A DNA stretch of 64,000 bases. Origin: Comamonadaceae bacterium ALPHA2B (GTDB lineage: Bacteria; Pseudomonadota; Gammaproteobacteria; Burkholderiales; Burkholderiaceae_C). The stretch lies in the NCBI GenBank assembly GCA_005503065.1, contig SCOE01000029.1:1-64000 (forward strand), in the 5' to 3' direction. The notes beneath the pieces are model-generated. The model had not been told where the DNA came from. It ran no database searches and saw nothing but the letters and a program-made list of their open reading frames with translations. This document shows, in pieces, positions 1 through 64,000 of this stretch (position 1 is the first letter of the stretch; the number at the start of each line of letters is the position of its first letter). The position numbers were made by a program, and so were the translations under genes.

Positions 1-120
1 AAGTGGACCGGGGACCTGGACACCGGGCGGCTGCAGGCGGGCCTGAACGGCGAGACCTGGGTCGAGGCCAACGAGCCGGAGGAACTGGTCAACGCCCGCG
101 AGGGCAGGATGGCGGGCTGA
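1..120 (+). CDS. C-terminal end of an unrecognised protein (partial)
   Basis: The first frame of the window is open from base 1 and stops at 118-120, giving the last 39 residues of a protein whose start lies outside. The piece is acidic and has two tryptophans (KWTGDLD and ETWVEAN), so it reads as ordinary coding sequence. No family can be assigned from so little. It is followed by about 100 bases before the next small gene on the same strand. Confidence 0.45.
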   Translation, partial: KWTGDLDTGRLQAGLNGETWVEANEPEELVNAREGRMAG

Positions 121-225
121 CACTCGCTGGCGGCGGGCCGACGACGCGGTCGCCCGTCGGCCTACGCAGCCGGGGCCGCGCGCCGGCATGCTGAATGTTT
201 CGAACCCTCAAAAGGAAACAGCAGC

Positions 226-453
226 ATGTCCGTTCCCAGCATCAACACCAGCGGTGAAGGCACCCGGCCCGTGACCGACGGCGGCGTCGACAACATCGGG
301 GCCGCGAAGAAGTACCCCAAGGGCGAGACGGTCGGCCCGGCGACCAAGGAGAAGATGGAAGACCGGCGGGTCGACGCCGAGAACGCCCGCAAGGACGACG
401 CTGCCCCATGGGGCATGCGCGACGATCCCACATCAACGCCCAACACCGACTAG
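226..453 (+). CDS. Small hydrophilic, probably disordered protein
   Basis: This 75-residue protein is rich in Gly, Asp, Lys and Thr, with no membrane segment or recognisable motif, so it is probably unstructured. An AAAGGAAA Shine-Dalgarno sequence lies about 8 bases before the ATG, which makes translation credible. It sits alone between the end of an unknown gene and the antiporter gene, all on the same strand. I do not recognise a family and propose no function. Confidence 0.5.
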   Translation: MSVPSINTSGEGTRPVTDGGVDNIGAAKKYPKGETVGPATKEKMEDRRVDAENARKDDAAPWGMRDDPTSTPNTD

Positions 454-523
454 CGGCCGCAATCCTGGCGGTCGATGGTCGCCCGGGCTCCGGGTGAGGC
501 GCCCTTCTTGCACAATGGCCGCC

Positions 524-2224
524 ATGCACCAAGGCGCCTCCCTGATCAACACCATCGCCGCCGCCCTGGGGCTCGCGCTCATCCTGGGGTTCGCGGCCGC
601 GCGGCTGCGGCTTCCCGCCCTGGTCGGTTATCTGCTTGCCGGCGTGATCATTGGGCCCTTCACGCCCGGCTTCGTTGCCGATGCGGACATCGCCGCCCAG
701 TTGGCCGAGATCGGTGTCATGCTGCTGATGTTCGGGGTCGGCCTGCACTTCTCGCTCGACGACCTGCTGGCCGTGCGCAAGATCGCGCTGCCCGGCGCGC
801 TGGTGCAGATCGTGGCTGCAACCTTGATGGGCGCCGGCCTGGCCACCTGGTGGGGGTGGAACCTGGGGGCGGCCCTGGTGTTCGGCCTTGCGCTCTCGGT
901 GGCCAGCACCGTGGTGCTGTTGCGCGCACTGGAAAACCTGGGCCTGCTCGAATCGCATACCGGCCGCATCGCGGTCGGCTGGCTGGTCGTCGAGGACCTG
1001 GCGATGGTGCTCGTGCTGGTGTTGCTGCCTCCGCTGGCTGGCCTGCTGGGCGGCCGGGCCGACGGGGGTGATGCGGCAGGCGCCGCGTCGCTGTGGCGCA
1101 CGCTGGGCATCACGATGCTGCAGGTCGGTGGGTTCGTGACGCTCATGCTGGTGGTCGGGCGGCGCGTCTTTCCCTGGCTGCTGTGGCAGGTCACCCGCAC
1201 CGGTTCGCGCGAGCTCTTCACCTTGTGCGTGGTCGCGGCGGCGGTGAGCATCGCCTTCGCATCGGCGGCGCTGTTCGGCGTGTCCTTCGCGCTGGGGGCG
1301 TTCTTCGCGGGCATGGTGATGCGCGAGTCGGAGTTCAGCCACCGCGCCGCCGAGGAATCGCTGCCGCTGCGCGATGCCTTTGCCGTGCTCTTTTTCGTCT
1401 CGGTGGGCATGCTGTTCGACCCGGTGGTGCTGTGGCAGCGGCCGTTGCAGGTGCTCGCCGTGGTGCTGGTCATCGTGGTGGGCAAGTCCGTGGCGGCGTG
1501 CGGGCTGGTGCTGGCATTTCGGTACCCGCTGGCCACGGCGCTCACGGTGAGTGCCAGCCTGGCGCAGATCGGCGAGTTCTCGTTCATCCTCATTGCCCTG
1601 GGCCTCAAACACCAGATGCTGCCGCCCGAGGCCCAGAGCCTGGTGCTGGCCGGCGCACTGATTTCCATCGCTACCAATCCGCTGTGGTTCGGTGCCATCG
1701 GACCGATCCAGCGCTGGCTGCAGGCGCATTCCCCCCTGGCCCGGCGGCTCGAGGCGCGCGAAGACCCGCTGGCCGAGCTTCCCATGAGCACCGAGGCGCG
1801 CTACCTGTCACGACAGGTCGTGCTGGTCGGCTACGGCCGCGTGGGCCGCCGCATCGCGGCCGCACTGCGCGCACAGGACATTCCCTTCGTGGTGGCCGAC
1901 CAGAACCGCGAACTGGTGGAGCGATTGCGCGAGGAGGGCATGGCCGCCGTGTGGGGCGATGCCGCCGAGCCGGCCGTGCTCATCCAGGCACACATCGCAC
2001 GGGCGCGGGTGCTGGTGGTGGCGACGCCCGATGCGCTCAACGTGCGGCAGATGATCGAGACCGCGCGCACCCTCAATCCCGCCATCCAGACCGTGGTACG
2101 CAGCCACAACGAGGCCGAGGCGAAGCTTCTCGCCCAGGAAGCCGAGGCGACCGTGTTCCTCGGAGAACACGAACTGGCGCAGGCCATGGCGCGCGACGTG
2201 CTGCGCCGCGCCGCGGTGGCCTGA
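524..2224 (+). CDS. ybaL: YbaL/Kef-type monovalent cation:proton antiporter
   Basis: The 566-residue product has about 12 hydrophobic segments (residues 5-400, the Na+/H+ exchanger fold). A cytoplasmic nucleotide-binding RCK/TrkA-N domain follows from about residue 428, with a Rossmann GYGRVG glycine motif. This is the KefB/KefC/YbaL architecture for K+ efflux coupled to H+ uptake, and the length is close to the E. coli YbaL of about 558 residues. The internal ATG giving MHQGASLINT was chosen because YbaL proteins begin MHH-x-PLI-T. Upstream GTG and ATG codons at 494 and 515 are less likely. The gene converges with the next one. The family call is firm; K+ as substrate is inferred. Confidence 0.88.
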   Translation: MHQGASLINTIAAALGLALILGFAAARLRLPALVGYLLAGVIIGPFTPGFVADADIAAQLAEIGVMLLMFGVGLHFSLDDLLAVRKIALPGALVQIVAATLMGAGLATWWGWNLGAALVFGLALSVASTVVLLRALENLGLLESHTGRIAVGWLVVEDLAMVLVLVLLPPLAGLLGGRADGGDAAGAASLWRTLGITMLQVGGFVTLMLVVGRRVFPWLLWQVTRTGSRELFTLCVVAAAVSIAFASAALFGVSFALGAFFAGMVMRESEFSHRAAEESLPLRDAFAVLFFVSVGMLFDPVVLWQRPLQVLAVVLVIVVGKSVAACGLVLAFRYPLATALTVSASLAQIGEFSFILIALGLKHQMLPPEAQSLVLAGALISIATNPLWFGAIGPIQRWLQAHSPLARRLEAREDPLAELPMSTEARYLSRQVVLVGYGRVGRRIAAALRAQDIPFVVADQNRELVERLREEGMAAVWGDAAEPAVLIQAHIARARVLVVATPDALNVRQMIETARTLNPAIQTVVRSHNEAEAKLLAQEAEATVFLGEHELAQAMARDVLRRAAVA

Positions 2225-2228
2225 GTCC

Positions 2229-2633
2229 TCAGAGGTCTTCGATCACCAGGCGCCGGTAGCGCTGGGCGATGGAGTAGGGCGTCGAGCCCACCGCGGCCAT
2301 CAGGCGGTCCCGCGCCTCGTCCTCCTCGGTGCGCACCAGCAGGCCGGCGTGGCCCTCGCGTGCCAGCTTGGTGAAGGCACGCACCGTGGCCCCATCGGTG
2401 CCGGCGGACGGCAGCGGGTTGTCGGCATCCGCCACGGTGGGAGAAATCTGCGCCAGTACCACGCTGGCCGGTATGAAGTAGATCTCTTCGCGCGTAAAGC
2501 CATGGTCCAGCAGGCGCTGTCCGACCTCCTTGGCTTGGTCTTCGGTCTCGAACATCAGCATCGAGTGTCCGGTGGGATAGAAGGCCCCCCCGATGGGGGC
2601 GAGCATGCTGCTGTCGACGGCCAGGTTCCTCAT
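2229..2633 (-). CDS. Conserved-looking hypothetical protein, 134 aa
   Basis: The soluble acidic product alternates short beta- and alpha-like stretches. Its middle (HSMLMFETEDQAKEVGQRLL) resembles the compact 'difference in successive strands' fold of small stress-associated proteins, but no named family is recognised. A GAGGAGATC-type ribosome site lies just upstream of the ATG. It is convergent with the antiporter, with only four bases between the stop codons. A functional link with the antiporter is not supported by anything in the sequence. Confidence 0.6.
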   Translation of the reverse strand: MRNLAVDSSMLAPIGGAFYPTGHSMLMFETEDQAKEVGQRLLDHGFTREEIYFIPASVVLAQISPTVADADNPLPSAGTDGATVRAFTKLAREGHAGLLVRTEEDEARDRLMAAVGSTPYSIAQRYRRLVIEDL

Positions 2634-2785
2634 GGTGCGATCTCCTCTTATCGGCGCCCGGTTGGTGGGTACGCCAAGACCTTAGGCGTATGGCGATGTC
2701 GTCAGGTGTAGGAGGAGCCCTGTGCGGCACGCGCGCCGGGGGCGACTTCGGGCCAACGACTTGCTTTTTTCGCCCAAGGACCGCC

Positions 2786-2848
2786 ACAATTGAATAAATA
2801 TCGTCACATTTGTAGCAAAACGTGAATTTATCGCTTCAGCCGCTGAAG
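2786..2848 (+). promoter_or_regulatory. AT-rich promoter patch with a CTTCAGC-C-GCTGAAG palindrome
   Basis: About 45 bases here are strikingly AT-rich for this locus (TTGAATAAATATCG... GTGAATTTATC). They are followed by a 7-base inverted repeat with a one-base spacer at 2834-2848. The patch lies between two divergent genes (2633 minus and 2908 plus) and is the obvious place for their promoters and an operator. No exact -35/-10 pair is claimed. Confidence 0.35.
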
Positions 2849-2907
2849 TCCTTCGACCTACGATCCAGCGATACATCGGGCGCCTGTGCGTTCGTCATCG
2901 CCAAGGC

Positions 2908-3156
2908 ATGGTCACTCCACGTTTTCGAAACATCGCGCTCACCGTCCACGAACTCGAGGATGGCGAGTTCCACTGGGTCCTGATGGAAGCAGTGGATGGA
3001 GCCGTGGACGATGTCTTGCCTTACATGGTGCTCGAGACGGCCGTGCATCCGCAGCCGAATTACTCGAGCGCCCTGGTGGCCGGCGTGGCGGCGATGCGTA
3101 GGCTCTTCGGTGGCGAGGGGCCTCGCCGCGACGGCGGCGGTCCCACGCTTTTCTGA
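2908..3156 (+). CDS. Hypothetical protein, 82 aa
   Basis: The product begins MVTPRFRNIALTVHELEDGE and contains a mixed strand/helix region followed by a glycine- and arginine-rich tail. The codon pattern looks coding, but I recognise no family. It is followed 24 bases later by another same-strand gene, so the two may be co-transcribed from the AT-rich region at about 2790-2850. Confidence 0.5.
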   Translation: MVTPRFRNIALTVHELEDGEFHWVLMEAVDGAVDDVLPYMVLETAVHPQPNYSSALVAGVAAMRRLFGGEGPRRDGGGPTLF

Positions 3157-3180
3157 GGGCTTCCGTTGCCAGGCAGCGCC

Positions 3181-3753
3181 ATGAATCGCCTCGTGCCACT
3201 CGCCGCCGTGCTGGTGATTGGCTTCGGCCTGGTGCTGTGGTTCGCCCGTCCGCAGAGCTCTTTCGAGTGGGCGGCCTGGATCCAGGCCATCGGCGTTCTG
3301 ATGGCGCTGTTCTGGGGTGCCCAGCTCCAGCGCGAGGCGGCCAACCGCACCACCCGCCAGGCCCAGCATGTCGCGGCGTTGTTTGCGGCCAACATGCACT
3401 GGGTCTTCCGTGAACTGGCCGATGCCTGCGGCAAGGCGAACTGGGCCGACTTCGTCGTGCACCGGCGGATCCTCGAGGAAATCCTGGCCCAGGGTCGTGA
3501 GGCCAGCCTTCAGCAGCTCGATGGCCGGGGGCTGGCGATGGTCACCAGCCTCAGGACGATCGCCGTCGAGGCCCTGGAGATCATGGTGCCGCACACGGCG
3601 GACGGCGACTGGTTTGCGCTCCATGGCCATTTCGACCGGCGCTTGCCCAGCATCACCGCGTGGCTGTCCGCGGCTGGCCACCCACCTGCCGCCAGCGGCC
3701 CCACCGACTACCAGGGCCTGCGCACCTCCTTCGGGCAGCTCGGCAACCCCTGA
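3181..3753 (+). CDS. Membrane-anchored hypothetical protein, 190 aa
   Basis: Two hydrophobic segments lie at the N-terminus (about residues 3-20 and 30-48: LVPLAAVLVIGFGLVLWF, then AWIQAIGVLMALFW). They are followed by a soluble, mainly helical domain of about 140 residues. The topology is that of an anchored cytoplasmic or periplasmic helical protein. The ATG at 3181 (MNRLVPL) was preferred over a TTG at 3166. No family is recognised. It is the last intact chromosomal gene before the interrupted dusA. Confidence 0.55.
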   Translation: MNRLVPLAAVLVIGFGLVLWFARPQSSFEWAAWIQAIGVLMALFWGAQLQREAANRTTRQAQHVAALFAANMHWVFRELADACGKANWADFVVHRRILEEILAQGREASLQQLDGRGLAMVTSLRTIAVEALEIMVPHTADGDWFALHGHFDRRLPSITAWLSAAGHPPAASGPTDYQGLRTSFGQLGNP

Positions 3754-3790
3754 GGGACAATCCCGGGCCGGCGCACTTGCCGCTTTCCCG

Positions 3791-3853
3791 ATGTCCGACG
3801 CTCCCGCCTTTTCCGCAGACCGCCTGTCCGTCGCCCCGATGATGGATAGGTAA
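3791..3853 (+). pseudogene. dusA: 5' fragment of dusA (tRNA-dihydrouridine synthase A), cut by an insertion
   Basis: Twenty codons beginning MSDAPAFSADRLSVAPMMD are followed by Arg and a TAA stop. RLSVAPMMD-W-TDRHCR is the signature N-terminus of DusA, the flavoenzyme that reduces uridines to dihydrouridine in the tRNA D-loop. Here the match stops exactly after MMD, and the downstream bases (aggtaaaaatccct) do not continue the family sequence. The rest of dusA, about 310 codons, is absent from the window. This is the expected result of site-specific integration at the 5' end of dusA, where the element usually supplies a replacement 5' end at its far side. Confidence 0.82.
3833..3853 (+). other. 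dusA: Candidate left attachment junction (attL) of a dusA-integrated island
   Basis: The DNA encoding VAPMMD is the segment used as attB by dusA-specific integrases. Identity with a normal dusA ends at about 3850, so the crossover lies within or just before these bases. The partner attR, which should repeat this segment, is not in the window. It would lie beyond the ICE that interrupts the island. The exact core length cannot be fixed from one junction. Confidence 0.6.
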
Positions 3854-4024
3854 AAATCCCTAGACTCCATGCGGGTTGTGAGCGCGGTGTGTGCACAGGG
3901 TGTGCGCGGCGACTTCATGAGATATTGCGTTTGAGTTGGGACGGCGCAACGTTGCACGGTTCACAAGACCTCCTCTAAAACACTGTTGAAAACGGCGGTG
4001 GGGGAGGTGTTATGATCTCGTGCC

Positions 4025-4774
4025 ATGACGATCATCAGCACTCTTTCCGCCGAGTTCATCCTCGGCCTCATCGCCGAGCGCGACGAGAAGCGAGAGCTCG
4101 TCGATCGCCTTTCTGCTGAAATTGCCGCGCTGGAGAAGCGCATTGATGCGGCGATGCTATTCGCTCCTGCTGGATTCAACCCCGCAGCGCCGATGCCCGA
4201 TGTCGAGGGTCCTCCTCGGCCGCAGACGCGGAGTTCGCCGCTGTTCGTTCGCTGGAGCGGGGGCGACGACAAAACAACTTGGCGCGAAGCCATCCTTGGT
4301 GTCCTCGCAACCGCCGGCCGTGGGATGTCGCACAAGAACGTTGTCGCAATGGCGCGCGATCGCTATGTTCTGCCCCCGGTTCGAGATGGCGAGGAGAAAG
4401 CTTTCTACAACGCACTGTCCAAGCTGGTGCATTCGGGCCAAGTCGTCAAACACGGCAATCTGCTGTATTTGGCGTCCACCTATCGCGAGGCGGACAAAGC
4501 GGGCGCATTACCTGCCGTCGGTCCGACTGCACGACGCGTCGGTTCGTCAGCTGAGTTGGTTGCCGGATTACTCCGTGAGCACGCTGAAGGGCTCACTGGC
4601 CCACAGCTTCGAGATCACTTGCGCCGCGTTCCTGATGCTCCTAAGAGCCTTTGGGAGCATGCCCAATACGTCTACAACATCCTGGCACCGATGATCGGCT
4701 CGGGAGAGGTCGTGAAAAGCCAGGACGGCGTATACCGCCACAGTTCGCACCTCTCGGAGCAGGAGAAGACATGA
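4025..4774 (+). CDS. Coiled-coil protein with two winged-helix-like domains, 249 aa
   Basis: Residues about 1-45 form a charged coiled-coil-like helix (LIAERDEKRELVDRL), and residues 45-80 are a proline-rich linker. Two similar regions follow (about 85-155 and 175-245), each with the helix-turn-helix-wing pattern ending in a hairpin (SGQVVKHGNLLYL; SGEVVKSQDGVYR). This suggests DNA or RNA binding. The gene uses more A/T-rich codons than its neighbours and lies just inside the dusA junction, where islands often carry accessory genes. An AGGTGTTATG stretch precedes it. No named family is recognised. Confidence 0.65.
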   Translation: MTIISTLSAEFILGLIAERDEKRELVDRLSAEIAALEKRIDAAMLFAPAGFNPAAPMPDVEGPPRPQTRSSPLFVRWSGGDDKTTWREAILGVLATAGRGMSHKNVVAMARDRYVLPPVRDGEEKAFYNALSKLVHSGQVVKHGNLLYLASTYREADKAGALPAVGPTARRVGSSAELVAGLLREHAEGLTGPQLRDHLRRVPDAPKSLWEHAQYVYNILAPMIGSGEVVKSQDGVYRHSSHLSEQEKT

Positions 4775-4828
4775 GGAGATGATGCGCCTCCGGCAGACTG
4801 ACTGCCCTGCCGGAGAGAAAAGGAAGGA

Positions 4829-5090
4829 CCTCGATTCGCCCCGTCCCTTGCAAGACTTACGAATCGAGGCCCGTGGCAGACCCCTACCGGGGCCAGTCCC
4901 CGCTAACGACCCGGTCCAAGAGGCCCGGTGAAAGCGACCTCCGCCGTTGGCGCGGTGGAGGATCCGATGGTGACGTTCTTGCGGCCCTTGCGTGCCGTCC
5001 GAAGCGCTTCCACCACTCACGAAAGCGAGTGATGAGATTTTAGGTCTCAGGGGAATGCTTCGCAAGAAAGGGCCGCGCGTGATTCGGAGA
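4829..5090 (+). ncRNA. Candidate structured RNA or long structured leader
   Basis: Several helices can be drawn. There is a perfect 10-bp pair (4829-4838 with 4860-4869) and a 9-bp hairpin with one G-U pair (4938-4946 with 4953-4961). A 5-bp hairpin lies at 5014-5018/5027-5031, GAAGCGCTTC is a palindrome at about 5001-5010, and a longer-range pairing links GCGGCCCTT (4981-4989) with AAGGGCCGC near 5067-5076. No long reading frame explains the stretch. It precedes a small basic protein gene and a good terminator, so it may be a leader or a separate RNA. It matches no RNA family I can name. Confidence 0.35.
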
Positions 5091-5096
5091 TTCACC

Positions 5097-5219
5097 ATGG
5101 TGATCTGCTCCTACCCTCGCGCTGTGCACGTCGTCGCGTACCTCCGCCGCCGCTTCGGTCGGCTGGAGCGTGTTCGCGAACACTGCCGGAGCTACCCCCA
5201 TACCTTGCCGCTGTTCTGA
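5097..5219 (+). CDS. Small basic protein, 40 aa
   Basis: The frame from the ATG at 5097 encodes MVICSYPRAVHVVAYLRRRF and continues to HTLPLF, rich in arginine, histidine and aromatic residues. A GGAG sequence eight bases upstream favours this start over an in-frame ATG at 5055 and a GTG at 4992. A strong rho-independent terminator follows 45 bases after the stop, which supports a short transcription unit. Small Arg-rich proteins of this style occur on phages and plasmids; no function is proposed. Confidence 0.45.
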   Translation: MVICSYPRAVHVVAYLRRRFGRLERVREHCRSYPHTLPLF

Positions 5220-5263
5220 GCATCAGCGAGGTATCAAGTAGCACCAAATCTTCAACTGTTATG

Positions 5264-5303
5264 CGCCCCGGTCCCTGGAGGAGCCGGGGCGTTCGTCTTT
5301 TTG
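5264..5303 (+). terminator. Rho-independent terminator
   Basis: CGCCCCGG (5264-5271) pairs perfectly with CCGGGGCG (5284-5291) across a 12-base loop. The stem is followed at once by TTCGTCTTTTTG. The T-rich tail is on the plus strand, so it ends transcription coming from the 4829-5219 unit. Confidence 0.75.
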
Positions 5304-5442
5304 TGGATTGAAATGAGGCGGGTGGTGCCTTGCCATACCCAATGCATAGGAGGGCTGCGGGGAACCCCTGTGAGCCCAGCACCCGGCCCGTTCAGAACAT
5401 CGCGCTGCAGCCGTCTTGGCTGTTCACAATCGAGGAGAAGAC

Positions 5443-5607
5443 ATGGCAGGTGTTGGAACTACCGCAAAGACAGGGGAGAGGTGCCCGGAGAGCGGCATAT
5501 GGCAATCGATGGATGCACCATCGACCACTGCCCCGATTGCCAAAGGCAATGTGATGCCACCCCACAACGGCAAGGCAGTGACCTGGAAGCTCATCAAGCT
5601 AGCTTGA
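5443..5607 (+). CDS. YjzC-like small protein, 54 aa
   Basis: The protein begins MAGVGTTAKTGERCPESGIW and ends with KAVTWKLIKLA. The pattern TGE-(R/K)-CP-x-SG-xW near the start and IAKGNVMPP before a C-terminal TWxL is what I know from the YjzC-like family of tiny proteins, which have no assigned biochemical role. A GAGGAGAAG ribosome site precedes the ATG by four bases, so this start was preferred over the upstream ATG at 5416. It ends only 18 bases before the oppositely oriented phage operon, and it probably belongs to the island's accessory zone. Confidence 0.6.
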   Translation: MAGVGTTAKTGERCPESGIWQSMDAPSTTAPIAKGNVMPPHNGKAVTWKLIKLA

Positions 5608-5612
5608 GCGAA

Positions 5613-5642
5613 GGTTCGCGGTCGATCACTGCACCGCGAACC
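5613..5642 (-). terminator. Hairpin overlapping the end of the phage-like operon
   Basis: GGTTCGCGGT (5613-5622) and ACCGCGAACC (5633-5642) form a perfect 10-bp stem with a 10-base loop. The loop and one arm cover the stop codon of the cement-protein gene. No T-run follows on the minus strand, so it is either a weak terminator or an mRNA-end stabilising hairpin between two convergent genes. Confidence 0.45.
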
Positions 5643-6057
5643 CGCTCGCCCCGTACTGCTGGGCCTGCACGTCGCTGAGCATCAGCGCGGTGAAGGTGCC
5701 GGCGGTGAGCGTCGCAGTGGCCACCCGGTACACCACGCGCACGTAACGGCGCAGACCGGCGGGCAGGCGCGAGCGCACCAGGATCTTGGAAGCGGTCAGC
5801 GCGGCCGGCGCCAGGGCAGGCGTCAGCAGCTGCGCATCCGCCCAGCTCGAACCGTCCGCGGAGTCCTGCAGCACTACCTGCACGGTTGGCGAGCCGCCCG
5901 AGGTGACGCCTGCGCCGACGCGCACCATCACGTAGTGCCCGCCGCCCAGGTTGGCGTCGTAGGGCTGCCCGGTGTCGTAGGTGTTGGTCGACACGGTGTC
6001 GCCAATGGCCGTCACGGCCTGGGCCGCCGAAAGGGTCTGCTGCTGGTCGAGGATCAT
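5626..6057 (-). CDS. Bbp16-like phage capsid cement protein
   Basis: The 143-residue beta-rich protein begins MILDQQQTLSAAQAVTAIGD and contains GGHYVMVRVGAGVTSGGSPT and a C-terminal LRRYVRVVYRV strand. This is the pattern of the Bbp16 family, named from Bordetella phage BPP-1: proteins that sit on the capsid surface next to the major capsid gene. The ATG at 6057 was chosen from this conserved start; the frame is open much further upstream inside the neighbouring gene. It lies eight bases downstream of the large virion-type gene and is the last gene of the operon. The major capsid gene that should follow is missing. Confidence 0.75.
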   Translation of the reverse strand: MILDQQQTLSAAQAVTAIGDTVSTNTYDTGQPYDANLGGGHYVMVRVGAGVTSGGSPTVQVVLQDSADGSSWADAQLLTPALAPAALTASKILVRSRLPAGLRRYVRVVYRVATATLTAGTFTALMLSDVQAQQYGASGFAVQ

Positions 6058-6065
6058 GGTGGGTC

Positions 6066-9000
6066 CTATCGTGGTTCCTGGTAGCCGAACGCCAGCGCTG
6101 CCGGGTTCGAGGTCTTGCCCTCGTTGAGGGCTTGCGCACCGGTGACGGTGCGATTGATCTGTGCGGCGGGCAGGCCCAGGAGCGAGCCCACGACGTTCAC
6201 CGCGGCTTTGCGGAATGCGTCGTCGAACTCGCCCTGAGATGCCTGCTTTGCGAAGGTGCCGGTGTCGGCGATGAAGCGCAGGCCGGCGGGGCCTTGGTAG
6301 TCGCGCGAGTGGTCGGACAGGCCCGCGGCGGTCTTCGCGGCCTCGGCGAACTCGCGGCCCACCACGAACAAGCCGAAGAGGAACCCGAGCTGCGCGCCAG
6401 CCAGCTTCTTGGCCAGCTTGTTCCAGTCGTCGTCGCCCGCATCGCCAGGCGTGAGGGCGTCCTTCAACAGCTCGCCGAACACCGCAGGCACCACGAACAG
6501 CAGCGCCATGTCGGCGGCCGTCTTGGCCGCGTTCTGGTTGGTCATGCCCTGGGCAACGCCGAGGTTGAGCGCGGTGTTCATGAAGCTGTAGAACACGGTG
6601 AACAGCTTCTGCGCCGGTCCGCCGCGCTCGATGGCCGACAGGTCTTTCGTCTGGCCGCCGCCCTGGGCGTCGATCACCGCCTGGTCGGCGAGCGCGACAG
6701 CACGATCCTCGGCCTGGCCATCGGCCGTGGCCTTCTCGTAGGCGCCCAGCCACGTCGGCACGTCGACCGCCTGCTGGAATCGCATCATCAGCACGTAGGC
6801 CGAGGCGTTCAGGCGCTCGCGCGCTGCGGTCTGGCCCTGCACCCGGTTGCGCAGCTCGTTGAGCTCCCGGAAGCGCGTGCGGGCCCGGCTGGCCATGAAG
6901 TCGCTTTTCTCGCTCACCTCGCGGGTTTTCGCGATCGGCGCGCCGATGTACTGCAGCACGCCCTTGCCCACCCAGCCGGCGCCCACGCGCACGATCGACT
7001 GCGTGATGCCCAGAGGCTGCATGGCGGCAGACATGACGTTGAAGCCCAGGCCGGCGATGCTCACCCCGTAGCGCAGGCGGCTGAGGGCCTTGTCGATGGC
7101 CTCCTGGGAGGCAGCATCACCCGCGGCGACCGCATCGCGCCACGTCTTGAACTGGCGCACCACCTCGGGGCCGTAGGTCTTGCGGATTGCCTCGTCGATC
7201 GTCTGCGACCGCAGGAGACGGTTCGCATCGATCAGCCACTCGTGCCAGGCCAGGTCGTGGATCACGTCGTTCACGCCGCCATACATGCCGTGCAGTGTGT
7301 AGAGCAGCGGCCGGCCGGTGACTTCCTCGGCCCGGGCCTTGGTGAAGCTGCGGCGCGTGGTTGCCGCACCATAGGCGCCCTTGAGCTGGTCGCGCGCGGC
7401 CTCTGCGTCCGCATGCTCCTCGGCGCGCACGCTGGCGGCAGGGTCGTACTTCACCGGGTAGTAGCCGCCGCGCAGCGTGCCGGCGTTGGTCGTCACGACC
7501 GGCGTGGCCTCGATCCATTCCGGCCCCTTGCCGAACACCCGCAGCTCCTTGGCGGCGATCAGCGGGCGGTAGCTCTCGAAGTGGTCCCAGATGGCCTGCA
7601 CCGCGTGCCACTCCTGGGCGGTCATGCTGTCGAGGATGGGCTGCAGCTGCTCCATGGTCCAGCCTTCACCCCCGAGCAGGCGCTGCAGGTTGCTCGCGTT
7701 GCCGGTGTTCAGGGCGATGGCGATCACCGATTCCCGGTTGAAGCTGCGGCCGACGCTGGGGAAGAACTTGCCTTTGCCGCCGAGCTTGCCGCCCTTCATG
7801 AGCGGCGCGACGATCTCCGACAGCTTGGCGGTGGCCTCGGCGCGCATGCGCGTTTCCATGTCGCCGGCGGCGTTGGCCGGGCGGATGAAGCGCTCCCACA
7901 TCGGGCCGCCGTCCTTGCCGCCGTCGATGATCCGGGCCCAGGTGGCCGCCTTGATGTGCGCGGCGCCGAAGCCTTTCACCAGGGCGAACCACCGGCCAGC
8001 GTTGGTCGTCGGCGTGCGGGTGTTGGCGGTGCGGCCGCGCGCGTTGGCGGCGATGCTGTCTGCCAGCTCGGTGCGCACGGCGTCGAACTCGCGCTGGTCC
8101 TTGGCCGTCAGGAGCTTGTTCTTCAGCCGGCCCAGGTGCTCGATCTGCTTCACCGTGTCGACCAGGCCGCGGAACTCGTCGACGCTAAGGTCCTTCACCG
8201 ACACCTTCGCGGCCTCGTTGAGCAGGTAGGCCGGCACGTCCGGCTCGATGCCGAGCTCGCGCTGCGATTCCACCCACTGCATCAGGCTCTTGCGCTTGGC
8301 GATCTCGGTGAGGCTGGTGCTGCGGCGGATGTCGAAACGCTCGAGAATTTGCTCGATGTGGTCGCGGTATTCCACCGGCAGGTCGGCTTTCACCACCCGG
8401 TCGAGATACTTGGCACCGCGCTCGACTTCGCGCTGCGCGTCGGCTGCTGCGCGCGAGGCCTGCAGGTTCACCAGCTCATTGCGCTTGTGCAGCGCGACCT
8501 CATCGGCCTTGCCGATCGACTGCATGGCCAGGCGGGCGCTGCGGGCCGCTGCGGCGCTGTACTGCTTCGGCCGCAGGTCTTTGATCTTCTGGCGCCCGAT
8601 CACCTGGGCGGCGTAGTCCTTGGCGGCGCGGGCCATCACGTCGACGCGGCCCTGCCGGCCGTCGGTGGCGCGCATCGTGGCCTTCAGCTCGGTGGCCACC
8701 ACCCGGGCGCGCACGTCGTTGGCGATGGCGGCCTCGGCGGCGCGCTCCAGGGCCTGCGGGCTGGAAATGTCGCCGTAGCGCTCCAGCATGCGCTGATCCG
8801 TCAGCGCCTCGATCATCTGCTGCGGCGGCTCGGCCAGCGCCAGCGCCTTCACCAACTGGTCGCCCGAGGTGAAGCCGGGGAACATCTCGGACACGATATC
8901 CGGGTCCATGCCCGTCTCTTCGGCGGTCATGTGCCGTTCGGCCAGCGTCTCGTAGGCCTTGGCGTCCAGCGCCTTCACCAGGCTGGAGCGCAGGCGCCCC

Positions 9001-11774
9001 GACGACTGCACGGTATCGATCGACTCCTGGGTCTGGGTGCCCGGCAGGACGCGGTTCTCGCGGCCCGTCAGGAACTGCCAGGCCTGATAGATCGGCTCGG
9101 CCATCACCTCTTTGGTGACCTCGGTCTGCACCTCGGCGCGCAGGGCGTCCGCCTCGCGCGTGGCGGCTTTCAGCGCCTTCGCCTTGGCCTTGCTCATCCA
9201 GCGCATGTCGCCCAGCATCCGGCCGGCGAGCTGCGCGGTGGCCTCGTCGGTGGCGGCGCGGTTGAGCGCCTGATAGGCGGCGTATTCCTCGGCGGTCATG
9301 CCCGCCTGCTCGGCCGACTGGAAGAGGGGCCCAAGGTCACGCGCGGCCTCTGCGGCGCGGATCGCCTGGTCGCTGGCGAGCATGCGGTCCATGACCTGGC
9401 GCACCTCGTCGGTGAGGTTGCTGTTCAGGTTGGCGATCTGCTTGTAGATCGACACCAGCCACGCCCGGAAGCGCTGAAAGATGCTCTGCAGCTCGGTGCT
9501 GGGCGCCTGGCCTTCCATCAGGTAGCGCTCGAACGACCGCGCGAACTGCTCATGCGCGCCGCGCTTGGCATCGATATCGCTGCCGAGCCACTCGGCCAGA
9601 GCGGTGGTGTTCGGGCCGCCCTTGGTGCCGAACCAGGCGAGCAGGGTGTCCATGTCGGCGGCGATCTGCCGCTCGGCTTCGGTGATCACGTCGCCGTCGG
9701 CTTCGCGTCCGCGGATGCGTGCAGCGAGGTCCGCCTGAACCTCCAGGAAGAAATGGCCGCTTTCGTGCAGGAGCGAGGACAGGTCCGCGCCCTTCAGGAG
9801 CGAGATTACGCTGCGGCTCTGGGTGATGTCCCGGCCGAACGCGAGCTGTGCACGCGGGCCGGATGCTCTCTTTTTTGTAGCTGCTCGCCCAGGCGTGGCG
9901 GGCGCTGCGGCCTGATTCGGCTCACCATTGCCGGCCTGGTCCAAGCGCTGCGCCCCCGTGGCGGTGCTCGACGTGATGCCGAGCTGATAGCGCTGCAGGA
10001 ACTCGTCGGGCGACATGCCGGCGCGCGCGGCCTGGCTCTCGTAGAAGCTGCCGAGCATGGTGGCGTAGGCCTGATTTACCGACGCGGTAAACCGCCCGGC
10101 CGTCGCGAGCTGCTGCTCGAAATGCGCCCGGACGGCGCCGCTCGTCTGTTCCTGCTGCTGGGCCTGCACGCCGGCGCCCACAGCCTTCTCGACCTCCTGC
10201 TGCAGCGCCTCGCCCTGGTTGAGCAGGAACTGCGCGGCCTCGGCCTTGCTCATGGCGTCCGGCGACTCGCGCAGGTGCTCGAGCAGCGGCTGGGTGAGCT
10301 TCGGGTCTGCAGCCAGCAGCTCGGCCACTGGAATGCGGATGTCGGCGCCTGGCACGGTGTTCTCGGGCGTGAACTGCTCGGCCACCGACGGCGCGATGCG
10401 CGCGAGGGTCTGGGCATCGATGCCGCCCTGGTTCAGCACGTTGGCCAGGGTCTGCGCGTCGATGTAAAGCTCGGTCGGGGCCTTGCCGCCCTCGTTGGCG
10501 TCCGCCACCTGCTGCACGAAGTCGCGGAAGCTCTCGGGGTCGCGCTGGCGCAGCTTGCTCTCGGCCGCGGTTTTGGCCATGTCCTCGACGGTCTTGGCGG
10601 TCGTGGTGGCCGCCTCCGCCTGGCGCTGGATGCCGGCGGCGTTGTCCGCGGCGGTCTGCATCGCATGCACGATCGTGGTCTGGCCGCCCACGCCGATCAC
10701 CGTAGCGATGAGCGTCTGGGCCATGGCGCCCGGCCGCTCGGCCATGTAGTCGCCGAAGGTCTTGCTCTTGTTCTCGGGCAGCACGGCCCATTCGTTGAGA
10801 TCCTGCAGCGCCGTGGCGATCTGTTCGCCGGGCACCTCGGCCTTGGTCTGGTGCCAGAGCGTTTTCCACAGCGAGCTGCCGTTCTTCAGGTCGCCCAGCA
10901 GCTTGTGCATGGGCAGCTTCTCCGTCGCGTACTCGATGGCGGCCTGCGAAGCTGCGAAGGGGAGGGCGCGCTCCATCGGAACGCCTTGCTCGCGGGCTTG
11001 CTGGTAGGACTGCCCACCGGACTCGGCGGTCATGCCGGCCAGCGCCGCGGTGGCGCCAACAGGGCCGAGGAGCACCAACGGCAGGTACTTGAGGTTCTGG
11101 CCTGCCGACTGCACGCCGCTGGAGACGCCACCGGACACGATGCCGGCCTGCGCCGGCGCGATGCGCTGGGCCTCCGCTTCGGTGTCGCGGCCGATCTGTG
11201 CGAAGCCCTCGGCGATGCGTCGGTAGGGGTTGCCGCCTGCAACGCCTTGCTGCTCGGCTGTGCGCAGCCACGGGAACACCGCCTCCGCCGCTGCGGCGTT
11301 GACATCGGCACCGGCCCGGAAAAAGCCCGAGGCCGCGGTCGACGAGCGCAGGTAGACGCCGGTGTAGAGGTCGCGCAGCAGGCCGCCGGTGTCGTCGGCG
11401 CTGGTGACGTACCGGGTGGCCTTGGCCGTTGCGGTCAGCATGCCCTCCAGCGTGGTCAGCGACCCCGTGTCGTCGTGCGCCACGTCCGCGTTTCGCTGGT
11501 CGGTCAGCCAGGTGGCAGTGACCGGGTTCATGCGAGCGATCGCGCTCGCGTCGATGCCCTGGAATGCGGCCTGCTGGCGCACTGCGTCTGGCATGGCCCT
11601 GGCCGTGTCGATCGGCACGCCAGTGGCCGCCGCGATCTTCTGCAGCTCCACCTCATAGTCGGGCTTGCGCTCGACCGCGACGGAAAGAGTCGTGCGCAGG
11701 GCGGTTTCCGGCGAGGGCGCGGCGCCGGCCATGAAGCTGGAGACGGCGGCGTCGGCGTCGAACTGGTCAGCCAT
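6066..11774 (-). CDS. Giant polyvalent phage virion protein with zincin-like HESGH motif, 1902 aa
   Basis: This is the longest gene of the window. Its N-terminal half is helical and rich in Gln, Ala and Glu. An HESGH motif at about residue 669 fits the HExxH zinc-peptidase signature. The middle is strongly helical and charged, and the C-terminal third contains a hydrophobic stretch (about residues 1750-1830: LFVVPAVFGELL, LGFLFGLFVVG). The plan matches the large 'polyvalent' proteins of podovirus-like phages, which are packed in the head and ejected with the DNA. The start MADQFDAD at 11774 follows a plausible ribosome site. It overlaps the upstream gene by eight bases. Proteolytic activity is inferred from one motif. 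Confidence 0.72.
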   Translation of the reverse strand: MADQFDADAAVSSFMAGAAPSPETALRTTLSVAVERKPDYEVELQKIAAATGVPIDTARAMPDAVRQQAAFQGIDASAIARMNPVTATWLTDQRNADVAHDDTGSLTTLEGMLTATAKATRYVTSADDTGGLLRDLYTGVYLRSSTAASGFFRAGADVNAAAAEAVFPWLRTAEQQGVAGGNPYRRIAEGFAQIGRDTEAEAQRIAPAQAGIVSGGVSSGVQSAGQNLKYLPLVLLGPVGATAALAGMTAESGGQSYQQAREQGVPMERALPFAASQAAIEYATEKLPMHKLLGDLKNGSSLWKTLWHQTKAEVPGEQIATALQDLNEWAVLPENKSKTFGDYMAERPGAMAQTLIATVIGVGGQTTIVHAMQTAADNAAGIQRQAEAATTTAKTVEDMAKTAAESKLRQRDPESFRDFVQQVADANEGGKAPTELYIDAQTLANVLNQGGIDAQTLARIAPSVAEQFTPENTVPGADIRIPVAELLAADPKLTQPLLEHLRESPDAMSKAEAAQFLLNQGEALQQEVEKAVGAGVQAQQQEQTSGAVRAHFEQQLATAGRFTASVNQAYATMLGSFYESQAARAGMSPDEFLQRYQLGITSSTATGAQRLDQAGNGEPNQAAAPATPGRAATKKRASGPRAQLAFGRDITQSRSVISLLKGADLSSLLHESGHFFLEVQADLAARIRGREADGDVITEAERQIAADMDTLLAWFGTKGGPNTTALAEWLGSDIDAKRGAHEQFARSFERYLMEGQAPSTELQSIFQRFRAWLVSIYKQIANLNSNLTDEVRQVMDRMLASDQAIRAAEAARDLGPLFQSAEQAGMTAEEYAAYQALNRAATDEATAQLAGRMLGDMRWMSKAKAKALKAATREADALRAEVQTEVTKEVMAEPIYQAWQFLTGRENRVLPGTQTQESIDTVQSSGRLRSSLVKALDAKAYETLAERHMTAEETGMDPDIVSEMFPGFTSGDQLVKALALAEPPQQMIEALTDQRMLERYGDISSPQALERAAEAAIANDVRARVVATELKATMRATDGRQGRVDVMARAAKDYAAQVIGRQKIKDLRPKQYSAAAARSARLAMQSIGKADEVALHKRNELVNLQASRAAADAQREVERGAKYLDRVVKADLPVEYRDHIEQILERFDIRRSTSLTEIAKRKSLMQWVESQRELGIEPDVPAYLLNEAAKVSVKDLSVDEFRGLVDTVKQIEHLGRLKNKLLTAKDQREFDAVRTELADSIAANARGRTANTRTPTTNAGRWFALVKGFGAAHIKAATWARIIDGGKDGGPMWERFIRPANAAGDMETRMRAEATAKLSEIVAPLMKGGKLGGKGKFFPSVGRSFNRESVIAIALNTGNASNLQRLLGGEGWTMEQLQPILDSMTAQEWHAVQAIWDHFESYRPLIAAKELRVFGKGPEWIEATPVVTTNAGTLRGGYYPVKYDPAASVRAEEHADAEAARDQLKGAYGAATTRRSFTKARAEEVTGRPLLYTLHGMYGGVNDVIHDLAWHEWLIDANRLLRSQTIDEAIRKTYGPEVVRQFKTWRDAVAAGDAASQEAIDKALSRLRYGVSIAGLGFNVMSAAMQPLGITQSIVRVGAGWVGKGVLQYIGAPIAKTREVSEKSDFMASRARTRFRELNELRNRVQGQTAARERLNASAYVLMMRFQQAVDVPTWLGAYEKATADGQAEDRAVALADQAVIDAQGGGQTKDLSAIERGGPAQKLFTVFYSFMNTALNLGVAQGMTNQNAAKTAADMALLFVVPAVFGELLKDALTPGDAGDDDWNKLAKKLAGAQLGFLFGLFVVGREFAEAAKTAAGLSDHSRDYQGPAGLRFIADTGTFAKQASQGEFDDAFRKAAVNVVGSLLGLPAAQINRTVTGAQALNEGKTSNPAALAFGYQEPR

Positions 11775-12021
11775 TGGCCTCCTCGGTCTCAAGTCGGTGC
11801 AGCCGGCGCTCGGTCATCTTGTACGCAAGGCCGCCAGGTTCGAGGAGCGCCAGCCGCTCCCGCGCTTCGGCTGCGGTCTTGGGAAGGCCGGGGCCGGGGT
11901 TGTTGACACGCTCGGCGCGCAGCTTTCGCATGCGTTCGCAAAGGCCCACCAAGCCGGCCGCCTCATCCTTGATCTGTTCCAGGCGCTTGTTCAAGGCCGC
12001 GATGCCTGCGCGAATGCTCAT
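11767..12021 (-). CDS. Small coiled-coil phage protein, 84 aa
   Basis: The product begins MSIRAGIAALNKRLEQIKDE and is almost entirely charged helix, consistent with a coiled coil. It overlaps the DUF5681 gene upstream by four bases and the giant virion gene downstream by eight, the tight spacing of a translationally coupled phage operon. No domain is recognised; a role in virion assembly is inferred only from position. Confidence 0.6.
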   Translation of the reverse strand: MSIRAGIAALNKRLEQIKDEAAGLVGLCERMRKLRAERVNNPGPGLPKTAAEARERLALLEPGGLAYKMTERRLHRLETEEANG

Positions 12022-12416
12022 TTGGCGATCCTCTTCTTCAGTTCCTCGATCTCACGTGCCAGCTCATCCGACTCACGCACCCGCGCTGCCTGGCCCAGCC
12101 CGGAGAGGAGCTGCGCAGCGATGTCCGGCGCGAGCTGCCCTTCGGCTGCGGCCTTGATGACCATCTGCGCCTGCTCGGTGGGCGTGAGCGCTGCAGCGAC
12201 ACCGGGCAGGACCACCGGGGCCGCCTCTGGCTTGAGCGCCGGCAGGCCGCGCTCCAGCAGCGTGCGCGCGGCCAGCACGTCGCCGGCCTTGGCCTGCTCC
12301 ACCAGCTTGTTGACGATGGCCGGCAATTCCTTCTCGATGCCCTTGCGCAGCACAGTGCGGGCCGTGCTGCGTGGCCGGCCGCTCGGGTTTCCGCTCTGGC
12401 CCTTCTGAAACTTCAT
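12018..12416 (-). CDS. DUF5681-type phage protein, 132 aa
   Basis: The first residues, MKFQKGQSGNPSGRPRSTAR, contain the hallmark KGQSGNPxGRP of DUF5681 proteins, which are often encoded beside small-terminase or packaging genes in prophages. The rest is an Ala/Glu-rich helical body ending in a basic coiled coil (EIEELKKRIAK). The basic, glycine-containing N-terminus suggests nucleic-acid contact. It lies three bases from the gene upstream and overlaps the one downstream. No terminase large subunit is found near it, which is unusual for this family's context. Confidence 0.7.
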   Translation of the reverse strand: MKFQKGQSGNPSGRPRSTARTVLRKGIEKELPAIVNKLVEQAKAGDVLAARTLLERGLPALKPEAAPVVLPGVAAALTPTEQAQMVIKAAAEGQLAPDIAAQLLSGLGQAARVRESDELAREIEELKKRIAK

Positions 12417-12419
12417 CGA

Positions 12420-12866
12420 TCACTTGAGCTTGCCGGCCTTGCGCGCTTCCACCGCCCGGCGGGCGAGCGCTGCCACGACGCTGGGGTGCGACCCAAGCCC
12501 GGTGCTCTTGAGCTTCGCCAACAGCTTGGCGTCCGACTGGATGAGCTTGCGCGTGTCGGCGAGCACCTGGCCGGCGCTGTCCCCGTATTCCTGGCGCAGG
12601 TGTTCCTCGCTGCGAGTGGTCCAGCCTTGCACCTGCTCCTCGGTCACCTTGCCGCGCGCGGCGGTGGCCATGGCGTCGCCGAAGGCCTCGGCCTCGGTGG
12701 CGTTCAGGCCGTAGCGCTGGGCAAGCTGCGGCAGTTCCTGCGCGCTGGCCTTCGCCTGCTCGGGCGTGGCCAGGGTTGCGAGGTGCGCCTGCTCCAGCGC
12801 GCGCGTGGCGCTCTGGTAGATCTCGGTGCCCCCGTACAGCGTGGCTGCGGTGTCAGCGTCAGACAT
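12420..12866 (-). CDS. Helical phage hypothetical protein, 148 aa
   Basis: The acidic, alanine-rich helical protein begins MSDADTAATLYGG and ends in a basic tail (RRAVEARKAGKLK). An AGGAGG site six bases before the ATG at 12866 decides this start over an ATG two codons upstream. The composition resembles scaffolding or other minor structural proteins of phages, but I do not recognise a family. The gene overlaps the upstream coiled-coil gene by eight bases, so it belongs to the same operon. Confidence 0.6.
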   Translation of the reverse strand: MSDADTAATLYGGTEIYQSATRALEQAHLATLATPEQAKASAQELPQLAQRYGLNATEAEAFGDAMATAARGKVTEEQVQGWTTRSEEHLRQEYGDSAGQVLADTRKLIQSDAKLLAKLKSTGLGSHPSVVAALARRAVEARKAGKLK

Positions 12867-13530
12867 TTCCATCCTCCTGCGCTTCGATGGGTGCGAGCGC
12901 GCGGGCGATCTCGCGGTCTAGCGTGTCGGCGCACATGTCGGCGCGGCTGCGCGCCATCTGCGTCATGGACTGCTGTCGGGCGTCGGCATGCCCCTGGATA
13001 ACGCTGCGGATTTGCTCGACCAAGGGCAAGCGCGCACCGCCGTCGACCAAGTACGGGCTTGAGTGGCGCCGTTCGGCAGGGACGATGGCGCCCACGACCT
13101 TGGCATGCGCCTGGCCCGCACGCGCGTCGATCAGGTCGTAATCGGCCTTCAGCTCGACCAGCTTGGCCAGGCAGGCGTCCAGCTCTTTGGCCTTGGCGAT
13201 GCGCTCATTGGCGATGCGCTTCGCCGTGTCGGCCTCGTTGCGGATGGTGCGGGCGCGTTCCCGAATGCGGGACGCCTCGTCCAGCTTGCTCGCGTGCTCG
13301 GCGGCGCGCCGGTAGTCGTCCAGCTCCTCGCGGATGGCTCGAGTGCGCGAGCGCAGTTCGTCGCGCCGGGCGCGCAGATCGGCATTGCCCGGGTCGCGGG
13401 CCAGCTTCACAAGCAGGTCGTTGAGCTCATGCTCGTGTGCCGCAAGCTCGCGGGAGAGGCCACCGGTGACGGTGGCGATGTTGGCGCTGTGGGTGTTGGT
13501 CATGGTCGGCGTGGTTTCGACGATGACCAA
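12859..13530 (-). CDS. Long coiled-coil phage protein, about 223 aa
   Basis: After a short N-terminal segment the protein is mostly heptad-like charged helix from about residue 30 to 140 (ELAAHEHELNDLLVKLARD; RDELRSRTRAIREELDDY). A globular-looking C-terminal part follows, with SSPYLVDGGARLPLVEQIRS. The TTG at 13530 has a GAAGGA ribosome site and lies eight bases after the preceding stop. The first ATG, at 13503, lacks such a site but would give a protein only nine residues shorter. No family is recognised. Confidence 0.58.
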   Translation of the reverse strand: MVIVETTPTMTNTHSANIATVTGGLSRELAAHEHELNDLLVKLARDPGNADLRARRDELRSRTRAIREELDDYRRAAEHASKLDEASRIRERARTIRNEADTAKRIANERIAKAKELDACLAKLVELKADYDLIDARAGQAHAKVVGAIVPAERRHSSPYLVDGGARLPLVEQIRSVIQGHADARQQSMTQMARSRADMCADTLDREIARALAPIEAQEDGNV

Positions 13531-13537
13531 TGGTCCT

Positions 13538-14161
13538 TCAGGCCTCCCGATCTGCCGATAGAGGCGGAACGGAAGCGGAACAGAAGCGGAAAAAATCCGG
13601 GTCGTCCACGATCAGGAAGCCGGCCGCATAGGGGATGGTTGCAACCACCTTGCCCCCATCGCAGGATACGCGGAGGTTCGCGAGCACCGGTTGCAGGTCG
13701 GGGCAGACCTCGGCCATCTGCTTGCCGGCGTAGGCTAGGGCGTCCTGAATCTTGGCGCGGCGCTTCGCGAGGTCTTCGTCGTGCCGCAGATCGGTCACGT
13801 CGATGCGCACGCCGCGCTCAAGGAGGACGCGGCGCAGGAGGTCTGTCGCGTAGCGCGTTGTCGCGCTCGGACTCCACGCCCGTTCACATCCCAGCCGGCC
13901 AATGCGGAAGTGCGCGGCAGCTGAGCCTTCCACCTGGAGCCGCTGCACGATGATTGCGCGCCCTGATGCTGCCTGCCCTATCAGGCGGTCGCCGGTGCTC
14001 GCGAATATTTGCGCGTTCGGCTGAACCCGATTGCTCGCCCCTTGCTGAACTTGCTGTACCCCATAGGGTGGTACAGCAAGTTCAGCAGTGCTGGGGTTGC
14101 TGAAAACTGCTGATTCAGCAACTCCAGCAAGTCCAGCACCTGCAATTTTTTGCGCGTTCAT
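13538..14161 (-). CDS. Hypothetical phage protein whose 5' end carries an origin-like repeat cluster, 207 aa
   Basis: The start ATG overlaps the stop of the primase gene by four bases, so translation is coupled. The first 45 residues are low-complexity (Ala, Gly, Val, Gln; AELAVPPYGVQQVQQGAS) because the DNA there is a dense array of inverted repeats. The remaining 160 residues look globular (RRVLLERGVRIDVTDLRHDE; YAAGFLIVDDPDFFRF). The N-terminal part may exist only to accommodate DNA sites. I recognise no domain. A role alongside replication is inferred from its place next to the primase. Confidence 0.6.
   Translation of the reverse strand: MNAQKIAGAGLAGVAESAVFSNPSTAELAVPPYGVQQVQQGASNRVQPNAQIFASTGDRLIGQAASGRAIIVQRLQVEGSAAAHFRIGRLGCERAWSPSATTRYATDLLRRVLLERGVRIDVTDLRHDEDLAKRRAKIQDALAYAGKQMAEVCPDLQPVLANLRVSCDGGKVVATIPYAAGFLIVDDPDFFRFCSASVPPLSADREA
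14041..14140. repeat. Cluster of TNCAGCAAG units in inverted and direct order (candidate origin)
   Basis: About nine copies of TNCAGCAAG or its complement CTTGCTGNA lie within 100 bases, spaced mostly 9-10 bases apart. They create a 17-bp perfect inverted repeat (14044-14060 with 14070-14086, 9-base loop) and a second 8-bp one (14097-14104 with 14114-14121). The cluster is inside the gene immediately downstream of the primase-polymerase gene, a common place for a phage origin. It may instead be an operator or a translational control hairpin. Confidence 0.6.
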
Positions 14162-16143
14162 TGGTTCACCTTCACGAATGCGCCGGCCCGGGTGAGATAG
14201 CCGGCTTTCTCCAGCGCGTCGACCGCAGCGCGTGCGGCCTGCCTGCAGTTGGCCAGGCGGGCGCCTGGCTTGTCGCCGTGCAACTGCGCCGTGGCAGCTG
14301 TCACCAGCTCCTCGGTGGTGACCGAATCGCTCAGCGACCGCAGCGCCTCCAGCGCCTGAAGGACGGTTCGCTGATTGGCGTGCGCCGGCGGCCCGCGCCG
14401 CGCGGCCGGGCCCTCGATCGGCAGGGCCACGCAGGAGGTAATCGGCTTGCCGCGAGAGTCCTCGCGCACCGTCATCGTTTCCAGTCGGAACGGATAGCGG
14501 TCGCCTTCGCCACCGGTGTCCTTGGCCTTCACGATGGTGGCGCACCGGTACTCGCCCTCACGCTCGATGCAGATCGACGAGTTCACGCCGAACGGGATGC
14601 CCGACCAGCCGCGGGGCCCCTTCGCCATGTCCTTGCCGGTGTGCGATACCAGGACCACCATCGCCCCGGTGGCGCGGTGGATGGCCTCGCAGTTGGCCAA
14701 GGCCTTGCCCATGTCCTGAGCGCTGTTCTCGTCTGCGCCCGGCGTGACCTTGGCGAGGGTGTCGAGGAACACCACCGACAAGCCCTGGAGCGCGCGCAGG
14801 GCCGCGATGAGGTCCTGCACGTCTTGGGTGTCGAGGATGTTGGGAGGCGCCAGCAGCAGGTGAAGATCCGTCGAGGTCGCGTCGATCCCGTGGTGCTGGG
14901 CATAGGCCTGCGTGCGATCCGGGAACCGCGAGCCGCCCTCGGCCGCAACGTACGCCACCACGCCCTTCGTGGCCTCCAGGCCGCGCCACGCGGCACCGCG
15001 CGCGATCGACATGGCGAGGTCCAGCGCGAAAAATGACTTTCCGCTGCTGCCCGCTCCGTAGATCAAGGCCACCTCGGAGAAGGGGAGAACGTTCTCGATG
15101 GCCCACACTACCTCGGACGACTTTGCCTCGGAGAAGTGCACAAACTCGAAGCGCGCTGGCTTTGCTACAGAATTTATAGCCGGTTGCGCCCTATCCGCGG
15201 GCGCTGCGGCGGCATTTCCTTCACTTTCCGACACGTCCTCGAAATCGTCGACGGACGCCGCGCGCATTGCCGCCTTGGGCTTGGCCTTCACGCAGTGCTC
15301 GCGCCAGAGGTAGGCGAGGGCCTTCTCGTGGTCTTGCGCGCGGTGGTCCAGCGCGACCTCCATGGCGTGGTCGTTCGACGCAAGGATGCTCAACACCTCG
15401 TCGTCAGGCAAGCCGGCTTGATAGAGCGCGATACCGGCTGCGTGCAGGTCGCCCGAGCGATCCCGCCCATGCTCACCGTGCAGCAGGAAATTTCGAGTTG
15501 TCGTGCTCAGAGGTAGGGCGGCCACGTCGGGCAGCAGGAGGTCGTCCAGCAGGTCCGGCATCGGGTCAGGCGCAGATGCGACGGCGCGCCGTCCGATCCC
15601 GAAGTCCTCGCGCAGCTGGGCGAGTGCACCCGGCGCAAGCTCCCGAAGTTCGCTCGGCGCTCCGGGCAAAACGCGGCCGGTGAGCGTGAGGAACCTCCCG
15701 CCTTCGCCGCCGTATACCTCGATGCCAACCTCGTGATTCGTGCCATCAGCGGCTGACCCGGAAACGAAGATCCGCAGGCCGTGGCCACTCGGCGAGATCT
15801 CCGTGTAGCTCTGCAACTGATCGACGACGCGCTGGGCCCAAGGCGCGACCACGCCGTCGTCGACGCAGCGATCCAGATCGATGCCCACGATGCCGTGCGG
15901 GTTCGTCATTACATAGCCCAGCCCTGCAAACCTGTGGGGTTCCCGTTGGAAGGCCACAAGTGCGGCGTTGAATGAAAGCCACGATTCCGGCTTGTTGATC
16001 GAGAGGCCCAGCCCGGGCCGCTTGTCATACTTCCCGCGTTTGTTGTCCCACGTGGCTGCCCACGGCGCCCAGCGGTTCCGCGCTTTGAGGGCTTGCGGGA
16101 TGCTCGTGCCGCTGAAAGGGATCAGTGCCGGCCGATCACTCAT
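14158..16143 (-). CDS. Primase-polymerase / RecA-like ATPase replication protein
   Basis: The product is 661 residues. Residues about 10-170 resemble the archaeo-eukaryotic-type primase-polymerase domain of NrS-1-like phage enzymes, with the catalytic GIDLDRC acid pair near residue 88. A helical region follows (LPDDEVLSILASNDHAMEVA, about 225-290). A RecA/AAA_25 ATPase then has Walker A GAGSSGKS near residue 362 and Walker B VVFLDTLAK near 460. The C-terminal 80 residues look like a winged helix. It should prime and help unwind the element's own DNA. The ATG giving MSDRPALI was chosen; an upstream ATG adds five residues. Confidence 0.82.
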   Translation of the reverse strand: MSDRPALIPFSGTSIPQALKARNRWAPWAATWDNKRGKYDKRPGLGLSINKPESWLSFNAALVAFQREPHRFAGLGYVMTNPHGIVGIDLDRCVDDGVVAPWAQRVVDQLQSYTEISPSGHGLRIFVSGSAADGTNHEVGIEVYGGEGGRFLTLTGRVLPGAPSELRELAPGALAQLREDFGIGRRAVASAPDPMPDLLDDLLLPDVAALPLSTTTRNFLLHGEHGRDRSGDLHAAGIALYQAGLPDDEVLSILASNDHAMEVALDHRAQDHEKALAYLWREHCVKAKPKAAMRAASVDDFEDVSESEGNAAAAPADRAQPAINSVAKPARFEFVHFSEAKSSEVVWAIENVLPFSEVALIYGAGSSGKSFFALDLAMSIARGAAWRGLEATKGVVAYVAAEGGSRFPDRTQAYAQHHGIDATSTDLHLLLAPPNILDTQDVQDLIAALRALQGLSVVFLDTLAKVTPGADENSAQDMGKALANCEAIHRATGAMVVLVSHTGKDMAKGPRGWSGIPFGVNSSICIEREGEYRCATIVKAKDTGGEGDRYPFRLETMTVREDSRGKPITSCVALPIEGPAARRGPPAHANQRTVLQALEALRSLSDSVTTEELVTAATAQLHGDKPGARLANCRQAARAAVDALEKAGYLTRAGAFVKVNQ

Positions 16144-16224
16144 TGCTGACACCTCCACACGACGTATGGGGCAACTCTGCCGGCATAGGCAAGTGCGTCG
16201 AATTGAGATCGGATCCTGTGGTGG

Positions 16225-16482
16225 TCATTGGGTGCACTCCCAGGCGAGCGTGCGCAGCAACTGATGTGCGGCGCGTCGGCTGATATCAACGAAGAATTTC
16301 AACTCCGCACGGTGCGCCCGCAGGCGCCGCTCCAGGGCGGATGCGTCCACGCTCGGAAGTCGGCCGGACAAGGCGTCGACCAGGTCGTCAAGGCGCTCCG
16401 CTTGGCCCCAACGGTCGGCGCGCAGCCAGCGATGGAGTTCCGACAGCGGCAGGTCGTCGTCGCGTTCGTCGGCGTCAGTCAT
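16225..16482 (-). CDS. Small acidic hypothetical protein, 85 aa
   Basis: The helical protein begins MTDADERDDDLPLSELHRWL and ends RTLAWECTQ. The start was chosen at the first ATG preceded by a GAGG motif; the frame is open further upstream but crosses a hairpin and other genes. It lies between the HTH/small-protein pair and the primase gene in the same direction, so it is probably an early gene of the element. No family is recognised. Confidence 0.5.
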   Translation of the reverse strand: MTDADERDDDLPLSELHRWLRADRWGQAERLDDLVDALSGRLPSVDASALERRLRAHRAELKFFVDISRRAAHQLLRTLAWECTQ

Positions 16483-16574
16483 CGAGGCCTCGCCGAGGTT
16501 CGGCAAGGCCCTTGCGCGGCCGCTGGCGGCGCTGGATACTGAAGGCCTTGGGTAGTCGTAGAGAAAGCGCTTCG

Positions 16575-16610
16575 AACGGGCCTGGTCGTGCCACCGACCG
16601 GCCCGTTTTT
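16575..16610 (+). terminator. Terminator-like hairpin facing against the phage operon
   Basis: AACGGGCC (16575-16582) pairs with GGCCCGTT (16600-16607), extended by a TGGTCG/CGACC inner helix. The run TTTTTCTTT follows on the plus strand. It lies in a 131-base gap between two minus-strand genes, so as a terminator it would stop only antisense transcription. On the minus strand the same hairpin has no T-run. Confidence 0.55.
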
Positions 16611-16613
16611 CTT

Positions 16614-16829
16614 TCACGGCACATCGTGCACACCTCCCGTCTTTGCGAGTTCCTGCAGGCGCTGCATGGATGCCGCGTGCAGGGTGCGCGAGCCGCACAC
16701 CAGGCGCCAGCCGCCTGAGCAGCGCACCGGTGAGCAGGTGAAGCCGAAGCGCTCCAGCTTGCGCGTCAGCGAGGCCAGCAGGTGCGCCTCGGCGAGGTCT
16801 GCCGGGTCGAGCAGCTGCGGCGCGCTCAC
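16614..16829 (-). CDS. Small hypothetical protein, 71 aa
   Basis: The protein begins MSAPQLLDPADLAEAHLLAS, has a central FTCSPVRCSGGWRLVCGSRT stretch with three cysteines, and is short and compact. Its start overlaps the end of the HTH gene by four bases, indicating coupled translation. The three cysteines could bind a metal, but the spacing matches no motif I know. Confidence 0.52.
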   Translation of the reverse strand: MSAPQLLDPADLAEAHLLASLTRKLERFGFTCSPVRCSGGWRLVCGSRTLHAASMQRLQELAKTGGVHDVP

Positions 16830-17080
16830 AGCAGACCCTTCGCGTTGCCGGAAACGCGCTCACGCACACGGGCCTGCACGAAGTCCGCCACGGCTTGGCG
16901 GGGATACAGCACACGATGGCCGAGCCGCATATAGGCCGGCCCCTGGCCGCGCTTGCGCAATGCCTCTGCGGTCTTCGGCGTGTACTGGGTGAGCGCGAGG
17001 AAGTCCTCTTCGATGAAGCAATCCAAGCGGTCGGCCATCTGCCGAACGCGGTCGAGGTCAGCGGTGGATGCTGCGGTCAT
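16826..17080 (-). CDS. Helix-turn-helix regulator of the phage-like operon, 84 aa
   Basis: The small protein contains a MerR/excisionase-type winged helix-turn-helix. ALTQYTPKTAEALRKRGQGPAYMRLGHRVLYPRQAVADF follows the usual 'helix, turn, RxGxGPxYxRxGxRVxYxxxDLxxF' pattern. Such proteins act as excisionases or early-gene regulators in islands. It is the first gene of the minus-strand operon, so its promoter must lie in 17081-17400, close to the ICE end. The family call is good; whether it works as excisionase or transcription factor is unknown. Confidence 0.7.
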   Translation of the reverse strand: MTAASTADLDRVRQMADRLDCFIEEDFLALTQYTPKTAEALRKRGQGPAYMRLGHRVLYPRQAVADFVQARVRERVSGNAKGLL

Positions 17081-17398
17081 GGCGATCCTTCGAAGGACCG
17101 CCGATCAGGAAGAAGGGAAGGGCGGCCCAGGGTTGGGTGGATTCCGCCTCTGCGATCTCAAGCTTCTGCTTCCACCTGGCCGATTGATGACTGCGGGAAC
17201 AGAGCCATCGATTAAGTCCGCCAGGGGTTCACGGCGCATTGCGCGCCGAACGCTTCGAGGTCCTACCTCCGTCCGGTGAGTGTGGCACGGGCACCAAGCT
17301 TTGAACGCGCGCCCCGATCGCAACAGAGCACGCCCGAAAATGGTACACGCGGGTGAAGCGGCGGGCAACAAATTTGGCGATGCGTCGCAAGCGCGCCA
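17081..17398. other. Gene-free stretch between island operon and ICE end
   Basis: No convincing gene is seen in these 318 bases; frames that cross it are rich in Arg, Pro and Ser and have no good start. It should contain the promoter of the HTH-led phage operon, though no clear promoter pair stands out. If the ICE inserted at 17399-17406, this is the last remaining island DNA on this side and may be a fragment of an interrupted gene. Confidence 0.4.
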
Positions 17399-17406
17399 AT
17401 GAAAAA
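17399..17406 (-). other. TTTTTCAT: candidate ICE attachment core
   Basis: The minus strand reads TTTTTCAT, the 8-base core I recall for Tn4371-family elements. It lies 280 bases beyond the last ICE gene, where the element end is expected. The same octamer also occurs by chance at 23290-23297 inside a start codon region, so the match alone is weak. The other end of the element lies outside the window. Confidence 0.45.
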
Positions 17407-17615
17407 TGTCCGCTGTCAAGTCCTTCATTCAGACATGCAGTGGGGAAAAAGCTCTTACAGGGCAATAGGTTAGGCTAGATTTCAGCCGCTGAGTGCTCTT
17501 GCTGCTTTTCGAGCTAGGTGCTGCATAGGCGCTTCGCGGCGGTAAGCGTGGGGGCGCCGCGGCGGGCAAGATCGCACCATCATAGTCTCGCCCTGCCGCA
17601 AGCCCCGTCAAAAGC

Positions 17616-17643
17616 GAAAGCGCAGTCAGTGGACTGCGCTTTC
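17616..17643 (-). terminator. Strong hairpin after the trb operon
   Basis: GAAAGCGCAGTC (17616-17627) and GACTGCGCTTTC (17632-17643) form a perfect 12-bp stem with a 4-base loop. On the minus strand it is followed by GCTTTTGAC, a short T-run. It is 44 bases past the stop of the last trb-operon gene and fits as that operon's terminator. Confidence 0.6.
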
Positions 17644-17686
17644 ATCGTGAAGGGGTAGCGGATGCGTCCACATCGTCAACCCTACT

Positions 17687-17920
17687 TCAGGGTATGGCCT
17701 TGCTCCCGCCACCCTTCCTGAATCCCCGGTCGCCGGCCATGAACGCCTCCAGCATAAGAGGAATCAACGTAGTGGCATCGACTGCCTGGCCATACGCCTG
17801 CGAGTGCGCCACGGCATAGCGGTCGAGATCAGCTTTTAGGCTGACCGGGCACAAAAACGTGAGCTTCGTGCTCTCGGTCTTGGGTAGCGGCCCAAGCCGC
17901 AATTTCTTGGAGGTGTTCAT
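17687..17920 (-). CDS. DUF2274 protein at the end of the trb operon
   Basis: The 77-residue protein begins MNTSKKLRLGPLPKTESTKL and continues with TFLCPVSLKADLDRYAVAHS, the pattern of DUF2274, a short family normally encoded directly after trbI in Tn4371-type elements. The middle resembles a ribbon-helix-helix fold, so DNA binding is possible. It overlaps trbI by four bases. It is the last gene of the ICE on this side. Confidence 0.8.
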   Translation of the reverse strand: MNTSKKLRLGPLPKTESTKLTFLCPVSLKADLDRYAVAHSQAYGQAVDATTLIPLMLEAFMAGDRGFRKGGGSKAIP

Positions 17921-19179
17921 TTCGCCGCTCCTCTCTGGACGAAAAGCGGCTGGTACGGTCGCAGCATCAGGTCACGGTTGACGATGATCCGCACCGGCAG
18001 GCCCGGCCGCCCCGTCAAGGTCGGCTGAATGTTCATGTTGCGCCGGGTCATCTCCTGGCCGACCTGATTGATGCTGTCCTGCGCGCTGTCGCGCCCGGCA
18101 ATCACGATGCGGTTGCCGTTCTGCCGGTTCTCCGGCGCGGCCAGCTCCGCGCCCACGCCCAGCAGTGTCGTCAGCGCCGCACCGGCAAAGACGCGATCCC
18201 AGTGCCAATCGACGCCATCCTCCAGGCCGGAGTAGCCGGCCGGGTCGGTGCCCGCGAGGTTGTCGAGCTTCAGCGAAGACGTGTCCGGCAAGATGATGCG
18301 GTTCCACACCAACTGCACGCGGCTCTGCCCATAGCTCACCTGGCTGTTGTACTTGCCCATGAGGCGCGAGCCCTGAGGGATCAACAGAAACTTGCCGGTG
18401 GCCGAGTCGTAGACCGACTCCGTCACCGTGCCAATCACGTCGCCCGGCAGGTCAGACTTGATGCCTGTCACCAGCGCCCCGGCGATCACCGTCCCGGCCA
18501 TCACCTGGTACGGCGAGGTCGGCATTTGCAGATTGCCGGAATTGCGGGTTTCCGTAGAACCGCCTTTCAGGAAAGCCTCTTTCTGGTCTTGCCGGTTCTG
18601 CACGGCGGTCGGGTCGGCAGGCAGGGCAGCCGTCGAGGCCGGCCCAGCGGCCAGCGGGTCGAAGCCCGCCAAGGTCGATGCCGGGCCAGCCGCTTGCGCA
18701 TTCGCTGGCGCTGCGGTCTTGCCGGGCGTACCAGAACGGAAGAACACCGAGGAAGCCGCTGCCGCTTCGGCTTCCTTGCGCCGAGCGTCCTCCGGGTCGT
18801 GGCCCGGTGGCGCATACGTGGGTGTCACCGGCTGCTGCGCCTTCACGATGGCAGGGCCGAGATCGCCCGGCAGCGGCGGCCCCAGCTCCGGCACCTTCGG
18901 CAGCTTGGAGTAATCCGAAGGCAGGCCATCCAGCCCCTCGGACTTCGAGACTCGATCCACGTTGTAAAGCTCGGTCTGCTCGCCTGCGCCGCGCCGATGT
19001 GGCTGCAATGACCAGATCGTGGCCCCTAGCACGGCGACCGACAGGCCGCCCGTGAGCATGGCCAAGGTGCGCCGATTCAGACGTGTGACCGGGCGCGGCT
19101 GGGCGCGCAGCGCCACCGCCTCGGGCGCGACCTTGCCCGCCTGTGGCGTGCCAAGATCGCGAGTGTCGTCCTGGCTCAT
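17917..19179 (-). CDS. trbI: TrbI, mating-channel protein (VirB10-like)
   Basis: TrbI spans the inner membrane and reaches the outer-membrane core complex of the P-type conjugation channel. The 420-residue protein has a short cytoplasmic tail, one membrane segment at about 36-55 (LAMLTGGLSVAVLGATIWSL) and a Pro/Ala-rich periplasmic linker (about 80-190). The conserved C-terminal VirB10 domain contains IPQGSRLMGKYNS and NLAGTDPAGYSGLEDGVD. The ATG at 19179 was chosen two bases after trbG; a longer frame upstream overlaps trbG. Length and motifs are normal and the gene looks intact. Confidence 0.92.
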   Translation of the reverse strand: MSQDDTRDLGTPQAGKVAPEAVALRAQPRPVTRLNRRTLAMLTGGLSVAVLGATIWSLQPHRRGAGEQTELYNVDRVSKSEGLDGLPSDYSKLPKVPELGPPLPGDLGPAIVKAQQPVTPTYAPPGHDPEDARRKEAEAAAASSVFFRSGTPGKTAAPANAQAAGPASTLAGFDPLAAGPASTAALPADPTAVQNRQDQKEAFLKGGSTETRNSGNLQMPTSPYQVMAGTVIAGALVTGIKSDLPGDVIGTVTESVYDSATGKFLLIPQGSRLMGKYNSQVSYGQSRVQLVWNRIILPDTSSLKLDNLAGTDPAGYSGLEDGVDWHWDRVFAGAALTTLLGVGAELAAPENRQNGNRIVIAGRDSAQDSINQVGQEMTRRNMNIQPTLTGRPGLPVRIIVNRDLMLRPYQPLFVQRGAAK

Positions 19180-19181
19180 GG

Positions 19182-20174
19182 TCAGTTCCTCCGCGTGCCA
19201 CCGGAAACGCCATCGGTGCGCTCGATCCGCACCACATCGCCCTTGTCTCCGCCCAGGCGCAGTTCGGCCGCACCGAACAGGCGATCCACGATGTAGTACG
19301 GCGCACGGAATCGGTAGTTCACCAGTTGCCCATCGCCCTGCGCGCCGATCACGAACAGCGGCGGCAGCTCGCCCTGCGCGATGCCCGGCGGGAACTGGAT
19401 GTAGACCTTCTCGCCATCGTCGAAAGCGCGCAGCGGCTTCCACGGCGGATTGCTGCCACTGACCGCATAGCGAAAGCGGATCTTCTCCAGCGACAGGCCA
19501 GCATCGACCGGCGCGGCGGCGCTGGCCGCCTGCGCCTGGCGCTGCAAGGCCAGCATCTTGTCCTTCGGATACTCCCAGGACACCGACGCCATCCACGTCT
19601 TCTCAGTCGAAGTCAGTTCAATCAGGTACGTGCGCCGGCTGGTCGTGATGACCAGATTGGTCTTGAGGCCCGAGCGGATCGGCTTGACCATCACATTGAC
19701 GCGCAGCGCATCGCCGCTGCCGCTCGATGTATCGCCCACGATCCAGCGCACGGTATCGCCGGCGGCCACCGTTACCAGTTCCTCACCGGGCTGGAGCGCG
19801 ATCACCGTCACGCGACCCACGGCCGCATAGACCTGATACAGCGCGCCATCGGTGAAAGGCCACACCTGAATCGCGTTGACGTACCCCTCGCGCGTGGGCG
19901 CGATACGCGCCTCGGCGTTGGCGCGGGACACACGCACGGTTTCATCGGCAGGTTCTGCTGCGGGCTTGGCATCCGGCACAGGCTTCATCTGAGCCGGCAT
20001 CGGCAGCACTTGCGGCATGGCCACCACCTCCACCGGCGCAGGCGGCTCCGGTAGCGGCTGCGCCTGTACCGGCTCGTCGAGCGAAATGGACGGCGGCGGC
20101 TTGCCCTGCGTGGCGCAGCCCGCGAGGGCAAGCAGCATGATCGGCAAGACGGATTTACGGAAAAGATCATTCAT
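19182..20174 (-). CDS. trbG: TrbG, outer-membrane channel lipoprotein (VirB9-like)
   Basis: This 330-residue protein has a lipoprotein signal (LPIMLLALAGC-A, cysteine near residue 20) and a proline-rich linker. A VirB9/TrbG beta-domain follows (EARIAPTREGYVNAIQVWPF; LIELTSTEKTWMASVSWEYP), with the C-terminal YIQFPPGI and YRFRAPYYIVDRLF strands. With TrbI it forms the outer-membrane core of the transfer channel. It overlaps trbF by four bases. There is no sign of damage. Confidence 0.92.
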   Translation of the reverse strand: MNDLFRKSVLPIMLLALAGCATQGKPPPSISLDEPVQAQPLPEPPAPVEVVAMPQVLPMPAQMKPVPDAKPAAEPADETVRVSRANAEARIAPTREGYVNAIQVWPFTDGALYQVYAAVGRVTVIALQPGEELVTVAAGDTVRWIVGDTSSGSGDALRVNVMVKPIRSGLKTNLVITTSRRTYLIELTSTEKTWMASVSWEYPKDKMLALQRQAQAASAAAPVDAGLSLEKIRFRYAVSGSNPPWKPLRAFDDGEKVYIQFPPGIAQGELPPLFVIGAQGDGQLVNYRFRAPYYIVDRLFGAAELRLGGDKGDVVRIERTDGVSGGTRRN

Positions 20175-20875
20175 GGTTTTGCTCCTTCGTTAGCTTCCAG
20201 TTCGCGGCTCCACGACAGCCCGTTGACGTAGATGCCCAGGGGGTTCTTGCGCACACGCTGCTCGGTGCGCGGCGTCTGCTGCACGATGGACACGACAGCG
20301 TTCCAGCGTTCGGTGCGGTCCAGCGCACCGTTGACGAAACGGGTCTCCGTCCAGCGCACGTTGAACGACGTATCGCTCGCGCGAGTCACGCTGCTGACCT
20401 GCACCGTCACCGACTCCTTGCCAATGCGCGCGAACGGATCGTTCACGCGGGCGTACTCGTTGAGCACCACGGCGCCCTTGTCGGTCGTGTAGTCATAGGC
20501 ATCGAGCCAGTTCTGCCGCACCACGATGGGGTCGATGGACAGCGAGCGCACCAGACCGATGAAGCGGCCGAGGTGGTAAGCAATCTGCGCATCGCTGGGC
20601 CGGTACGGCGTGGCCGCTTCGCCGACAGCGCGCACCTGACCCGAGTTGTCCACCTCGATGACGTAGGGGGTGACGATGGACTGCGCGGAACGCCAGACCA
20701 GGCCACCGGCCATCAGTACGGCCAAAGTGAGGCAGCCGAAGGCCATGAGCCGCCAGTTCTTCGCCTGTGCGCGGGCCGAGCCGATGCGCTCGTCCCAGGC
20801 CTGGGCAGCGGATTGGTACGGGGTAGCAGGCTGCGGTGTGTTGGCATAGCGCACCTGCGGTCTTTTGAATCGCAT
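20171..20875 (-). CDS. trbF: TrbF, inner-membrane channel protein (VirB8-like)
   Basis: The 234-residue protein has a cytoplasmic N-terminus with NTPQPATPYQSAAQAWDERIG, typical of TrbF. One membrane segment lies at about 45-63 (LMAFGCLTLAVLMAGGLVW). A periplasmic VirB8-like domain follows, with the motif ARVNDPFARIGKESVTVQV and a conserved WTETR. It assembles the inner-membrane part of the mating channel. It sits between trbL (18 bases away) and trbG (overlapping). Confidence 0.92.
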   Translation of the reverse strand: MRFKRPQVRYANTPQPATPYQSAAQAWDERIGSARAQAKNWRLMAFGCLTLAVLMAGGLVWRSAQSIVTPYVIEVDNSGQVRAVGEAATPYRPSDAQIAYHLGRFIGLVRSLSIDPIVVRQNWLDAYDYTTDKGAVVLNEYARVNDPFARIGKESVTVQVSSVTRASDTSFNVRWTETRFVNGALDRTERWNAVVSIVQQTPRTEQRVRKNPLGIYVNGLSWSRELEANEGAKP

Positions 20876-20893
20876 GGAAGTTCTCCTTCAAGA

Positions 20894-22237
20894 TCAGGAA
20901 TCGGAATCACGCAGGCTTGGCCCCTGGCTGGAGCTGCCGCCGTCGCCGCCGCGCAGCGTGTGGGCGGCGGTCGTCGCGGCATGGGTGAGTTGCTGCCTGC
21001 GGTGCAGGCGCTTGGCCCAGGCGGGTTGCTCGGTGGATGGGGCTGTGGCGGGAGCCTCGCTTGCGGCCTGTGCGGCGCCGCCCCCCGACGCCGATCCGGC
21101 GTCATCGGGCCGAAAGGCCGCCGCCATGCGCTCCTTCATCGACCGCGCCCCATCGGCGACTTTCTGCCCGGCCGCCTGCGCGCCGGTCTTGGCAACATTG
21201 CCCACGCCGGCGGCGGCACCCTTCAGGCCGCCACCGGCCGAAGTGGAGCCCGCCTGGTACGCCGACTTGGCGCTGCTGGCGGTCGATGCCATCGAGCGGG
21301 CGGCGGCGGGTGCCATGCGTGCCCCGGCCGCCACTGCGCTTCCGACGCCGGTAGCCGCGGCACCGACCGCCACGGCGGTTCCGGCTGCGCCGATGGCAGC
21401 ACCGGCCATCGCGCCCGCGCCGAGCTGTGGCCCACCGGACACCAAGCCTGTCGCAATGCCCGGCCCAAAGATGCCCAGGGCCAGCAGGGACAACGAGGCC
21501 AGCATGATGACCAGCGCCTGGTCGATGGACGGCTCGGAACCGGGCGGTATCCTGAATTCGGCGAATAGCCCCGAGCCGATACCCACGATGACGGCGAGCA
21601 CCAGCACCTTGATGCCCGAGGACACCACGTTGCCCAGCACCTTCTCGGCCATAAACGCTGTCTTGTTCCAGAGGGCAAACGGCACCAGCACGAAGCCCGC
21701 CAGCGTGGTCAGTTTGAACTCGATCAGGGTGACGAAGAGCTGCACCGCCAGCACGAAGAAGCTAACGATAACCACCAGCCACGCGAGGAACAGCACGACG
21801 ATGGGCGCGATGTGGATGAACACCTCGGGGAAGCCCGCCATCTCCCTGATCTGGTCGAGGATCGGCGCCGCTGTGTCGATGCCGGCCTTGGCCAATCGAC
21901 CTGGTTGCAAGAAGTTGCCCATGCTCAAGGTCGAGCCGCTGGCTGTCAGGCCAAGACCCGCGAAGGAGCGGAACAGGACACCGGCCAGCATGTTGAAGTT
22001 GCCGATGATGTAGGCGAAGGCACCGACGTACAGCACCTTGCGGATCAGCTTGGCAATCACGTCCTCGCCCTGGCCGGTCGCGTGCCCCATCGCCCAGAAC
22101 AGCCCGGCGAGCGTCATGTCGATGACGATCAGCGTGGCCGTGAGGAATGCGACCTCGCCGTGCAGCAGGCCGAAGCCCGAGTCGATGTAGCGCGAAAAGA
22201 CATCGAGAAAATGGTCGATGACCGAAATGTCATTCAT
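20894..22237 (-). CDS. trbL: TrbL, polytopic mating-channel protein (VirB6-like)
   Basis: The 447-residue protein begins MNDISVIDHFLDVFSRYIDS and has about six to seven hydrophobic segments in residues 30-290, followed by a long Ala/Gly-rich cytoplasmic tail ending in SSSQGPSLRDSDS. This is the TrbL/VirB6 layout, the integral-membrane component that helps DNA cross the inner membrane. The low-complexity tail is common and variable in this family. It overlaps the trbK-like gene by four bases. Confidence 0.92.
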   Translation of the reverse strand: MNDISVIDHFLDVFSRYIDSGFGLLHGEVAFLTATLIVIDMTLAGLFWAMGHATGQGEDVIAKLIRKVLYVGAFAYIIGNFNMLAGVLFRSFAGLGLTASGSTLSMGNFLQPGRLAKAGIDTAAPILDQIREMAGFPEVFIHIAPIVVLFLAWLVVIVSFFVLAVQLFVTLIEFKLTTLAGFVLVPFALWNKTAFMAEKVLGNVVSSGIKVLVLAVIVGIGSGLFAEFRIPPGSEPSIDQALVIMLASLSLLALGIFGPGIATGLVSGGPQLGAGAMAGAAIGAAGTAVAVGAAATGVGSAVAAGARMAPAAARSMASTASSAKSAYQAGSTSAGGGLKGAAAGVGNVAKTGAQAAGQKVADGARSMKERMAAAFRPDDAGSASGGGAAQAASEAPATAPSTEQPAWAKRLHRRQQLTHAATTAAHTLRGGDGGSSSQGPSLRDSDS

Positions 22238-22557
22238 GGCGAGTCCTCCTGCACAGGCGAGGCCGTGGCCACCGCATTGCTGTCCTCTGCGGGTTCATCG
22301 AAGCTGGGCGGAATCGGCGGCAGATCGGCCAGCGTCTGGTACTCATCTGGCCCGGTCTTGCCGGAGAGAAAGCGGCGCAAATCGGCCTGGGCCACCTGCG
22401 CGCAAGACGCGTCGTCGAGCTGGCCCGCGCGGCATTGCTCCTTGAGCAAGTGCAGCCGCGACGGATCTGCCGAGAGCGCATCGACCGAAGGCCCCTCCTG
22501 CTGGCCGCAGCCGGCCAGCAGGAGCACGAAACCGCAGAGAGCAGGCACGCGGGTCAT
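22234..22557 (-). CDS. TrbK-type entry-exclusion lipoprotein
   Basis: The small lipoprotein has signal MTRVPALCGFVLLLAGC-G and a helical body with two cysteines (LHLLKEQCRAGQLDDASC). A disordered proline/acid-rich tail follows. In P-type systems the small lipoprotein between trbJ and trbL acts in entry exclusion, blocking redundant transfer into cells that already carry the element. The ATG at 22557 was preferred to 22572 because it begins the signal peptide. Its core pattern (DxxRL...C...C...RRF) is shared with the EexN-like protein at 30084-30311. Confidence 0.75.
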   Translation of the reverse strand: MTRVPALCGFVLLLAGCGQQEGPSVDALSADPSRLHLLKEQCRAGQLDDASCAQVAQADLRRFLSGKTGPDEYQTLADLPPIPPSFDEPAEDSNAVATASPVQEDSP

Positions 22558-22568
22558 GACAGCACCCG

Positions 22569-23297
22569 TCACCGGCCGTAGAAATCGACGGACTGCGGTG
22601 TGTACGGCGTGCCTTCGCCCAGGAAGCGCCGATTCACCTCGCGGCCACGCTCCACAGCAGCGGCCTGCCGTGCCAGTTCCAGCGACGCAGCGCGATCCTG
22701 GGTGATGCTCAGGCGCTGCGTCTGGATGGACTGCTTGGCTTGCAGGGCCAAGAGCTGGTTCATGGCCTGCATCGCCTGCAAGGCACCCACTGCCGATTGG
22801 CTCTTGCCCACGAGGTCGGCCAGCACGCCTTCGTCGTCGCTCAGGTTCTGTGAGGCCTGGGCCTGCATCTGCATGGTGGTCTGCAAACCATTGAGCGTGT
22901 TCTTCCAGCGTTCCTGCGTATCGCGGTACATCTGGTCGCCGCTCACGGTGGCGGCGTATTGCTCGGGATACAGGCGCTGGAACTCCCGATCCAGATTCGT
23001 CACGTCATAGGCCAGGCCCTTGGCTTGCGCGATCAGCCGCTGGGTGGTCGCCAGATTGGCGCGCAACTGGCCCACCACGCTGGACGGCAGGCTGGCCAGG
23101 TTGCGCGCCTGGTTGATGAGCATCTGCGCCTCGTTCTGGAGCTGCTTGATCTGGTTGTTGATCTGCTCCAGCGTGCGGATCGCGGTCAGCGTGTTCTGCA
23201 CGAGGTTCGTGGGGTCGATCACGACCCATTGCGCCTGCACGGCGGTAGCGGTGCAAAGCATGGCCGCGACGGCGGCGGCGAGAAGACGCTTTTTCAT
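22569..23297 (-). CDS. trbJ: TrbJ, pilus-assembly protein (VirB5-like)
   Basis: This 242-residue secreted protein has a clear signal peptide (MKKRLLAAAVAAMLCTATAVQA-QW), then a long helical body typical of TrbJ/VirB5, a minor pilus component needed for mating contact (NTLTAIRTLEQINNQIKQLQ). The ATG at 23297 sits in the overlap with trbE and has the signal directly after it. The frame is open further upstream inside trbE, but that extension has no meaning for a secreted protein. Confidence 0.9.
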   Translation of the reverse strand: MKKRLLAAAVAAMLCTATAVQAQWVVIDPTNLVQNTLTAIRTLEQINNQIKQLQNEAQMLINQARNLASLPSSVVGQLRANLATTQRLIAQAKGLAYDVTNLDREFQRLYPEQYAATVSGDQMYRDTQERWKNTLNGLQTTMQMQAQASQNLSDDEGVLADLVGKSQSAVGALQAMQAMNQLLALQAKQSIQTQRLSITQDRAASLELARQAAAVERGREVNRRFLGEGTPYTPQSVDFYGR

Positions 23298-25732
23298 GAT
23301 GGGTTCTCCTGGGGGTGGGTGGACAGGAACGAGGACAGCAGGTCGGCGGCCCAATGCAGGCCACGGTGGCGCAGCCACGCGGCTGCGAAGGGAGAGGAAT
23401 CGGAATGCGCAGCGGCAAGCACCGCGTCGATGTCGCGCTGGTCTTGCGGCGTGGAAGCACCCGCGAAGGCCAGCGTCGCGGCGCCCAGGTCGAGGTCAAA
23501 CAGGCGATTGCCGAGACGCGATTGGTAGTAGTAGTCGCGCTTGGGCTGCGCGGTGGCGACAATCTCGATCTGGCGGCTGTTGAGGCCGAAGCCTTCGTAG
23601 ATCGTGCGAATCTGCGGCTCGGTCGCCTGCGGGTTCGGCAGGAAGATGCGGCTTGCGCAGCTCTCGATGATGGCCGGCGCGATGCTCGAATCCTTGATGT
23701 CGGCGAGGCTCTGCGTGGCGAAGATGACGCTGACGTTCTTCTTGCGCAGCGTCTTGAGCCACTGGCGGATGCGCGCCGCAAACACCGGATCGTCAAGGAA
23801 CAGCCACGCCTCGTCGAGGATCAGCAGCGTGGGGGCGCCGTCAAAGCGTTCGTCGAAGCGCGCAAAGAGGTAATGCAGCACCGCCATGACGGCGGCCTTG
23901 CTGTGCATCAGCTCCTCCATCTCGAAGCACTGCACGTCGGCCATGCCCAGCCGGTCATGGTCGGCATCCAGCAGCTTGCCGTGCGCGCCGCCGAGCACAT
24001 AGGGCGCGAGGGCCTGCCGCAGTGCGTTCGATTGCAGCAGGACGGAAAGCCCTGTCATCGTGCGCTGCTCCACGGGCGCACCGGCGAGACTGCCGAGCGC
24101 CGACCAGATCGCTGCCTTCTCGTCAGGGCCAACCGCGACGCCTTCATGCCGTAGCCGGCCTTCGATCCATTCGGCCGCCCAAGTGCGGTAGCCCTCGCGG
24201 TCGATACGGGCCAAGGGCTGGAAGGCGATCTCGCCATCCATCCCGAGGTCGTAGTGCTCACCGCCCAGGCCCAGGATGGTGGCGCGCATCGAGCGCCCCA
24301 TGTCGAAGGCGAAGACGCGCGATCCGCGATAACGACGGAACTGCATCGCCAAGGTGGCGAGCAGCACCGATTTGCCCATGCCCGTGGGGCCGGCCACCAG
24401 CGTGTGGCCCACATCGCCGATGTGCGTGACCAGCCGGAACGGCGTCGCGCCCTCGGTGCGGGTCACGATCAGCGGCGGGCCGTCGAGATGCGCGTTCTTC
24501 TCTGGCCCGGCCCATACGGCGGACACCGGCACCAGATGCGCCAGGTTCAGCGTCGAGACGATGGGCTGGCGGACATTGGCGTAGGCATGACCCGGAATCG
24601 ATGACAACCACGCATCCACCGCATTAAGCGTTTCGGGAATGGTGACGAAGCCGCGCCCCTGGATGACACGCTCCACCATGCGCAGCTTCTCGTCGGCCAC
24701 GGCGGCATCCGCGTCCATGACGATGACGGTTGCCGTCAGGTAGCCAAAGGCCACCTGGTCGCTGCCCAGCTCCTGCAAGGCAGCATCGGCATCGGCCGAT
24801 TTGTTGCTAGCGTCGGTATCGACCAGCGGGGATTCCTGCTGGAAGATGGTTTCGCGCAATAGCGCGATGACGTTCTTGCGCTTGGCGAACCATTGGCGGC
24901 GCAGGCGAGAAAGCTCTCTTTCCGCATCGGCTTTGTCCATGCAAAGGAACCGGGTTGACCAGCGATAGCCAAAGCTGAGGCGGTTGAGGTCGTCCAGAAT
25001 CCCCGGCCAGGTCGAGGTGGGGAAGCCCCGCACCGTCGCCACGCGCAGGTGCTGGTCGCCCAGCATCGGCGCCAGACCACCGATCAGCGGCGCGTCGGCC
25101 AGCAGCGCGTCGAGGTGGAATGGCACTTCCGGCACGCCCACGCGGTATCGCCGTGGGGAAATGGTCGAGTGCAGGTAGGTCAGCGTCTGGCTGTCATCGA
25201 GCCACGCAATCTCCGGCATCACGCCATCGAGCAGGTCGAAAATCCGATCCGTCTCCGCGACGAAGGCGGTCAGGCGCTCACGCCAGTCCACTCCCTCGGT
25301 CGGACGGTTCTCGTACAGCATTCCGGCCGCACGAGCGCGGGCTTCCTCCGGCGGCAGGTACACCAATGTCAGGTGGTAGCCGCTCTCGAAGTGGTTGCCC
25401 GAGTCCTCAAATGCGGCGCGGCGTTCTTCATCGACCAGCCAGGACAAGGGCTCCGGGAAGTCCGAGTGTGGGTAGCCGGCAGCAGCTCGCCGTTCGGCCT
25501 CGATGAACAGCGCCCAGCCCGAACCGAGCCGGCGCAGCGCGTTGTTCAGCCTCGCCGACGTGGAAATCAGTTCGCCCTGTGTCGCGCTGTCGAGGTCTGG
25601 CCCCCGAAAGCGCGCAGTGCGCTGGAAGGAGCCATCCTTGTTCAGCACGACTCCGGGCGCGATCAGCCCGGCCCAGGGTAGCCAGTCGGCCAGCAGCGCG
25701 GGCCGCTGGCGGTATTCGGCAAGGTTCAGCAT
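23294..25732 (-). CDS. trbE: TrbE, conjugation ATPase (VirB4-like)
   Basis: The 812-residue protein has the CagE/TrbE/VirB domain in its first 400 residues. The ATPase part has Walker A VAGPTGMGKSVLL near residue 440 and Walker B LLILDEAWLFLDD near 630, plus the C-terminal FATQSLADIKDS motif. It powers pilus assembly and substrate transfer at the inner membrane. The length is the usual one. It overlaps trbJ by four bases and follows trbD after nine. Confidence 0.95.
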   Translation of the reverse strand: MLNLAEYRQRPALLADWLPWAGLIAPGVVLNKDGSFQRTARFRGPDLDSATQGELISTSARLNNALRRLGSGWALFIEAERRAAAGYPHSDFPEPLSWLVDEERRAAFEDSGNHFESGYHLTLVYLPPEEARARAAGMLYENRPTEGVDWRERLTAFVAETDRIFDLLDGVMPEIAWLDDSQTLTYLHSTISPRRYRVGVPEVPFHLDALLADAPLIGGLAPMLGDQHLRVATVRGFPTSTWPGILDDLNRLSFGYRWSTRFLCMDKADAERELSRLRRQWFAKRKNVIALLRETIFQQESPLVDTDASNKSADADAALQELGSDQVAFGYLTATVIVMDADAAVADEKLRMVERVIQGRGFVTIPETLNAVDAWLSSIPGHAYANVRQPIVSTLNLAHLVPVSAVWAGPEKNAHLDGPPLIVTRTEGATPFRLVTHIGDVGHTLVAGPTGMGKSVLLATLAMQFRRYRGSRVFAFDMGRSMRATILGLGGEHYDLGMDGEIAFQPLARIDREGYRTWAAEWIEGRLRHEGVAVGPDEKAAIWSALGSLAGAPVEQRTMTGLSVLLQSNALRQALAPYVLGGAHGKLLDADHDRLGMADVQCFEMEELMHSKAAVMAVLHYLFARFDERFDGAPTLLILDEAWLFLDDPVFAARIRQWLKTLRKKNVSVIFATQSLADIKDSSIAPAIIESCASRIFLPNPQATEPQIRTIYEGFGLNSRQIEIVATAQPKRDYYYQSRLGNRLFDLDLGAATLAFAGASTPQDQRDIDAVLAAAHSDSSPFAAAWLRHRGLHWAADLLSSFLSTHPQENPS

Positions 25733-25741
25733 GGCATCACC

Positions 25742-26014
25742 TCACACGTCCAGCAGCGGCCGGTGCTTGATGTGGCGGGCGAAGACCTGCATGAACTGCG
25801 GATCGACACGAGCGCCCCAGACCGCCAGCGCATGGCCGACGATCCAGAGCACCACGCCCGGAATCCACATCTGCAAGCCCAGGCCCACGGCAGCGGCCAA
25901 GGTGCCGTTGGTGATGGCCACGGTGCGCGGGGCACCGCCCATCAGAATCGGCTCGGTCAAAGACCGATGCAGCGGCACCTCGAAGCCAGGCATCCCATCG
26001 TGCGGGCCGTTCAT
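25742..26014 (-). CDS. trbD: TrbD, small inner-membrane protein (VirB3-like)
   Basis: The 90-residue protein contains the TrbD/VirB3 signature (FEVPLHRSLTEPILMGGAPR) followed by two close membrane segments (about 33-70: TLAAAVGLGLQMWIPGVVLWIV) and a short basic tail. It pairs functionally with TrbE and the pilin. The start at 26014 overlaps the trbC stop; a longer frame upstream lies inside trbC. Confidence 0.9.
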   Translation of the reverse strand: MNGPHDGMPGFEVPLHRSLTEPILMGGAPRTVAITNGTLAAAVGLGLQMWIPGVVLWIVGHALAVWGARVDPQFMQVFARHIKHRPLLDV

Positions 26015-26394
26015 ACGACGGCCCCACCGGAGAAGCTGAAGAACGACAGGAAGAAGCTCGAAGCCGCGAACGCGATCGATAGGCCAAAGACGATCTGGAT
26101 CAGCTTGCGGAAGCCGCCCGAGGTATCGCCGAAGGCCAGCGCCAGGCCCGTGGCAATGATGATGATGACCGCGATGATCCGGGCCACAGGTCCCTGGATC
26201 GACTCCAGGATGGATTGCAGCGGGCCTTCCCACGGCATCGACGAACCGGCGGCCTGAGCCGCGCCCGCAAGCAGCAGCATCAGCGCCGCGAGCATCAAGC
26301 CCTGCATGGCCGGGCGAGCCAGGCTATCCAGCCGCGGTGGCCGAGGAAGCGGATACGCGGAAAAACGGAAAGCAGGAACGATCATCTGCGTCAT
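26011..26394 (-). CDS. trbC: TrbC, conjugative pilin precursor (VirB2-like)
   Basis: The 127-residue protein has a long signal region with LMLAALMLLLAGAAQA-AGSS. The mature pilin carries two hydrophobic helices (IIAVIIIIATGLALAFGDTSGGFRK... FGLSIAFAASSFFLSFF). The DTSGGFRKL loop between the helices is typical of TrbC. In RP4 the pilin is trimmed by the peptidase TraF and circularised, and a traF gene is present at 54874. It overlaps trbD by four bases. Confidence 0.92.
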   Translation of the reverse strand: MTQMIVPAFRFSAYPLPRPPRLDSLARPAMQGLMLAALMLLLAGAAQAAGSSMPWEGPLQSILESIQGPVARIIAVIIIIATGLALAFGDTSGGFRKLIQIVFGLSIAFAASSFFLSFFSFSGGAVV

Positions 26395-26412
26395 GGCAGT
26401 TCTCCAGAGTGG

Positions 26413-27429
26413 TCAGGGGACAGGGGGGGAAAAGTCGGACTGCGGCAGCAACTCCGGGAATGGAGCCTCCAGCGCGTCCGCCAGGTGATACCCAACGCCA
26501 TCGAAGCCGACGACGCGAGCGATGCTCTCGATGCGGCGCTTGCGTCCGCGCCCGGCGATGTGGATGACCACGTTGACCGCTTCCGCGATCAGCGCACGGG
26601 GCGGGTTCACCGCCACTTCGAGAATCAGTTGCTCCAGGCGCAGCAGTGCGCCCAGCGCGGAGCCGGCGTGGATCGTGGCGATGCCGCCCGGATGGCCGGT
26701 GCCCCACACCTTGATGAGATCCAGCGCCTCGGCGCCGCGCACTTCGCCGACGATCACGCGATCCGGCCGAAGGCGCATGGACGAGCGCACCAGCTCGGTC
26801 ATGGACACCACGCCCGCGCGTGTGCGCAGCGGCACGTGGTCGCGGGCCGCGCATTGCAGCTCCACCGTGTCTTCGAGCACCAGCACGCGGTCGCCGGTGG
26901 CGGCGATCTCGGAAAGCAAGGCATTGGCGAGCGTGGTCTTGCCGGTGCTAGTGCCACCTGCGATCAGAATGTTCTTGCGCTCGCGCACTGCACGCACCAG
27001 CAAGCCCGCCTGCGCGGCGGTCATCATTCCATCCTCGATGTAGCGCGACAGCGGGATCACGCCAAAGGCGCGCTTGCGCAGTGCGAAGGCAGGCCCCGGC
27101 GCGGCCGGCGGCAAGATGCCCTCGAAGCGTTCGCCCGTCTCGGGCAGCTCCGCCGTCAACAGCGGCTGGCCCCGATGCACCTCGGCACCGACATGGGCCG
27201 CCACGAGCCGAATAATGCGTTCACCGTCCGCTTCGGACAGCTCCACGCCCATCGGCGCGCGGCCCGTGGAAAGCCGATCCACCCAGAGCGTCCGGTCGGG
27301 GTTGAGCATGATTTCCACCACGTCCGGGTCTTCGAGCGCAGCGGCGATCAGCGGCCCCATCGCTGTGCGCAACATCTGGATGCGGCGATCTAGCGAAACG
27401 GCGGTGAAGGAAGAAGGCGTGGTACTCAT
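26413..27429 (-). CDS. trbB: TrbB, VirB11-type secretion ATPase
   Basis: The 338-residue protein has an N-terminal VirB11 domain (ALEDPDVVEIMLNPDRTLWV) and Walker A AGGTSTGKTTLANALL near residue 160. An Asp box LVLEDTVELQC near 190 and the conserved HPGGIATIHAGSALGAL near 240 follow. It is a hexameric ATPase energising pilus and DNA transfer. It heads the core trb order B-C-D-E-J-K-L-F-G-I and overlaps the CopG-type gene upstream by four bases. Confidence 0.95.
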   Translation of the reverse strand: MSTTPSSFTAVSLDRRIQMLRTAMGPLIAAALEDPDVVEIMLNPDRTLWVDRLSTGRAPMGVELSEADGERIIRLVAAHVGAEVHRGQPLLTAELPETGERFEGILPPAAPGPAFALRKRAFGVIPLSRYIEDGMMTAAQAGLLVRAVRERKNILIAGGTSTGKTTLANALLSEIAATGDRVLVLEDTVELQCAARDHVPLRTRAGVVSMTELVRSSMRLRPDRVIVGEVRGAEALDLIKVWGTGHPGGIATIHAGSALGALLRLEQLILEVAVNPPRALIAEAVNVVIHIAGRGRKRRIESIARVVGFDGVGYHLADALEAPFPELLPQSDFSPPVP

Positions 27430-27872
27430 GACGTACGCTCCTGCACTTCACCCATGCGCGAAGGGTCGGGATGCAGTTCCTCCACCACGTCGCGCACCAG
27501 ACTGCGCCCACGCAGCAGGTGGCGGCCCAACTGCTCCACGAACTGCTCGAAGCGGGCCTTGCCCTGGGCGCGAGCGGCGTCCTGATGTGCTTCGGGCACG
27601 GGTGTGCTGACCGTGAGGAAGTAGCGGATGAACAGCGCCAGCGTCTCGATCTGAATGTTCTGGTCGCGCTCCATGCGCTCGGCGTGGCGCGACAGCCGAT
27701 CCAACCGTTTGGCAATGGCCGCCTCCCGCTGGTCGGCGGCATCGGGCGACAGCCACGATGCGAGTGCCGCCGCGACGATGCTGGACTTCGATACGCCTTT
27801 GGTGGCGGCCAGTTCGTCGAGCCGTTTGCTGTGCTCCGGCTGAATGAACACATTGAGGCGGTGCTGGGTCAT
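27426..27872 (-). CDS. CopG-type ribbon-helix-helix protein between traG and trbB
   Basis: The first 45 residues (MTQHRLNVFIQPEHSKRLDE, then GVSKSSIVAAALASWL) have the strand-helix-helix pattern of CopG/Arc regulators. Helical regions with heptads follow. A CopG-family gene at this position is standard in Tn4371-type elements. It probably binds DNA, perhaps controlling the transfer operon or helping relaxosome formation; that is inferred. It overlaps both neighbours by four bases. Confidence 0.8.
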   Translation of the reverse strand: MTQHRLNVFIQPEHSKRLDELAATKGVSKSSIVAAALASWLSPDAADQREAAIAKRLDRLSRHAERMERDQNIQIETLALFIRYFLTVSTPVPEAHQDAARAQGKARFEQFVEQLGRHLLRGRSLVRDVVEELHPDPSRMGEVQERTS

Positions 27873-29866
27873 AGGTCGATTCCGTCGTCAGGGTCGAGGG
27901 AAGCCAGCCGGGCCGTGCGTTGCAGGGCCGGATCGAACCGGCGCGGGAGGGGAAGCGGCATGTCGTCGTCATCGAGCAGGCCAAGGTCGGCCACGGGTGC
28001 GGCCTGCTCGGGGTCGTAGGCGACGGTTTCGGAAAGCTCGGGCTGACGGCGCGGACCACCGTCGTCGGTCGAACCCAAGTTCTCCAGGCCATCAGCGGAC
28101 GCCGCGGCCGGTGCGGCGGGAATCGCCAGTCCGCTCCAGTCGTCGGGACGCGATGGCGGCGCGTCGGCGTATCGCTCGCTCGCCAGCGCGGGCGGCGGCA
28201 ACACGCGCCGCTTGAAATTGCTGTCCGCGTAGTAGCGCAGCTTCTTGGCCTTGATCGGCGCCACGCTGGACACCATCACCACTGCTTCGTCGGGCGGAAG
28301 CTGCATGACTTCGCCCGGCGTCAACAGCGGGCGCGCGGTTTCCTGGCGCGACACCATCAAGTGCCCGAGCCACGGCGCGAGCCGGTGGCCCGCGTAGTTG
28401 CGCTGCGCGCGCAGCTCGGTCGCAGTGCCGAGCGTCTCGGAGATCCGTTTGGCGGTGCGCTCATCGTTGGTGGCGAACGTCACGCGCACATGGCAGTTGT
28501 CCAGGATCGAATGGTTCTGGCCGTAGGCTTTGTCGATCTGGTTGAGCGACTGCGCGATGAGGAAGCTGCGGATGCCATAGCCAGCCATGAAGGCCAACGC
28601 CGTCTCGAAGAAGTCGAGGCGTCCGAGTGCCGGAAACTCATCGAGCATCAGCAGCAGCTTGTGACGACGCTCGATGCCGTCGCTGCCATCGAGTGATTCG
28701 GTGAGGCGCCGGCCGATCTGGTTGAGGATCAGGCGGATCAGCGGCTTCGTCCGCGAAATGTCCGAAGGCGGCACCACCAGGTACAGCGACCCCGGATGCT
28801 CGGCCGCGATCAGGTCGGCAATGCGCCAGTCGCAGCGCGAGGTGACTTCGGCCACCGTCGGGTCGCGGTAGAGGCCGAGGAACGACATGGCCGTGGACAA
28901 CACGCCCGAGCGTTCGTTGTCCGATTTGTTGAGCACTTCGCGCGCCGCCGAGGAAACGACCGGATGCGGGCCATCGCCGAGATGCGATGTGGTCATCATC
29001 CGATGCAGCGTCAGCTCAAAGGGACAAGCCGGGTCGCTGAGGAAGTTGGCGACACCGCGCAGCGTCTTGTCTTCGCCCGCGTAGAGCACATGCAGAATGG
29101 CCCCGACCAGCAATGCGTGCGAAGTCTTCTCCCAGTGGTTGCGCTTCTCCAGCGCGCCATCGGGATCGACCAGGATGTCCGCGATGTTCTGCACGTCGCG
29201 CACCTCATGCGCGCCGCGCCGGACTTCCAGCAGCGGGTTGTAGGCCGCCGACTTGCTGTCCGTCGGATTGAACAGCAGGCAATGCGAGAAGCGCGAACGC
29301 CAACCTGCGGTGATGCTCCAGTTCTCGCCCTTGATGTCGTGGATGACGGCAGACGCTGGCCAAGAAAGAAGCGTTGGCACCACCAGGCCCACGCCCTTGC
29401 CTGAGCGCGTGGGCGCGAAGGTCAGGACATGTTCCGGGCCCTCGTGCCGCAGGTACTGCTGCCGATGCAGGCCGAGGAACACGCCTGCAGGCTGGTCAAG
29501 GCCCGCCTTGTGAATGTCCTCCGCGTTGGCCCAGCGCGCCGTGCCGTAGGTCGTGACCAGCTTGGACTGGCGCGAGCGCCAGATCGACATGCCGATGGCA
29601 ACCACCACCGCGATCAGGCCGCTGCCTGCGGCAATGGCACCGCCCACGTCGAATACATGCGGCGCGTAGGCGTCGAAGAAGAACCACCACTCGAACAGGC
29701 GCCAGGGGTGATAGACCGGCGTGCCGAGGAAATCGAACCAGGGCGAACCCAGGCGTAGCTGGTAGCCCAGCGCCGCTGCTGTCCATTGCGTGGCGCTCCA
29801 TACGCCAGCGATCACGATGCCGAAGACAACGGCAATCTGACCGAACAGCACGTTCGTTCCTTGCAT
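27869..29866 (-). CDS. traG: TraG, type IV coupling protein (VirD4-like)
   Basis: TraG is the membrane ATPase that brings the relaxase-DNA complex to the mating channel. The 665-residue protein has two to three N-terminal membrane segments (about 5-30 and 65-95), Walker A TFAPTRSGKGVGLVVPTLL near residue 150 and Walker B LLLMLDEFPALGRLD near 405. A variable acidic C-terminal tail follows. The start MQGTNVLFGQ at 29866 has a GGGAGG ribosome site six bases upstream. It heads the traG-trb operon. Confidence 0.95.
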   Translation of the reverse strand: MQGTNVLFGQIAVVFGIVIAGVWSATQWTAAALGYQLRLGSPWFDFLGTPVYHPWRLFEWWFFFDAYAPHVFDVGGAIAAGSGLIAVVVAIGMSIWRSRQSKLVTTYGTARWANAEDIHKAGLDQPAGVFLGLHRQQYLRHEGPEHVLTFAPTRSGKGVGLVVPTLLSWPASAVIHDIKGENWSITAGWRSRFSHCLLFNPTDSKSAAYNPLLEVRRGAHEVRDVQNIADILVDPDGALEKRNHWEKTSHALLVGAILHVLYAGEDKTLRGVANFLSDPACPFELTLHRMMTTSHLGDGPHPVVSSAAREVLNKSDNERSGVLSTAMSFLGLYRDPTVAEVTSRCDWRIADLIAAEHPGSLYLVVPPSDISRTKPLIRLILNQIGRRLTESLDGSDGIERRHKLLLMLDEFPALGRLDFFETALAFMAGYGIRSFLIAQSLNQIDKAYGQNHSILDNCHVRVTFATNDERTAKRISETLGTATELRAQRNYAGHRLAPWLGHLMVSRQETARPLLTPGEVMQLPPDEAVVMVSSVAPIKAKKLRYYADSNFKRRVLPPPALASERYADAPPSRPDDWSGLAIPAAPAAASADGLENLGSTDDGGPRRQPELSETVAYDPEQAAPVADLGLLDDDDMPLPLPRRFDPALQRTARLASLDPDDGIDL

Positions 29867-29880
29867 TGGCCAACCTCCCG

Positions 29881-29904
29881 CTACGGCACAGGGACATGCC
29901 GTAG
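29881..29904. promoter_or_regulatory. Inverted repeat before traG
   Basis: CTACGGCA (29881-29888) and TGCCGTAG (29897-29904) form a perfect 8-bp inverted repeat 15 bases upstream of the traG start codon. It lies in the 217-base gap to the EexN-like gene, where the operon promoter is expected. It could be an operator, for example for TraR or the CopG-type protein, or a leader hairpin. Confidence 0.4.
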
Positions 29905-30083
29905 TGCCGAGGATCAAGGCGAGCGTGCAGGTCGGTCAAAGACCGTTATAGCGGGGATTCAGGCCAAAATGGCCAGACTTCTTGCTGTGGCGAAGGCAAT
30001 AAAAATGCCGCATGCGCGAGCGCGCTGCGGCGTGATGAGGTAACAGCAAGAACTCTGTCGCGGCCAGGCGACGGCGCGGGGCG

Positions 30084-30311
30084 CTATTTGGATTGCTGTT
30101 CCGGCCGATCGCCGAAGAAACGCCGGTTGGCGGCTTCGGCCGCACGGCGGCAGAGTTCTTCTCCTGCCTTCGCGCGGTCTTCCTTGCACAGGCGCTGGAC
30201 TTCTTTGAGGCGCTCGGGATGGGCAACGAGGAAGTCCACGGTTTCCGTCGGTTGGGATGGTCCACAGCCCGTCAGTGCGGCAACCATCAGCAGCGGCAGG
30301 AATCGGGTCAT
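30084..30311 (-). CDS. EexN-like entry-exclusion lipoprotein, 75 aa
   Basis: The protein has a lipoprotein signal (MTRFLPLLMVAALTGC-G) and a short helical domain, FLVAHPERLKEVQRLCKEDR followed by CRRAAEAANRRFF, which is the EexN-family pattern. Such surface lipoproteins reduce uptake of a second copy of the element. It lies between traG and traR in the same orientation. Its core resembles the TrbK-type protein at 22234-22557, so the element carries two related exclusion proteins. Confidence 0.75.
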   Translation of the reverse strand: MTRFLPLLMVAALTGCGPSQPTETVDFLVAHPERLKEVQRLCKEDRAKAGEELCRRAAEAANRRFFGDRPEQQSK

Positions 30312-30336
30312 GGCTTGGGTCCTTTCAGCAGGTGGA

Positions 30337-31251
30337 TCAGGAGTCCTCGGCGGCGCTGGAGCCATCCGCCGAATCAATGGAGGCCACTCGTTCGATGAAC
30401 CGGGCCAGCATTTCGGAGGGCTCCACGTCACGGTGCAGCAGATACGTGGCCAGCATCTGCGGCTTGCCCGCCAAGCGCCGGGCCACAACACCTGGCCCAC
30501 GGCCGGATGCAATGTGCGCGGCGCCCGCCAAACCGAGCGCCAATCCGGCTGAGACCAAGGTCATCATCACCTCATAGGACGCCACGCGCTGGGCGATCAG
30601 TGGCTGTTGCTCGTAGCGCTGCAAAACGCGATCAACTTGGCGTGCATGGCCTTCGCATATCGCCGGATCGCATAGCGCCAGCGGATAGCGCAACACTTCT
30701 TCCAACGGCACGTGCTTGTGGGCCAGAACAGGATGGCGAGCTGGGACCGCCACCATCAGTTCGTCTTCCCATGCAGGCCTGACCACAATGCCGTCGCCCA
30801 CCTCTTCGGCCATCGAAAAGCCGACGTCATACAGGTCATCGTGCAGACCCTTGATCTGTTGATCCAACGGCACCTCAAATAGCCGAACATCAATCTCTGG
30901 ATCTTCCGCTCGGCACTGTGCCAGCAGCGTCGGCATTCGCGAGGGCGTGATGCCATCGGACAAAGCGATGCGCAACTGTCGCTGAAACCCACTGGCGGCG
31001 GACTTGACGCCGTCACACGCCTGTTTCAGAGCTTCGAAGATTCGCGGCACCCGCTCCAGGAATGCCATTCCGGCAAAGGTCAGGCGGGTGCTTCGCGTGG
31101 TTCGCGTGAACAGTTGCGCCCCGAGCTCTTCCTCTATCTCCTTGATGGTGCGCGACAAAGGGGACTGATCGATGTGCAGCTTTTCCGCTGCGCGGCCGAA
31201 GTGAAGTTCTTCGGCCACCGCTATAAAGCAACGTAAATGCCGAAGCTCCAT
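30337..31251 (-). CDS. traR: TraR, LysR-type regulator of the transfer region
   Basis: The 304-residue protein has a standard LysR N-terminal HTH ([40 protein letters not shown]) and an effector-binding domain (about 90-290). A LysR gene named traR stands next to traG in Tn4371-family elements, so regulation of transfer is likely; the inducer is unknown. It ends in EGSSAAEDS-type acidic sequence. The usual upstream promoter space is gone: etfA of the cargo stops only 17 bases before the ATG at 31251. Confidence 0.82.
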
Positions 31252-31268
31252 GGTGTATCTCATCCAAT

Positions 31269-32213
31269 TTAAAAGGCCTTGACGAATTCCGGCACAACTG
31301 CGAAAAGGTCCGCCTCCAGCCCGTAGTCGGCCACGCTGAAGATCGGGGCCTCGGGGTCCTTGTTGATCGCCACGATCACCTTGGAGTCCTTCATGCCGGC
31401 CAGGTGCTGGATGGCGCCCGAGATGCCGGCGGCAATGTACAACTGCGGCGCGACGATCTTGCCCGTCTGGCCCACTTGCAGGTCGTTGGGGGCGTAGCCC
31501 GCATCCACGGCAGCACGGCTGGCGCCGATGGCAGCGCCCAGCTTGTCGGCCAGGGGGGTGATGACTTCGTCGAACTTTTCCTTGCTGCCCAGCGCACGGC
31601 CACCAGACACGATGATCTTGGCGGCGGTGAGTTCGGGGCGGTCGCTCTTGGCGATCTCGCTGCCCACGTAGCTGCTCTTGCCAGCGTCGGCGGCCGCAGC
31701 AGCGGTTTCGACAGCGGCGCTGCCACCCGTGGCGGCGGCGGCGTCAAAGCCGGTGGTGCGCACGGTGATGACCTTCACGGCATCAGCAGACTGCACGGTG
31801 GCGATGGCGTTGCCGGCGTAGATGGGGCGCTCGAAGGTATCGGCGGAGATGACCTTGGTGATGTCGCTGATCTGGGCGACGTCGAGCTTGGCAGCCACGC
31901 GCGGGGCCACGTTCTTGCCGCTGGCGGTGGCGGGGAACAGGATGTGGCTGTAGTTGCCGGCACCACTGCCATGGAGTGCCAGCACCTGGGCGGCCACGTT
32001 CTCGGCGAGGCCGTGGGCCAGGCTGGCGCCGTCGGCGTGGATGACCTTGGCAACGCCGGCGATCTGGCTGGCTTGCTGTGCGGCAGCGCCGGCGTTGTGG
32101 CCGGCCACCAGCACGTGCACGTCGCCGCCGCAGGCTGCGGCGGCCGTCACGGTGTTGAGCGTCGCGCCCTTGATGGTCGCGTTGTCGTGTTCAGCGATTA
32201 CGAGTACGGTCAT
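31269..32213 (-). CDS. etfA: Electron transfer flavoprotein alpha subunit
   Basis: EtfA carries the FAD that accepts electrons from acyl-CoA dehydrogenases. The 314-residue protein has the N-terminal ETF fold ([20 protein letters not shown]) and the C-terminal FAD-binding signature ([47 protein letters not shown]). It is intact and one base from etfB. The cargo therefore brings its own electron carrier for its two acyl-CoA dehydrogenases, although the host chromosome normally has one. Confidence 0.95.
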
Positions 32214-32214
32214 G

Positions 32215-32964
32215 TCAGATCACCTTCGCTTCGTTCTTGAGTTTCTCGACCAGGGCGGCCACGTCGGCCACCTTCACGCCGGCGCCGCGCTTGGCGGGTT
32301 CGCTGACCTTCAAGGTCTTCAGGCGCGGGGCCACGTCCACGCCGAGGTCTTCGGGCTTGACGGTGTCCAGCGGCTTTTTCTTGGCCTTCATGATGTTGGG
32401 CAGCGTGACGTAGCGCGGCTCGTTCAGGCGCAGGTCGGCGGTGATGACGGCGGGCAGCGTAAGGCTGAGGGTTTCCAGGCCGCCGTCCACTTCGCGGGTC
32501 ACGGCTGCCTTGTCGCCGGCGATCTCGACCTTGGAGGCGAAGGTGGCTTGCGGCAGGTCGGCCAGCGCCGCCAGCATCTGGCCGGTCTGGTTGCAGTCGT
32601 CGTCGATGGCCTGCTTGCCCAGGATCACGAGGCCGGGCTGTTCATTGTCGATCAGGGCCTTGAGCAGCTTAGCCACGGCCAGCGGCTGCAGTTCTTCATT
32701 GGTCTCGACCAGGATGCCGCGGTCGGCACCGATGGCCATGGCGGTGCGCAGCGTCTCCTGGCATTGGGACACGCCGCACGAGACGGCGACGATCTCCGTT
32801 GCCGCGCCTTTCTCCTTGAGCCGCACAGCCTCTTCGACGGCAATCTCGTCGAAGGGGTTCATGCTCATTTTGACATTGGCGATGTCCACGCCGCTGCCAT
32901 CGCTCTGGACGCGGACCTTGACGTTGTAGTCAACCACCCGCTTGACGGGAACCAGGATTTTCAT
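32215..32964 (-). CDS. etfB: Electron transfer flavoprotein beta subunit
   Basis: The 249-residue protein begins [20 protein letters not shown] and carries the ETF beta AMP-binding loop region ([20 protein letters not shown]) and C-terminal [20 protein letters not shown]. It pairs with EtfA to pass electrons toward ETF-ubiquinone oxidoreductase. The ATG at 32964 has a GGAAACCC-type site; a longer in-frame start is unlikely. It lies 24 bases after the acyl-CoA dehydrogenase gene. Confidence 0.95.
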
Positions 32965-32988
32965 GGGAGGGTTTCCTTTCAGGATCAT

Positions 32989-34770
32989 TCAGAGTTGATC
33001 ATCCGCCAGGGCCAGCGTGCTGGCGGCGCCGCCCGTGACGATGTCGCGCAACATCGGCGCCTGCACTAGGACATGCGCTGCGTAGTGGCTGGCCGTGGCA
33101 CGCTTGGCGCCGAGAAAGCCCGCATCGCCAGATCTCGCCGCGAGTTGCGCAGTGGCGGCTTCGGCCATGCGCGCCGACAGCCAGCCGCCGATCACCGTGC
33201 CCGCCAGCCGCAAGAAGGGCACGGCGCCCGCCGCGCACTGCGCGGGTTGGTCGTCGTGGGCCAGCAGCCAGTCGGCCGCGTCCCCCAGCGCACGCGCCGA
33301 AGCCGCTAACACGCCGCCGATCTGCGCCAGCGCGGCATCGGGCATCTCGGCCAACCGGCGCGCATCGCCGTCGATGCGGCCCAGCAGTGCCTTCAGCGTG
33401 CGCCCGCCCTCGCGCGCCAGCTTGCGGCCAATCAGGTCGTTGGCCTGGATGCCCGTCGTGCCTTCGTAGATGGTCGTGATGCGCGCGTCGCGCAAGTGCT
33501 GTGAGGCGCCGGTTTCCTCGACGTAACCCATGCCGCCATGCACCTGCACACCATCGGACGTGATGCCCTGTGCGCTGTCGGTGCACCAGCCCTTGACCAC
33601 CGGGATCAGCAGGCCGACCAGGGCCAGCGCCTGCTCGCGCTCTTGCGCGTCGGCGTGGCCTGCGGCGCGGTCCATCTGGCCGGCGCAGAAATAGGCCAAT
33701 GCGCGCATGGCCTCGGTGCGGGCCTTCATGTCCATCAGCATGCGCCGCACGTCCGGGTGGCCGGCGATGGTGGTGCTGCCGCTGAGCAGTGGCTTGCCCT
33801 GCACCCGCTCCAGCGCGTAGGCGCGTGCGCGCTGGTAGGCGCGCTCGGCGATGCCCACGCCTTCAAGGCCGACGTTCAGCCGCGCATGGTTCATCATCGT
33901 GAACATGCAGGCCAGCCCCTGGTTCGGCTCGCCGACCAGGTAGCCGATCGCGCCCCCGCAGTCGCCAAAGCTCATCGACGCCGTGGGGCTGCCGTGGATG
34001 CCCATCTTGTGCTCGATGGAGGTGCAGGCCAGGTCGTTGCGTTCGCCCAGGGAGCCGTCGTCGTTGACCAGGTACTTCGGGCACAGGAACAGCGAGATGC
34101 CTTTCACGCCGGGCGGTGCATCGGGCAGGCGCGCCAGCACGAGGTGGACGATGTTCTCGGCCATGTCGTGCTCGCCCCAGGTGATGAAGATCTTGTTTCC
34201 GCTGACGCGGTAATGGTCGCCTTCGGGCACGGCGCGACTGCGCAGCGCGGCCAAGTCGGAGCCTGCTTGGGGCTCGGTGAGGTTCATGGTGCCGGTCCAG
34301 CGGCCCGCGACCATGGGCTCCAGGAAGCGGCGCTTGAGTGCGTCGCTGCCATGGTGCGCAATGGCTTCCACCGCGCCCAGCGTGAGCATCTGGCACAGGC
34401 TGAACGCGAGGTTGGACGACTTCCACATCTCCAGCACGGCTGTGGACACCAGCGTGGGCAGGCCCTGGCCGCCCCATTCGGTGGCAGCGGGCATGCCGTT
34501 CCAGCCGTTCTCGCAGAAGCTGGCCCAGGCTTCGCGAAAGCCATCGGCTGGCGTGACCTGGCCGTCGTGCCAGCGCGCGCCCTGCACGTCGCCGGTGCGG
34601 TTCAGCGGATCAAGCACGCCGGTGGCGTAGTGGGCAGCCTCCTGCAGGATGGCCTCGACCAGGTCGGGCGTGGTTTCTTCATGGCCCGGCTGGGCACAGA
34701 TCGCATCCAGGCCTCCGACTTCCTTCATCGTGAACAGCATGTCGCGCAAGGGCGCGGCGTAGGTAGACAT
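32989..34770 (-). CDS. Acyl-CoA dehydrogenase, long (DmdC-like) type, 593 aa
   Basis: The protein is longer than usual dehydrogenases (about 380) because it has an extra N-terminal helical segment and a C-terminal extension, like DmdC and related enzymes. Motifs seen are MNLTEPQAGSDL for FAD/substrate binding, IFITWGEHDM, and IYEGTTGIQANDLIGRKL with the likely catalytic glutamate. It forms the alpha,beta double bond of an acyl-CoA and gives electrons to the adjacent ETF. It is followed immediately by etfB-etfA. An AGAGGAG site precedes the start. Substrate unknown. Confidence 0.9.
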   Translation of the reverse strand: MSTYAAPLRDMLFTMKEVGGLDAICAQPGHEETTPDLVEAILQEAAHYATGVLDPLNRTGDVQGARWHDGQVTPADGFREAWASFCENGWNGMPAATEWGGQGLPTLVSTAVLEMWKSSNLAFSLCQMLTLGAVEAIAHHGSDALKRRFLEPMVAGRWTGTMNLTEPQAGSDLAALRSRAVPEGDHYRVSGNKIFITWGEHDMAENIVHLVLARLPDAPPGVKGISLFLCPKYLVNDDGSLGERNDLACTSIEHKMGIHGSPTASMSFGDCGGAIGYLVGEPNQGLACMFTMMNHARLNVGLEGVGIAERAYQRARAYALERVQGKPLLSGSTTIAGHPDVRRMLMDMKARTEAMRALAYFCAGQMDRAAGHADAQEREQALALVGLLIPVVKGWCTDSAQGITSDGVQVHGGMGYVEETGASQHLRDARITTIYEGTTGIQANDLIGRKLAREGGRTLKALLGRIDGDARRLAEMPDAALAQIGGVLAASARALGDAADWLLAHDDQPAQCAAGAVPFLRLAGTVIGGWLSARMAEAATAQLAARSGDAGFLGAKRATASHYAAHVLVQAPMLRDIVTGGAASTLALADDQL

Positions 34771-34927
34771 TGCTTACTCCTCTTTGTGGGTTCAACCCGT
34801 CTGCCCCATAGGGCATACATCCATGCATGACCCTACCCACCAGGACAAGGCCCGGTCGATCAACCGCTTCAGGGCGGCTGAATTTCTCAGGCGGCTTACG
34901 ACGCGATTAGTTGGTATGACAAGATTT

Positions 34928-35629
34928 CTAGAAGCCGCTGAAGCGTGTGAAGTTCTCGACCGGCTCACGCTCGGTGCGCACGCGGTTCACCACGGCCGCC
35001 GGGTCGGCATAGCCCAGTGCCATGCCGCACAGGACCATCTGCCCGTCCGGGATTTGCAGGGCTTCAGCCAGAAGGCGCGGGTAAAGGGTCCACGCCATCT
35101 GCGAACAGGTATCCAGGCCTCGTGCGCGGGCCGCCAGCATGATGTTCTGTAAGAACATCCCGTAGTCCACCCAACTGCTCTGCACCATGCGCCGGTCCAA
35201 GGTGAAGATCAAACCGACCGGCGCATCGAAGAAGGCAAAGTTGCGTGCATGTTGAGCGCGCATGGCATCCGTATCTCCCTTGGAGATTCCGACTGCGGCA
35301 TAAAGAGCGAAACCGCACCGACGCCGCCTGGTCAGGTAGGGCTCGAAGAACTCGGCCGGGTAGATGTCGTATTCGGACTGGTGCTCTCCCTCTTCATGGT
35401 GAAAGGCGTGCAATACACGGTCGCATAGGCGCTTCCTCGCCTCGCCCGCCACGGCAATGACATGCCACGGCTGGGTGTTGGTGCCACTGGGCGCGCTGGC
35501 TGCCACCGACAGAATCTGGGCCACCGCTTCTTGCGACACCGGGGTCGGCAGAAAGGCGCGCACGGAACGACGTTCGCGCATCACCGCATCAATCAGCATG
35601 TTGCGCAAAGGCACGGCGCAGACAGACAT
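34928..35629 (-). CDS. Nitroreductase-family flavoprotein, 233 aa
   Basis: The domain starts at about residue 13 (AVMRERRSVRAFLPTPVSQE) with the FMN-binding RRSVRxF motif, then SAPSGTNTQPWHVIAV and a C-terminal VLCGMALGYADP motif. The family reduces nitro compounds, quinones or enoate-like substrates with NAD(P)H. In an aromatic or alicyclic acid pathway it could be an ene-type reductase. The first 12 residues (MSVCAVPLRNML) resemble the start of the neighbouring dehydrogenase (MSTYAAPLRDML). It is the first gene of the minus-strand cargo arm, 157 bases before the dehydrogenase. Confidence 0.88.
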   Translation of the reverse strand: MSVCAVPLRNMLIDAVMRERRSVRAFLPTPVSQEAVAQILSVAASAPSGTNTQPWHVIAVAGEARKRLCDRVLHAFHHEEGEHQSEYDIYPAEFFEPYLTRRRRCGFALYAAVGISKGDTDAMRAQHARNFAFFDAPVGLIFTLDRRMVQSSWVDYGMFLQNIMLAARARGLDTCSQMAWTLYPRLLAEALQIPDGQMVLCGMALGYADPAAVVNRVRTEREPVENFTRFSGF

Positions 35630-35760
35630 TCACTCTCTCCTGGTTGCTGGGCTATTCGGGTGAGCACACCGACATGCCGTTGCCGAAGAAGCATTCATGC
35701 GAATGCATCGATGCCGAACGTCCACGGGTCGTCCCTGGGTGTGCTACCAAGCGGTATTCT

Positions 35761-35839
35761 GGGCACTCGGCACATACGCGTCTTGCCCGCCAGTGCATGG
35801 CGAGTTGACTTTGTATGCACAAGGCAAAATCCGGTTGAC
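35761..35839 (-). promoter_or_regulatory. Shared upstream element, copy A (before the nitroreductase/acd/etf arm)
   Basis: Read on the minus strand, this 79-base stretch aligns without gaps to 38991-39069 of the plus strand. A perfect 25-base core lies at 35777-35801, and eight differences fall in the 37 bases before the core region. The core ends 147 bases upstream of the nitroreductase start, almost the same distance as copy B from its gene. This suggests a common operator/activator site. Confidence 0.6.
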
Positions 35840-35923
35840 CGCAGCCGGACGCTACATCGTTAGCGGGCCGTTTTCTTGGTGTAATTTCGGATTCAGCGCC
35901 AGCTATCGTTGCTCCCTTTGACC

Positions 35924-36952
35924 ATGTTGAAACCCGTCGTCACTGTTCCTGTTTTTGCCGTGCATGGCCTGCTCGACGGCGCGCGCAGCAAAGGACTGGC
36001 CACCGAGTCCTGGCTGGATGGCGTTCTGGCGCAGGCCCGCATCGCCGAGTCGCTGCTGCATCTGGAGCAGTCGCGTGTGACCATAGAGCAATACATCGCA
36101 CTCTTCAGTGCCGTGAAGAACAGCTTGGACGACGAATGCCTAGGCCATCTACACGGTCGGCCGTTGCGCTGCGGCAGCTTTGCGCTGATGGCTCGCTCTA
36201 CGCTCGGGGCCAAGACGCTGGCAGCCGCCTTGCAGCGCGTGAGTGCATCCTTCGCCCTGCTGCAGGACGACGTGGCGCTTGTGCCCGTCTCTGATGGCTT
36301 GCTCAAGGGTGCTGCTCTGGACGTGCGCCACGCCCTGGGCAAACATTCAGACTTCCTGCACGGGCTGCTGTTGCGCGTTTTCTGGCGTCTGCTGGTATGG
36401 CTGCACGGCGGCCGACTGGTGCCCAGAGGGCTCGATTTTGCCTTCGAGCCACCGCCGCGTGCCGCAGACTATGCCCAAATCTTCTCGGGCACGTTGCGGT
36501 TCGGGCAGGCGCGGTCGGCGGTCTGGTTCGAGGCATCCGCATTCACGCAGCCGATGCGCCGTGACACCGCCGCGCTCCAGACCTTTTTGCGTGCCACACC
36601 GGGCAACCTGATCGGCCCGCGTCTAATCGAGCGGACAGCCAGCGCGCGGGTGCGCGCGCTATTGCAGCAAGCGTGCCCGGAGTGGCCCGATCTGACTGTC
36701 GCCGCGCAGCGCTTGCACATGTCGGTCAGCGCACTGCAGCGGCATCTGGCCGTGGAGGGCAAGTCCTTTCAGGTGCTGAAGGACGAGTTACGGCGCGACA
36801 TGGCGATCGTTCGGTTGACCAGCACCGATGCCGCGCTGAGCGCCATCGCCGCCGAGTTGGGGTTCGCCGACGGCACCGCCTTCCAGCGGGCCTTCAAGTC
36901 ATGGACCGGCAGCACGCCAGGCGTCTATCGTTCGCGCACCCAAAAAACGTAG
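35924..36952 (+). CDS. AraC-family regulator (OruR/ArgR-like layout), 342 aa
   Basis: Residues about 15-205 match the 'arabinose-binding-like' N-terminal domain of this AraC subgroup (LDGARSKGLATESWLDGVLA; GSFALMARSTLGAKTLAAAL). The C-terminal 100 residues hold two HTH motifs (VAAQRLHMSVSALQRHLAVE; LSAIAAELGFADGTAFQRAF followed by GSTPGVYRS). It is a probable activator for one or both cargo arms. The ATG at 35924 was chosen over a TTG at 35909. It lies next to the divergent nitroreductase gene with copy A of the repeated element between. Confidence 0.88.
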   Translation: MLKPVVTVPVFAVHGLLDGARSKGLATESWLDGVLAQARIAESLLHLEQSRVTIEQYIALFSAVKNSLDDECLGHLHGRPLRCGSFALMARSTLGAKTLAAALQRVSASFALLQDDVALVPVSDGLLKGAALDVRHALGKHSDFLHGLLLRVFWRLLVWLHGGRLVPRGLDFAFEPPPRAADYAQIFSGTLRFGQARSAVWFEASAFTQPMRRDTAALQTFLRATPGNLIGPRLIERTASARVRALLQQACPEWPDLTVAAQRLHMSVSALQRHLAVEGKSFQVLKDELRRDMAIVRLTSTDAALSAIAAELGFADGTAFQRAFKSWTGSTPGVYRSRTQKT

Positions 36953-36974
36953 CGCTGCTTCGACGCGGTCGCAC

Positions 36975-37748
36975 TCAAAGCGACGAGCACAGATGCCCGC
37001 CATCCACTGGCACGCAGGCGCCGGTCATCCACGACCCGGCCTCGGTCGCGAACAGCAGGAACAGACCGTTGAGCTCCTCCGGCTTACCCAGGCGGCGCAT
37101 CGGGATGCGCTTGATAAGCGCCTTGCCATGGTCGGTATCCCACATGGCATCGGTCATCTCGGTGTCGATGTAGCCCGGCTCGATGGCATTGACGCGAATG
37201 CCGTGGCGCGCCCATTCGAGCGCCAGGCTCTTGGTCATGTGCACGACTGCAGCCTTGGACGTGGCATACAGCATGGCGCCCGGCATCACGCGTTCGCCCA
37301 GGATCGATGCGATGTTGATGACTGAGCCTCCCCGCCCCGCATCCACCCAGCGCTGCGCGGCACGCGCGGCCACCAGCCACACGCCGCGCACGTTGGTCTC
37401 CATCAGCGAGTCGAAGTCGGACGCAGGCAGCGTGAGCGACAAGGCGTCGTTGGAAGCCCCGGCGTTGTTAACCACCACGTCGAGGATGGTGCCCGAGGCG
37501 TCTATCTCGGCGAAGGCGTCGTCGATGGACTGCTCGGAAGCCACATCCATTTCCAGCACCGTGACCTGAGGCGAACCGAGCTTTTCGAGTTCCTGGGCGA
37601 GTTTGTCGAGCCGCGCCTTGCGCCGCGCCCCAATCACTACCTTGGCCTTGCAACCAGCAGCCAGCCGAGCGAAGTTCTCGCCCAGGCCCGACGAGGCCCC
37701 CGTGACCAGCACCCGCTTGCCTGCCAGCATTGCACCCAGATCCATCAT
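36975..37748 (-). CDS. SDR-family oxidoreductase, 257 aa
   Basis: A classical short-chain dehydrogenase: NAD(P)-binding TGASSGLGENFARL near residue 17, NNAGASN near 90, catalytic Ser in INIASILG near 147 and YxxxK as YATSKAAVVHM near 162. FabG-like enzymes of this type reduce or oxidise 3-oxoacyl or hydroxy groups. The start has an AAGGAGA site. It converges with the first AraC gene and diverges from the second; its exact role in the pathway is open. Confidence 0.9.
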   Translation of the reverse strand: MMDLGAMLAGKRVLVTGASSGLGENFARLAAGCKAKVVIGARRKARLDKLAQELEKLGSPQVTVLEMDVASEQSIDDAFAEIDASGTILDVVVNNAGASNDALSLTLPASDFDSLMETNVRGVWLVAARAAQRWVDAGRGGSVINIASILGERVMPGAMLYATSKAAVVHMTKSLALEWARHGIRVNAIEPGYIDTEMTDAMWDTDHGKALIKRIPMRRLGKPEELNGLFLLFATEAGSWMTGACVPVDGGHLCSSL

Positions 37749-38013
37749 CGTCTCCTTGCATCTTCAGTTCGCCGTCGATGCCGGGAGGTTAGCGCAGGGC
37801 CGCTCGGCTGCGGGGTTGCCTCGCTCCCCCATCCGTCGAAAGAGGTGCCTTGTCAGTTGATCGAGACCATCCGTCATTGCCGCGCCAAGCACCGCTGCCT
37901 ACGATTGCCTGTATGCCTTGGGTACCCTGAGCGCCGCACGAAAGCACGCCACGGTGTCGACGCTCCGGTCCCGATGGGCTGCGGCGTCTGGGGGCAGATT
38001 CAGGAGACGACAA

Positions 38014-39063
38014 GTGCTGCAACAGTCACCCATGGAATGGTCCATCGACCATGCGCCCATCGAGGGCAGGATAGATGCGACGGAAGCGATCCTCAAGGAC
38101 TCCTTCCAGCGCTGGAGTCTTTCCTCCCCGGCGAAGCCTGCTGCATTCCAGGCGAAGTTGCGGCGACACGAACTCGCCGGAGCCTCCTTGGTATGCACCG
38201 TGACCGGTGCTTGCGTCGAGCAGTCTCCTCCTGGACATTCGTCATTCGACGATGAGTTCTGCCTGGGGCTGCAGCTGAACCTGAGCGGCCGAGTACAGTT
38301 GCAGCAGTGGGACACGCCAATCTGCGAGGGCGACATGTTCCTCTGGCGTACCGATCAGCGGCAAGACTATGAGGTGCTGGAACGAACCCACAGCGTGTCG
38401 TTGATGATTCCCTGGCAGCTCATGCGCGAGCATCTACCGGGCCGCAAGCAGCCGCCCGCAGCCTGCCGCATTGACAGTCACACAGGCGTGGGCTCACTGC
38501 TCAGCCAACACCTGATGGGGTTGGCAAAGGAGATCGGCGCCGTGCCGCCCTCCGCCCACGTCGCCCTTTGCCGCACGGTGATCGGGCTTCTGGACATTGC
38601 GCTGCCAGAGCCGGAGAGCGCCACTCGATTCACGGCCATGGCCGCGTTGCGCGAACGAGTACTTGCCTACATCGCCCAGCATTTTCAAGAGGATGACCTG
38701 AGTCCGGCACGCATCGCCGCGGCGCACGGTATTTCACTGCGTTACCTTCATGCGCTGTTTGCGCAGGGCGATACCACGGTGGTCGGCCACATCCTGGAAA
38801 GCCGATTGCAAGCGTGCTGGCGGACACTCGTTGACCCGGTCTGCCGGCATCTGCAGGTCTCGGCGATCGCCTTTCACTGGGGCTTCAACTCCACCAGCCA
38901 TTTCTGCCGCGCATTCAAACAACGCTTTGGAGTGTCGCCCAGCGATGCACGCGGCATGACTGCTCACGGCTCCGCCATCGGCCCGGTCGAGTCAGCCGGG
39001 CTTTCCCTTGCACACGCAAAGTCAACTTGCCATGCACTGGCGGGCAAGACGCGCACGGGCTGA
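38014..39063 (+). CDS. AraC-family regulator with AraC-binding-like domain, 349 aa
   Basis: Residues about 30-220 resemble the AraC_binding_2 sensor domain of catabolic activators (DEFCLGLQLNLSGRVQLQQW). The end carries the double HTH (LSPARIAAAHGISLRYLHALF; VSAIAFHWGFNSTSHFCRAF, then FGVSPSDARG). A GTG at 38014 with AGGAGA six bases upstream is the best start; the ATG at 38032 is possible. The last 25 codons coincide with copy B of the repeated DNA element, so the C-terminal tail may be shaped by DNA-level constraint. It is a likely activator of the 39211 operon. Confidence 0.88.
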   Translation: MLQQSPMEWSIDHAPIEGRIDATEAILKDSFQRWSLSSPAKPAAFQAKLRRHELAGASLVCTVTGACVEQSPPGHSSFDDEFCLGLQLNLSGRVQLQQWDTPICEGDMFLWRTDQRQDYEVLERTHSVSLMIPWQLMREHLPGRKQPPAACRIDSHTGVGSLLSQHLMGLAKEIGAVPPSAHVALCRTVIGLLDIALPEPESATRFTAMAALRERVLAYIAQHFQEDDLSPARIAAAHGISLRYLHALFAQGDTTVVGHILESRLQACWRTLVDPVCRHLQVSAIAFHWGFNSTSHFCRAFKQRFGVSPSDARGMTAHGSAIGPVESAGLSLAHAKSTCHALAGKTRTG

Positions 39064-39069
39064 ATGCCG
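38991..39069 (+). promoter_or_regulatory. Shared upstream element, copy B (before the plus-strand catabolic operon)
   Basis: This is the partner of 35761-35839, with the identical 25-base core at 39029-39053. It overlaps the end of the second AraC gene and lies 157 bases before the acyl-CoA dehydrogenase start. Relative to transcription it has the same orientation as copy A. The conservation at similar distance from both arms points to a regulator binding site. Confidence 0.6.
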
Positions 39070-39210
39070 ACCATATGCCCTGGACAGACTGAGAACGCAG
39101 AGATTCGACGCTTCGCCCGCCCCGTTGTGGGTATGCGGGCATGACCCGGGGCCGCATCGCTGGCCAAGTTTTCAAACCTTCATCGTACAAACCTTCTGAG
39201 GAGCGCTCCC

Positions 39211-40356
39211 ATGCTGCCGCAATTGCACCGTCAACCCTGGATGGACAGCGACATCGAGACCTTTCGCGACCAGGTGCGCCGCTACATCGCCGCCGAGATG
39301 GCTCCGCACCTGCCCGCTTGGCGCGAACAGGGCTACGTCCCGCGCGAGACCTGGCGGCCCTTCGGCGAGATGGGGTTCATGCTGCCCGAAATGCCCGAAG
39401 CCTACGGCGGCACCGGGGCCAGCATTGCCTACCAGCTGGTGGTACAGGATGAGTTGACCAGAGCGGAAATGCCCAACAACGTCCAGGTGAACAGCATCGC
39501 TGCGCACTACATCATGGACTACGGCACCGAGGAGCAGAAGCAGCGCTGGCTGCCCAAGCTGAGCAGCGGCGAGATGCTGCTCGGCATTGCGATGACCGAA
39601 CCCGGCTGCGGGACGGACCTCAAGGCCATCGCCACCCGCGCGCGCCGTGATGGCGACCACTACGTGATCGACGGTGCCAAGACCTTCATCACCAACGGCT
39701 ACACCTGCAATCTGCTGATTGTGGTCGCACGCACCGGCGAGGCGGGCAGCCGAGGCCTTTCGCTGATCGTGGTGGAGACCGAGAACCTGCCAGGGTTCCG
39801 CGTGGGCCGCCTGCTCGACAAGATCGGCCTGCATGCGTCGGACACCGCCGAACTCTTCTTCGACGGGGTGCGCGTGCCGGTCGATCAAGTCCTGGGGGGC
39901 GTCGAAGGGCTTGGTTTCAAGCAGTTGATGGGCCAGTTGCCCTACGAACGCATGACCATCGCCGTGCCTGCGGCGGCCATCATCGACCGGGCCCTGGAAC
40001 TCACCGTCGAATACACGAAGGAGCGCAAGATTTTCGGCGCACCGCTGTTCGAGATGCAGACCACGCGCCACAAGCTGGCCGAGATCGCCACCACCGCTCA
40101 CGTGGTGCGCACCTTCGTCAACGACTGCATCCAGCGGCTGCTGGACGGAAAGCTCGACGCCGAAGCCGCGTACATGGCCAAGTGGTGGTGCAGCGAGCAG
40201 CAGTGCCGCGTGGTGGACGAGTGCCTGCAGATGTTCGGCGGCTACGGCTACATGTACGAATACCCGATCGCGCGCATGTACACCACCTCGCGCGTGCAGA
40301 AGATCTACGGCGGCGCGAACGAGGTCATGAAAGAACTGATTGCGAGGAAGCTGTGA
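39211..40356 (+). CDS. Acyl-CoA dehydrogenase, 381 aa
   Basis: The protein has the normal three-domain length with FGEMGFMLPEMPEAYGGTGA and the FAD-binding AMTEPGCGTDLKAIATRARR. The C-terminal motif KIYGGANEVMKELIARKL lacks the usual YEG glutamate. The base is more likely the glutamate in LPYERMTIAVP, as in the isovaleryl/long-chain group. It is the first gene of the plus-strand arm with TGAGGAGCG before the ATG, and it ends overlapping the CoA-transferase start. It should donate electrons to the cargo ETF. Substrate unknown. Confidence 0.92.
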   Translation: MLPQLHRQPWMDSDIETFRDQVRRYIAAEMAPHLPAWREQGYVPRETWRPFGEMGFMLPEMPEAYGGTGASIAYQLVVQDELTRAEMPNNVQVNSIAAHYIMDYGTEEQKQRWLPKLSSGEMLLGIAMTEPGCGTDLKAIATRARRDGDHYVIDGAKTFITNGYTCNLLIVVARTGEAGSRGLSLIVVETENLPGFRVGRLLDKIGLHASDTAELFFDGVRVPVDQVLGGVEGLGFKQLMGQLPYERMTIAVPAAAIIDRALELTVEYTKERKIFGAPLFEMQTTRHKLAEIATTAHVVRTFVNDCIQRLLDGKLDAEAAYMAKWWCSEQQCRVVDECLQMFGGYGYMYEYPIARMYTTSRVQKIYGGANEVMKELIARKL

Positions 40357-41420
40357 ACGCCTCGCACATGCTGCAAAAGCCACTGCACGGCGTCCGTGTG
40401 GTGGAGTTCGAAGGGATCGGGCCGGGCCCGCTGGCCGCCATGATGCTGGCCGACATGGGTGCCGAGGTGATTGCGCTGACACGGGCCGAGCAGGCCGCCG
40501 GGGCGCAGCCGCTGGGCGGGGCGGCGGCCAACCCGCTGCACCGGGGCAAGACGGTCGAGATCACCGACCTGAAGTCGCCCGGCGGCAAGGCGCGCGCCCT
40601 GGATCTGATCGGCCAGTCCGACGTTCTGATCGAAGGCTTTCGCCCCGGCGTGATGGAACGGCTGGGGTTCGGCCCCGCCGAATGCGCGGCGCGCAACCCC
40701 AAGCTGGTCTATGGCCGGATGACGGGCTGGGGCCAGGACGGCCCGCTCTCCCGGGCCGCTGGCCACGACCTGAACTACGTGGCGCTGACGGGCCTGCTGT
40801 CGCTGTCGGCCCGCAAGGGGCAGATGCCCATCGTGCCGCCCTCGGTGCTCGGGGACGCGGCCGGGGCGCTGGGCATGGCCTTCGGTGTCGCCTGCGCGCT
40901 GGTCGATGCGCGCGGTAACGGTAGGGGCAGTGGCCGCGGCCGGGTCGTGGATGCCGCCATCATCGACATCGTGGCCATGATGGGCACGCTGGTGCATTGG
41001 ATTCGCGCCAATGGGCAGATCGACGGCACGAAGCCGAGCCCGTTTCACGATTCGCCGTTCTATGACGTGTACGCCTGTGCCGACGGCGGCTTCATCAGCC
41101 TCGCGGTGGTGGAGCCCGCGTTCCACGCACTGCTGCTGTCGAAGCTGGGCCTGACGGACGTGAACCCTGCCGACCAGTACGACACGACGACGTGGCCAGC
41201 GCTGAAGGAGCGCATTGCGGCCCTCATCCGCAGCCAACCCAGGGCGCACTGGTGCGCGTTGCTCGAAGGCAGCGACGCCTGCTTCGCGCCCGTGCTCAGC
41301 CTGGCCGAGGCGGCGCGGCATCCGCACAACGCGGCACGGGGTATCTACCAGACCACCCCCTCCGGCGCCATCGAGGCGGCCCCGGCCCCACGGTTCCAGG
41401 CACTCAACGCAATTACTTAG
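40353..41420 (+). CDS. CaiB/BaiF-family CoA-transferase or acyl-CoA racemase
   Basis: The 355-residue protein carries family III CoA-transferase motifs: GVRVVEFEGIGPGPLAAMML, DVLIEGFRPGVMERLGFGP and GRMTGWGQDGPLSRAAGHDL, where the aspartate of GHD is the usual catalytic residue. It resembles alpha-methylacyl-CoA racemases, which isomerise 2-methyl branched acyl-CoAs. That would suit a methyl-branched or cyclic acid substrate. A GTG start at 40353 with GAGGAAG upstream overlaps the previous stop. Racemase versus transferase cannot be decided here. Confidence 0.88.
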   Translation: MNASHMLQKPLHGVRVVEFEGIGPGPLAAMMLADMGAEVIALTRAEQAAGAQPLGGAAANPLHRGKTVEITDLKSPGGKARALDLIGQSDVLIEGFRPGVMERLGFGPAECAARNPKLVYGRMTGWGQDGPLSRAAGHDLNYVALTGLLSLSARKGQMPIVPPSVLGDAAGALGMAFGVACALVDARGNGRGSGRGRVVDAAIIDIVAMMGTLVHWIRANGQIDGTKPSPFHDSPFYDVYACADGGFISLAVVEPAFHALLLSKLGLTDVNPADQYDTTTWPALKERIAALIRSQPRAHWCALLEGSDACFAPVLSLAEAARHPHNAARGIYQTTPSGAIEAAPAPRFQALNAIT

Positions 41421-41431
41421 GAGACCAGAAA

Positions 41432-43099
41432 ATGACCAGCACCACCCAGCCCATCCGCGGCTGCCCGTCCACCACGGGCAACGAACGCCAGCTCAACACC
41501 ACGACGCTGATCCGGCACGCCGCGCGCACCCACGGGGACCAGGAGATCGTCTACCGCACACCCGATGGCGGCTGGGATCGCTACACCTATGCCGACTGCT
41601 ACGCGCGCGTCTGCCGCAGCGCCAATGCGCTGCGCGCGCTCGGTGTCGAGCCGGGCGACCGCGTCGGTGTGCTGGACTGGAACAGCCGGCGCCACTTCGA
41701 GCTGTACTGGTCCATCCCCGGCCTGGGCGCGGTCATGCTGCAGATGAATCTGCGCCTGGGCGCCGAGGACCTGGGCTACGTGGTCGGCCACAGCAAGGTG
41801 TCTTACGTTTGCGTGGACGAGTCCTTGCTGCCGATCGCCGAATCCGTCGCAGCGAACTCGCCCCAGATCAAGGGCTGGATCGTGATGACCGACAAGCCGC
41901 TGGACCAGATCAAGACCACGCTGAAACCGCTGCTGCACTACGAAGACCTGCTGGCCGCTGCTGATGCCAAGATCGACTGGCCCGAGATCGACGAAACCTC
42001 GGCTTACAGCGCCTGCTACACCACCGGCACCACGGGCAAACCCAAGGGCGTGTACTACTCGCACCGCGGCATCTACCTGCACTCCACGGGCATGGCCACC
42101 AACATGGGCATGACGCTGGACGACTGCGTCATGCTCATCACGCCCATGTTCCACGGGCAGTGCTGGGGCTTACCACAGGCCGCCACGCTGCTGGCCGACA
42201 AGATCGTGCTGCCGGGACGCTACGCTGCCGAGGACACCAAGCCGCTGGTCGACACCATGATTGCCGAGGGCGTGACCATCACCAACGGCGCACCGGCCAT
42301 CTTCCAACCGATGCTGCAGTACATCGAGACGCTGCCGGTCAAGCCGGACTTCAGCCGCATGCGCATGCTGTCCGGCGCGAGCGAGCCGCCGCTGTCGATG
42401 ATGATCGGCTTCCACGAACTCACGGGTGCCGAGGTGGTGCACGGCTACGGCGCCACCGAAGCCACGACGCTGGTGACCGTCAACCGCCTCAAGCCCACGT
42501 TGAGGAAGCGCTTGACTCAGGACGAGCGGTGGAATCTCAAGCGCAAGCAGGGCCTGGTCCTGACCGGCGTGGACATCCGCATCCTCGATGCCAACGACCA
42601 GGATCTGCCGCACGACGGCCAGTCGGCCGGCGAGATTTGCCTGCGCGGCCCCTGGATCACGACCAGTTACCACGACATGCCCGATTCGGGCGATCGCTTC
42701 CTGGAGGGCGGCTGGTGGCGCTCGGGCGATGTCGGCACGGTGGACGAGAACGGCTACCTCAAGGTTACCGACCGCATCAAGGACGTGATCAAGAGCGGTG
42801 GCGAATGGATCTCTTCCATCGACATGGAAAACCTGCTCATGGGCCACCCGGCCGTGCGCGACGCCGCGGTGGTCGGGGTTCCGCATCCGAAGTGGCAGGA
42901 GCGGCCGCTGGCCCTGGTGGTGCTGAGGCCCGGCCAGCAGGCGACCCAGGAGCAATTGCAGGAACACCTGACCAGCGCCTTCGCAAAGTGGCAGTTGCCG
43001 GATCAGATCCTGTTCGTCGAGACCATCCCCAAGACCAGCGTCGGCAAGATCGACAAGAAGCGCATCCGCGTCGAGCAGGCAGAGCGCTACGCCGCCTGA
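41432..43099 (+). CDS. AMP-forming acyl-CoA synthetase (CoA ligase), 555 aa
   Basis: The enzyme activates a carboxylic acid with ATP and CoA. All ANL-family motifs are present: YTTGTTGKPKGVYYSHRG (phosphate loop, about residue 200), HGYGATEATTLVTV near 337, RSGDVGTVDENGYLKVTDRI near 430, and the C-terminal lysine in KTSVGKIDKKRIR. The overall pattern is closest to medium/long-chain fatty-acid ligases. The ATG at 41432 follows TTAGGAGACC. It is probably the entry step for the imported acid. Confidence 0.92.
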   Translation: MTSTTQPIRGCPSTTGNERQLNTTTLIRHAARTHGDQEIVYRTPDGGWDRYTYADCYARVCRSANALRALGVEPGDRVGVLDWNSRRHFELYWSIPGLGAVMLQMNLRLGAEDLGYVVGHSKVSYVCVDESLLPIAESVAANSPQIKGWIVMTDKPLDQIKTTLKPLLHYEDLLAAADAKIDWPEIDETSAYSACYTTGTTGKPKGVYYSHRGIYLHSTGMATNMGMTLDDCVMLITPMFHGQCWGLPQAATLLADKIVLPGRYAAEDTKPLVDTMIAEGVTITNGAPAIFQPMLQYIETLPVKPDFSRMRMLSGASEPPLSMMIGFHELTGAEVVHGYGATEATTLVTVNRLKPTLRKRLTQDERWNLKRKQGLVLTGVDIRILDANDQDLPHDGQSAGEICLRGPWITTSYHDMPDSGDRFLEGGWWRSGDVGTVDENGYLKVTDRIKDVIKSGGEWISSIDMENLLMGHPAVRDAAVVGVPHPKWQERPLALVVLRPGQQATQEQLQEHLTSAFAKWQLPDQILFVETIPKTSVGKIDKKRIRVEQAERYAA

Positions 43100-43143
43100 A
43101 CGCCACTTTGCGTGACACCCAGTTTCTTACACAGGAGAACCAG

Positions 43144-44325
43144 ATGAATGACCATGAACCCGTTATCGTCGGTGCGCTGCGCACCCCCGTGGGCAAGCGC
43201 GGCGGGCGCCTGCACAAGTGGCATCCCGTCGATCTGATGGCCGAGACGCTGCGCCAGTTGGTCGAGCGGTCCGGCGTCAACCCCGCCGATCTGGACGACG
43301 TGATCATCGGCTGCGTGCTGCAGTGGGACCAGCAGCACGGCAACCTGGGCCGACATGCCGTATTGGCGGCGGGGCTGCCCGAATCCGTGCCGGCGGTGAC
43401 GGTCGATCGGCAATGCGGCTCGGGCCAGCAGGCGGTGAGTTTTGCCGTGCATGGCATCCAGGCGGGTGCCTACCAGTTGGCCATCGGCGGGGGGGTGGAG
43501 TCGATGTCGCAGGCGCCACTGCCGCCGTCGTTCAAGCCCGGCGCGCCGCTCGGTTCGCAATACAGCCCGCGCGAACTGGCGCGCTACCAGGACAACCCGC
43601 TGATACCGCAAGGCGTTTCGTCGGAGTTGCTGAACACGCGCTTCGGCCTCACGCGTGAAACCCTGGATGCCTCCGCAGTGCGGAGCCATAAGCGCGCCAC
43701 CGAGGCGATTCAGGCCGGTCGCATCAAGGACCAACTGGTGCATCTGACCGAGGACCCGGCCGACCCGAACAGTCCGGTCGTCGCCGCCGACGAGGGCGTG
43801 CGCGCCAACCCCGACCCCGAAAAGATGGCCACGCTGAAAGCCGTGTTTGCCGCCAACGGCACCACCACCGCCGGCAACTCGTCGCAGGTCAGCGATGGTG
43901 CCGCCGCGCTGCTGATCGCCAGCCGCGCCTATGCCAAGAAGCATGGCCTGAAGCCGCGTGCGCGCTTCGTCAGCACGGCAGTGGCCGCCGCCGACCCGGT
44001 GATCCAGTTCACCGCCGTGCTCGACTCCACCCGCAAGGCACTGAAGGAATCGGGCCTGACCATCAACGACATCGACCTGTTCGAGGTCAACGAGGCTTTC
44101 GGCGGCGTACCGCTGATGTTCCAGCAGGAGTTCGGCATCCCGGACGACCGCCTCAACGTCAATGGCGGCTCGATGGCCATCGGCCATCCGCTGGGCTCCA
44201 CCGGCGCGCGCATGCTCACCGACCTGCTGTATGAACTGGAGCGCCGGGGCGGCCGCTATGGCCTGCAGACCATCTGCGAGGCTTCGGGCACGGCCAACAC
44301 CACCATCATCGAGCGGCTTGCATGA
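43144..44325 (+). CDS. Thiolase (acetyl-CoA C-acyltransferase), 393 aa
   Basis: The enzyme cleaves a 3-ketoacyl-CoA with CoA. The nucleophilic cysteine is in DRQCGSGQQAV near residue 89, and NEAFGG and MAIGHPLGSTGAR (catalytic His) are present. The final motif is CEASGTANTTIIERL rather than the usual C-x-GGG-x-G; the cysteine remains, but the glycine loop is altered, as in some steroid-type thiolases. The ATG follows an AGGAGAACCAG site. It overlaps the hydratase gene by four bases. Confidence 0.92.
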   Translation: MNDHEPVIVGALRTPVGKRGGRLHKWHPVDLMAETLRQLVERSGVNPADLDDVIIGCVLQWDQQHGNLGRHAVLAAGLPESVPAVTVDRQCGSGQQAVSFAVHGIQAGAYQLAIGGGVESMSQAPLPPSFKPGAPLGSQYSPRELARYQDNPLIPQGVSSELLNTRFGLTRETLDASAVRSHKRATEAIQAGRIKDQLVHLTEDPADPNSPVVAADEGVRANPDPEKMATLKAVFAANGTTTAGNSSQVSDGAAALLIASRAYAKKHGLKPRARFVSTAVAAADPVIQFTAVLDSTRKALKESGLTINDIDLFEVNEAFGGVPLMFQQEFGIPDDRLNVNGGSMAIGHPLGSTGARMLTDLLYELERRGGRYGLQTICEASGTANTTIIERLA

Positions 44326-45122
44326 GCGGGGCCACCATGAGCGAAGCCAGTGAAGTGCTCGTGAGCCGTGACGGCGCCGTCGTCACCCTGACCATCAACC
44401 GCCCGCGTGCGAAGAACAGCCTGAACCGCGCGGTATTCGATGGCCTGCGCGCGCAGCTTGCGCAACTGCGCGACGACGATGCCGTGCGAGCCGTCATCAT
44501 CACCGGCGCCGAGGACGTGTTTTGCGCGGGCGCCGACATCACGGCCTTTGAAGTGCTGCGTGCCGCGCCGCTGCTGGGCGACCGCTCGGCAACGGGCTGG
44601 GACTTTTTTGCGGCGCTGGGGCGCTTCCCCAAGCCCGTCATCGCGGCGGTGGAAAAGGTCGCGCTGGGCGGCGGCATGGAACTGGCGCTGGCCTGCGACA
44701 TCGTGATTGCTGGCGAGTCCGCCAAGTTCGGCGTGCCGGAAGTCAAGCTGGGCGCCATTCCCGGTGCCGGCGGCACCCAGCGCCTGGTTCACGCCATCGG
44801 CAAGTCCAAGGCCATGGCGCTGCTGCTGACCGGCGATTTCATGGACGCCCGCAAGGCATGCGACGTTGGCATCGTCGCCGAAGTGACGGCTGATGGCCAG
44901 GCCCTGCCGACGGCGCTGGCGATGGCCTGCCGGATTGCGGCCAATTCGCCGCTGGCCGTGGCGCTGGCGAAAGATGCGGCCCTGGCCAGCTTTGAAACCC
45001 CGCTCGCGCAGGGCCTGGAGCATGAGAAGCGCAATTTCGTTGTCGCTTTGCGTTCGGCCGACAACCTCGAAGGGCAAGCGGCATTCCTGGGCAAGCGCAC
45101 CCCCAAATTCACCGGCCAATAA
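44322..45122 (+). CDS. Enoyl-CoA hydratase/isomerase (crotonase family), 266 aa
   Basis: Crotonase motifs are visible: oxyanion-hole GAEDVFCAGADITAF near residue 62 and ALGGGMELALACDI near 117 with the first catalytic Glu. FGVPEVKLGAIPGAGGTQRL near 137 carries the second. Both acids present means hydratase activity is plausible. The ATGA overlap with the thiolase stop supports the start at 44322; an ATG at 44337 is an alternative. It adds water to the double bond made by the dehydrogenase. Confidence 0.92.
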   Translation: MSGATMSEASEVLVSRDGAVVTLTINRPRAKNSLNRAVFDGLRAQLAQLRDDDAVRAVIITGAEDVFCAGADITAFEVLRAAPLLGDRSATGWDFFAALGRFPKPVIAAVEKVALGGGMELALACDIVIAGESAKFGVPEVKLGAIPGAGGTQRLVHAIGKSKAMALLLTGDFMDARKACDVGIVAEVTADGQALPTALAMACRIAANSPLAVALAKDAALASFETPLAQGLEHEKRNFVVALRSADNLEGQAAFLGKRTPKFTGQ

Positions 45123-45151
45123 CGCCTGTCTGTCATCTTCAAGGAAAAACC

Positions 45152-45934
45152 ATGCAACTCAATTCCGACATTTCTGCCGTCATCACCGGGGGGGCTTCCG
45201 GCCTGGGGGCCGCCACGGCCCGGCGTTTGGCCAGCCATGGCGTCAAGGTCGCCATCTTCGACATGAACGAAGCCGTCGGCCAGGCGTTGGCCAGCGAGCT
45301 TGGCGGTGTTTACTGCAACGTGGACGTGACGTCCGAGGAGCAGGTGGACGCGGCCTTCGCCAAAGCCCGTGCCGCGATCGGGCAGGAACGCATTCTGGTC
45401 AACTGCGCCGGCACGGCCGACGCCGTCAAGACCGTCAGTCGCGACCGGAAAACGGGCGAGATCCGCCCGAGTGCGGTGGATCGCTTCAACCGCATCGTGC
45501 AGATCAACCTGGTGGGCACGTTCCGCTGCATTGCCAAATCGACGGCGGGCATGCTGGCGCTGGAACCGCTGGCCGACGGCGACCGCGGCGTCGTGGTCAA
45601 CACCGCTTCGGCCGCTGCGGTGGACGGCCAGGTCGGCCAGGCCAGCTATGCCGCCAGCAAGGCCGCCGTCATGGGCATGACCTTGCCGATCGCACGCGAC
45701 CTGATGGACGAAGGCGTTCGCGTCAACACCATCCTGCCGGGGATCTTCGGCACCCCCTTGCTGCTGGCCCTGCCGGACAACGTCAAGCAGGCGCTGGCGG
45801 CCAGCGTGCCCTTTCCCAAGCGTTTGGGCGACCCCGATGAATTCGCGCAGGCCGTCGAGTTTCTGGTCACTTGCGGCTACATGAACGCTGAGTCCATCCG
45901 CGTGGATGGGGCCCTCCGCATGGCGCCGCGCTGA
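45152..45934 (+). CDS. 3-hydroxyacyl-CoA dehydrogenase-type SDR, 260 aa
   Basis: The short-chain dehydrogenase resembles type II 3-hydroxyacyl-CoA dehydrogenases (HSD17B10-like). It has TGGASGLGAATARRL near residue 12, DVTSEEQVDAAF, NCAGTADAV near 87, and YAASKAAVMGMTLPIARDLM near 166. The C-terminal LVTCGYMNAESIRVDGALRM is characteristic. It oxidises the 3-hydroxyacyl-CoA between hydratase and thiolase, which completes one beta-oxidation round within this operon. An AAGGA site precedes the ATG. Confidence 0.92.
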   Translation: MQLNSDISAVITGGASGLGAATARRLASHGVKVAIFDMNEAVGQALASELGGVYCNVDVTSEEQVDAAFAKARAAIGQERILVNCAGTADAVKTVSRDRKTGEIRPSAVDRFNRIVQINLVGTFRCIAKSTAGMLALEPLADGDRGVVVNTASAAAVDGQVGQASYAASKAAVMGMTLPIARDLMDEGVRVNTILPGIFGTPLLLALPDNVKQALAASVPFPKRLGDPDEFAQAVEFLVTCGYMNAESIRVDGALRMAPR

Positions 45935-46081
45935 CGCCTTGAACCCTCGAAGAGCTGCGCATGATGTCGTCAACCCGAGAAAGCCACGCAACGGGAGCCT
46001 GGAATGTCAGGGGGTCGGCCACGGGTGCCTGCAAGTCATGGCGTGATGTCGATCCGCAGCTCGGCAGGAGCGTCATTCGCC

Positions 46082-46804
46082 ATGATTGACCTGCATTACG
46101 CACCGACACCCAACGGCTGGAAGATCTCCATCCTGCTGGAGGAACTCGGACTTCCCTATACGGTGACTCCGGTCAACATCCGCGCTGGCGAGCAATTCAG
46201 GCCGGAATTTCTGGCGATCAGCCCGAACAACCGCATTCCGGCCATAGTGGACCATGCGCCGCTCGACGGCGGCGGCCCGCTTTCGGTGTTCGAGACCGGC
46301 GCCATCCTGGTCTATCTGGCCCAGAAAACCAACCGCTTCCTGCCCACGGATCTGCGCGGCTTCACCCAAACCATGCAATGGGTGATGTGGCAGGTGAGCG
46401 GACTGGGGCCCATGCTCGGCCAGCATGGTCACTTTGCGCTGTATGCGCAGGAAAAGATCGCCTACGCGATTGAGCGTTACCGCGACGAAGCGGCACGGCT
46501 GTATCGCGTGCTCGATACCCAGCTCGGCAAGACCGGCGCCTATGTCGCTGGCACCGAGTACGGCATCGCCGACATCGCTTGCTTTCCCTGGACCATGACC
46601 CACAAGGCCCAAGGCTTCACGCTCGACGACTTTCCCCACCTCAAGCGCTGGTACGCCAGCGTGCGCGGCCGGCCCCAGGTGCAAGCGGGGCTGGCGGTCG
46701 GCAAATTCGAGCAAGAGCCGCTGGACGACGAAGCGAGAAAGAACATGTTCGGCCACAAGGCCAGGGAGCTGGCGGAACGGAGCGCCATTCCGGGGCGCGA
46801 GTAG
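46082..46804 (+). CDS. Glutathione S-transferase, YfcG/nu-class-like, 240 aa
   Basis: The thioredoxin-like N-domain starts MIDLHYAPTPNGWKISILLE and has ISPNNRIPAIVDH with the cis-proline. SVFETGAILVYLAQK contacts glutathione. The C-domain carries GIADIACFPW. The TPNG-K and ISPNN-IPAIVD patterns match the YfcG/YghU nu-class, which have disulfide reductase or peroxidase activity. The start at the first family residue was chosen over a frame extension from 46004. Its place inside a beta-oxidation operon suggests a glutathione-dependent step or detoxification. Confidence 0.88.
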   Translation: MIDLHYAPTPNGWKISILLEELGLPYTVTPVNIRAGEQFRPEFLAISPNNRIPAIVDHAPLDGGGPLSVFETGAILVYLAQKTNRFLPTDLRGFTQTMQWVMWQVSGLGPMLGQHGHFALYAQEKIAYAIERYRDEAARLYRVLDTQLGKTGAYVAGTEYGIADIACFPWTMTHKAQGFTLDDFPHLKRWYASVRGRPQVQAGLAVGKFEQEPLDDEARKNMFGHKARELAERSAIPGRE

Positions 46805-46849
46805 CGCGATTCCGGAATCCAGTGACGCCCCAAAAACACAGGAAACACC

Positions 46850-47458
46850 ATGATCGAATTCTTCTTCGACTGCTCCAGCCCCTGGACTTATCTCGCCTTT
46901 CATAACATCCAGCCGCTCGCCAAGGAGCTTGACGTTGAGATCACATGGCGGCCGATCCTGGTCGGCGGCATCTTCAACACCATCAATCCCACCGTCTATG
47001 CCTCGCGCGAGACGCCGGTGCCGCAGAAGGCCCGCTACCTGAAAAAGGACCTAGCGGATTGGGCCCGCTCGACGGGGCTTGCGATCAAGATGCCGCCGAC
47101 GGTGTTTCCCGTCAACAGCGTGAAGGCGATGCGCGGCTGCATCTGGCTCGGCAACGACATGGCGCCGTTTGCCCGCGCCATATTTGAAGCCTATTGGGGC
47201 GACGACCAGGACATCTCGCAGGACGCGGTGCTGGCGCAGGTGTGCCAGCGCGTTGGCATCGAGCCCGCCCAATTCTTTGCAGGCATCGGCGAGCAGGCGA
47301 TCAAAGACCAGCTCAGGGCCAACACCGATGAGGTGGTCGCGCGCGGCGGCTTTGGCTCACCGACCATCTTCGTGGACAAGACGGACATGTATTTCGGCAA
47401 CGACCGCATGCCGCTGATCCGCGAAGCCGTGCTGCGCTTGCAAGGGAAGGCGGCCTGA
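46850..47458 (+). CDS. 2-hydroxychromene-2-carboxylate isomerase-like DsbA-fold protein
   Basis: The 202-residue protein begins MIEFFFDCSSPWTYLAFHNI, the FD(F/C)xSPxxYLA start of the HCCA isomerase branch of the DsbA/kappa-GST fold. It ends with RGGFGSPTIFVDKTDMYFGN, typical of the family. These enzymes use glutathione for cis-trans isomerisation, classically in naphthalene breakdown; kappa-GST activity is another option. It follows the nu-class-like GST by 45 bases. Together they suggest that a ring-opened or unsaturated intermediate is isomerised. Confidence 0.88.
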   Translation: MIEFFFDCSSPWTYLAFHNIQPLAKELDVEITWRPILVGGIFNTINPTVYASRETPVPQKARYLKKDLADWARSTGLAIKMPPTVFPVNSVKAMRGCIWLGNDMAPFARAIFEAYWGDDQDISQDAVLAQVCQRVGIEPAQFFAGIGEQAIKDQLRANTDEVVARGGFGSPTIFVDKTDMYFGNDRMPLIREAVLRLQGKAA

Positions 47459-47518
47459 TGCCGCAGGCCAGGGTTCACCCATCCATCCATTCATCTCACC
47501 ACCACCACAGGAGACACC

Positions 47519-48709
47519 ATGCAAAAAAGACAATTCATCACCATGCTTTCCGGCGCCATGCTGACCGGCGTTTCTGGCCTGGTCCGCGCGCAGGGCGCGG
47601 GCACCCCGGGCGTGACGGATCGCGAGATCAAGATCGGCTCGACCGGACCGCTCAGCGGCCCGGCCGCAGGCTATGGCATCGTCGGCAAGACCATGTCTGC
47701 ATGGTTTGACCTGGTCAACGCCGAGGGCGGCGTGAATGGGCGCCAGCTCAAGCTGGTGCTGGCCGACGATGGCTACAGCCCGCCGAAAACCCTGGAGCAA
47801 TCGCGCCGCCTGGTGGAGCGCGATCAGGTGGCTTTTCTCGCGGCGCAGATAGGCTCGTCCACTGGGCTGGCGTCGCGCAGCTATCTCAACAACGCCAAAG
47901 TACCGCAACTCTTCGTTTCGTCCGGCTCCGCCACGTGGCTGGATGATGCGGCTAAGTTCCCCTGGAGCATGGGCTGGCTGCCCCTGTACACCGACGAAGG
48001 GCGCATCCTGGCCAGGCACATCCTGCAGACGCGGCCCAACGCGAAGATCGCCATGTTCTACCAGAACGACGACGCCGGCAAGGATGTGCTGCGTGGCGTG
48101 AAGGAGGTTCTGGCTGCCGCCGGGAAGAAGCTCATCAGCGAAGAGTCGCATGAGGTGTCGGATCCGACGGTGGACTCGCAGATCGTCTCCATGCATGCCT
48201 CGGGCGCGGACGTGCTGGTGGCGTGGGGTTCGCCCAAAGCCACCCTCCAGTCGCTGCGCAAGACCCACGACATCGGCTGGCGCCCGGCCATCTACATCAA
48301 CCCGAGCGCATCTTCGGTGCCCGCGGTGCTGACTCCGGTGGGGCTGGACAAGGTCAAGGGCATCATGAGCGCCGCGTTCCTCAAGGATCCGAGCGATCCG
48401 ACCTGGAAGAACGACCCTGGTGTCCTGGCCTGGCATGCCTTCATGGACAAATACAACAAAGGCGCGGCCAAGGAATACCTCACCGTGCTCGGTGCCTGCC
48501 TTGGGCAAGTGACAGTGCAGTTGCTCAAGCAGTGCGGCAACGACCTCTCGCGCGAGAACATCATGCGGCAGTCGCGCCGCCTGGACATGGATTTGCCCAT
48601 GATGCTGCCGGGCCTGCGTGTCAAGACCAGCGACGCCCGCCCTCACCCGATACCGGACATGCGCATCCAGCAGTTCGACGGCACGAGCTGGAAGGTGATG
48701 CCGTCCTGA
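47519..48709 (+). CDS. ABC importer substrate-binding protein (LivK-like)
   Basis: The 396-residue periplasmic protein has a signal (MQKRQFITMLSGAMLTGVSGLVRA-QG) and the type I binding-protein fold (IKIGSTGPLSGPAAGYGIVG; QVAFLAAQIGSSTGLASRSY). It belongs to the branched-chain amino-acid/aromatic-acid subgroup, in which related transporters take up aromatic or cyclic acids. With the four following genes it forms a complete importer. In this operon it most likely binds the pathway's acid substrate rather than leucine. Confidence 0.92.
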   Translation: MQKRQFITMLSGAMLTGVSGLVRAQGAGTPGVTDREIKIGSTGPLSGPAAGYGIVGKTMSAWFDLVNAEGGVNGRQLKLVLADDGYSPPKTLEQSRRLVERDQVAFLAAQIGSSTGLASRSYLNNAKVPQLFVSSGSATWLDDAAKFPWSMGWLPLYTDEGRILARHILQTRPNAKIAMFYQNDDAGKDVLRGVKEVLAAAGKKLISEESHEVSDPTVDSQIVSMHASGADVLVAWGSPKATLQSLRKTHDIGWRPAIYINPSASSVPAVLTPVGLDKVKGIMSAAFLKDPSDPTWKNDPGVLAWHAFMDKYNKGAAKEYLTVLGACLGQVTVQLLKQCGNDLSRENIMRQSRRLDMDLPMMLPGLRVKTSDARPHPIPDMRIQQFDGTSWKVMPS

Positions 48710-48725
48710 CGGGGCGAGCGCAGCG

Positions 48726-49493
48726 ATGGAACCCATTCTTTCCGTACGCGACCTGACGATCCGCTTCGGCGGTGTCGTCGCGCTGGACGCCTTCTCGATG
48801 GACGTGCCCGAGGGCTGCATCTTCGGCCTGATCGGGCCGAACGGCGCTGGCAAGACGACCTGCTTCAACTGCATCAGCGGCCTGTACCGGCCCACCCACG
48901 GCAGCGTGCGCTTCGGCCAGGCCGAGTTGACGCGCCTGCCGCGCCACGGCGTGGCACGGCTGGGTCTGAGCCGCACCTTCCAGAACGTGGCGCTCTACCC
49001 CTCGCTCACGGTGCGCGAAAACGTGATGGTGGGTGCGCACGCGCGGCTGCCGGTGTCGATGCTGGGTGCCGCGCTGCGCTCGCGCGCCGTCCGTGCCGCC
49101 GAGGAAGAAATCGCGCACTCGGCTGACGCGGCCCTGGCCACGCTGCGGCTGTCTGACTATGCCGACCGGGGCGTGGCGGAACTGCCAGTGGGCATCCAGC
49201 ACCGCGTGGAAATCGCGCGGGCGCTGGTGACGCGGCCCAAGCTGCTGCTGCTCGACGAGCCCGCCGCTGGCCTCACCGCTGGCGAGGTCGATGAACTGCG
49301 CGACGTGCTGCTGCGCCTGCACGAGGAATTGAAGCTGACCATGGTGGTCGTGGAGCACAACATGCGCTTCGTGATGAAGACCTGCTCCGACCTCGCGGTA
49401 CTGAGCTTTGGCCGCAAGCTCGCCCAGGGCTCGCCCGAGGAAGTGGCCAACAACGACGCCGTGCTCGATGCCTATCTGGGAGGTGTGCTGTGA
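48726..49493 (+). CDS. ABC importer ATPase, LivG-like
   Basis: The 255-residue ATPase has Walker A GPNGAGKTTCFN near residue 37 and a Walker B region LLLLDEPAAGLTAGEVDEL near 175. The signature region, ELPVGIQHRVEIARALV, is unusual: the canonical LSGGQ appears as LPVGIQ. The VVEHNMRFVM switch follows. It pairs with the next ATPase to drive the LivHM-like permeases. The stop overlaps the start of the next gene by four bases. Confidence 0.92.
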   Translation: MEPILSVRDLTIRFGGVVALDAFSMDVPEGCIFGLIGPNGAGKTTCFNCISGLYRPTHGSVRFGQAELTRLPRHGVARLGLSRTFQNVALYPSLTVRENVMVGAHARLPVSMLGAALRSRAVRAAEEEIAHSADAALATLRLSDYADRGVAELPVGIQHRVEIARALVTRPKLLLLDEPAAGLTAGEVDELRDVLLRLHEELKLTMVVVEHNMRFVMKTCSDLAVLSFGRKLAQGSPEEVANNDAVLDAYLGGVL

Positions 49494-50206
49494 CCCAACG
49501 GCTTGAAATCCGCAACCTCGCGGTGGCCTACGGCCGAACGGCGGTGGTGCATGGCATCGACCTGCACGTGCAGGCCGGCGAGATGGTGGCGCTGCTCGGC
49601 GCCAACGGCGCGGGCAAGACCTCCATCCTGCGCGCCATCAGCCACCAGCAGGTGACTGCCAAGGGCACGCTGCGCTTCGAGGGCCAGGACATCATCGACA
49701 TGGCCGCGCCCGCCATCGCCTCGCTGGGCATCGCCCACGTGCCCGAAGGGCGCGGCACCTTTGGCGACCTGACGGTGCTGGAGAACCTGCGCGTGGGCGC
49801 CATCCACCGCCGCGACAAGGACGGCATCGAGCAGGACATCGCCCGGATGCAGACGCTGTTTCCCAAGCTGTCCAGCCGCGCGAAGCAAGCGGCGGGCACG
49901 CTCAGCGGCGGCGAGCAGCAGATGCTGGCCATCGCGCGCGCGCTGATGATGCGCCCCAAGATGCTGCTGCTGGACGAGCCTTCGTTCGGCATCGCGCCGC
50001 GCGTGACGCAGGAGATCTACGAACTCCTGCACCAGTTGCGCGAAACCGAGCACCTCACGGCGCTCATCGTGGAGCAGAACGCCCAGGTCGCGCTGAACCT
50101 AGTCAACCGGGCCTATGTGCTCGAAAGCGGGCGCGTCACTGCCCAGGGCACCGCAGCCGAGCTGCGCGAAGACGACGCCGTGCGCCGCAGCTACCTCGGC
50201 CACTGA
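49490..50206 (+). CDS. ABC importer ATPase, LivF-like
   Basis: The second ATPase (238 residues) has Walker A GANGAGKTSILRA near residue 37, a normal LSGGEQQMLAIARAL signature near 138, and Walker B KMLLLDEPSFGIAPRV near 160, with the LIVEQNAQVAL switch. LivF-type proteins are shorter than LivG types, as seen here. The pair has one canonical and one degenerate signature, which is common in this transporter class. Confidence 0.93.
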   Translation: MTQRLEIRNLAVAYGRTAVVHGIDLHVQAGEMVALLGANGAGKTSILRAISHQQVTAKGTLRFEGQDIIDMAAPAIASLGIAHVPEGRGTFGDLTVLENLRVGAIHRRDKDGIEQDIARMQTLFPKLSSRAKQAAGTLSGGEQQMLAIARALMMRPKMLLLDEPSFGIAPRVTQEIYELLHQLRETEHLTALIVEQNAQVALNLVNRAYVLESGRVTAQGTAAELREDDAVRRSYLGH

Positions 50207-50226
50207 TCAAAAAGAGGTTCATCACC

Positions 50227-51099
50227 ATGCAAGCATTCCTTCACCAGATAGCTTCGGGCCTGGCGGCGGGCGGCATCTATGCCAGCCTCGCCATCGCGCT
50301 CGTGCTCATCTATCGCTGCACTTCGTCCGTCAACTTCGCGCAGGGCGAACTGGCGATGTTCTCCACCTATATGAGCTGGGCGTTGGTTCAGGCGGGCGCA
50401 TCATGGTGGGTGGCCTTCGCCGTTGTGGTCGTGGGTTCCTTCCTGCTCGGGCTGGCGCTGGAGCGGGTCATCTTCCAGCCCCTGCGGCACAAGCCGGTGC
50501 TCTCGGTCGTGGCGGCCAGCATCGCGCTGCTCATCATCTTGAACAGCCTGGTCGGCTGGCTGTTCGGGCATGAGATGCTGGAGTTCGCCACGCCGTTCGG
50601 TGGAGTCCTCAGCCGTGCCGAACCCTATCTGTCGGCCCACGAGGTCGGCGTTCTGCTCGTCACCCTGGCCGAACTGGCGGCGGTATTCGCGTTCTTCCGC
50701 TTCACCCGGTTCGGCCTGGCGATGCGTGCGGTGGCGGTGAACGCGCCGTCGGCGGAACTGTCGGGCATCAGCACCAACAAGGTGCTGGCCGTGGGCTGGG
50801 GTCTTGCAGCGGTGGCCGGTGCCGTGGCGGGGCTGATGGCCGCGCCCATCGTGTTCCTGGAGCCGTCGATGATGATGGGGCCGCTGATCTACGCACTGGC
50901 GGGCGCGCTGCTGGGCGGCATCGCCAGCCCTGTGGGCGCCGTGGCCGGGGGCTTCGCCGTCGGGGTACTGGAGAACCTGCTGGGCGCCTACGTGGTCGGC
51001 AACGACCTGAAACTGACCTGCATCATGCTGTTGATCATCGCGATGCTGGTCTTGCGGCCCGCCGGTATCTTCGGCAAGACGGCCCAGGTGAGGGTGTGA
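50227..51099 (+). CDS. ABC importer permease, LivH-like
   Basis: The 290-residue membrane protein has about eight hydrophobic segments and the LivH hallmarks. The start is QIASGLAAGGIYASLAIALV, followed by VNFAQGELAMFSTYMSWALV and an internal ALAGALLGGIASPVGAVAGG coupling region. It forms one half of the transport channel with the LivM-like protein. An AAAGAGG site lies before the ATG. Confidence 0.93.
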   Translation: MQAFLHQIASGLAAGGIYASLAIALVLIYRCTSSVNFAQGELAMFSTYMSWALVQAGASWWVAFAVVVVGSFLLGLALERVIFQPLRHKPVLSVVAASIALLIILNSLVGWLFGHEMLEFATPFGGVLSRAEPYLSAHEVGVLLVTLAELAAVFAFFRFTRFGLAMRAVAVNAPSAELSGISTNKVLAVGWGLAAVAGAVAGLMAAPIVFLEPSMMMGPLIYALAGALLGGIASPVGAVAGGFAVGVLENLLGAYVVGNDLKLTCIMLLIIAMLVLRPAGIFGKTAQVRV

Positions 51100-51101
51100 G
51101 C

Positions 51102-52106
51102 ATGAGTACCATGAGCGCCCCACTCAACATCCGCCCGGTGGCATCGCCCACCTGGTTGCGCTGGACGGCCTCGGTGGTCGGGCTCGCGCTGCTGGCCTGG
51201 TCCTTTAGTTGGCAAAGTTATCCGTTGTACGTGATGACGCAGGTGCTGATCTATGGCATCGCCATCATGGGCCTGAACCTGCTCACCGGCTACACGGGCC
51301 AGATCTCGCTCGGCCACAGCGCCTTCTTCGCCATCGGTGCCTATACCGCGGCGGTGCTCTCGCATCACCTGGGCTGGCCGTTCTACGTGGGCGTGCCGGT
51401 GGCGGCGCTGTTGTGCTTCGTGGCGGGTTTCCTCTTCGGCTTCCCGGCGCTGCGGCTGCCCATGCTTTATCTGGCGCTGTCCACCTTCGCGGTGGCGGTG
51501 GTGACACCGCAGGCGCTCAAGTGGAAAAAGATCGAGTGGCTGACCGGTGGCGTGGCGGGGATCGTCCTGGAAAAACCTGTGTTCCCAGGGGTGCTGGCCG
51601 ACCGGGCGGACTGGGCCATCATGGCCTGCGTTGCGGCCTGCGCGCTCTGCGCCTTCCTGCTGGCGCGGCGGATTCTCGGCTCGCAGTTCGGCCGCCTGGT
51701 GGACGCCTCGCGCGACCAGCCGCTCGCGGCGGCGGCGGGCGGACTCGACATCACCGCCCTGCGCACGCAGATGTTCGGCCTCAGCGCGGCGTTCACCGGC
51801 CTGGCCGGTGCCCTGAGCGTGGTGGCGGGCCAGTTCGTCGCGCCCGAGAACTTTCCCTTCCTGCTCTCGGTGTCCCTGCTGGTGGGCAGCTTCGTGGGCG
51901 GGGTGCGCAGCCTGTGGGGCGCCTTCCTGGGGGCTGCCTTCATCGTGCTCACGCCCAACCTGGCCGAGAGCGTGTCGCAATCCGCGCCGTGGATGATCTT
52001 CGGCTTCGCACTGCTCGCGGTGGTCTTCCTGGCCCCTAATGGCTTGAGCGGCTGGATCACCAGCCTCTGGCGCAGGCGTGCAAATTCCTCATCCGCCCAG
52101 TCTTAG
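51102..52106 (+). CDS. ABC importer permease, LivM-like
   Basis: The 334-residue membrane protein has about nine hydrophobic segments and the LivM motifs GLNLLTGYTGQISLGHSAFF and SLLVGSFVGGVRSLWGAFLG. It is the second channel subunit. The ATG at 51102 was chosen, three bases after the previous stop; a GTG at 51096 overlaps it. The gene ends nine bases before the truncated thiolase. Confidence 0.93.
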   Translation: MSTMSAPLNIRPVASPTWLRWTASVVGLALLAWSFSWQSYPLYVMTQVLIYGIAIMGLNLLTGYTGQISLGHSAFFAIGAYTAAVLSHHLGWPFYVGVPVAALLCFVAGFLFGFPALRLPMLYLALSTFAVAVVTPQALKWKKIEWLTGGVAGIVLEKPVFPGVLADRADWAIMACVAACALCAFLLARRILGSQFGRLVDASRDQPLAAAAGGLDITALRTQMFGLSAAFTGLAGALSVVAGQFVAPENFPFLLSVSLLVGSFVGGVRSLWGAFLGAAFIVLTPNLAESVSQSAPWMIFGFALLAVVFLAPNGLSGWITSLWRRRANSSSAQS

Positions 52107-52115
52107 ACGCTTTCC

Positions 52116-52421
52116 ATGCAGCCCGTCTTCGTCGCTGGCACGGGCATGACCCGTTTCGGCAAGCACATTGACTGCGGTCTCAAATCGCTCGCCGCCGAGG
52201 CGATTGGCGAAGCCATTGCCGATGCAGGCATCACCCCGTCCCAGCTGCAGGCCGCCGACATGGGCAACGCCGCTGCTGGTGTCATGGCCGACCAGGTGCT
52301 GATCCCCGGACAGGTGGCGCTGCGCGGCATGGGCATCGGGCGCATTCCGGTCGTCAACATCGAGAACGCTTGTAGACGCATCCTTGCAGTGGGTGCTCGA
52401 TATGCTGCTGGCTTCAGATAA
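52116..52421 (+). pseudogene. Truncated thiolase/SCPx-like gene at the cargo boundary
   Basis: The first 86 codons match the N-terminus of thiolase-fold lipid-transfer-type enzymes (FVAGTGMTRFGKHIDCGLKS; DMGNAAAGVMADQVLIPGQV; VVNIENAC, where the cysteine is the nucleophile). Immediately after this (about 52374) the similarity stops. An unrelated 15-residue tail, RRILAVGARYAAGFR, leads to a stop overlapping the end of traI. Most of the protein is missing. It marks the point where the catabolic segment was joined to the ICE backbone. Confidence 0.75.
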
Positions 52422-54396
52422 CAGATAAGCCCTGTTGCCGTCGGATTTGCCAGGATACGCGGCCGTCATGTACCTGCGCAGAAATCGGCATACCGAGTCG
52501 TTGTTCGATGACAGGCCTCCATGGCACCAGGCTGAACCCCATGCCATCATCGAGCATGGCGTAGCGCCCGCTGGCCAGCATGACGCTGCGGCGGTAGATA
52601 CCCGCCACGCGCTGGCCATCGGCCACGGGCCGGTGCTCCAGGCCAGTTTCGGCGGCCAAGTCCTTCGCGGCATGCGCTACATCCCGGCTGCGCAGCATTG
52701 CCAGCAGATTGCGCGCCAGGATGACGCGTTGGCCGCGCCGCTCGGCCAGCCCCTGTTCGGCCAGGAAGTCGGTGCGCTGTTGCATTGCCTGCTTGGCCTC
52801 GCCGCCAAAGCCCAGGTCGCCCAGGCCAGAGCCACCGCCGATCAACTGCTGGTCAAGCCAGGTGGCCCCGATCACGCGGGCCTGCCGCTCGATGGGCAGG
52901 TGCGATTTCAGCTCCACGGCCACGCCGCCCAGGCGCTGCGCGTCGTAGCGACGGCCCTGATCGGGCAGGTCGCCCGGCACCTTCCATAGCCCTTCGGCCA
53001 CGCGCTCCACGATGCCTGCCCGGCGCAGGGCTTCCAAGCGCCGGACGTGGGCCGCGACGACTTCCTGCGGATCGCGGCCCGGTACGGCCTGGCCCTGCGC
53101 GATAGCAAGGTGGTGGTCGGTGCGGTACAGGCCATCGCTCGCCAGCACGGCGATGTTCTTGTCAGCCGCGCGCACGTCGGCCGATCCCTTCACCTCCACC
53201 ACGGCGCCGGTGGGATAGTTCGCCAGCTCGTCGCGGGTGTTGAGCGCGACGTAGTGGGCCTTGCCGTCCACCCCGTCGATGACCAGATAGCCGCGGTCGC
53301 GCAGCTCGTCGGCCAGCCCCTTCGCGGCCACGCGGCCGAGAATGGTTCGGCTATCGTCGCCCGGCTCGAACACCGCCAGTTCGCGCGGCTCGCCGCGCAT
53401 GGCACGCTGCATGGTGCGGATGATGTCGCCACGCTCGCCCAGGGCGCGCAAGGTCTTCTCGGCATCGGCATGGACGGCCCAGGTGCCCGGCTGCGCCTCG
53501 TCGGCCAGTCCCAGGCGCTGCAAGCGTTGCAGGCGGCCGATCAGCAGCAGGCGTTGGCGTTGCAGCTTCGGTTCGTTGAAGCGTTCGATCTGCACCCGGC
53601 CGTCTTCGCCGGCCTCGCGTTGCAGCGTGCGATCCAGGCTCGTCCACCGCTCCTGCTCCACCTCGCGTTGCAAGGTCTGCTGGATCTCCAGTTCGGTGCG
53701 CGGCCCCAGCCATTCGGTCGCCAGTTCAGCGGCACGATGGCGGAATCCATCAGCGATGTAGTCGCCGGCGATGATGAGGTCTTTGCCGGTGTCGTCGCGC
53801 CCGCGCACGATCAAATGCGTGTGGGGGTTGTCGGTGTTCCAGTGATCCACCGCCACCCAATCCAGCCGCGTGCCCAAGTCAGCTTCCATGCGGTTCATCA
53901 GATGCCGCGTGTAGGTGCGCAGGTCGTCCAGTTCGGCCCCGTCCTCGGGCGAGACGATGAAGCGGAAATGGTGCCGGTCGTCGGCGCAGCGTTCCTTGAA
54001 AGCATCCAGATCGGCTTCGTCGGTCTGCGGCCCATAGGCCCGGCCTGGCTCGCCATCACGGCCCACACCATCGCGCTCGATGTAGCGCAGGTGCTTGGCG
54101 AGCGATTGCGGGCTGGCCCGCTGCTGGTTGACCAGCAAGGTTTTGATAGTCACACGCCGCGACATGGGCGTGAGCTTCGCGCCCGCAAACCGCGCCGCCG
54201 TATGGCCGCGCCCCAGGCGTGAGCCGGGCCGCTGGCCGGTGGCCTTGCCGCCGATGGCCGATGCCGGACGGCGCACCGAGGACTTGCCGCCACTGGCCTT
54301 GCCGGCCTGCTGGAGCACCTTGGAAACGAAGCCCTGGCCGCGGTTTTTTGGAGCGCTGGGGCGGATGCGGAAATCGTCGTCGCGGCGGTTGATCAT
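52414..54396 (-). CDS. traI: TraI, relaxase (MOBP, VirD2-like, DUF3363)
   Basis: The 660-residue relaxase nicks oriT and pilots the strand. The N-terminal basic region is followed by a likely catalytic tyrosine in SLAKHLRYIERDG near residue 105 and by HFRFIVSPEDG. The metal-binding VDHWNTDNPHTHLIV (H...NPHxH) lies near 180. The C-terminal two-thirds is the DUF3363 region ending SWQIRRQQGLSVI. The start MINRRDDDF has a GGGAGAGA site. The gene looks full-length, and the cargo ends within a few bases of its stop. Confidence 0.92.
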   Translation of the reverse strand: MINRRDDDFRIRPSAPKNRGQGFVSKVLQQAGKASGGKSSVRRPASAIGGKATGQRPGSRLGRGHTAARFAGAKLTPMSRRVTIKTLLVNQQRASPQSLAKHLRYIERDGVGRDGEPGRAYGPQTDEADLDAFKERCADDRHHFRFIVSPEDGAELDDLRTYTRHLMNRMEADLGTRLDWVAVDHWNTDNPHTHLIVRGRDDTGKDLIIAGDYIADGFRHRAAELATEWLGPRTELEIQQTLQREVEQERWTSLDRTLQREAGEDGRVQIERFNEPKLQRQRLLLIGRLQRLQRLGLADEAQPGTWAVHADAEKTLRALGERGDIIRTMQRAMRGEPRELAVFEPGDDSRTILGRVAAKGLADELRDRGYLVIDGVDGKAHYVALNTRDELANYPTGAVVEVKGSADVRAADKNIAVLASDGLYRTDHHLAIAQGQAVPGRDPQEVVAAHVRRLEALRRAGIVERVAEGLWKVPGDLPDQGRRYDAQRLGGVAVELKSHLPIERQARVIGATWLDQQLIGGGSGLGDLGFGGEAKQAMQQRTDFLAEQGLAERRGQRVILARNLLAMLRSRDVAHAAKDLAAETGLEHRPVADGQRVAGIYRRSVMLASGRYAMLDDGMGFSLVPWRPVIEQRLGMPISAQVHDGRVSWQIRRQQGLSVI

Positions 54397-54873
54397 GACT
54401 TCTCTCCCTGAAAGCTGGGGCGTAGTCCGTCGTGCGAAGCACGCGGACAAGCCCATATCGACGCGGGCCACGCGCCACAAGCAGCACGGCGGCGAAGCCG
54501 CTGCGTGCCGCGCCGCCCCCACGTGCAGACAGGCTTTCGACGCGGCCCGGTGCCGCGTCCTTTTGTCTTGCCTTCCGCATTTGCCGCCCCTTGCACCCCA
54601 GGCTCTCGCTTCCGGCACGTGCGGCCCGGCGGCGCTGCTGCACCCGCAGCCAGCGCCCCGGCGAACACGGCGGTGGCCGCAGGCCAGCCGTGTTTGAGGC
54701 AAGACGCCTGCACGTGGGACGGCTGCGCCGGAAGCAGCGCGAAGTGCGGTGCCGGATACGCAAAATCGGCACCTGCACTGCACTGCACGCGCGACGACAC
54801 GGCGACAAACAGCAGAACGACACGCCCGATGGCACGATGAGATGCACGGCGACGTGCAGCGAATCGGCGGCCA
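54397..54873. other. Gene-poor stretch upstream of traI, candidate oriT region
   Basis: No reading frame here looks coding; the frames are rich in Arg, Ala and Pro. It contains an imperfect hairpin just before traI (GTCCGTCGTGC at 54425-54435 with GCACGCGGAC at 54439-54448) and several CACGTGCAG/CTGCACGTG inverted copies near 54522 and 54709. Its position between traI and traF, with inverted repeats and no gene, fits an origin of transfer. No nick consensus was identified. Confidence 0.35.
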
Positions 54874-55473
54874 TCATGGGCGCGACTCCAGCCAGACCGG
54901 GCGCGCAACGCCGATCACGGCGGATGCGCTGACCGGCCCGAAATACCGGCTGTCGAACGACGCCGGATTGGTGACGCTGAGCAGGAACAGCTCGCCGGAC
55001 TCAAGGCGGCGGCACTGCGGCCAGGATAGCAGCGGCCGGCCCCAGCGATCAGCTGGCAGCACGGCGGCCGAAGGCACGCCGTCGATGCGGACAAAGCCCC
55101 TAGTGATGCACACCTCTTGTGGCGCCATCGCGCCCACACGCTTGAGCAGCGGGATGCGCGTCGGCAGGTAGCCGCGCTGCGCAGCGAGCGCGGCAGCTTC
55201 GGCGGGCAGCGGCACCAGCACGATGCTGCCCACGTGCAATGGAGGTTGCAGCGGACGTAGCGGCGAGCTGGTGCGACGGTCGAGTGGATCGACGCGATAC
55301 CAGCCGACCGCTACGCTGTCCGACGGGTTGTAAGTCAGGCGCGGCAGCGGGTGCTTGAAGGACGCCCAGGCGAGCGCAGCGAGGCCGAAGGCGGACAGGC
55401 CCGCCAGCACGAGGCGAGCGCGCAAACGTGAGTGCGCTGGCGAGCGAGAAAGGGATGCTGTTGTGACCGTCAT
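54874..55473 (-). CDS. traF: TraF, conjugation S26-type peptidase
   Basis: The 199-residue protein has one membrane segment (about 20-40: LVLAGLSAFGLAALAWASF). Peptidase S26 motifs follow: the serine in YNPSDSVAVGWYRV near residue 52 and the lysine in PLLKRVGAMAPQEV near 110, with GRPLLSWPQCRRL near 150. In RP4 TraF processes and circularises the TrbC pilin, and trbC is present here. It overlaps the DUF2840 gene by four bases. Confidence 0.92.
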   Translation of the reverse strand: MTVTTASLSRSPAHSRLRARLVLAGLSAFGLAALAWASFKHPLPRLTYNPSDSVAVGWYRVDPLDRRTSSPLRPLQPPLHVGSIVLVPLPAEAAALAAQRGYLPTRIPLLKRVGAMAPQEVCITRGFVRIDGVPSAAVLPADRWGRPLLSWPQCRRLESGELFLLSVTNPASFDSRYFGPVSASAVIGVARPVWLESRP

Positions 55474-55994
55474 GACAGCGCCCTCCCGGCCAGCCAGGCG
55501 GCGTGCCGCTCGGCGGTGTACTCGGGCAGCGGCAAGCGCGCCGCGAGCCGGTTGCCCAGCGTGCGCCAGTACGCGGGCGAGGCGCCTGCAGGCGCGATGC
55601 CCAGCGTCTCGATGCCGTCGATGCGCTCCAGCACGGCGCGCACCGACTGTTCACCTTCGATGTGCAGCAACAAGCGCGCGCCCGGCTGCACACCGGGGAT
55701 GCGCTGCGCGCCATCCATCGGCATGCACGCTTGCATCACCATGAGCTGCCAGCGGATCGTGCCGTAGTCATTGGCCTGCCAGCGAATGCGGCAGAGAACC
55801 GCGTTCGGCGTGAACACCGCGCAGCGACGCCAGCGGTCGAACCGGATGATGCGCGCAGGATCGCCGAAGCGCAGATAGAGGTCGAAGCGTTGGTCGATGT
55901 AGGCGAGTGCAACGCGCGTCAGCGGCACGCCGTCGGCTTGGCCGATCGGCGGGGCAGATGAAGGCGGCAATGCTGTCGAAACTGGTGTGGTCAT
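55470..55994 (-). CDS. DUF2840 protein of the ICE core, 174 aa
   Basis: The protein has a central RIIRFDRWRRCAVFTPNAVL and the stretch NDYGTIRWQLMVMQA, which match DUF2840 proteins found between traF and parA in Tn4371-type elements. The fold seems mixed alpha/beta, with no signal peptide. Its function is not known. Four-base overlaps on both sides place it in the parA-traF operon. Confidence 0.82.
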   Translation of the reverse strand: MTTPVSTALPPSSAPPIGQADGVPLTRVALAYIDQRFDLYLRFGDPARIIRFDRWRRCAVFTPNAVLCRIRWQANDYGTIRWQLMVMQACMPMDGAQRIPGVQPGARLLLHIEGEQSVRAVLERIDGIETLGIAPAGASPAYWRTLGNRLAARLPLPEYTAERHAAWLAGRALS

Positions 55995-56254
55995 GGAGAC
56001 TTCTCCGGAAATTCCCGCTCCAGCAGCGCGCGCAACAGATCGGCCACCGTCACGCCTTGCGTGAAGGCCGATACCTTGATGCGCGCCCGCATGGCGGGCG
56101 CAATGTCGAGGGTCAGGCGGGCCGTGTAGAGGTCGCCTTTCTGGAGGTCATCGGCGCTGCCCTGGCGAATCCACGCCTCGGCGTGCGGATTCGCGGGCGG
56201 ACGCGCACCGATGCCGATGCGCTTGCCCGAGCGTTTGCTGGCGGTACTGCTCAT
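55991..56254 (-). CDS. Small ribbon-helix-helix protein downstream of parA
   Basis: The 87-residue protein has a basic disordered N-terminus (SSTASKRSGKRIGIGARPP) and a C-terminal RHH-like part: YTARLTLDIAPAMRARIKVS then GVTVADLLRALLEREF. Such ParA-linked RHH proteins often act as the centromere-binding partner of the ATPase. The ATG at 56254 overlaps the parA stop, so it was chosen over an ATG at 56263. Confidence 0.78.
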   Translation of the reverse strand: MSSTASKRSGKRIGIGARPPANPHAEAWIRQGSADDLQKGDLYTARLTLDIAPAMRARIKVSAFTQGVTVADLLRALLEREFPEKSP

Positions 56255-56889
56255 GACGGCCACCGCAGCAGTTCATCGACCAACGCGGTGATTTCGCGGG
56301 CGGCGACGCTGCCAGGCGCCGTTTCGCGTGCGAGCCGGCCAGCGGCCACGCTGTCGGCGAACACGATGCGCTGATGCACTTCCGCGCGCAGCGCAGGAAG
56401 CGGCTGCTCGGCCAGCGCGCCGCGTGCCTCCCGTCCGATCACGGTGGTGCTGACGCGCCGGTTGATGACAAAGGCCGCGCCGAGCAGCGGCCGGAACACC
56501 TGCGCCTCGCGGATCAGCGCCACCATCTCGGCACTGGCCCACAGGTCGTAGGGACTGGGCTGCACGGGAATCAGCACGCGCTCGGCCGCCAGCAGCGCGG
56601 AGCGCGCCAGCGCCGCGATGCGTGGTGGCCCGTCGATGACGACGTGATCGGCCCGCCTGGCGAGTTCTGGCGCTTCCTGGTGCAGGGTTTCGCGTGCAAG
56701 GCCCACAGCGCTGAACAGCCTTGGCAAGCCTTGCTGGCTGCGGCGCTGTGTCCAGTCCAGCGCGGAGCCCTGCGGATCGGCATCCAGCAGGATTACCGAC
56801 TGCCCGCGCATCGCCAGCTCGCCGGCGATGTGGGTGGCGAGCGTGGTCTTGCCCACACCGCCTTTTTGGTTGAGCAGCGCGACGATCAT
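56251..56889 (-). CDS. parA: ParA-family partition ATPase
   Basis: The 212-residue ATPase begins MIVALLNQKGGVGKTTLATH with the deviant Walker A motif near residue 8. It has LLDADPQGSALDW near 38 and IDGPPR near 78. The short length without N-terminal DNA-binding domain is the small ParA type (type Ib). With its RHH partner and the ParB-like protein at 62792 it should keep the excised element in dividing cells. The frame extends upstream, but the family start is at 56889. Confidence 0.92.
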   Translation of the reverse strand: MIVALLNQKGGVGKTTLATHIAGELAMRGQSVILLDADPQGSALDWTQRRSQQGLPRLFSAVGLARETLHQEAPELARRADHVVIDGPPRIAALARSALLAAERVLIPVQPSPYDLWASAEMVALIREAQVFRPLLGAAFVINRRVSTTVIGREARGALAEQPLPALRAEVHQRIVFADSVAAGRLARETAPGSVAAREITALVDELLRWPS

Positions 56890-56984
56890 GGCCTGGACCT
56901 CCCTGCTGGAGAACCTGGCTGTCGCTGCTGGTTTTCGTGGCTCTCGTTCGCCGGTTGGGTGGTTGTCCACCGAAACGCGGCGCT

Positions 56985-57130
56985 GCTACTACCAGTTAGA
57001 GAATTTAAGTTAGGGAAGTTAAGGGAAGCCGAAACCCGCGCCAGCATTGGCTTTGCGGCCGATGGACACGCCTGATAGCACGATAGTCCCACGCCTGATA
57101 GCACGATACCGGGCACGCCTGATAGCACGA
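56985..57130. repeat. Three 17-base iterons beside an AT-rich stretch (candidate oriV)
   Basis: CACGCCTGATAGCACGA occurs three times without mismatch at 57067-57083, 57090-57106 and 57114-57130, with repeat starts 23 and 24 bases apart (about two helical turns). On the other side lies an AT-rich stretch (about 56985-57028: TTAGAGAATTTAAGTTAGGG...). The array sits between repA and parA, just downstream of the initiator gene. This is the layout of an iteron origin or a RepA-binding control site; it could also be the ParA-partner centromere. Confidence 0.75.
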
Positions 57131-57154
57131 GCCCGTCCACAGGACGCGCACCGT

Positions 57155-58015
57155 TTATCCCCGTGCCGTGGGCGGCACGGGACGCATGGGACGGAAGGTC
57201 AGCAGCTCGGCGCCATCCAGCCGCTCGATCCCCAAGACGTAGCCCGGCAGCGACTGCCGCGCTACCAGCGCGCGCAGGTCGCAGGCAAAGTCGTAGGGCT
57301 TGGCCGTGCTGCCCGACTTGCGGTGCAGGTGCCGGAAGTCGAACTGCCAGCCGCCAGGCTGGTGGCCGCCGTGCTTGCGCACCAGGCGGTACAGCCAGCG
57401 CTCGATCCCGCCCGTGAGGCGGAAGTACGCCGGGTCGATGGTCAGCACCAGAGCGGCATCGAGCACGCCCGCATAGAACCAGTCCGGCAGGATCAGCTCC
57501 AGCCCCAAGGGCGTGCCTTTGGCATCGGCCAGCTCCTTCCACTCGTTGATCCACGAGAAGCGGTGCAGGCGCCGCCCAGTCGTCTCGCGGATCGACGTGG
57601 CCACCGTGGTGGATTGCAAGCGATCTAGGGCTGCCTTGAGGCGCTGGTAGTCGCGCAGCGACGTGCCGCGCCCGATGAAGCGCAGGATCTCGTAGGGCGT
57701 GGCCTGCATTAGCCGCGACGGGCGCAAGCCCGCGTCGCGCGCTTCCACGATCTGGCTGGCCGCCCAGATCAGCACGTCGGCATCCCAGATCGTGGCGATG
57801 CCGTGCTCCTGCGTGCCCTCTACGCGGATCGTGATGCCGCTGGCGCGAAAGTCGATCGGCGCGACGCGCCGCGACTTCGTCAGCGAGAAGAACGGAAAGG
57901 CCATCAAGTCCTGGCTGTCGCGCGGCGCCATGTCGCCCGGCAAGGCGCGGAACAGGTCGAGCTGTTCGCGCTCCTGCATCGGTCGCTGCCGCATGGGCAG
58001 CGCAGGGCTGGACAT
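57155..58015 (-). CDS. repA: Replication initiator protein A (RepA-like)
   Basis: The 286-residue protein has the motifs of the 'replication initiator protein A' group: LDLFRALPGDMAPRDSQDLM, MAFPFFSLTKSRRVAPIDF, ATIWDADVLIWAASQI, YEILRFIGRGTSLRDYQRLK and LPDWFYAGVLDAALVLTID. This group initiates replication on iteron plasmids and occurs in Tn4371-family ICEs. A perfect iteron set lies just downstream. The ATG at 58015 was chosen; a GTG at 58027 is possible. Autonomous replication of the circular ICE is inferred. Confidence 0.88.
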   Translation of the reverse strand: MSSPALPMRQRPMQEREQLDLFRALPGDMAPRDSQDLMAFPFFSLTKSRRVAPIDFRASGITIRVEGTQEHGIATIWDADVLIWAASQIVEARDAGLRPSRLMQATPYEILRFIGRGTSLRDYQRLKAALDRLQSTTVATSIRETTGRRLHRFSWINEWKELADAKGTPLGLELILPDWFYAGVLDAALVLTIDPAYFRLTGGIERWLYRLVRKHGGHQPGGWQFDFRHLHRKSGSTAKPYDFACDLRALVARQSLPGYVLGIERLDGAELLTFRPMRPVPPTARG

Positions 58016-58041
58016 GGCGAAGGCCACCCGCGCGCCAGTGA

Positions 58042-58332
58042 TCAGCGCGCACGGCTGTCCGCCGAGTGCTGCTCGGCGTATTCGGGATCGGACGTGCTCT
58101 CGAAGCTGCGCTCGGCGGCCCAGGCATCGAGGTCGGCCACTGCGTACATGACGCGGCGGCCGAACTTGCGGAACTTGGGGCCGCCACCCAGCACGCGCTG
58201 CTTTTCCAGCGTGCGCGGCGACAGCCGCAGGTACTCGGCAGCCTCGTCGTTGGTGAGATAACGTTGCGGCTGTGCAGCAGTGGCCGGGGTAGCTGCGGGT
58301 GCGGCGGTAGGCCGCAAGGGAGCAGGACGCAT
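58042..58332 (-). CDS. AlpA/excisionase-type helix-turn-helix protein
   Basis: The 96-residue protein has a Pro/Ala-rich start and a winged HTH: YLTNDEAAEYLRLSPRTLEK, then GGPKFRKFGRRVMYAVADLD. This is the excisionase/MerR-like fold, here directly upstream of repA (26 bases), as usual for the family of elements. It may control repA or support excision. A GGAGG-containing stretch precedes the ATG. Confidence 0.85.
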   Translation of the reverse strand: MRPAPLRPTAAPAATPATAAQPQRYLTNDEAAEYLRLSPRTLEKQRVLGGGPKFRKFGRRVMYAVADLDAWAAERSFESTSDPEYAEQHSADSRAR

Positions 58333-58415
58333 GGTGAGAACCTCCATCGGTTGCAGGGCTCCGGCCACACAGCGCAACCGGATGGAGGCAGTCTCAGAAA
58401 ACGAAGCGATCCTGC

Positions 58416-59165
58416 TCAGGGTCGTTTTGCGTCCTCTTCAAAACGACCCTTCTCAAGCGGCGGGAGCTGTGCTAGGCGGCGATAGCCGCCGCGCATCAGC
58501 GCATCGCCGCGCCGCACCAGGCGGCGCACCTTGGAGCGCAGGCCGCCGTCGCTGTACCAGCCGGCCGCGGCGTCCGCACCGAACAAGCCCTCGGCCACGT
58601 CGCGCAAGGACGCGCCCGCCAGGGTGGCGTCGAGCGCCTGCAGGGTGTGCAGCTCCAGCAGCGCCGCAGGCGGTGGCCGGGGCCGCGCCATGGGCGTAGG
58701 TGTGTCGGGTGCGTGCGTGGTGCTGCGATCGCGGTGGGCGTAAGCCACCGCCATGCCGTCCTCGAGGCCAGGCGCCAGCGCATAGCGCTGGCAAAGGCCG
58801 GGGCTGCGCGCGATCAGCGCCAGACCCTTGCCGTCGTGCAGCAGCTGCTTGTGGCCGGGGATGCGCCAGAACGCGAAGGCGGTGGCCTCCGGAGGCGGGT
58901 CGGCATCCGGGTGAAGCTGCACCACGGCCTCATGGCCGGGGAGCCAGGCAGGATGCGCGTCACGCGCATCCAGGGTCGGGTCTTCCAACAAACGCAAGCC
59001 CCAATGATGCGCAGCGTCGGGGCGGCGCGCACGGCGCAGCCAGTCGATCCGGTAGTCGGGATGGCGGCGCAGGTACTCCCAGGCCAGTGCGAGCGTGTCC
59101 AGGCACAGGACGTAGAGGTAGGCGGCAGTCGGATACCAGGGCGCGAAGTGGCGCAGCTCGGCCAT
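58416..59165 (-). CDS. DUF2285-domain protein (transcription-regulator-like), 249 aa
   Basis: The N-terminal domain (HFAPWYPTAAYLYVLCLDTL; WEYLRRHPDYRIDW) matches the small 'transcriptional regulator-like' domain that often precedes DUF2285. The C-terminal domain (LLELHTLQALDATLAGASLR; SKVRRLVRRGDALMRGGYRR) is DUF2285, a helical, probably DNA-binding domain. Both are standard parts of Tn4371-type cores. The ATG at 59165 gives the family start (MAELRHFAP). Confidence 0.85.
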   Translation of the reverse strand: MAELRHFAPWYPTAAYLYVLCLDTLALAWEYLRRHPDYRIDWLRRARRPDAAHHWGLRLLEDPTLDARDAHPAWLPGHEAVVQLHPDADPPPEATAFAFWRIPGHKQLLHDGKGLALIARSPGLCQRYALAPGLEDGMAVAYAHRDRSTTHAPDTPTPMARPRPPPAALLELHTLQALDATLAGASLRDVAEGLFGADAAAGWYSDGGLRSKVRRLVRRGDALMRGGYRRLAQLPPLEKGRFEEDAKRP

Positions 59166-59510
59166 GACGCAAGCTCCCATATAACCGCAGGACTGCCGTC
59201 ACAGATTTCACATGCAAACTTCACCGCGTCGAACCAGCATCCAATCGTGAATAAGCTGGTAGATTAGTAACTTGCGTGTCAAGACGAAATGCATCGGATG
59301 GGTTGCATGGATCGTCTGAATGCGACGGTGGCACGCGAGGACATACGCGCCTCCTGCGATATCCACCGTGCCCGATGCCACGGCCGGCATCATGACCGTT
59401 TGCGTCACGATGGCACCGATTTGTTGCAATAGTGCGGACTAAGGCCGGACGGGTCCGGGGCAAGACCGAAAGAGTCTCAATGCGCCCGGCTTGGCCTGGG
59501 CGCGAACGGC
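59166..59510. other. Stretch without a confident gene
   Basis: These 345 bases are less GC-rich than the surroundings. A possible 73-codon minus-strand frame (59208-59429, TTG start) would encode a protein with several hydrophobic residues, but it has no clear ribosome site or family pattern. The region probably contains the promoter of the DUF2285-HTH-repA-parA operon. Confidence 0.35.
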
Positions 59511-59858
59511 TCAATCGAGGATGGAGCCGTTCTCCTGGGCCAGCCGTAGGTACTCCGACAACGGGCGCACCGCCCGGAAATACCGGTCCCGCATCACGGG
59601 CTGTTTGCTCGGCCCGACGATGGATGCGAGATCGGACAGCTTGATTTTGCCCAGCTCGGGCATGCCGATCCCCAAGTCGATCAGGCCATGGGCCGTATCG
59701 CCGTCGGCGGGGTCGAGCGACACCAGCAGCCAGGTGGCGTGTGCATCCGGCGTGAACAGCCGCACCACGGGCAGCGGGTCGATGACCCGGCCAGCGGCGC
59801 GGGCCTGGCCGTGTTCCAGCAACAGCCTGCGCTCGTCCTCGGTGATGAGCTGGTTCAT
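59511..59858 (-). CDS. DUF2958 protein of the ICE core, 115 aa
   Basis: The protein begins MNQLITEDERRLLLEHGQAR and has PLPVVRLFTPDAHATWLLVS, DPADGDTAHGLIDLGIGMPE and a final helix LSEYLRLAQENG. These are the DUF2958 signature; the family is frequent in ICEs and plasmids, and its biochemical role is unknown. The start was set at the family methionine, with the promoter region shared divergently with the XRE regulator at 60082. Confidence 0.85.
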   Translation of the reverse strand: MNQLITEDERRLLLEHGQARAAGRVIDPLPVVRLFTPDAHATWLLVSLDPADGDTAHGLIDLGIGMPELGKIKLSDLASIVGPSKQPVMRDRYFRAVRPLSEYLRLAQENGSILD

Positions 59859-60018
59859 GAGCGTCCCCTCATTCGCACAAAACCGCCGAAGCGTGAAAGC
59901 GCAAAACCGCATTGGCGGGTTTGTGGAAAGGCACGGACGCGGCTTTGCGCTTCTGTGAGAAGCCGCAGATACGGATTTCCGTAAAAGCACGAAAGCGGCA
60001 GGCGGGCATGGTTGAACA

Positions 60019-60039
60019 CTATAGATTGTAGTCCTATAG
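60019..60039. promoter_or_regulatory. CTATAG-N9-CTATAG candidate operator
   Basis: Two CTATAG palindromes (60019-60024 and 60034-60039), centres 15 bases apart, stand in an AT-rich pocket 43 bases before the XRE-type regulator gene. The same 223-base gap serves the divergent DUF2958 gene. Autoregulation by the small XRE protein, as in controller proteins, is a reasonable guess. Confidence 0.4.
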
Positions 60040-60081
60040 GGCGCAATCGGCTGTCATCTTGGATTTTGGGGAGATCCAGGG

Positions 60082-60375
60082 TTGGCAGCGAAACATACAT
60101 TGTCGGAGGCACTAAAGACCATCAGGAAAGCGCGTGGATTGAGCCAGGAGGCGTTCTCCGACGTGTCCAGCCGCACCTACATGAGCACGCTGGAGCGCGA
60201 CCTCAAAAGCCCCACCTTGAACAAGCTGGCCGAGCTGTGCGAGGTCATGGAGGTGCACCCGCTCACGCTGCTGACGCTGGCCTATGCCGGCGACGATCTG
60301 CAGCAGGTCGATCAGCTTCTGGTGCAGGTGCGCCAGGAGTTGGAGACTGTGGCGAAGAAGAGTGACACGCCATAG
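60082..60375 (+). CDS. XRE-family (Cro/C1-type) HTH regulator, 97 aa
   Basis: The protein has a complete XRE helix-turn-helix (LSEALKTIRKARGLSQEAFS; SSRTYMSTLERDLKSPTLNK) over residues 7-70 and a C-terminal helix for dimerisation. The SSRTYMSTLERxLKSPT pattern is close to small controller-type repressors. The TTG start at 60082 gives the family length; an AT-rich promoter zone with CTATAG repeats lies upstream. It is the only plus-strand regulator in this part of the ICE core and may switch transfer or excision. Confidence 0.82.
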   Translation: MAAKHTLSEALKTIRKARGLSQEAFSDVSSRTYMSTLERDLKSPTLNKLAELCEVMEVHPLTLLTLAYAGDDLQQVDQLLVQVRQELETVAKKSDTP

Positions 60376-60380
60376 CGTGC

Positions 60381-60612
60381 GACGTCGCTGGCGTGGCCGA
60401 TCCGGCGCTGCCGGTTCGGGGGATTGCAGGGGCGCCAAGCATCGCGCGGCGGGGATAGGCCGCAGGGCTTTCCCCCGGAGGCAAGCGCAGCGCGCAGCGC
60501 CGCAGGCGCGAAGGCGTGAGGGATTGGAGCCGGATGGCCGTGACGGCGAAGTCGGCACGGGGCGCAGCCCGTAAAGCCCGGCGGTGCACGGCACCGACAC
60601 GCCCGGCCGTTC
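60381..60612. repeat. Long direct repeat, copy 1
   Basis: About 230 bases here match 61614-61841 in the same orientation, with long exact blocks (for example the stretch from GCAGCGCGCAGCGCCGCAGG through the GTGAGGGAT region, and AAGTCGGCACGGGGCGCAGC). The copies flank the DUF736 gene and the 550 bases upstream of it. No gene is credible inside. Recombination between copies would delete DUF736. Confidence 0.75.
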
Positions 60613-60705
60613 TTGCAAACCGAAGGCTGCAACGTTCAGGAAGCAACTCGACACGGCGCAGCCCAGGCGGTGGTGTCGCCTCCTTGAAGTGCCGCGAAAG
60701 CAGCA

Positions 60706-60735
60706 CAGCGCCCCGCCGCAATGGGCGGGGCGCTG
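60706..60735 (-). terminator. Hairpin after the DUF736 gene
   Basis: CAGCGCCCCGCC (60706-60717) and GGCGGGGCGCTG (60724-60735) form a perfect 12-bp stem with a 6-base loop, seven bases past the DUF736 stop. The T-run on the minus strand is poor (TGCTGCTTTCG), so termination efficiency is uncertain. Confidence 0.55.
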
Positions 60736-60742
60736 GCAGCCG

Positions 60743-61063
60743 TCACGCCGCTTGGGGCTTGCTGCGCGACCAGATCAGGTCGTGTGTCCCGTCCTCGCCT
60801 TCGCCTTCGATCAGGCGGGCATAGACCGTGGCCGGGAATGAAGGATCGTCGAGGGTCACGGAGATGTATTCCCGCCCGGCCTCGCTGGTCTTCTTCCATG
60901 CCGCGCCGATGTCGTGGCTGGCGGCCTGCAGGCGAAAGTCCGGGGCCTTCTCGTTGTCGCCCTTGTCGTTGGGCACCAGCTTGACCTTGACGTTGAGCGT
61001 CAGGGTGCGAAGCGTGCCGGTGTAGCCGTCTTTGTCTGCGGTGAAGCTGCCGATGTTGGCCAT
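60743..61063 (-). CDS. DUF736 protein of the ICE core, 106 aa
   Basis: The protein begins [20 protein letters not shown] and carries [28 protein letters not shown] and a final DLIWSRSK, the DUF736 signature. These small beta-rich proteins are abundant in alpha- and beta-proteobacterial mobile elements, with unknown function. The AAAGGAGATC ribosome site is excellent. It is enclosed by the two long direct repeats. Confidence 0.92.
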
Positions 61064-61871
61064 GATGGATCTCCTTTTGGTGGAACAAGGTTCGCGCCCA
61101 TCGCGTCCTTGTTGTGATCCGGCCGGCGGGGGACGGGCGGGCTGCACCGCTTGCGGTCGCAACGCAGTGGAGAGCCGGGAGGCGAAAAGAATTTGGCCCG
61201 CGAGGAATCTGCGCAGCAGAGGGGAAATTGTTTTCGCCGGACGGTTGCAGCCATGAAGCCCGAGGCGCAGCCGCGCCACCGCCAGGATTCACAACAACAC
61301 AAGGACGCCTTGGGCCGAACCGCATCGAAAGGAGACAGGCCGGCTCGGCATCCCCGAACGAAGGCTGCACCGGCTCGCCCACTGACGTAGGCCAGGTCAA
61401 CCACCCGACGACAAGCGAGAACGCCCCTGCCGCACCTTGCGGCGCCGGTCTTCGGGCGTGGCGCAGAAGCTCCATAGCGATGCCGGGCGGGATGTCCGTG
61501 AACCGTCCTTCGTGACGTGATGGGCGAGAACCGCCAGCGTTGAGGACGGCACGTATTCGCACAACTTGCCGCAGCAAGCCACGGCGCACCCACCGAGCAC
61601 TGCACATGCGGCGGGACGCTGGCCGGGCCGATCCGGCGCAGCCGGTTCGACGGTATCGAGGGGCGCCAAGCCCGCGCGGCGGGGATAGCCCGTAGGGCTT
61701 TCCCCTGGAGGCAAGCACAGCGCGCAGCGCCGCAGGCGCGAAGGCGTGAGGGATCAAAGCCGAATGGCCGTGACAGCGAAGTCGGCACGGGGCGCAGCCC
61801 GAGAGCCCGGCGGCGCTATGCGCCGACACGCCCAGGCCGTTCTATATTCTGAGAAGGGAACGCAGAACACC
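61064..61871. other. 800-base gap holding direct-repeat copy 2
   Basis: No credible gene is seen: frames on both strands are rich in Arg, Ala and Pro and lack ribosome sites. The first 550 bases have no recognised feature. Bases 61614-61841 are copy 2 of the long direct repeat, and the last 30 contain the leader of the acetyltransferase gene (TTCTATATTCTGAGAAGGGA, possibly a -10 and a ribosome site). Confidence 0.5.
61614..61841. repeat. Long direct repeat, copy 2
   Basis: This is the partner of 60381-60612, of similar length with scattered substitutions and a few short gaps. It lies directly before the acetyltransferase gene. Conservation over 230 noncoding bases suggests a functional DNA or RNA element, or a recent duplication within the ICE family. 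Confidence 0.75.
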
Positions 61872-62390
61872 ATGACCATCCAGCTCCGACACGAAACCCC
61901 GGACGACATCGCGGCCATCGAGGCCGTGACCATTGCCGCCTTCGCCAATGCACCACACACCAGCCACACGGAGCAATTCATCGTGCGTGCATTGCGCGAC
62001 GCTAACGAATTGGCGCTTTCCATCGTGGCCGAAGAACATGGCCAGGTCATCGGCCACGTCGCACTGTCGCCCGTGGCCATCACCGACGGCCACCGCCACA
62101 AGGCCAAAGGCTGGTACGGCCTGGGGCCGATCTCCGTGCTACCGCAAAAGCAAGGACAAGGCATCGGCGCGGGCCTGATGGAACAGGCGCTGGCCGAACT
62201 GCGGGACATGCAGGCCGCAGGCTGCGTGCTCTTGGGAGAACCCACGTACTACGCGCGCTTTGGCTTTCAGGCCCATGCGGGCCTGCAACTGCCGGGCGTG
62301 CCGCCCGGTTATTTCATGGCACTGGCCTTCCACGGGCCAATGCCCGAAGGCATCGCGCAGTACAGCGATGCCTTCAACGCCGCCGCCTGA
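61872..62390 (+). CDS. GNAT-family N-acetyltransferase, 172 aa
   Basis: The protein has the GNAT fold: IQLRHETPDDIAAIEAVTIA at the start, the acetyl-CoA loop VLPQKQGQGIGAGLMEQAL near residue 100, and GCVLLGEPTYYARFGF near 125. The YYxRFGF pattern places it with YhbS-like predicted acetyltransferases. It may modify a small molecule or a protein. It is the second plus-strand gene in this part of the core and may have been acquired as a small cargo gene. Confidence 0.9.
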   Translation: MTIQLRHETPDDIAAIEAVTIAAFANAPHTSHTEQFIVRALRDANELALSIVAEEHGQVIGHVALSPVAITDGHRHKAKGWYGLGPISVLPQKQGQGIGAGLMEQALAELRDMQAAGCVLLGEPTYYARFGFQAHAGLQLPGVPPGYFMALAFHGPMPEGIAQYSDAFNAAA

Positions 62391-62480
62391 GTGCCAACGA
62401 AGGCGGCGGCGTGGTGTTCTTGATGGGCTGTTCGGATTCAACACCGGGCGCGGCCACTGCCGTGCCCGGATTTTTGAATC

Positions 62481-62513
62481 CACCGGCCCCAGCGCGAAAC
62501 GCTGGGGCCGGTG
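62481..62513. terminator. 14-bp hairpin between convergent genes
   Basis: CACCGGCCCCAGCG (62481-62494) and CGCTGGGGCCGGTG (62500-62513) pair perfectly around the loop CGAAA. It lies between the end of the acetyltransferase gene and the end of the minus-strand 62520-62729 gene. No T-run follows on either side. A bidirectional terminator or mRNA-end hairpin is likely. Confidence 0.55.
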
Positions 62514-62519
62514 CTGGCG

Positions 62520-62729
62520 TCATTCCTTGGTTTCGATGATCCACCACACGGCGCGCTGCAAGGCGCGGCCCGTGATGGGGTGAATGTCGGTGAGGTCGGC
62601 ATGGGCCGTCCAACCCGAGGGCGGGCGGTAGCCGCGCACGTCGCCATCGCCGTGCCAGCGGCGGGCGCGCACCGTGCCGGGAGCGTAGATCGCCGCCATG
62701 CGCGGGTGGCTGGTGGTGGTGCGGGTCAT
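62520..62729 (-). CDS. Small hypothetical protein of the ICE core, 69 aa
   Basis: The basic protein begins MTRTTTSHPRMAAIYAPGTV and has RARRWHGDGDVRGYRPPSGW and ITGRALQRAVWWIIETKE. An AAGGAGAAATTCCC ribosome site is strong evidence for translation. I have seen similar short proteins next to parB in this type of element, without function. It follows parB after 62 bases including a hairpin. Confidence 0.65.
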   Translation of the reverse strand: MTRTTTSHPRMAAIYAPGTVRARRWHGDGDVRGYRPPSGWTAHADLTDIHPITGRALQRAVWWIIETKE

Positions 62730-62749
62730 GGGAATTTCTCCTTGCAGCG

Positions 62750-62777
62750 AAGCGCCCCGGTTTAGGCCGGGGCGCTT
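62750..62777 (-). terminator. Hairpin after parB
   Basis: AAGCGCCCCGG (62750-62760) pairs with CCGGGGCGCTT (62767-62777), loop of six bases, 14 bases downstream of the parB stop and 20 upstream of the next start. Without a T-run it is probably a partial terminator or a processing site in the shared mRNA. Confidence 0.5.
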
Positions 62778-62791
62778 GCCTTCGGCACGGG

Positions 62792-64000
62792 TCAAGCGGC
62801 CAACGCTTCGGCGGGTTCACCCGCCACGGTGGTGACTGCCTCCGCACCGTCCTGCGAGCCTTGCTCGGGCACGCCATCCATCTTGAAAATGACGGGCATC
62901 CAACCCTTGCCGTTCACCAGCCGCTCGGCCTCGCGGGCAATGTCGGCCTTCTTGAGCTTCGCCAGCCGGTTGACGCTCTCGGGCGCGAATTCGCCCACGG
63001 CTTGCAGAACGGCCGCCTTCGGGACATGCTTGAAATAGCCTTCCGCAGTCGGTTGCCACCACGCGGCCATGTCGAGGCCCACGGCCTGCGCCAGTTCTTC
63101 GCCCGGCTGCTGCGCCGTGGCGCGCAGCGTCACCACATCCACCGTGGATGCCACGCACACGGCCAGTAGCTTGACCAACTCGCCTTGCCCCATCGCCAGC
63201 AGCGCGGCGAACAGTGCGGCGCTGTCCTCGGGCAACTTGCCGCCCCACGTCTGCTGCGATTCGCGGAGCGCTACGGCGGCGGGAGACTCGGGCCAGTCCG
63301 GTGCCATGCCTTCCAGCCGGTCTTGAATTTTCAGGCTCACGCCCAGCGGCATATCGTGGCCGTAGTAGCGGCCCTGAAAGACGGTCTGCACCATGCCATG
63401 CACCAGCACGGCCAGCGCCACCTGTGGATGCTGGGCTACCTCGATTTGCAGCGCCGCCGTGCGGTGCGCGCTCAGGCGTTGGGCCAGCCGGTCGGAAATC
63501 GCTGCGGCCTTGGGCTGCACGTCTTCCTCGCCTTCGTCATCGTTCGCGGCGTCCGGGTCGCTAAAGCCTTGGCGCAACTTCTCCAGCGTGCGAAGGGCTT
63601 TCGCCTCGGCCTCGCGCAGCAGCCCTCGATGAATCACGGCCTCGCCGTTGCGGTCGATGGTGACGATGGCACCGGCTGCGGCCTTCACATTCGCGCCGTA
63701 TCCCTGCAAGCCTTCTTCCAGTGCCTGCAACTGCTCGCTCAGGGCTTCGCCTTCCTCCTGCAAGGCATCGGCCTTGTCCTCGTCGTCGGCGTCCATCGCG
63801 GCATCCACCGCTTCGGCCACCTCCTGCATCTTGGCTTGCAGCTTCTCGATGCGCTGCGCTTCGCGCTTGTTGGGTTCGCGCCGCTCCCTCGGGGCGCGCT
63901 GGAAGGCGTGCAGGTCGGCATGGGTCATGCCCGGCGTGGCATCGGCCCAAGCCCAGCCCTCGGCCTTCACCTCGGCGGCGATGCCGGTCAGCTTGTCTTG
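62792..64000 (-). CDS. parB: ParB/RepB-family partition-like protein (partial)
   Basis: The frame is open to the window edge, so only the C-terminal 400 or so residues are seen; the ParB nuclease-like/HTH part must lie outside. The visible part has a charged coiled coil (RREPNKREAQRIEKLQAKMQ; EEGEALSEQLQALEEGLQ), a TIDRNGEAVIHRGLLREAEA segment and a helical domain ending in a Leu/Ala-rich tail. The 'xDxxGxxxIxRGL' segment is typical of the ParB-like proteins of ICE and plasmid cores. With ParA it should aid maintenance. Confidence 0.82.
   Translation of the reverse strand, partial: QDKLTGIAAEVKAEGWAWADATPGMTHADLHAFQRAPRERREPNKREAQRIEKLQAKMQEVAEAVDAAMDADDEDKADALQEEGEALSEQLQALEEGLQGYGANVKAAAGAIVTIDRNGEAVIHRGLLREAEAKALRTLEKLRQGFSDPDAANDDEGEEDVQPKAAAISDRLAQRLSAHRTAALQIEVAQHPQVALAVLVHGMVQTVFQGRYYGHDMPLGVSLKIQDRLEGMAPDWPESPAAVALRESQQTWGGKLPEDSAALFAALLAMGQGELVKLLAVCVASTVDVVTLRATAQQPGEELAQAVGLDMAAWWQPTAEGYFKHVPKAAVLQAVGEFAPESVNRLAKLKKADIAREAERLVNGKGWMPVIFKMDGVPEQGSQDGAEAVTTVAGEPAEALAA

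Follow-up and report, generated by a model that had tools for sequence, protein, structure and literature searches.

Comparison of the gene run with phage and satellite genes

Whether a run of phage-type genes without terminase, portal or capsid genes represents a decayed prophage or a satellite is the question raised by positions 5626–17080 of the window, the 64 kb stretch of DNA that was analyzed as a whole. Open reading frames were checked, and the region is a co-directional run of intact genes on the minus strand. We consider the element, with a probability of about 0.7, to be an integrated satellite of BPP-1-like podophages that belongs to a family for which no description was found in the literature.

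The run begins with an 84-residue gene resembling HTH_17 excisionases or regulators (16826–17080), whose HTH_17 match (5.3e-5) lies below the Pfam cut-off (phrog_66, 0.016). It is followed by orf91 (16225–16497), an ORF of no assigned function, and by a 666-residue primase with an AAA_25 helicase domain (14158–16158; AAA_25, 2.8e-36; PHROG DNA primase, 3.1e-31). Four iterons at 14043–14138 (TGCTGAACTTGCTG / CAGCAASTYCAGCA), which include an 18-nt perfect stem, form a candidate replication origin; the whole 64 kb contains one other perfect hairpin with a stem of at least 14 and a loop of 3–15. The 5′ part of orf213 (13538–14179; no family in Pfam or PHROG) overlaps the iterons, so its true start may be located downstream. 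The next genes are orf223 (12859–13530), which appears charged and coiled-coil-like by eye and has an uncertain start codon; orf150 (12420–12872); a 132-residue DUF5681 protein (12018–12416; PF18932, 9.1e-11); and orf84 (11767–12021), an 84-residue ORF with no relative detected. The run ends with a giant Bbp10-like LPD22 protein of 1902 residues (6066–11774; phrog_9880, 1558.8 bits), presumed to be an ejection or polyvalent protein, and a 143-residue cement (decoration) protein of the Bbp16 family (5626–6057; PF21190, 1.8e-21). The HTH, primase/ATPase, DUF5681, giant and cement genes and the origin-like repeat cluster reported in the first-pass annotation are thus all present. A longer ORF at the cement gene, reaching to 6753, is artefactual, as its length was taken from the first possible start codon.

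With its primase, AAA_25 domain and iterons, the element has replication genes of its own, as is expected of a satellite. Relatives of the primase on viral contigs (44–47%) precede TerS, portal or other BPP-1-like head genes where the contig reaches them. Among 59 viral-contig primase loci, the giant was found in none and the cement in one (L102), inside a phage head block; none of 21 genome-contig loci carried other window genes. Two genome relatives (G276, 52%; G197, 47%) are located in prophages whose other genes are unlike the BPP-1 head genes, and the primase therefore leaves the helper type unfixed.

The cement protein matches the 'cementing protein' of PDB entry 3J4U (chain H, E 6.5e-15) and 8CJZ_B (6.8e-10). 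The candidate capsid-size redirector orf150 is homologous to the C-terminal domain of Bbp18 (HHalign 96.98%, 1.1e-10), with 40 shuffled controls reaching at most 5.55%; reversed and leave-one-out controls were also run. This scaffold-like character is an addition to the first-pass annotation. Bbp18 itself is presumed, from its sequence and gene position, to be the scaffold. A Foldseek search of the orf150 model (pLDDT 67) against BFVD gave no match at E ≤ 0.001. The DUF5681 protein is a candidate small-terminase-like packaging protein, and in one case (G142) a DUF5681 gene directly precedes the TerL gene; the window protein matched neither the TerS profile of BPP-1 nor, with Foldseek at E ≤ 0.001, any PDB entry (model pLDDT 67). 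Viral-contig scans with the window orf150 or DUF5681 singly confirmed nothing. Together, the two genes occupy the place where the segment from TerS to Bbp11 would be in a phage.

Core head and packaging genes

Profiles of 22 BPP-1 families were compared with five elements and five control stretches. MCP, portal, TerL, TerS, bbp9, bbp12, bbp13, bbp14 and bbp19 were detected in none of the five elements, and bbp10 in four, bbp16 in three and bbp11 in two of them. MCP and portal were found in all five controls. TerL was found in one, because the other control stretches begin downstream of it, and the scan could overlook a TerL that has diverged strongly. The claim that terminase, portal and capsid genes are missing from the locus is therefore upheld, as anticipated for a satellite, and the TerS–TerL–portal–MCP–tail block that characterizes a BPP-1-like prophage is not present. 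A further search for BPP-1 MCP relatives in G000, G016, G145, G142 and G217, performed without a positive control, found none.

The cement gene follows the MCP gene in all 17 viral cement loci. In the window it is located downstream of the giant, on the opposite side of bbp10 from its place in BPP-1. A simple internal deletion in a prophage was considered and is unlikely, because the cement is misplaced relative to bbp10 and relatives without a capsid are found repeatedly; the intervening genes are, moreover, of satellite type.

Limits of the element

The island is larger than first described. Its left end is not at 5626 but at an attL of 27 bp (3821–3847), located by comparison with congeners and identical to an attR on contig C3 of the same genome (9998–10024); the repeat lies in the 5′ end of the host gene, which we take to be dusA from our reading of C3. 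The left flank of the window is contiguous with C3 from 9991 onward in six of the nine relatives compared. No repeats longer than 12 bp directly surround 5626 and 17080. The integrase, expected by the first-pass annotation within the same stretch, was not found on the window's contig in a PF00589 profile search; an integrase lies beside attR on C3. PF00589 matches occur at 14 places in the genome; seven stretches, holding nine of them, were examined, and C3 alone fitted, by virtue of its flank. Between attL and the cement gene, the island contains a 249-residue ORF on the plus strand (4025–4774) with no Pfam family above the cut-off. Rfam gave no match in 1–20000.

The HTH gene is separated by about 600 bp from the first Trb-type conjugative genes (DUF2274 at 17687, TrbI at 17917), and a conjugative element probably sits between the window contig (C21) and C3. 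We infer this join from the flanks, as it is not an assembled junction. The 27-bp dusA pair and the C3 integrase, joined in this way, would delimit a discrete integrated element. It is probable that the conjugative element later divided the window copy in two, so that this copy may no longer move.

Relatives of the element

Three giant-bearing relatives without capsid genes were found: G016, IMG/VR 3300028845_000077 and G145. The G016 island (14.7 kb) lies between 17-bp repeats at a tRNA-Ser gene, and the G145 island (21.3 kb, above a simple T=4 estimate) between 20-bp repeats at a tRNA-Lys gene; both contain an integrase. The circular relative is a contig of 16,357 bp with a 141-bp exact terminal repeat; its integrase gene is split over two frames, and its cement gene is located upstream of DUF5681 rather than after the giant. 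Cement and orf150 were not detected in G016 and G145, nor DUF5681 in G145. Another island, in G025, holds the cement, orf161 and orf150 without the giant. Searches for orf161 returned only the known circle among viral contigs, and two (G016 and G025) of 399 family genomes. A homologue of the Bbp11 transglycosylase accompanies the giant in two relatives.

In a position comparable to that of orf223, G016 and the circular element carry orf238, with no detectable sequence similarity to it. No relatives of orf223, orf213, orf84 or orf91 were detected among the compared elements, and orf238, orf223, orf161, orf213, orf84, orf91 and DUF5681 scored below 2% in HHalign against nine BPP-1 families.

Homologous islands with the full terminase–portal–capsid set at the 5626 end, which would have pointed to a deletion here, were looked for and not found, and the three giant-bearing relatives likewise lack the set. 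The exact order of genes in the window, which the first-pass annotation proposed to look for elsewhere as a recurring unit, was not met twice. The satellite reading of the first-pass annotation is thus favored over a decayed prophage, but with a different left boundary and integrase location and without recurrence of the exact order.

The giant protein

The window giant aligns with Bbp10 of BPP-1 over 97% of its length with 53.5% identity. Viral-contig relatives were searched twice. The giant was followed by bbp9 in all 20 loci of the first search; for the second, the best 80 of 528 relatives were kept and 79 loci examined. Only one locus in these two sets (L207) was satellite-like. In a tree with phage giants, the four satellite giants form two clades, the window with G145 (98/97) and 726 with G016 (100/100), and a single clade for all four is rejected (p-AU 6.7e-6). 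The G016 and 726 giants differ with a dN of 0.114 and a dS of 1.39 over 1864 codons. The window and G145 giants share 47% identity (dS 0.89, dN 0.52) and are too diverged for dN/dS to inform; because of this deep divergence, it is possible that they were captured separately from an unsampled phage branch.

Upstream of the giant of G556 (L211), 9 kb are free of BPP-1 head genes, and bbp9- and bbp19-like pieces lie downstream. Matches to the giant also occur in G262 and G209.

Alternative explanations

The strongest rival to the satellite reading, though unlikely, is a decayed BPP-1-like prophage in which deletion and rearrangement removed the head and tail genes and the long frames still persist. 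The giant and the cement do belong to BPP-1-like phages, where viral relatives of the primase are also found, and the missing integrase on the window contig, the conjugative element alongside and the unrepeated gene order all agree with decay. Against it stand the inverted position of the cement, the giant frame that is open over 1902 residues, and the presence of DUF5681 and orf150 at the TerS-to-Bbp11 position. Furthermore, elements of this class are found again, both as islands bounded by repeats and as a circular molecule, the satellite giants pair with each other and not each with its own phage, and dN is low relative to dS in the G016/726 clade.

An island that sabotages phages as a defence, in which the cement, the giant and the scaffold-like protein poison the assembly of incoming BPP-1-like phages and no particle is formed, is improbable. 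A dominant-negative effect of shortened scaffolds and of stray decoration proteins is conceivable, and interference with helper reproduction is described for some satellites in the available text of PMC10803314, but a full-length protein of 1.9 kaa with low dN relative to dS would be costly as a mere decoy, and the circular form and the repeat-bounded islands imply mobility.

Least probable is a cargo of the adjacent Trb-type element, with the giant as a polyvalent effector delivered by conjugation. The conjugative genes are close by, and both conjugative elements and phages are known to encode large polyvalent proteins. However, we noticed no genes for conjugation in the islands of the relatives (ORFs of L164, L159/L160 and L220), the att pair in dusA and an integrase belong to the island itself, and it is not evident how conjugation would make use of cement or scaffold-like proteins.

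Proposed life cycle

Known satellites take over heads, tails and motors; remodelling or decoration of the head is found in some of them. As a satellite, the element would excise and replicate with its own integrase, primase-helicase and origin and, because its own shell, portal and motor are absent, would depend on a phage for them, the likeliest candidate being a BPP-1-like podophage. By its homology to Bbp18, orf150 would bind to the MCP of the helper and shift assembly in favor of smaller heads, which the cement, as a member of its family, would stabilize. DUF5681, of which one gene is adjacent to TerL, would mark satellite DNA for the large terminase of the helper. The Bbp10-like giant, with the Bbp11 transglycosylase in two relatives, would travel in the virion and be ejected along with the DNA.

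A more specific proposal, which we put forward only tentatively, is a family of satellites with hybrid virions: small heads of helper MCP, formed through a scaffold mimic, would receive the satellite's own cement coat and its own giant, with or without its own transglycosylase, in place of the helper ejection protein, giving the satellite control over what accompanies its DNA into the next cell. Such satellites would have arisen at least twice, from different BPP-1-like branches. If this is true, a satellite supplies a protein ejected into the next cell, and the entry step can be taken over; LPD22 giants would gain a natural minimal context for testing their role. The association of the giant with cement, scaffold-like protein or DUF5681, met at least twice, predicts which virion parts are worth owning by a satellite.

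Comparison with known systems

The element shares with BPP-1 and its relatives (Rauchvirus) the families of the Bbp10 giant, the Bbp16 cement, the scaffold-like domain of Bbp18 and, in two relatives, Bbp11. By contrast, it has no profile matches to the polymerase (bbp42) or helicase (bbp47) of BPP-1, in addition to the terminase, portal, MCP and tail genes mentioned above.

The satellite P4 is not known to carry an ejection protein. Like the element, P4 supplies its own capsid protein, Psu, according to the consulted part of PMC11718236; the cement is of another family, and the Pfam scan, which comprised general models only, revealed no psu, sid or delta families among ten window proteins. The integrase and the replication genes are features in common with SaPIs and PICIs; the candidate TerS-like protein and the short protein that resembles the C-terminal part of a presumed scaffold may be further ones. 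In SaPI1, the RIIK region at the C terminus of CpmB is also present in the scaffold of the helper (PMC5644958, in part), and the resemblance of orf150 to Bbp18 may be much like this one. Scanning the window proteins against Pfam and PHROG revealed no SaPI gene families, and the same excerpt describes no cement or ejection protein in SaPIs.

PICMIs are also small integrated satellites with excision and replication genes. They are described, in the portion of PMC10803314 cited here, as having no capsid-remodelling or identifiable packaging genes and integrating next to fis; the element, in contrast, contains the cement and the scaffold-like orf150 and has its att site in dusA. Nor is it a cf-PICI, which has capsid genes of its own, since the BPP-1-type MCP was found in none of the five elements. 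Mulch and Flayer are, like the element, satellites encoding virion parts; as far as the accessible text of PMC10690885 goes, they carry encapsidation machinery without key replication genes, which is the reverse of the arrangement found here.

Gene content of the island

The open reading frames of positions 5626–17080 (minus strand) were listed, translated and scanned for families, and the genes named in the first-pass annotation were found in open frames; the origin-like repeat cluster that it described corresponds to iterons at 14043–14138, which include a perfect 18-nt stem. The sole other perfect hairpin of such size found in the window, with a 14-bp stem and a 5-nt loop, lies at 62481–62513. 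The giant protein (1902 aa, ATG at 11774) aligns over 97% of its length with Bbp10 of the Bordetella podophage BPP-1, at 53.5% identity. The decoration (cement) gene had been drawn as a 375-aa frame; because the Bbp16 domain is confined to the last part of that frame, the gene is 5626–6057 (143 aa). Among PDB entries, its product matches the cementing protein of BPP-1. Bbp16 is described as a jellyroll cement protein, without which BPP-1 gives no infectious phage (PMC3863775).

Five elements (the window island, islands of genomes G016, G145 and G025, and a circular IMG/VR contig), a stretch of C3, another contig of the window's genome, and five controls were searched with profiles of 22 BPP-1 families. 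The major capsid protein (MCP), portal, TerL, TerS and bbp9, 12, 13, 14 and 19 matched in none of the five elements; among the controls, MCP and portal matched in all five and TerL in one. The elements matched Bbp10 (4/5), Bbp16 (3/5), Bbp11 (2/5), the bbp29 primase (3/5) and the integrase (4/5, and C3), with a weak Bbp18 match in one (window orf150, 12420–12872; 0.0023). The bbp10 and bbp11 profiles may include short satellite fragments, so their positives count as only partly independent; they agree with earlier searches.

Satellite or deleted prophage

The island had been proposed to be a satellite with replication genes and virion accessories that lacks terminase, portal and capsid genes, the alternative being a prophage that has undergone a simple deletion. 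BPP-1 is transcribed in the order TerS, TerL, portal, bbp18, MCP (bbp17), cement (bbp16), tail genes, bbp11, bbp10 and bbp9. In viral contigs, bbp10 is followed by bbp9 in all 20 loci retrieved with the giant, and the cement gene comes after MCP in 17 of 17 retrieved with the cement. The window has the cement gene directly after the giant, and no phage genes were recognised in the sequence beyond it. Of 79 loci kept from 528 relatives, 78 are new viral loci, each with one or more of the genes for portal, MCP, TerL, bbp13, bbp14 and bbp9, and none of these 78 carries satellite markers; the remaining locus is the circular contig. Gene order and this comparison of viral loci make a simple deletion an unlikely origin of the island.

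The giant matched in 16 genomes, 14 of which were inspected in context (G262 and G209 were left out): three are satellite-like (window, G016, G145), ten phage-like, and G556 was assigned to neither. This last locus (L211) has a 2451-aa giant with bbp9/bbp19-like pieces downstream and no BPP-1 head gene in the 9 kb upstream, and may be a remnant or another variant.

Related elements and evolution of the giants

The G016 island encodes an integrase, AlpA, a replication-like HTH protein, an IstB/DnaC-like ATPase, orf161, orf238, an HTH protein, DUF5681, a 1919-aa giant and orf292, and is bounded by 17-bp repeats at 3343 (the tRNA-Ser 3′ end) and 18079, 14,736 bp apart. Relatives of its giant (32–33%) occur on plasmid-collection records, Acinetobacter among them (NZ_CP026419.1, NZ_CP104448.1). 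IMG/VR 3300028845_000077 is a circle of 16,357 bp, given its exact 141-bp direct terminal repeat, with an integrase split over two frames, an AlpA-like protein, a replication protein, a DnaC-like ATPase, orf161, orf238, orf150, cement, DUF5681, Bbp11 and a 1864-aa giant. The G145 island lies between 20-bp repeats at tRNA-Lys (21,294 bp) and carries an integrase, an AAA_25 protein, the SLT protein Bbp11, a 2308-aa giant, an HTH/PIN pair and a DUF4224 protein, which adjoins the tRNA beside a 346-aa frame without a Pfam match that looks recombinase-like by eye. GNAT acetyltransferase and LPD3 domains are inserted in the G145 giant (L159, 10483–17409), at a place similar to that of the PBECR1 nuclease domain in BPP-1 Bbp10.

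The G025 locus has an integrase match, a primase, orf161, cement (2.8e-17) and orf150, without a giant; judging from a weak 15-bp repeat at tRNA-Ser, the island may measure ~12.5 kb. In G142 (L196, 807–11389), an integrase match, a primase, orf150, DUF5681 and TerL (phrog_2, 1.1e-40) are accompanied by no head gene among the six frames scanned, and this small element is possibly a satellite owning its large terminase. Clear repeats were present in four of eight tested DUF5681 islands without a giant; L182, L186, L190 and L191 are such islands, bounded at tRNA genes by 17- to 87-bp repeats, and Prim-Pol or DnaB genes occur in L182 and L190.

In a tree of 102 giants, the four satellite giants fall in two places, with 2 label changes versus 4.0 in shuffles (0/500 as low). 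A careful 23-row tree, for which 7 of 500 shuffles were equally low, pairs the window with G145 (98/97) and G016 with the circle (100/100). The giants were captured at least twice, since they occupy two clades and a single clade for all four is rejected (p-AU 6.7e-6). The G016 and circle giants form a close pair; the divergence between those of the window and G145 is deep, so that their grouping is on its own no proof of a single capture. A low dN/dS (dN 0.114, dS 1.39) for the giant in the comparison of G016 with the circle fits purifying selection; the window and G145 giants are too divergent for use of this ratio.

Homology of orf150 with Bbp18

The orf150 product is homologous to the tail of Bbp18. 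No curated family matched it at the cut-off, and the PHROG match was weak (phrog_458, labelled "protease", 0.021). A four-member alignment (window, circle, G142, G025) matched 52 Bbp18 sequences by HHalign with 96.98% probability (E 1.1e-10, 103 columns), the matched part being the C-terminal half of Bbp18. None of the remaining 71 comparisons in that matrix reached 2%, 40 column shuffles gave at most 5.55% and the reversed alignment 0.78%. Leave-one-out values were at least 96.5, and single sequences gave 86.7 (window), 80.8, 66.9 and 38.2%. Although Bbp18 is annotated as "protease", a scaffold would fit its N-terminus of low complexity, the conservation of its C-terminal half and its position directly before MCP. 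Likewise, SaPI1 CpmB, described as contributing to small-capsid formation, has its C-terminal capsid-binding region in common with the helper's scaffold (PMC5644958).

Helper and capsid size

The island would excise, replicate, use a BPP-1-like phage as helper, redirect its capsid size, contribute decoration, be packaged via the DUF5681 protein (12018–12416) and have its giant ejected. Primase relatives in genomes G276 and G197 lie in prophages without BPP-1 head-gene matches, contexts that count against a fixed helper type. By our own arithmetic, a small head would hold (4/7)^1.5 of the 42.5 kb of BPP-1, ~18 kb, T=7 following from the 7+7 asymmetric unit described (PMC3863775). The sizes of G016 (14.7 kb), the circle (16.4 kb) and the window element (roughly 16 kb) agree loosely with this estimate, with G145 (21.3 kb) outside. 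Known satellites are given as typically ~1/3 of the helper genome (PMC10803314). Among the papers listed from the literature searched, with bioRxiv and most subscription papers outside it, none describes a satellite that combines cement with a giant of Bbp10 type and a scaffold mimic of Bbp18 type, a negative that is not proof of novelty; DUF5681 appeared there in one paper, on a Salmonella phage.

Boundaries and integration site

No repeat longer than 12 bp linking the two sides of 5626–17080 was found. Part of window 2200–5600 matched in all 15 genus genomes searched (its own included), and the five longest matches in relatives end near 3850–3863. In six of nine relatives' loci compared, out of 14 fetched, the window flank adjoins sequence corresponding to C3 9991 onward (L308, L309, L312–L315); in L310, L311 and L316 it does not. 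A 27-bp repeat is common to window 3821–3847 and C3 9998–10024. Next to the C3 copy lies the gene of a tyrosine integrase of 349 aa (Phage_integrase, 9.3e-22). The C3 sequence at this site, read by eye, we take to be the start of dusA. Islands are known to integrate at dusA (PMC4482086). Near the integrase, C3 4712–7599 holds a second integrase, a YhcG/DUF1016 nuclease and an HTH gene, possibly a defence module.

A Trb-type conjugative element (DUF2274, TrbI, CagX, a DUF3363 relaxase-like protein, DUF2840, RovC) occupies the window from 17687 onward and extends to 59 kb or further, on a contig that ends at 67307. Because this element begins at 17687 while the matching repeat and integrase lie on C3, the satellite is probably split by it into a window part of ~13.8 kb and a C3 part of 2.3 kb, with estimated cut points and an inferred join. 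Between 17687 and 59180 the conjugative element also bears acyl-CoA catabolism and transport genes: acyl-CoA dehydrogenase, thiolase, CoA transferase, an AMP-binding enzyme, enoyl-CoA hydratase, a GST-like protein and parts of a branched-chain transporter.
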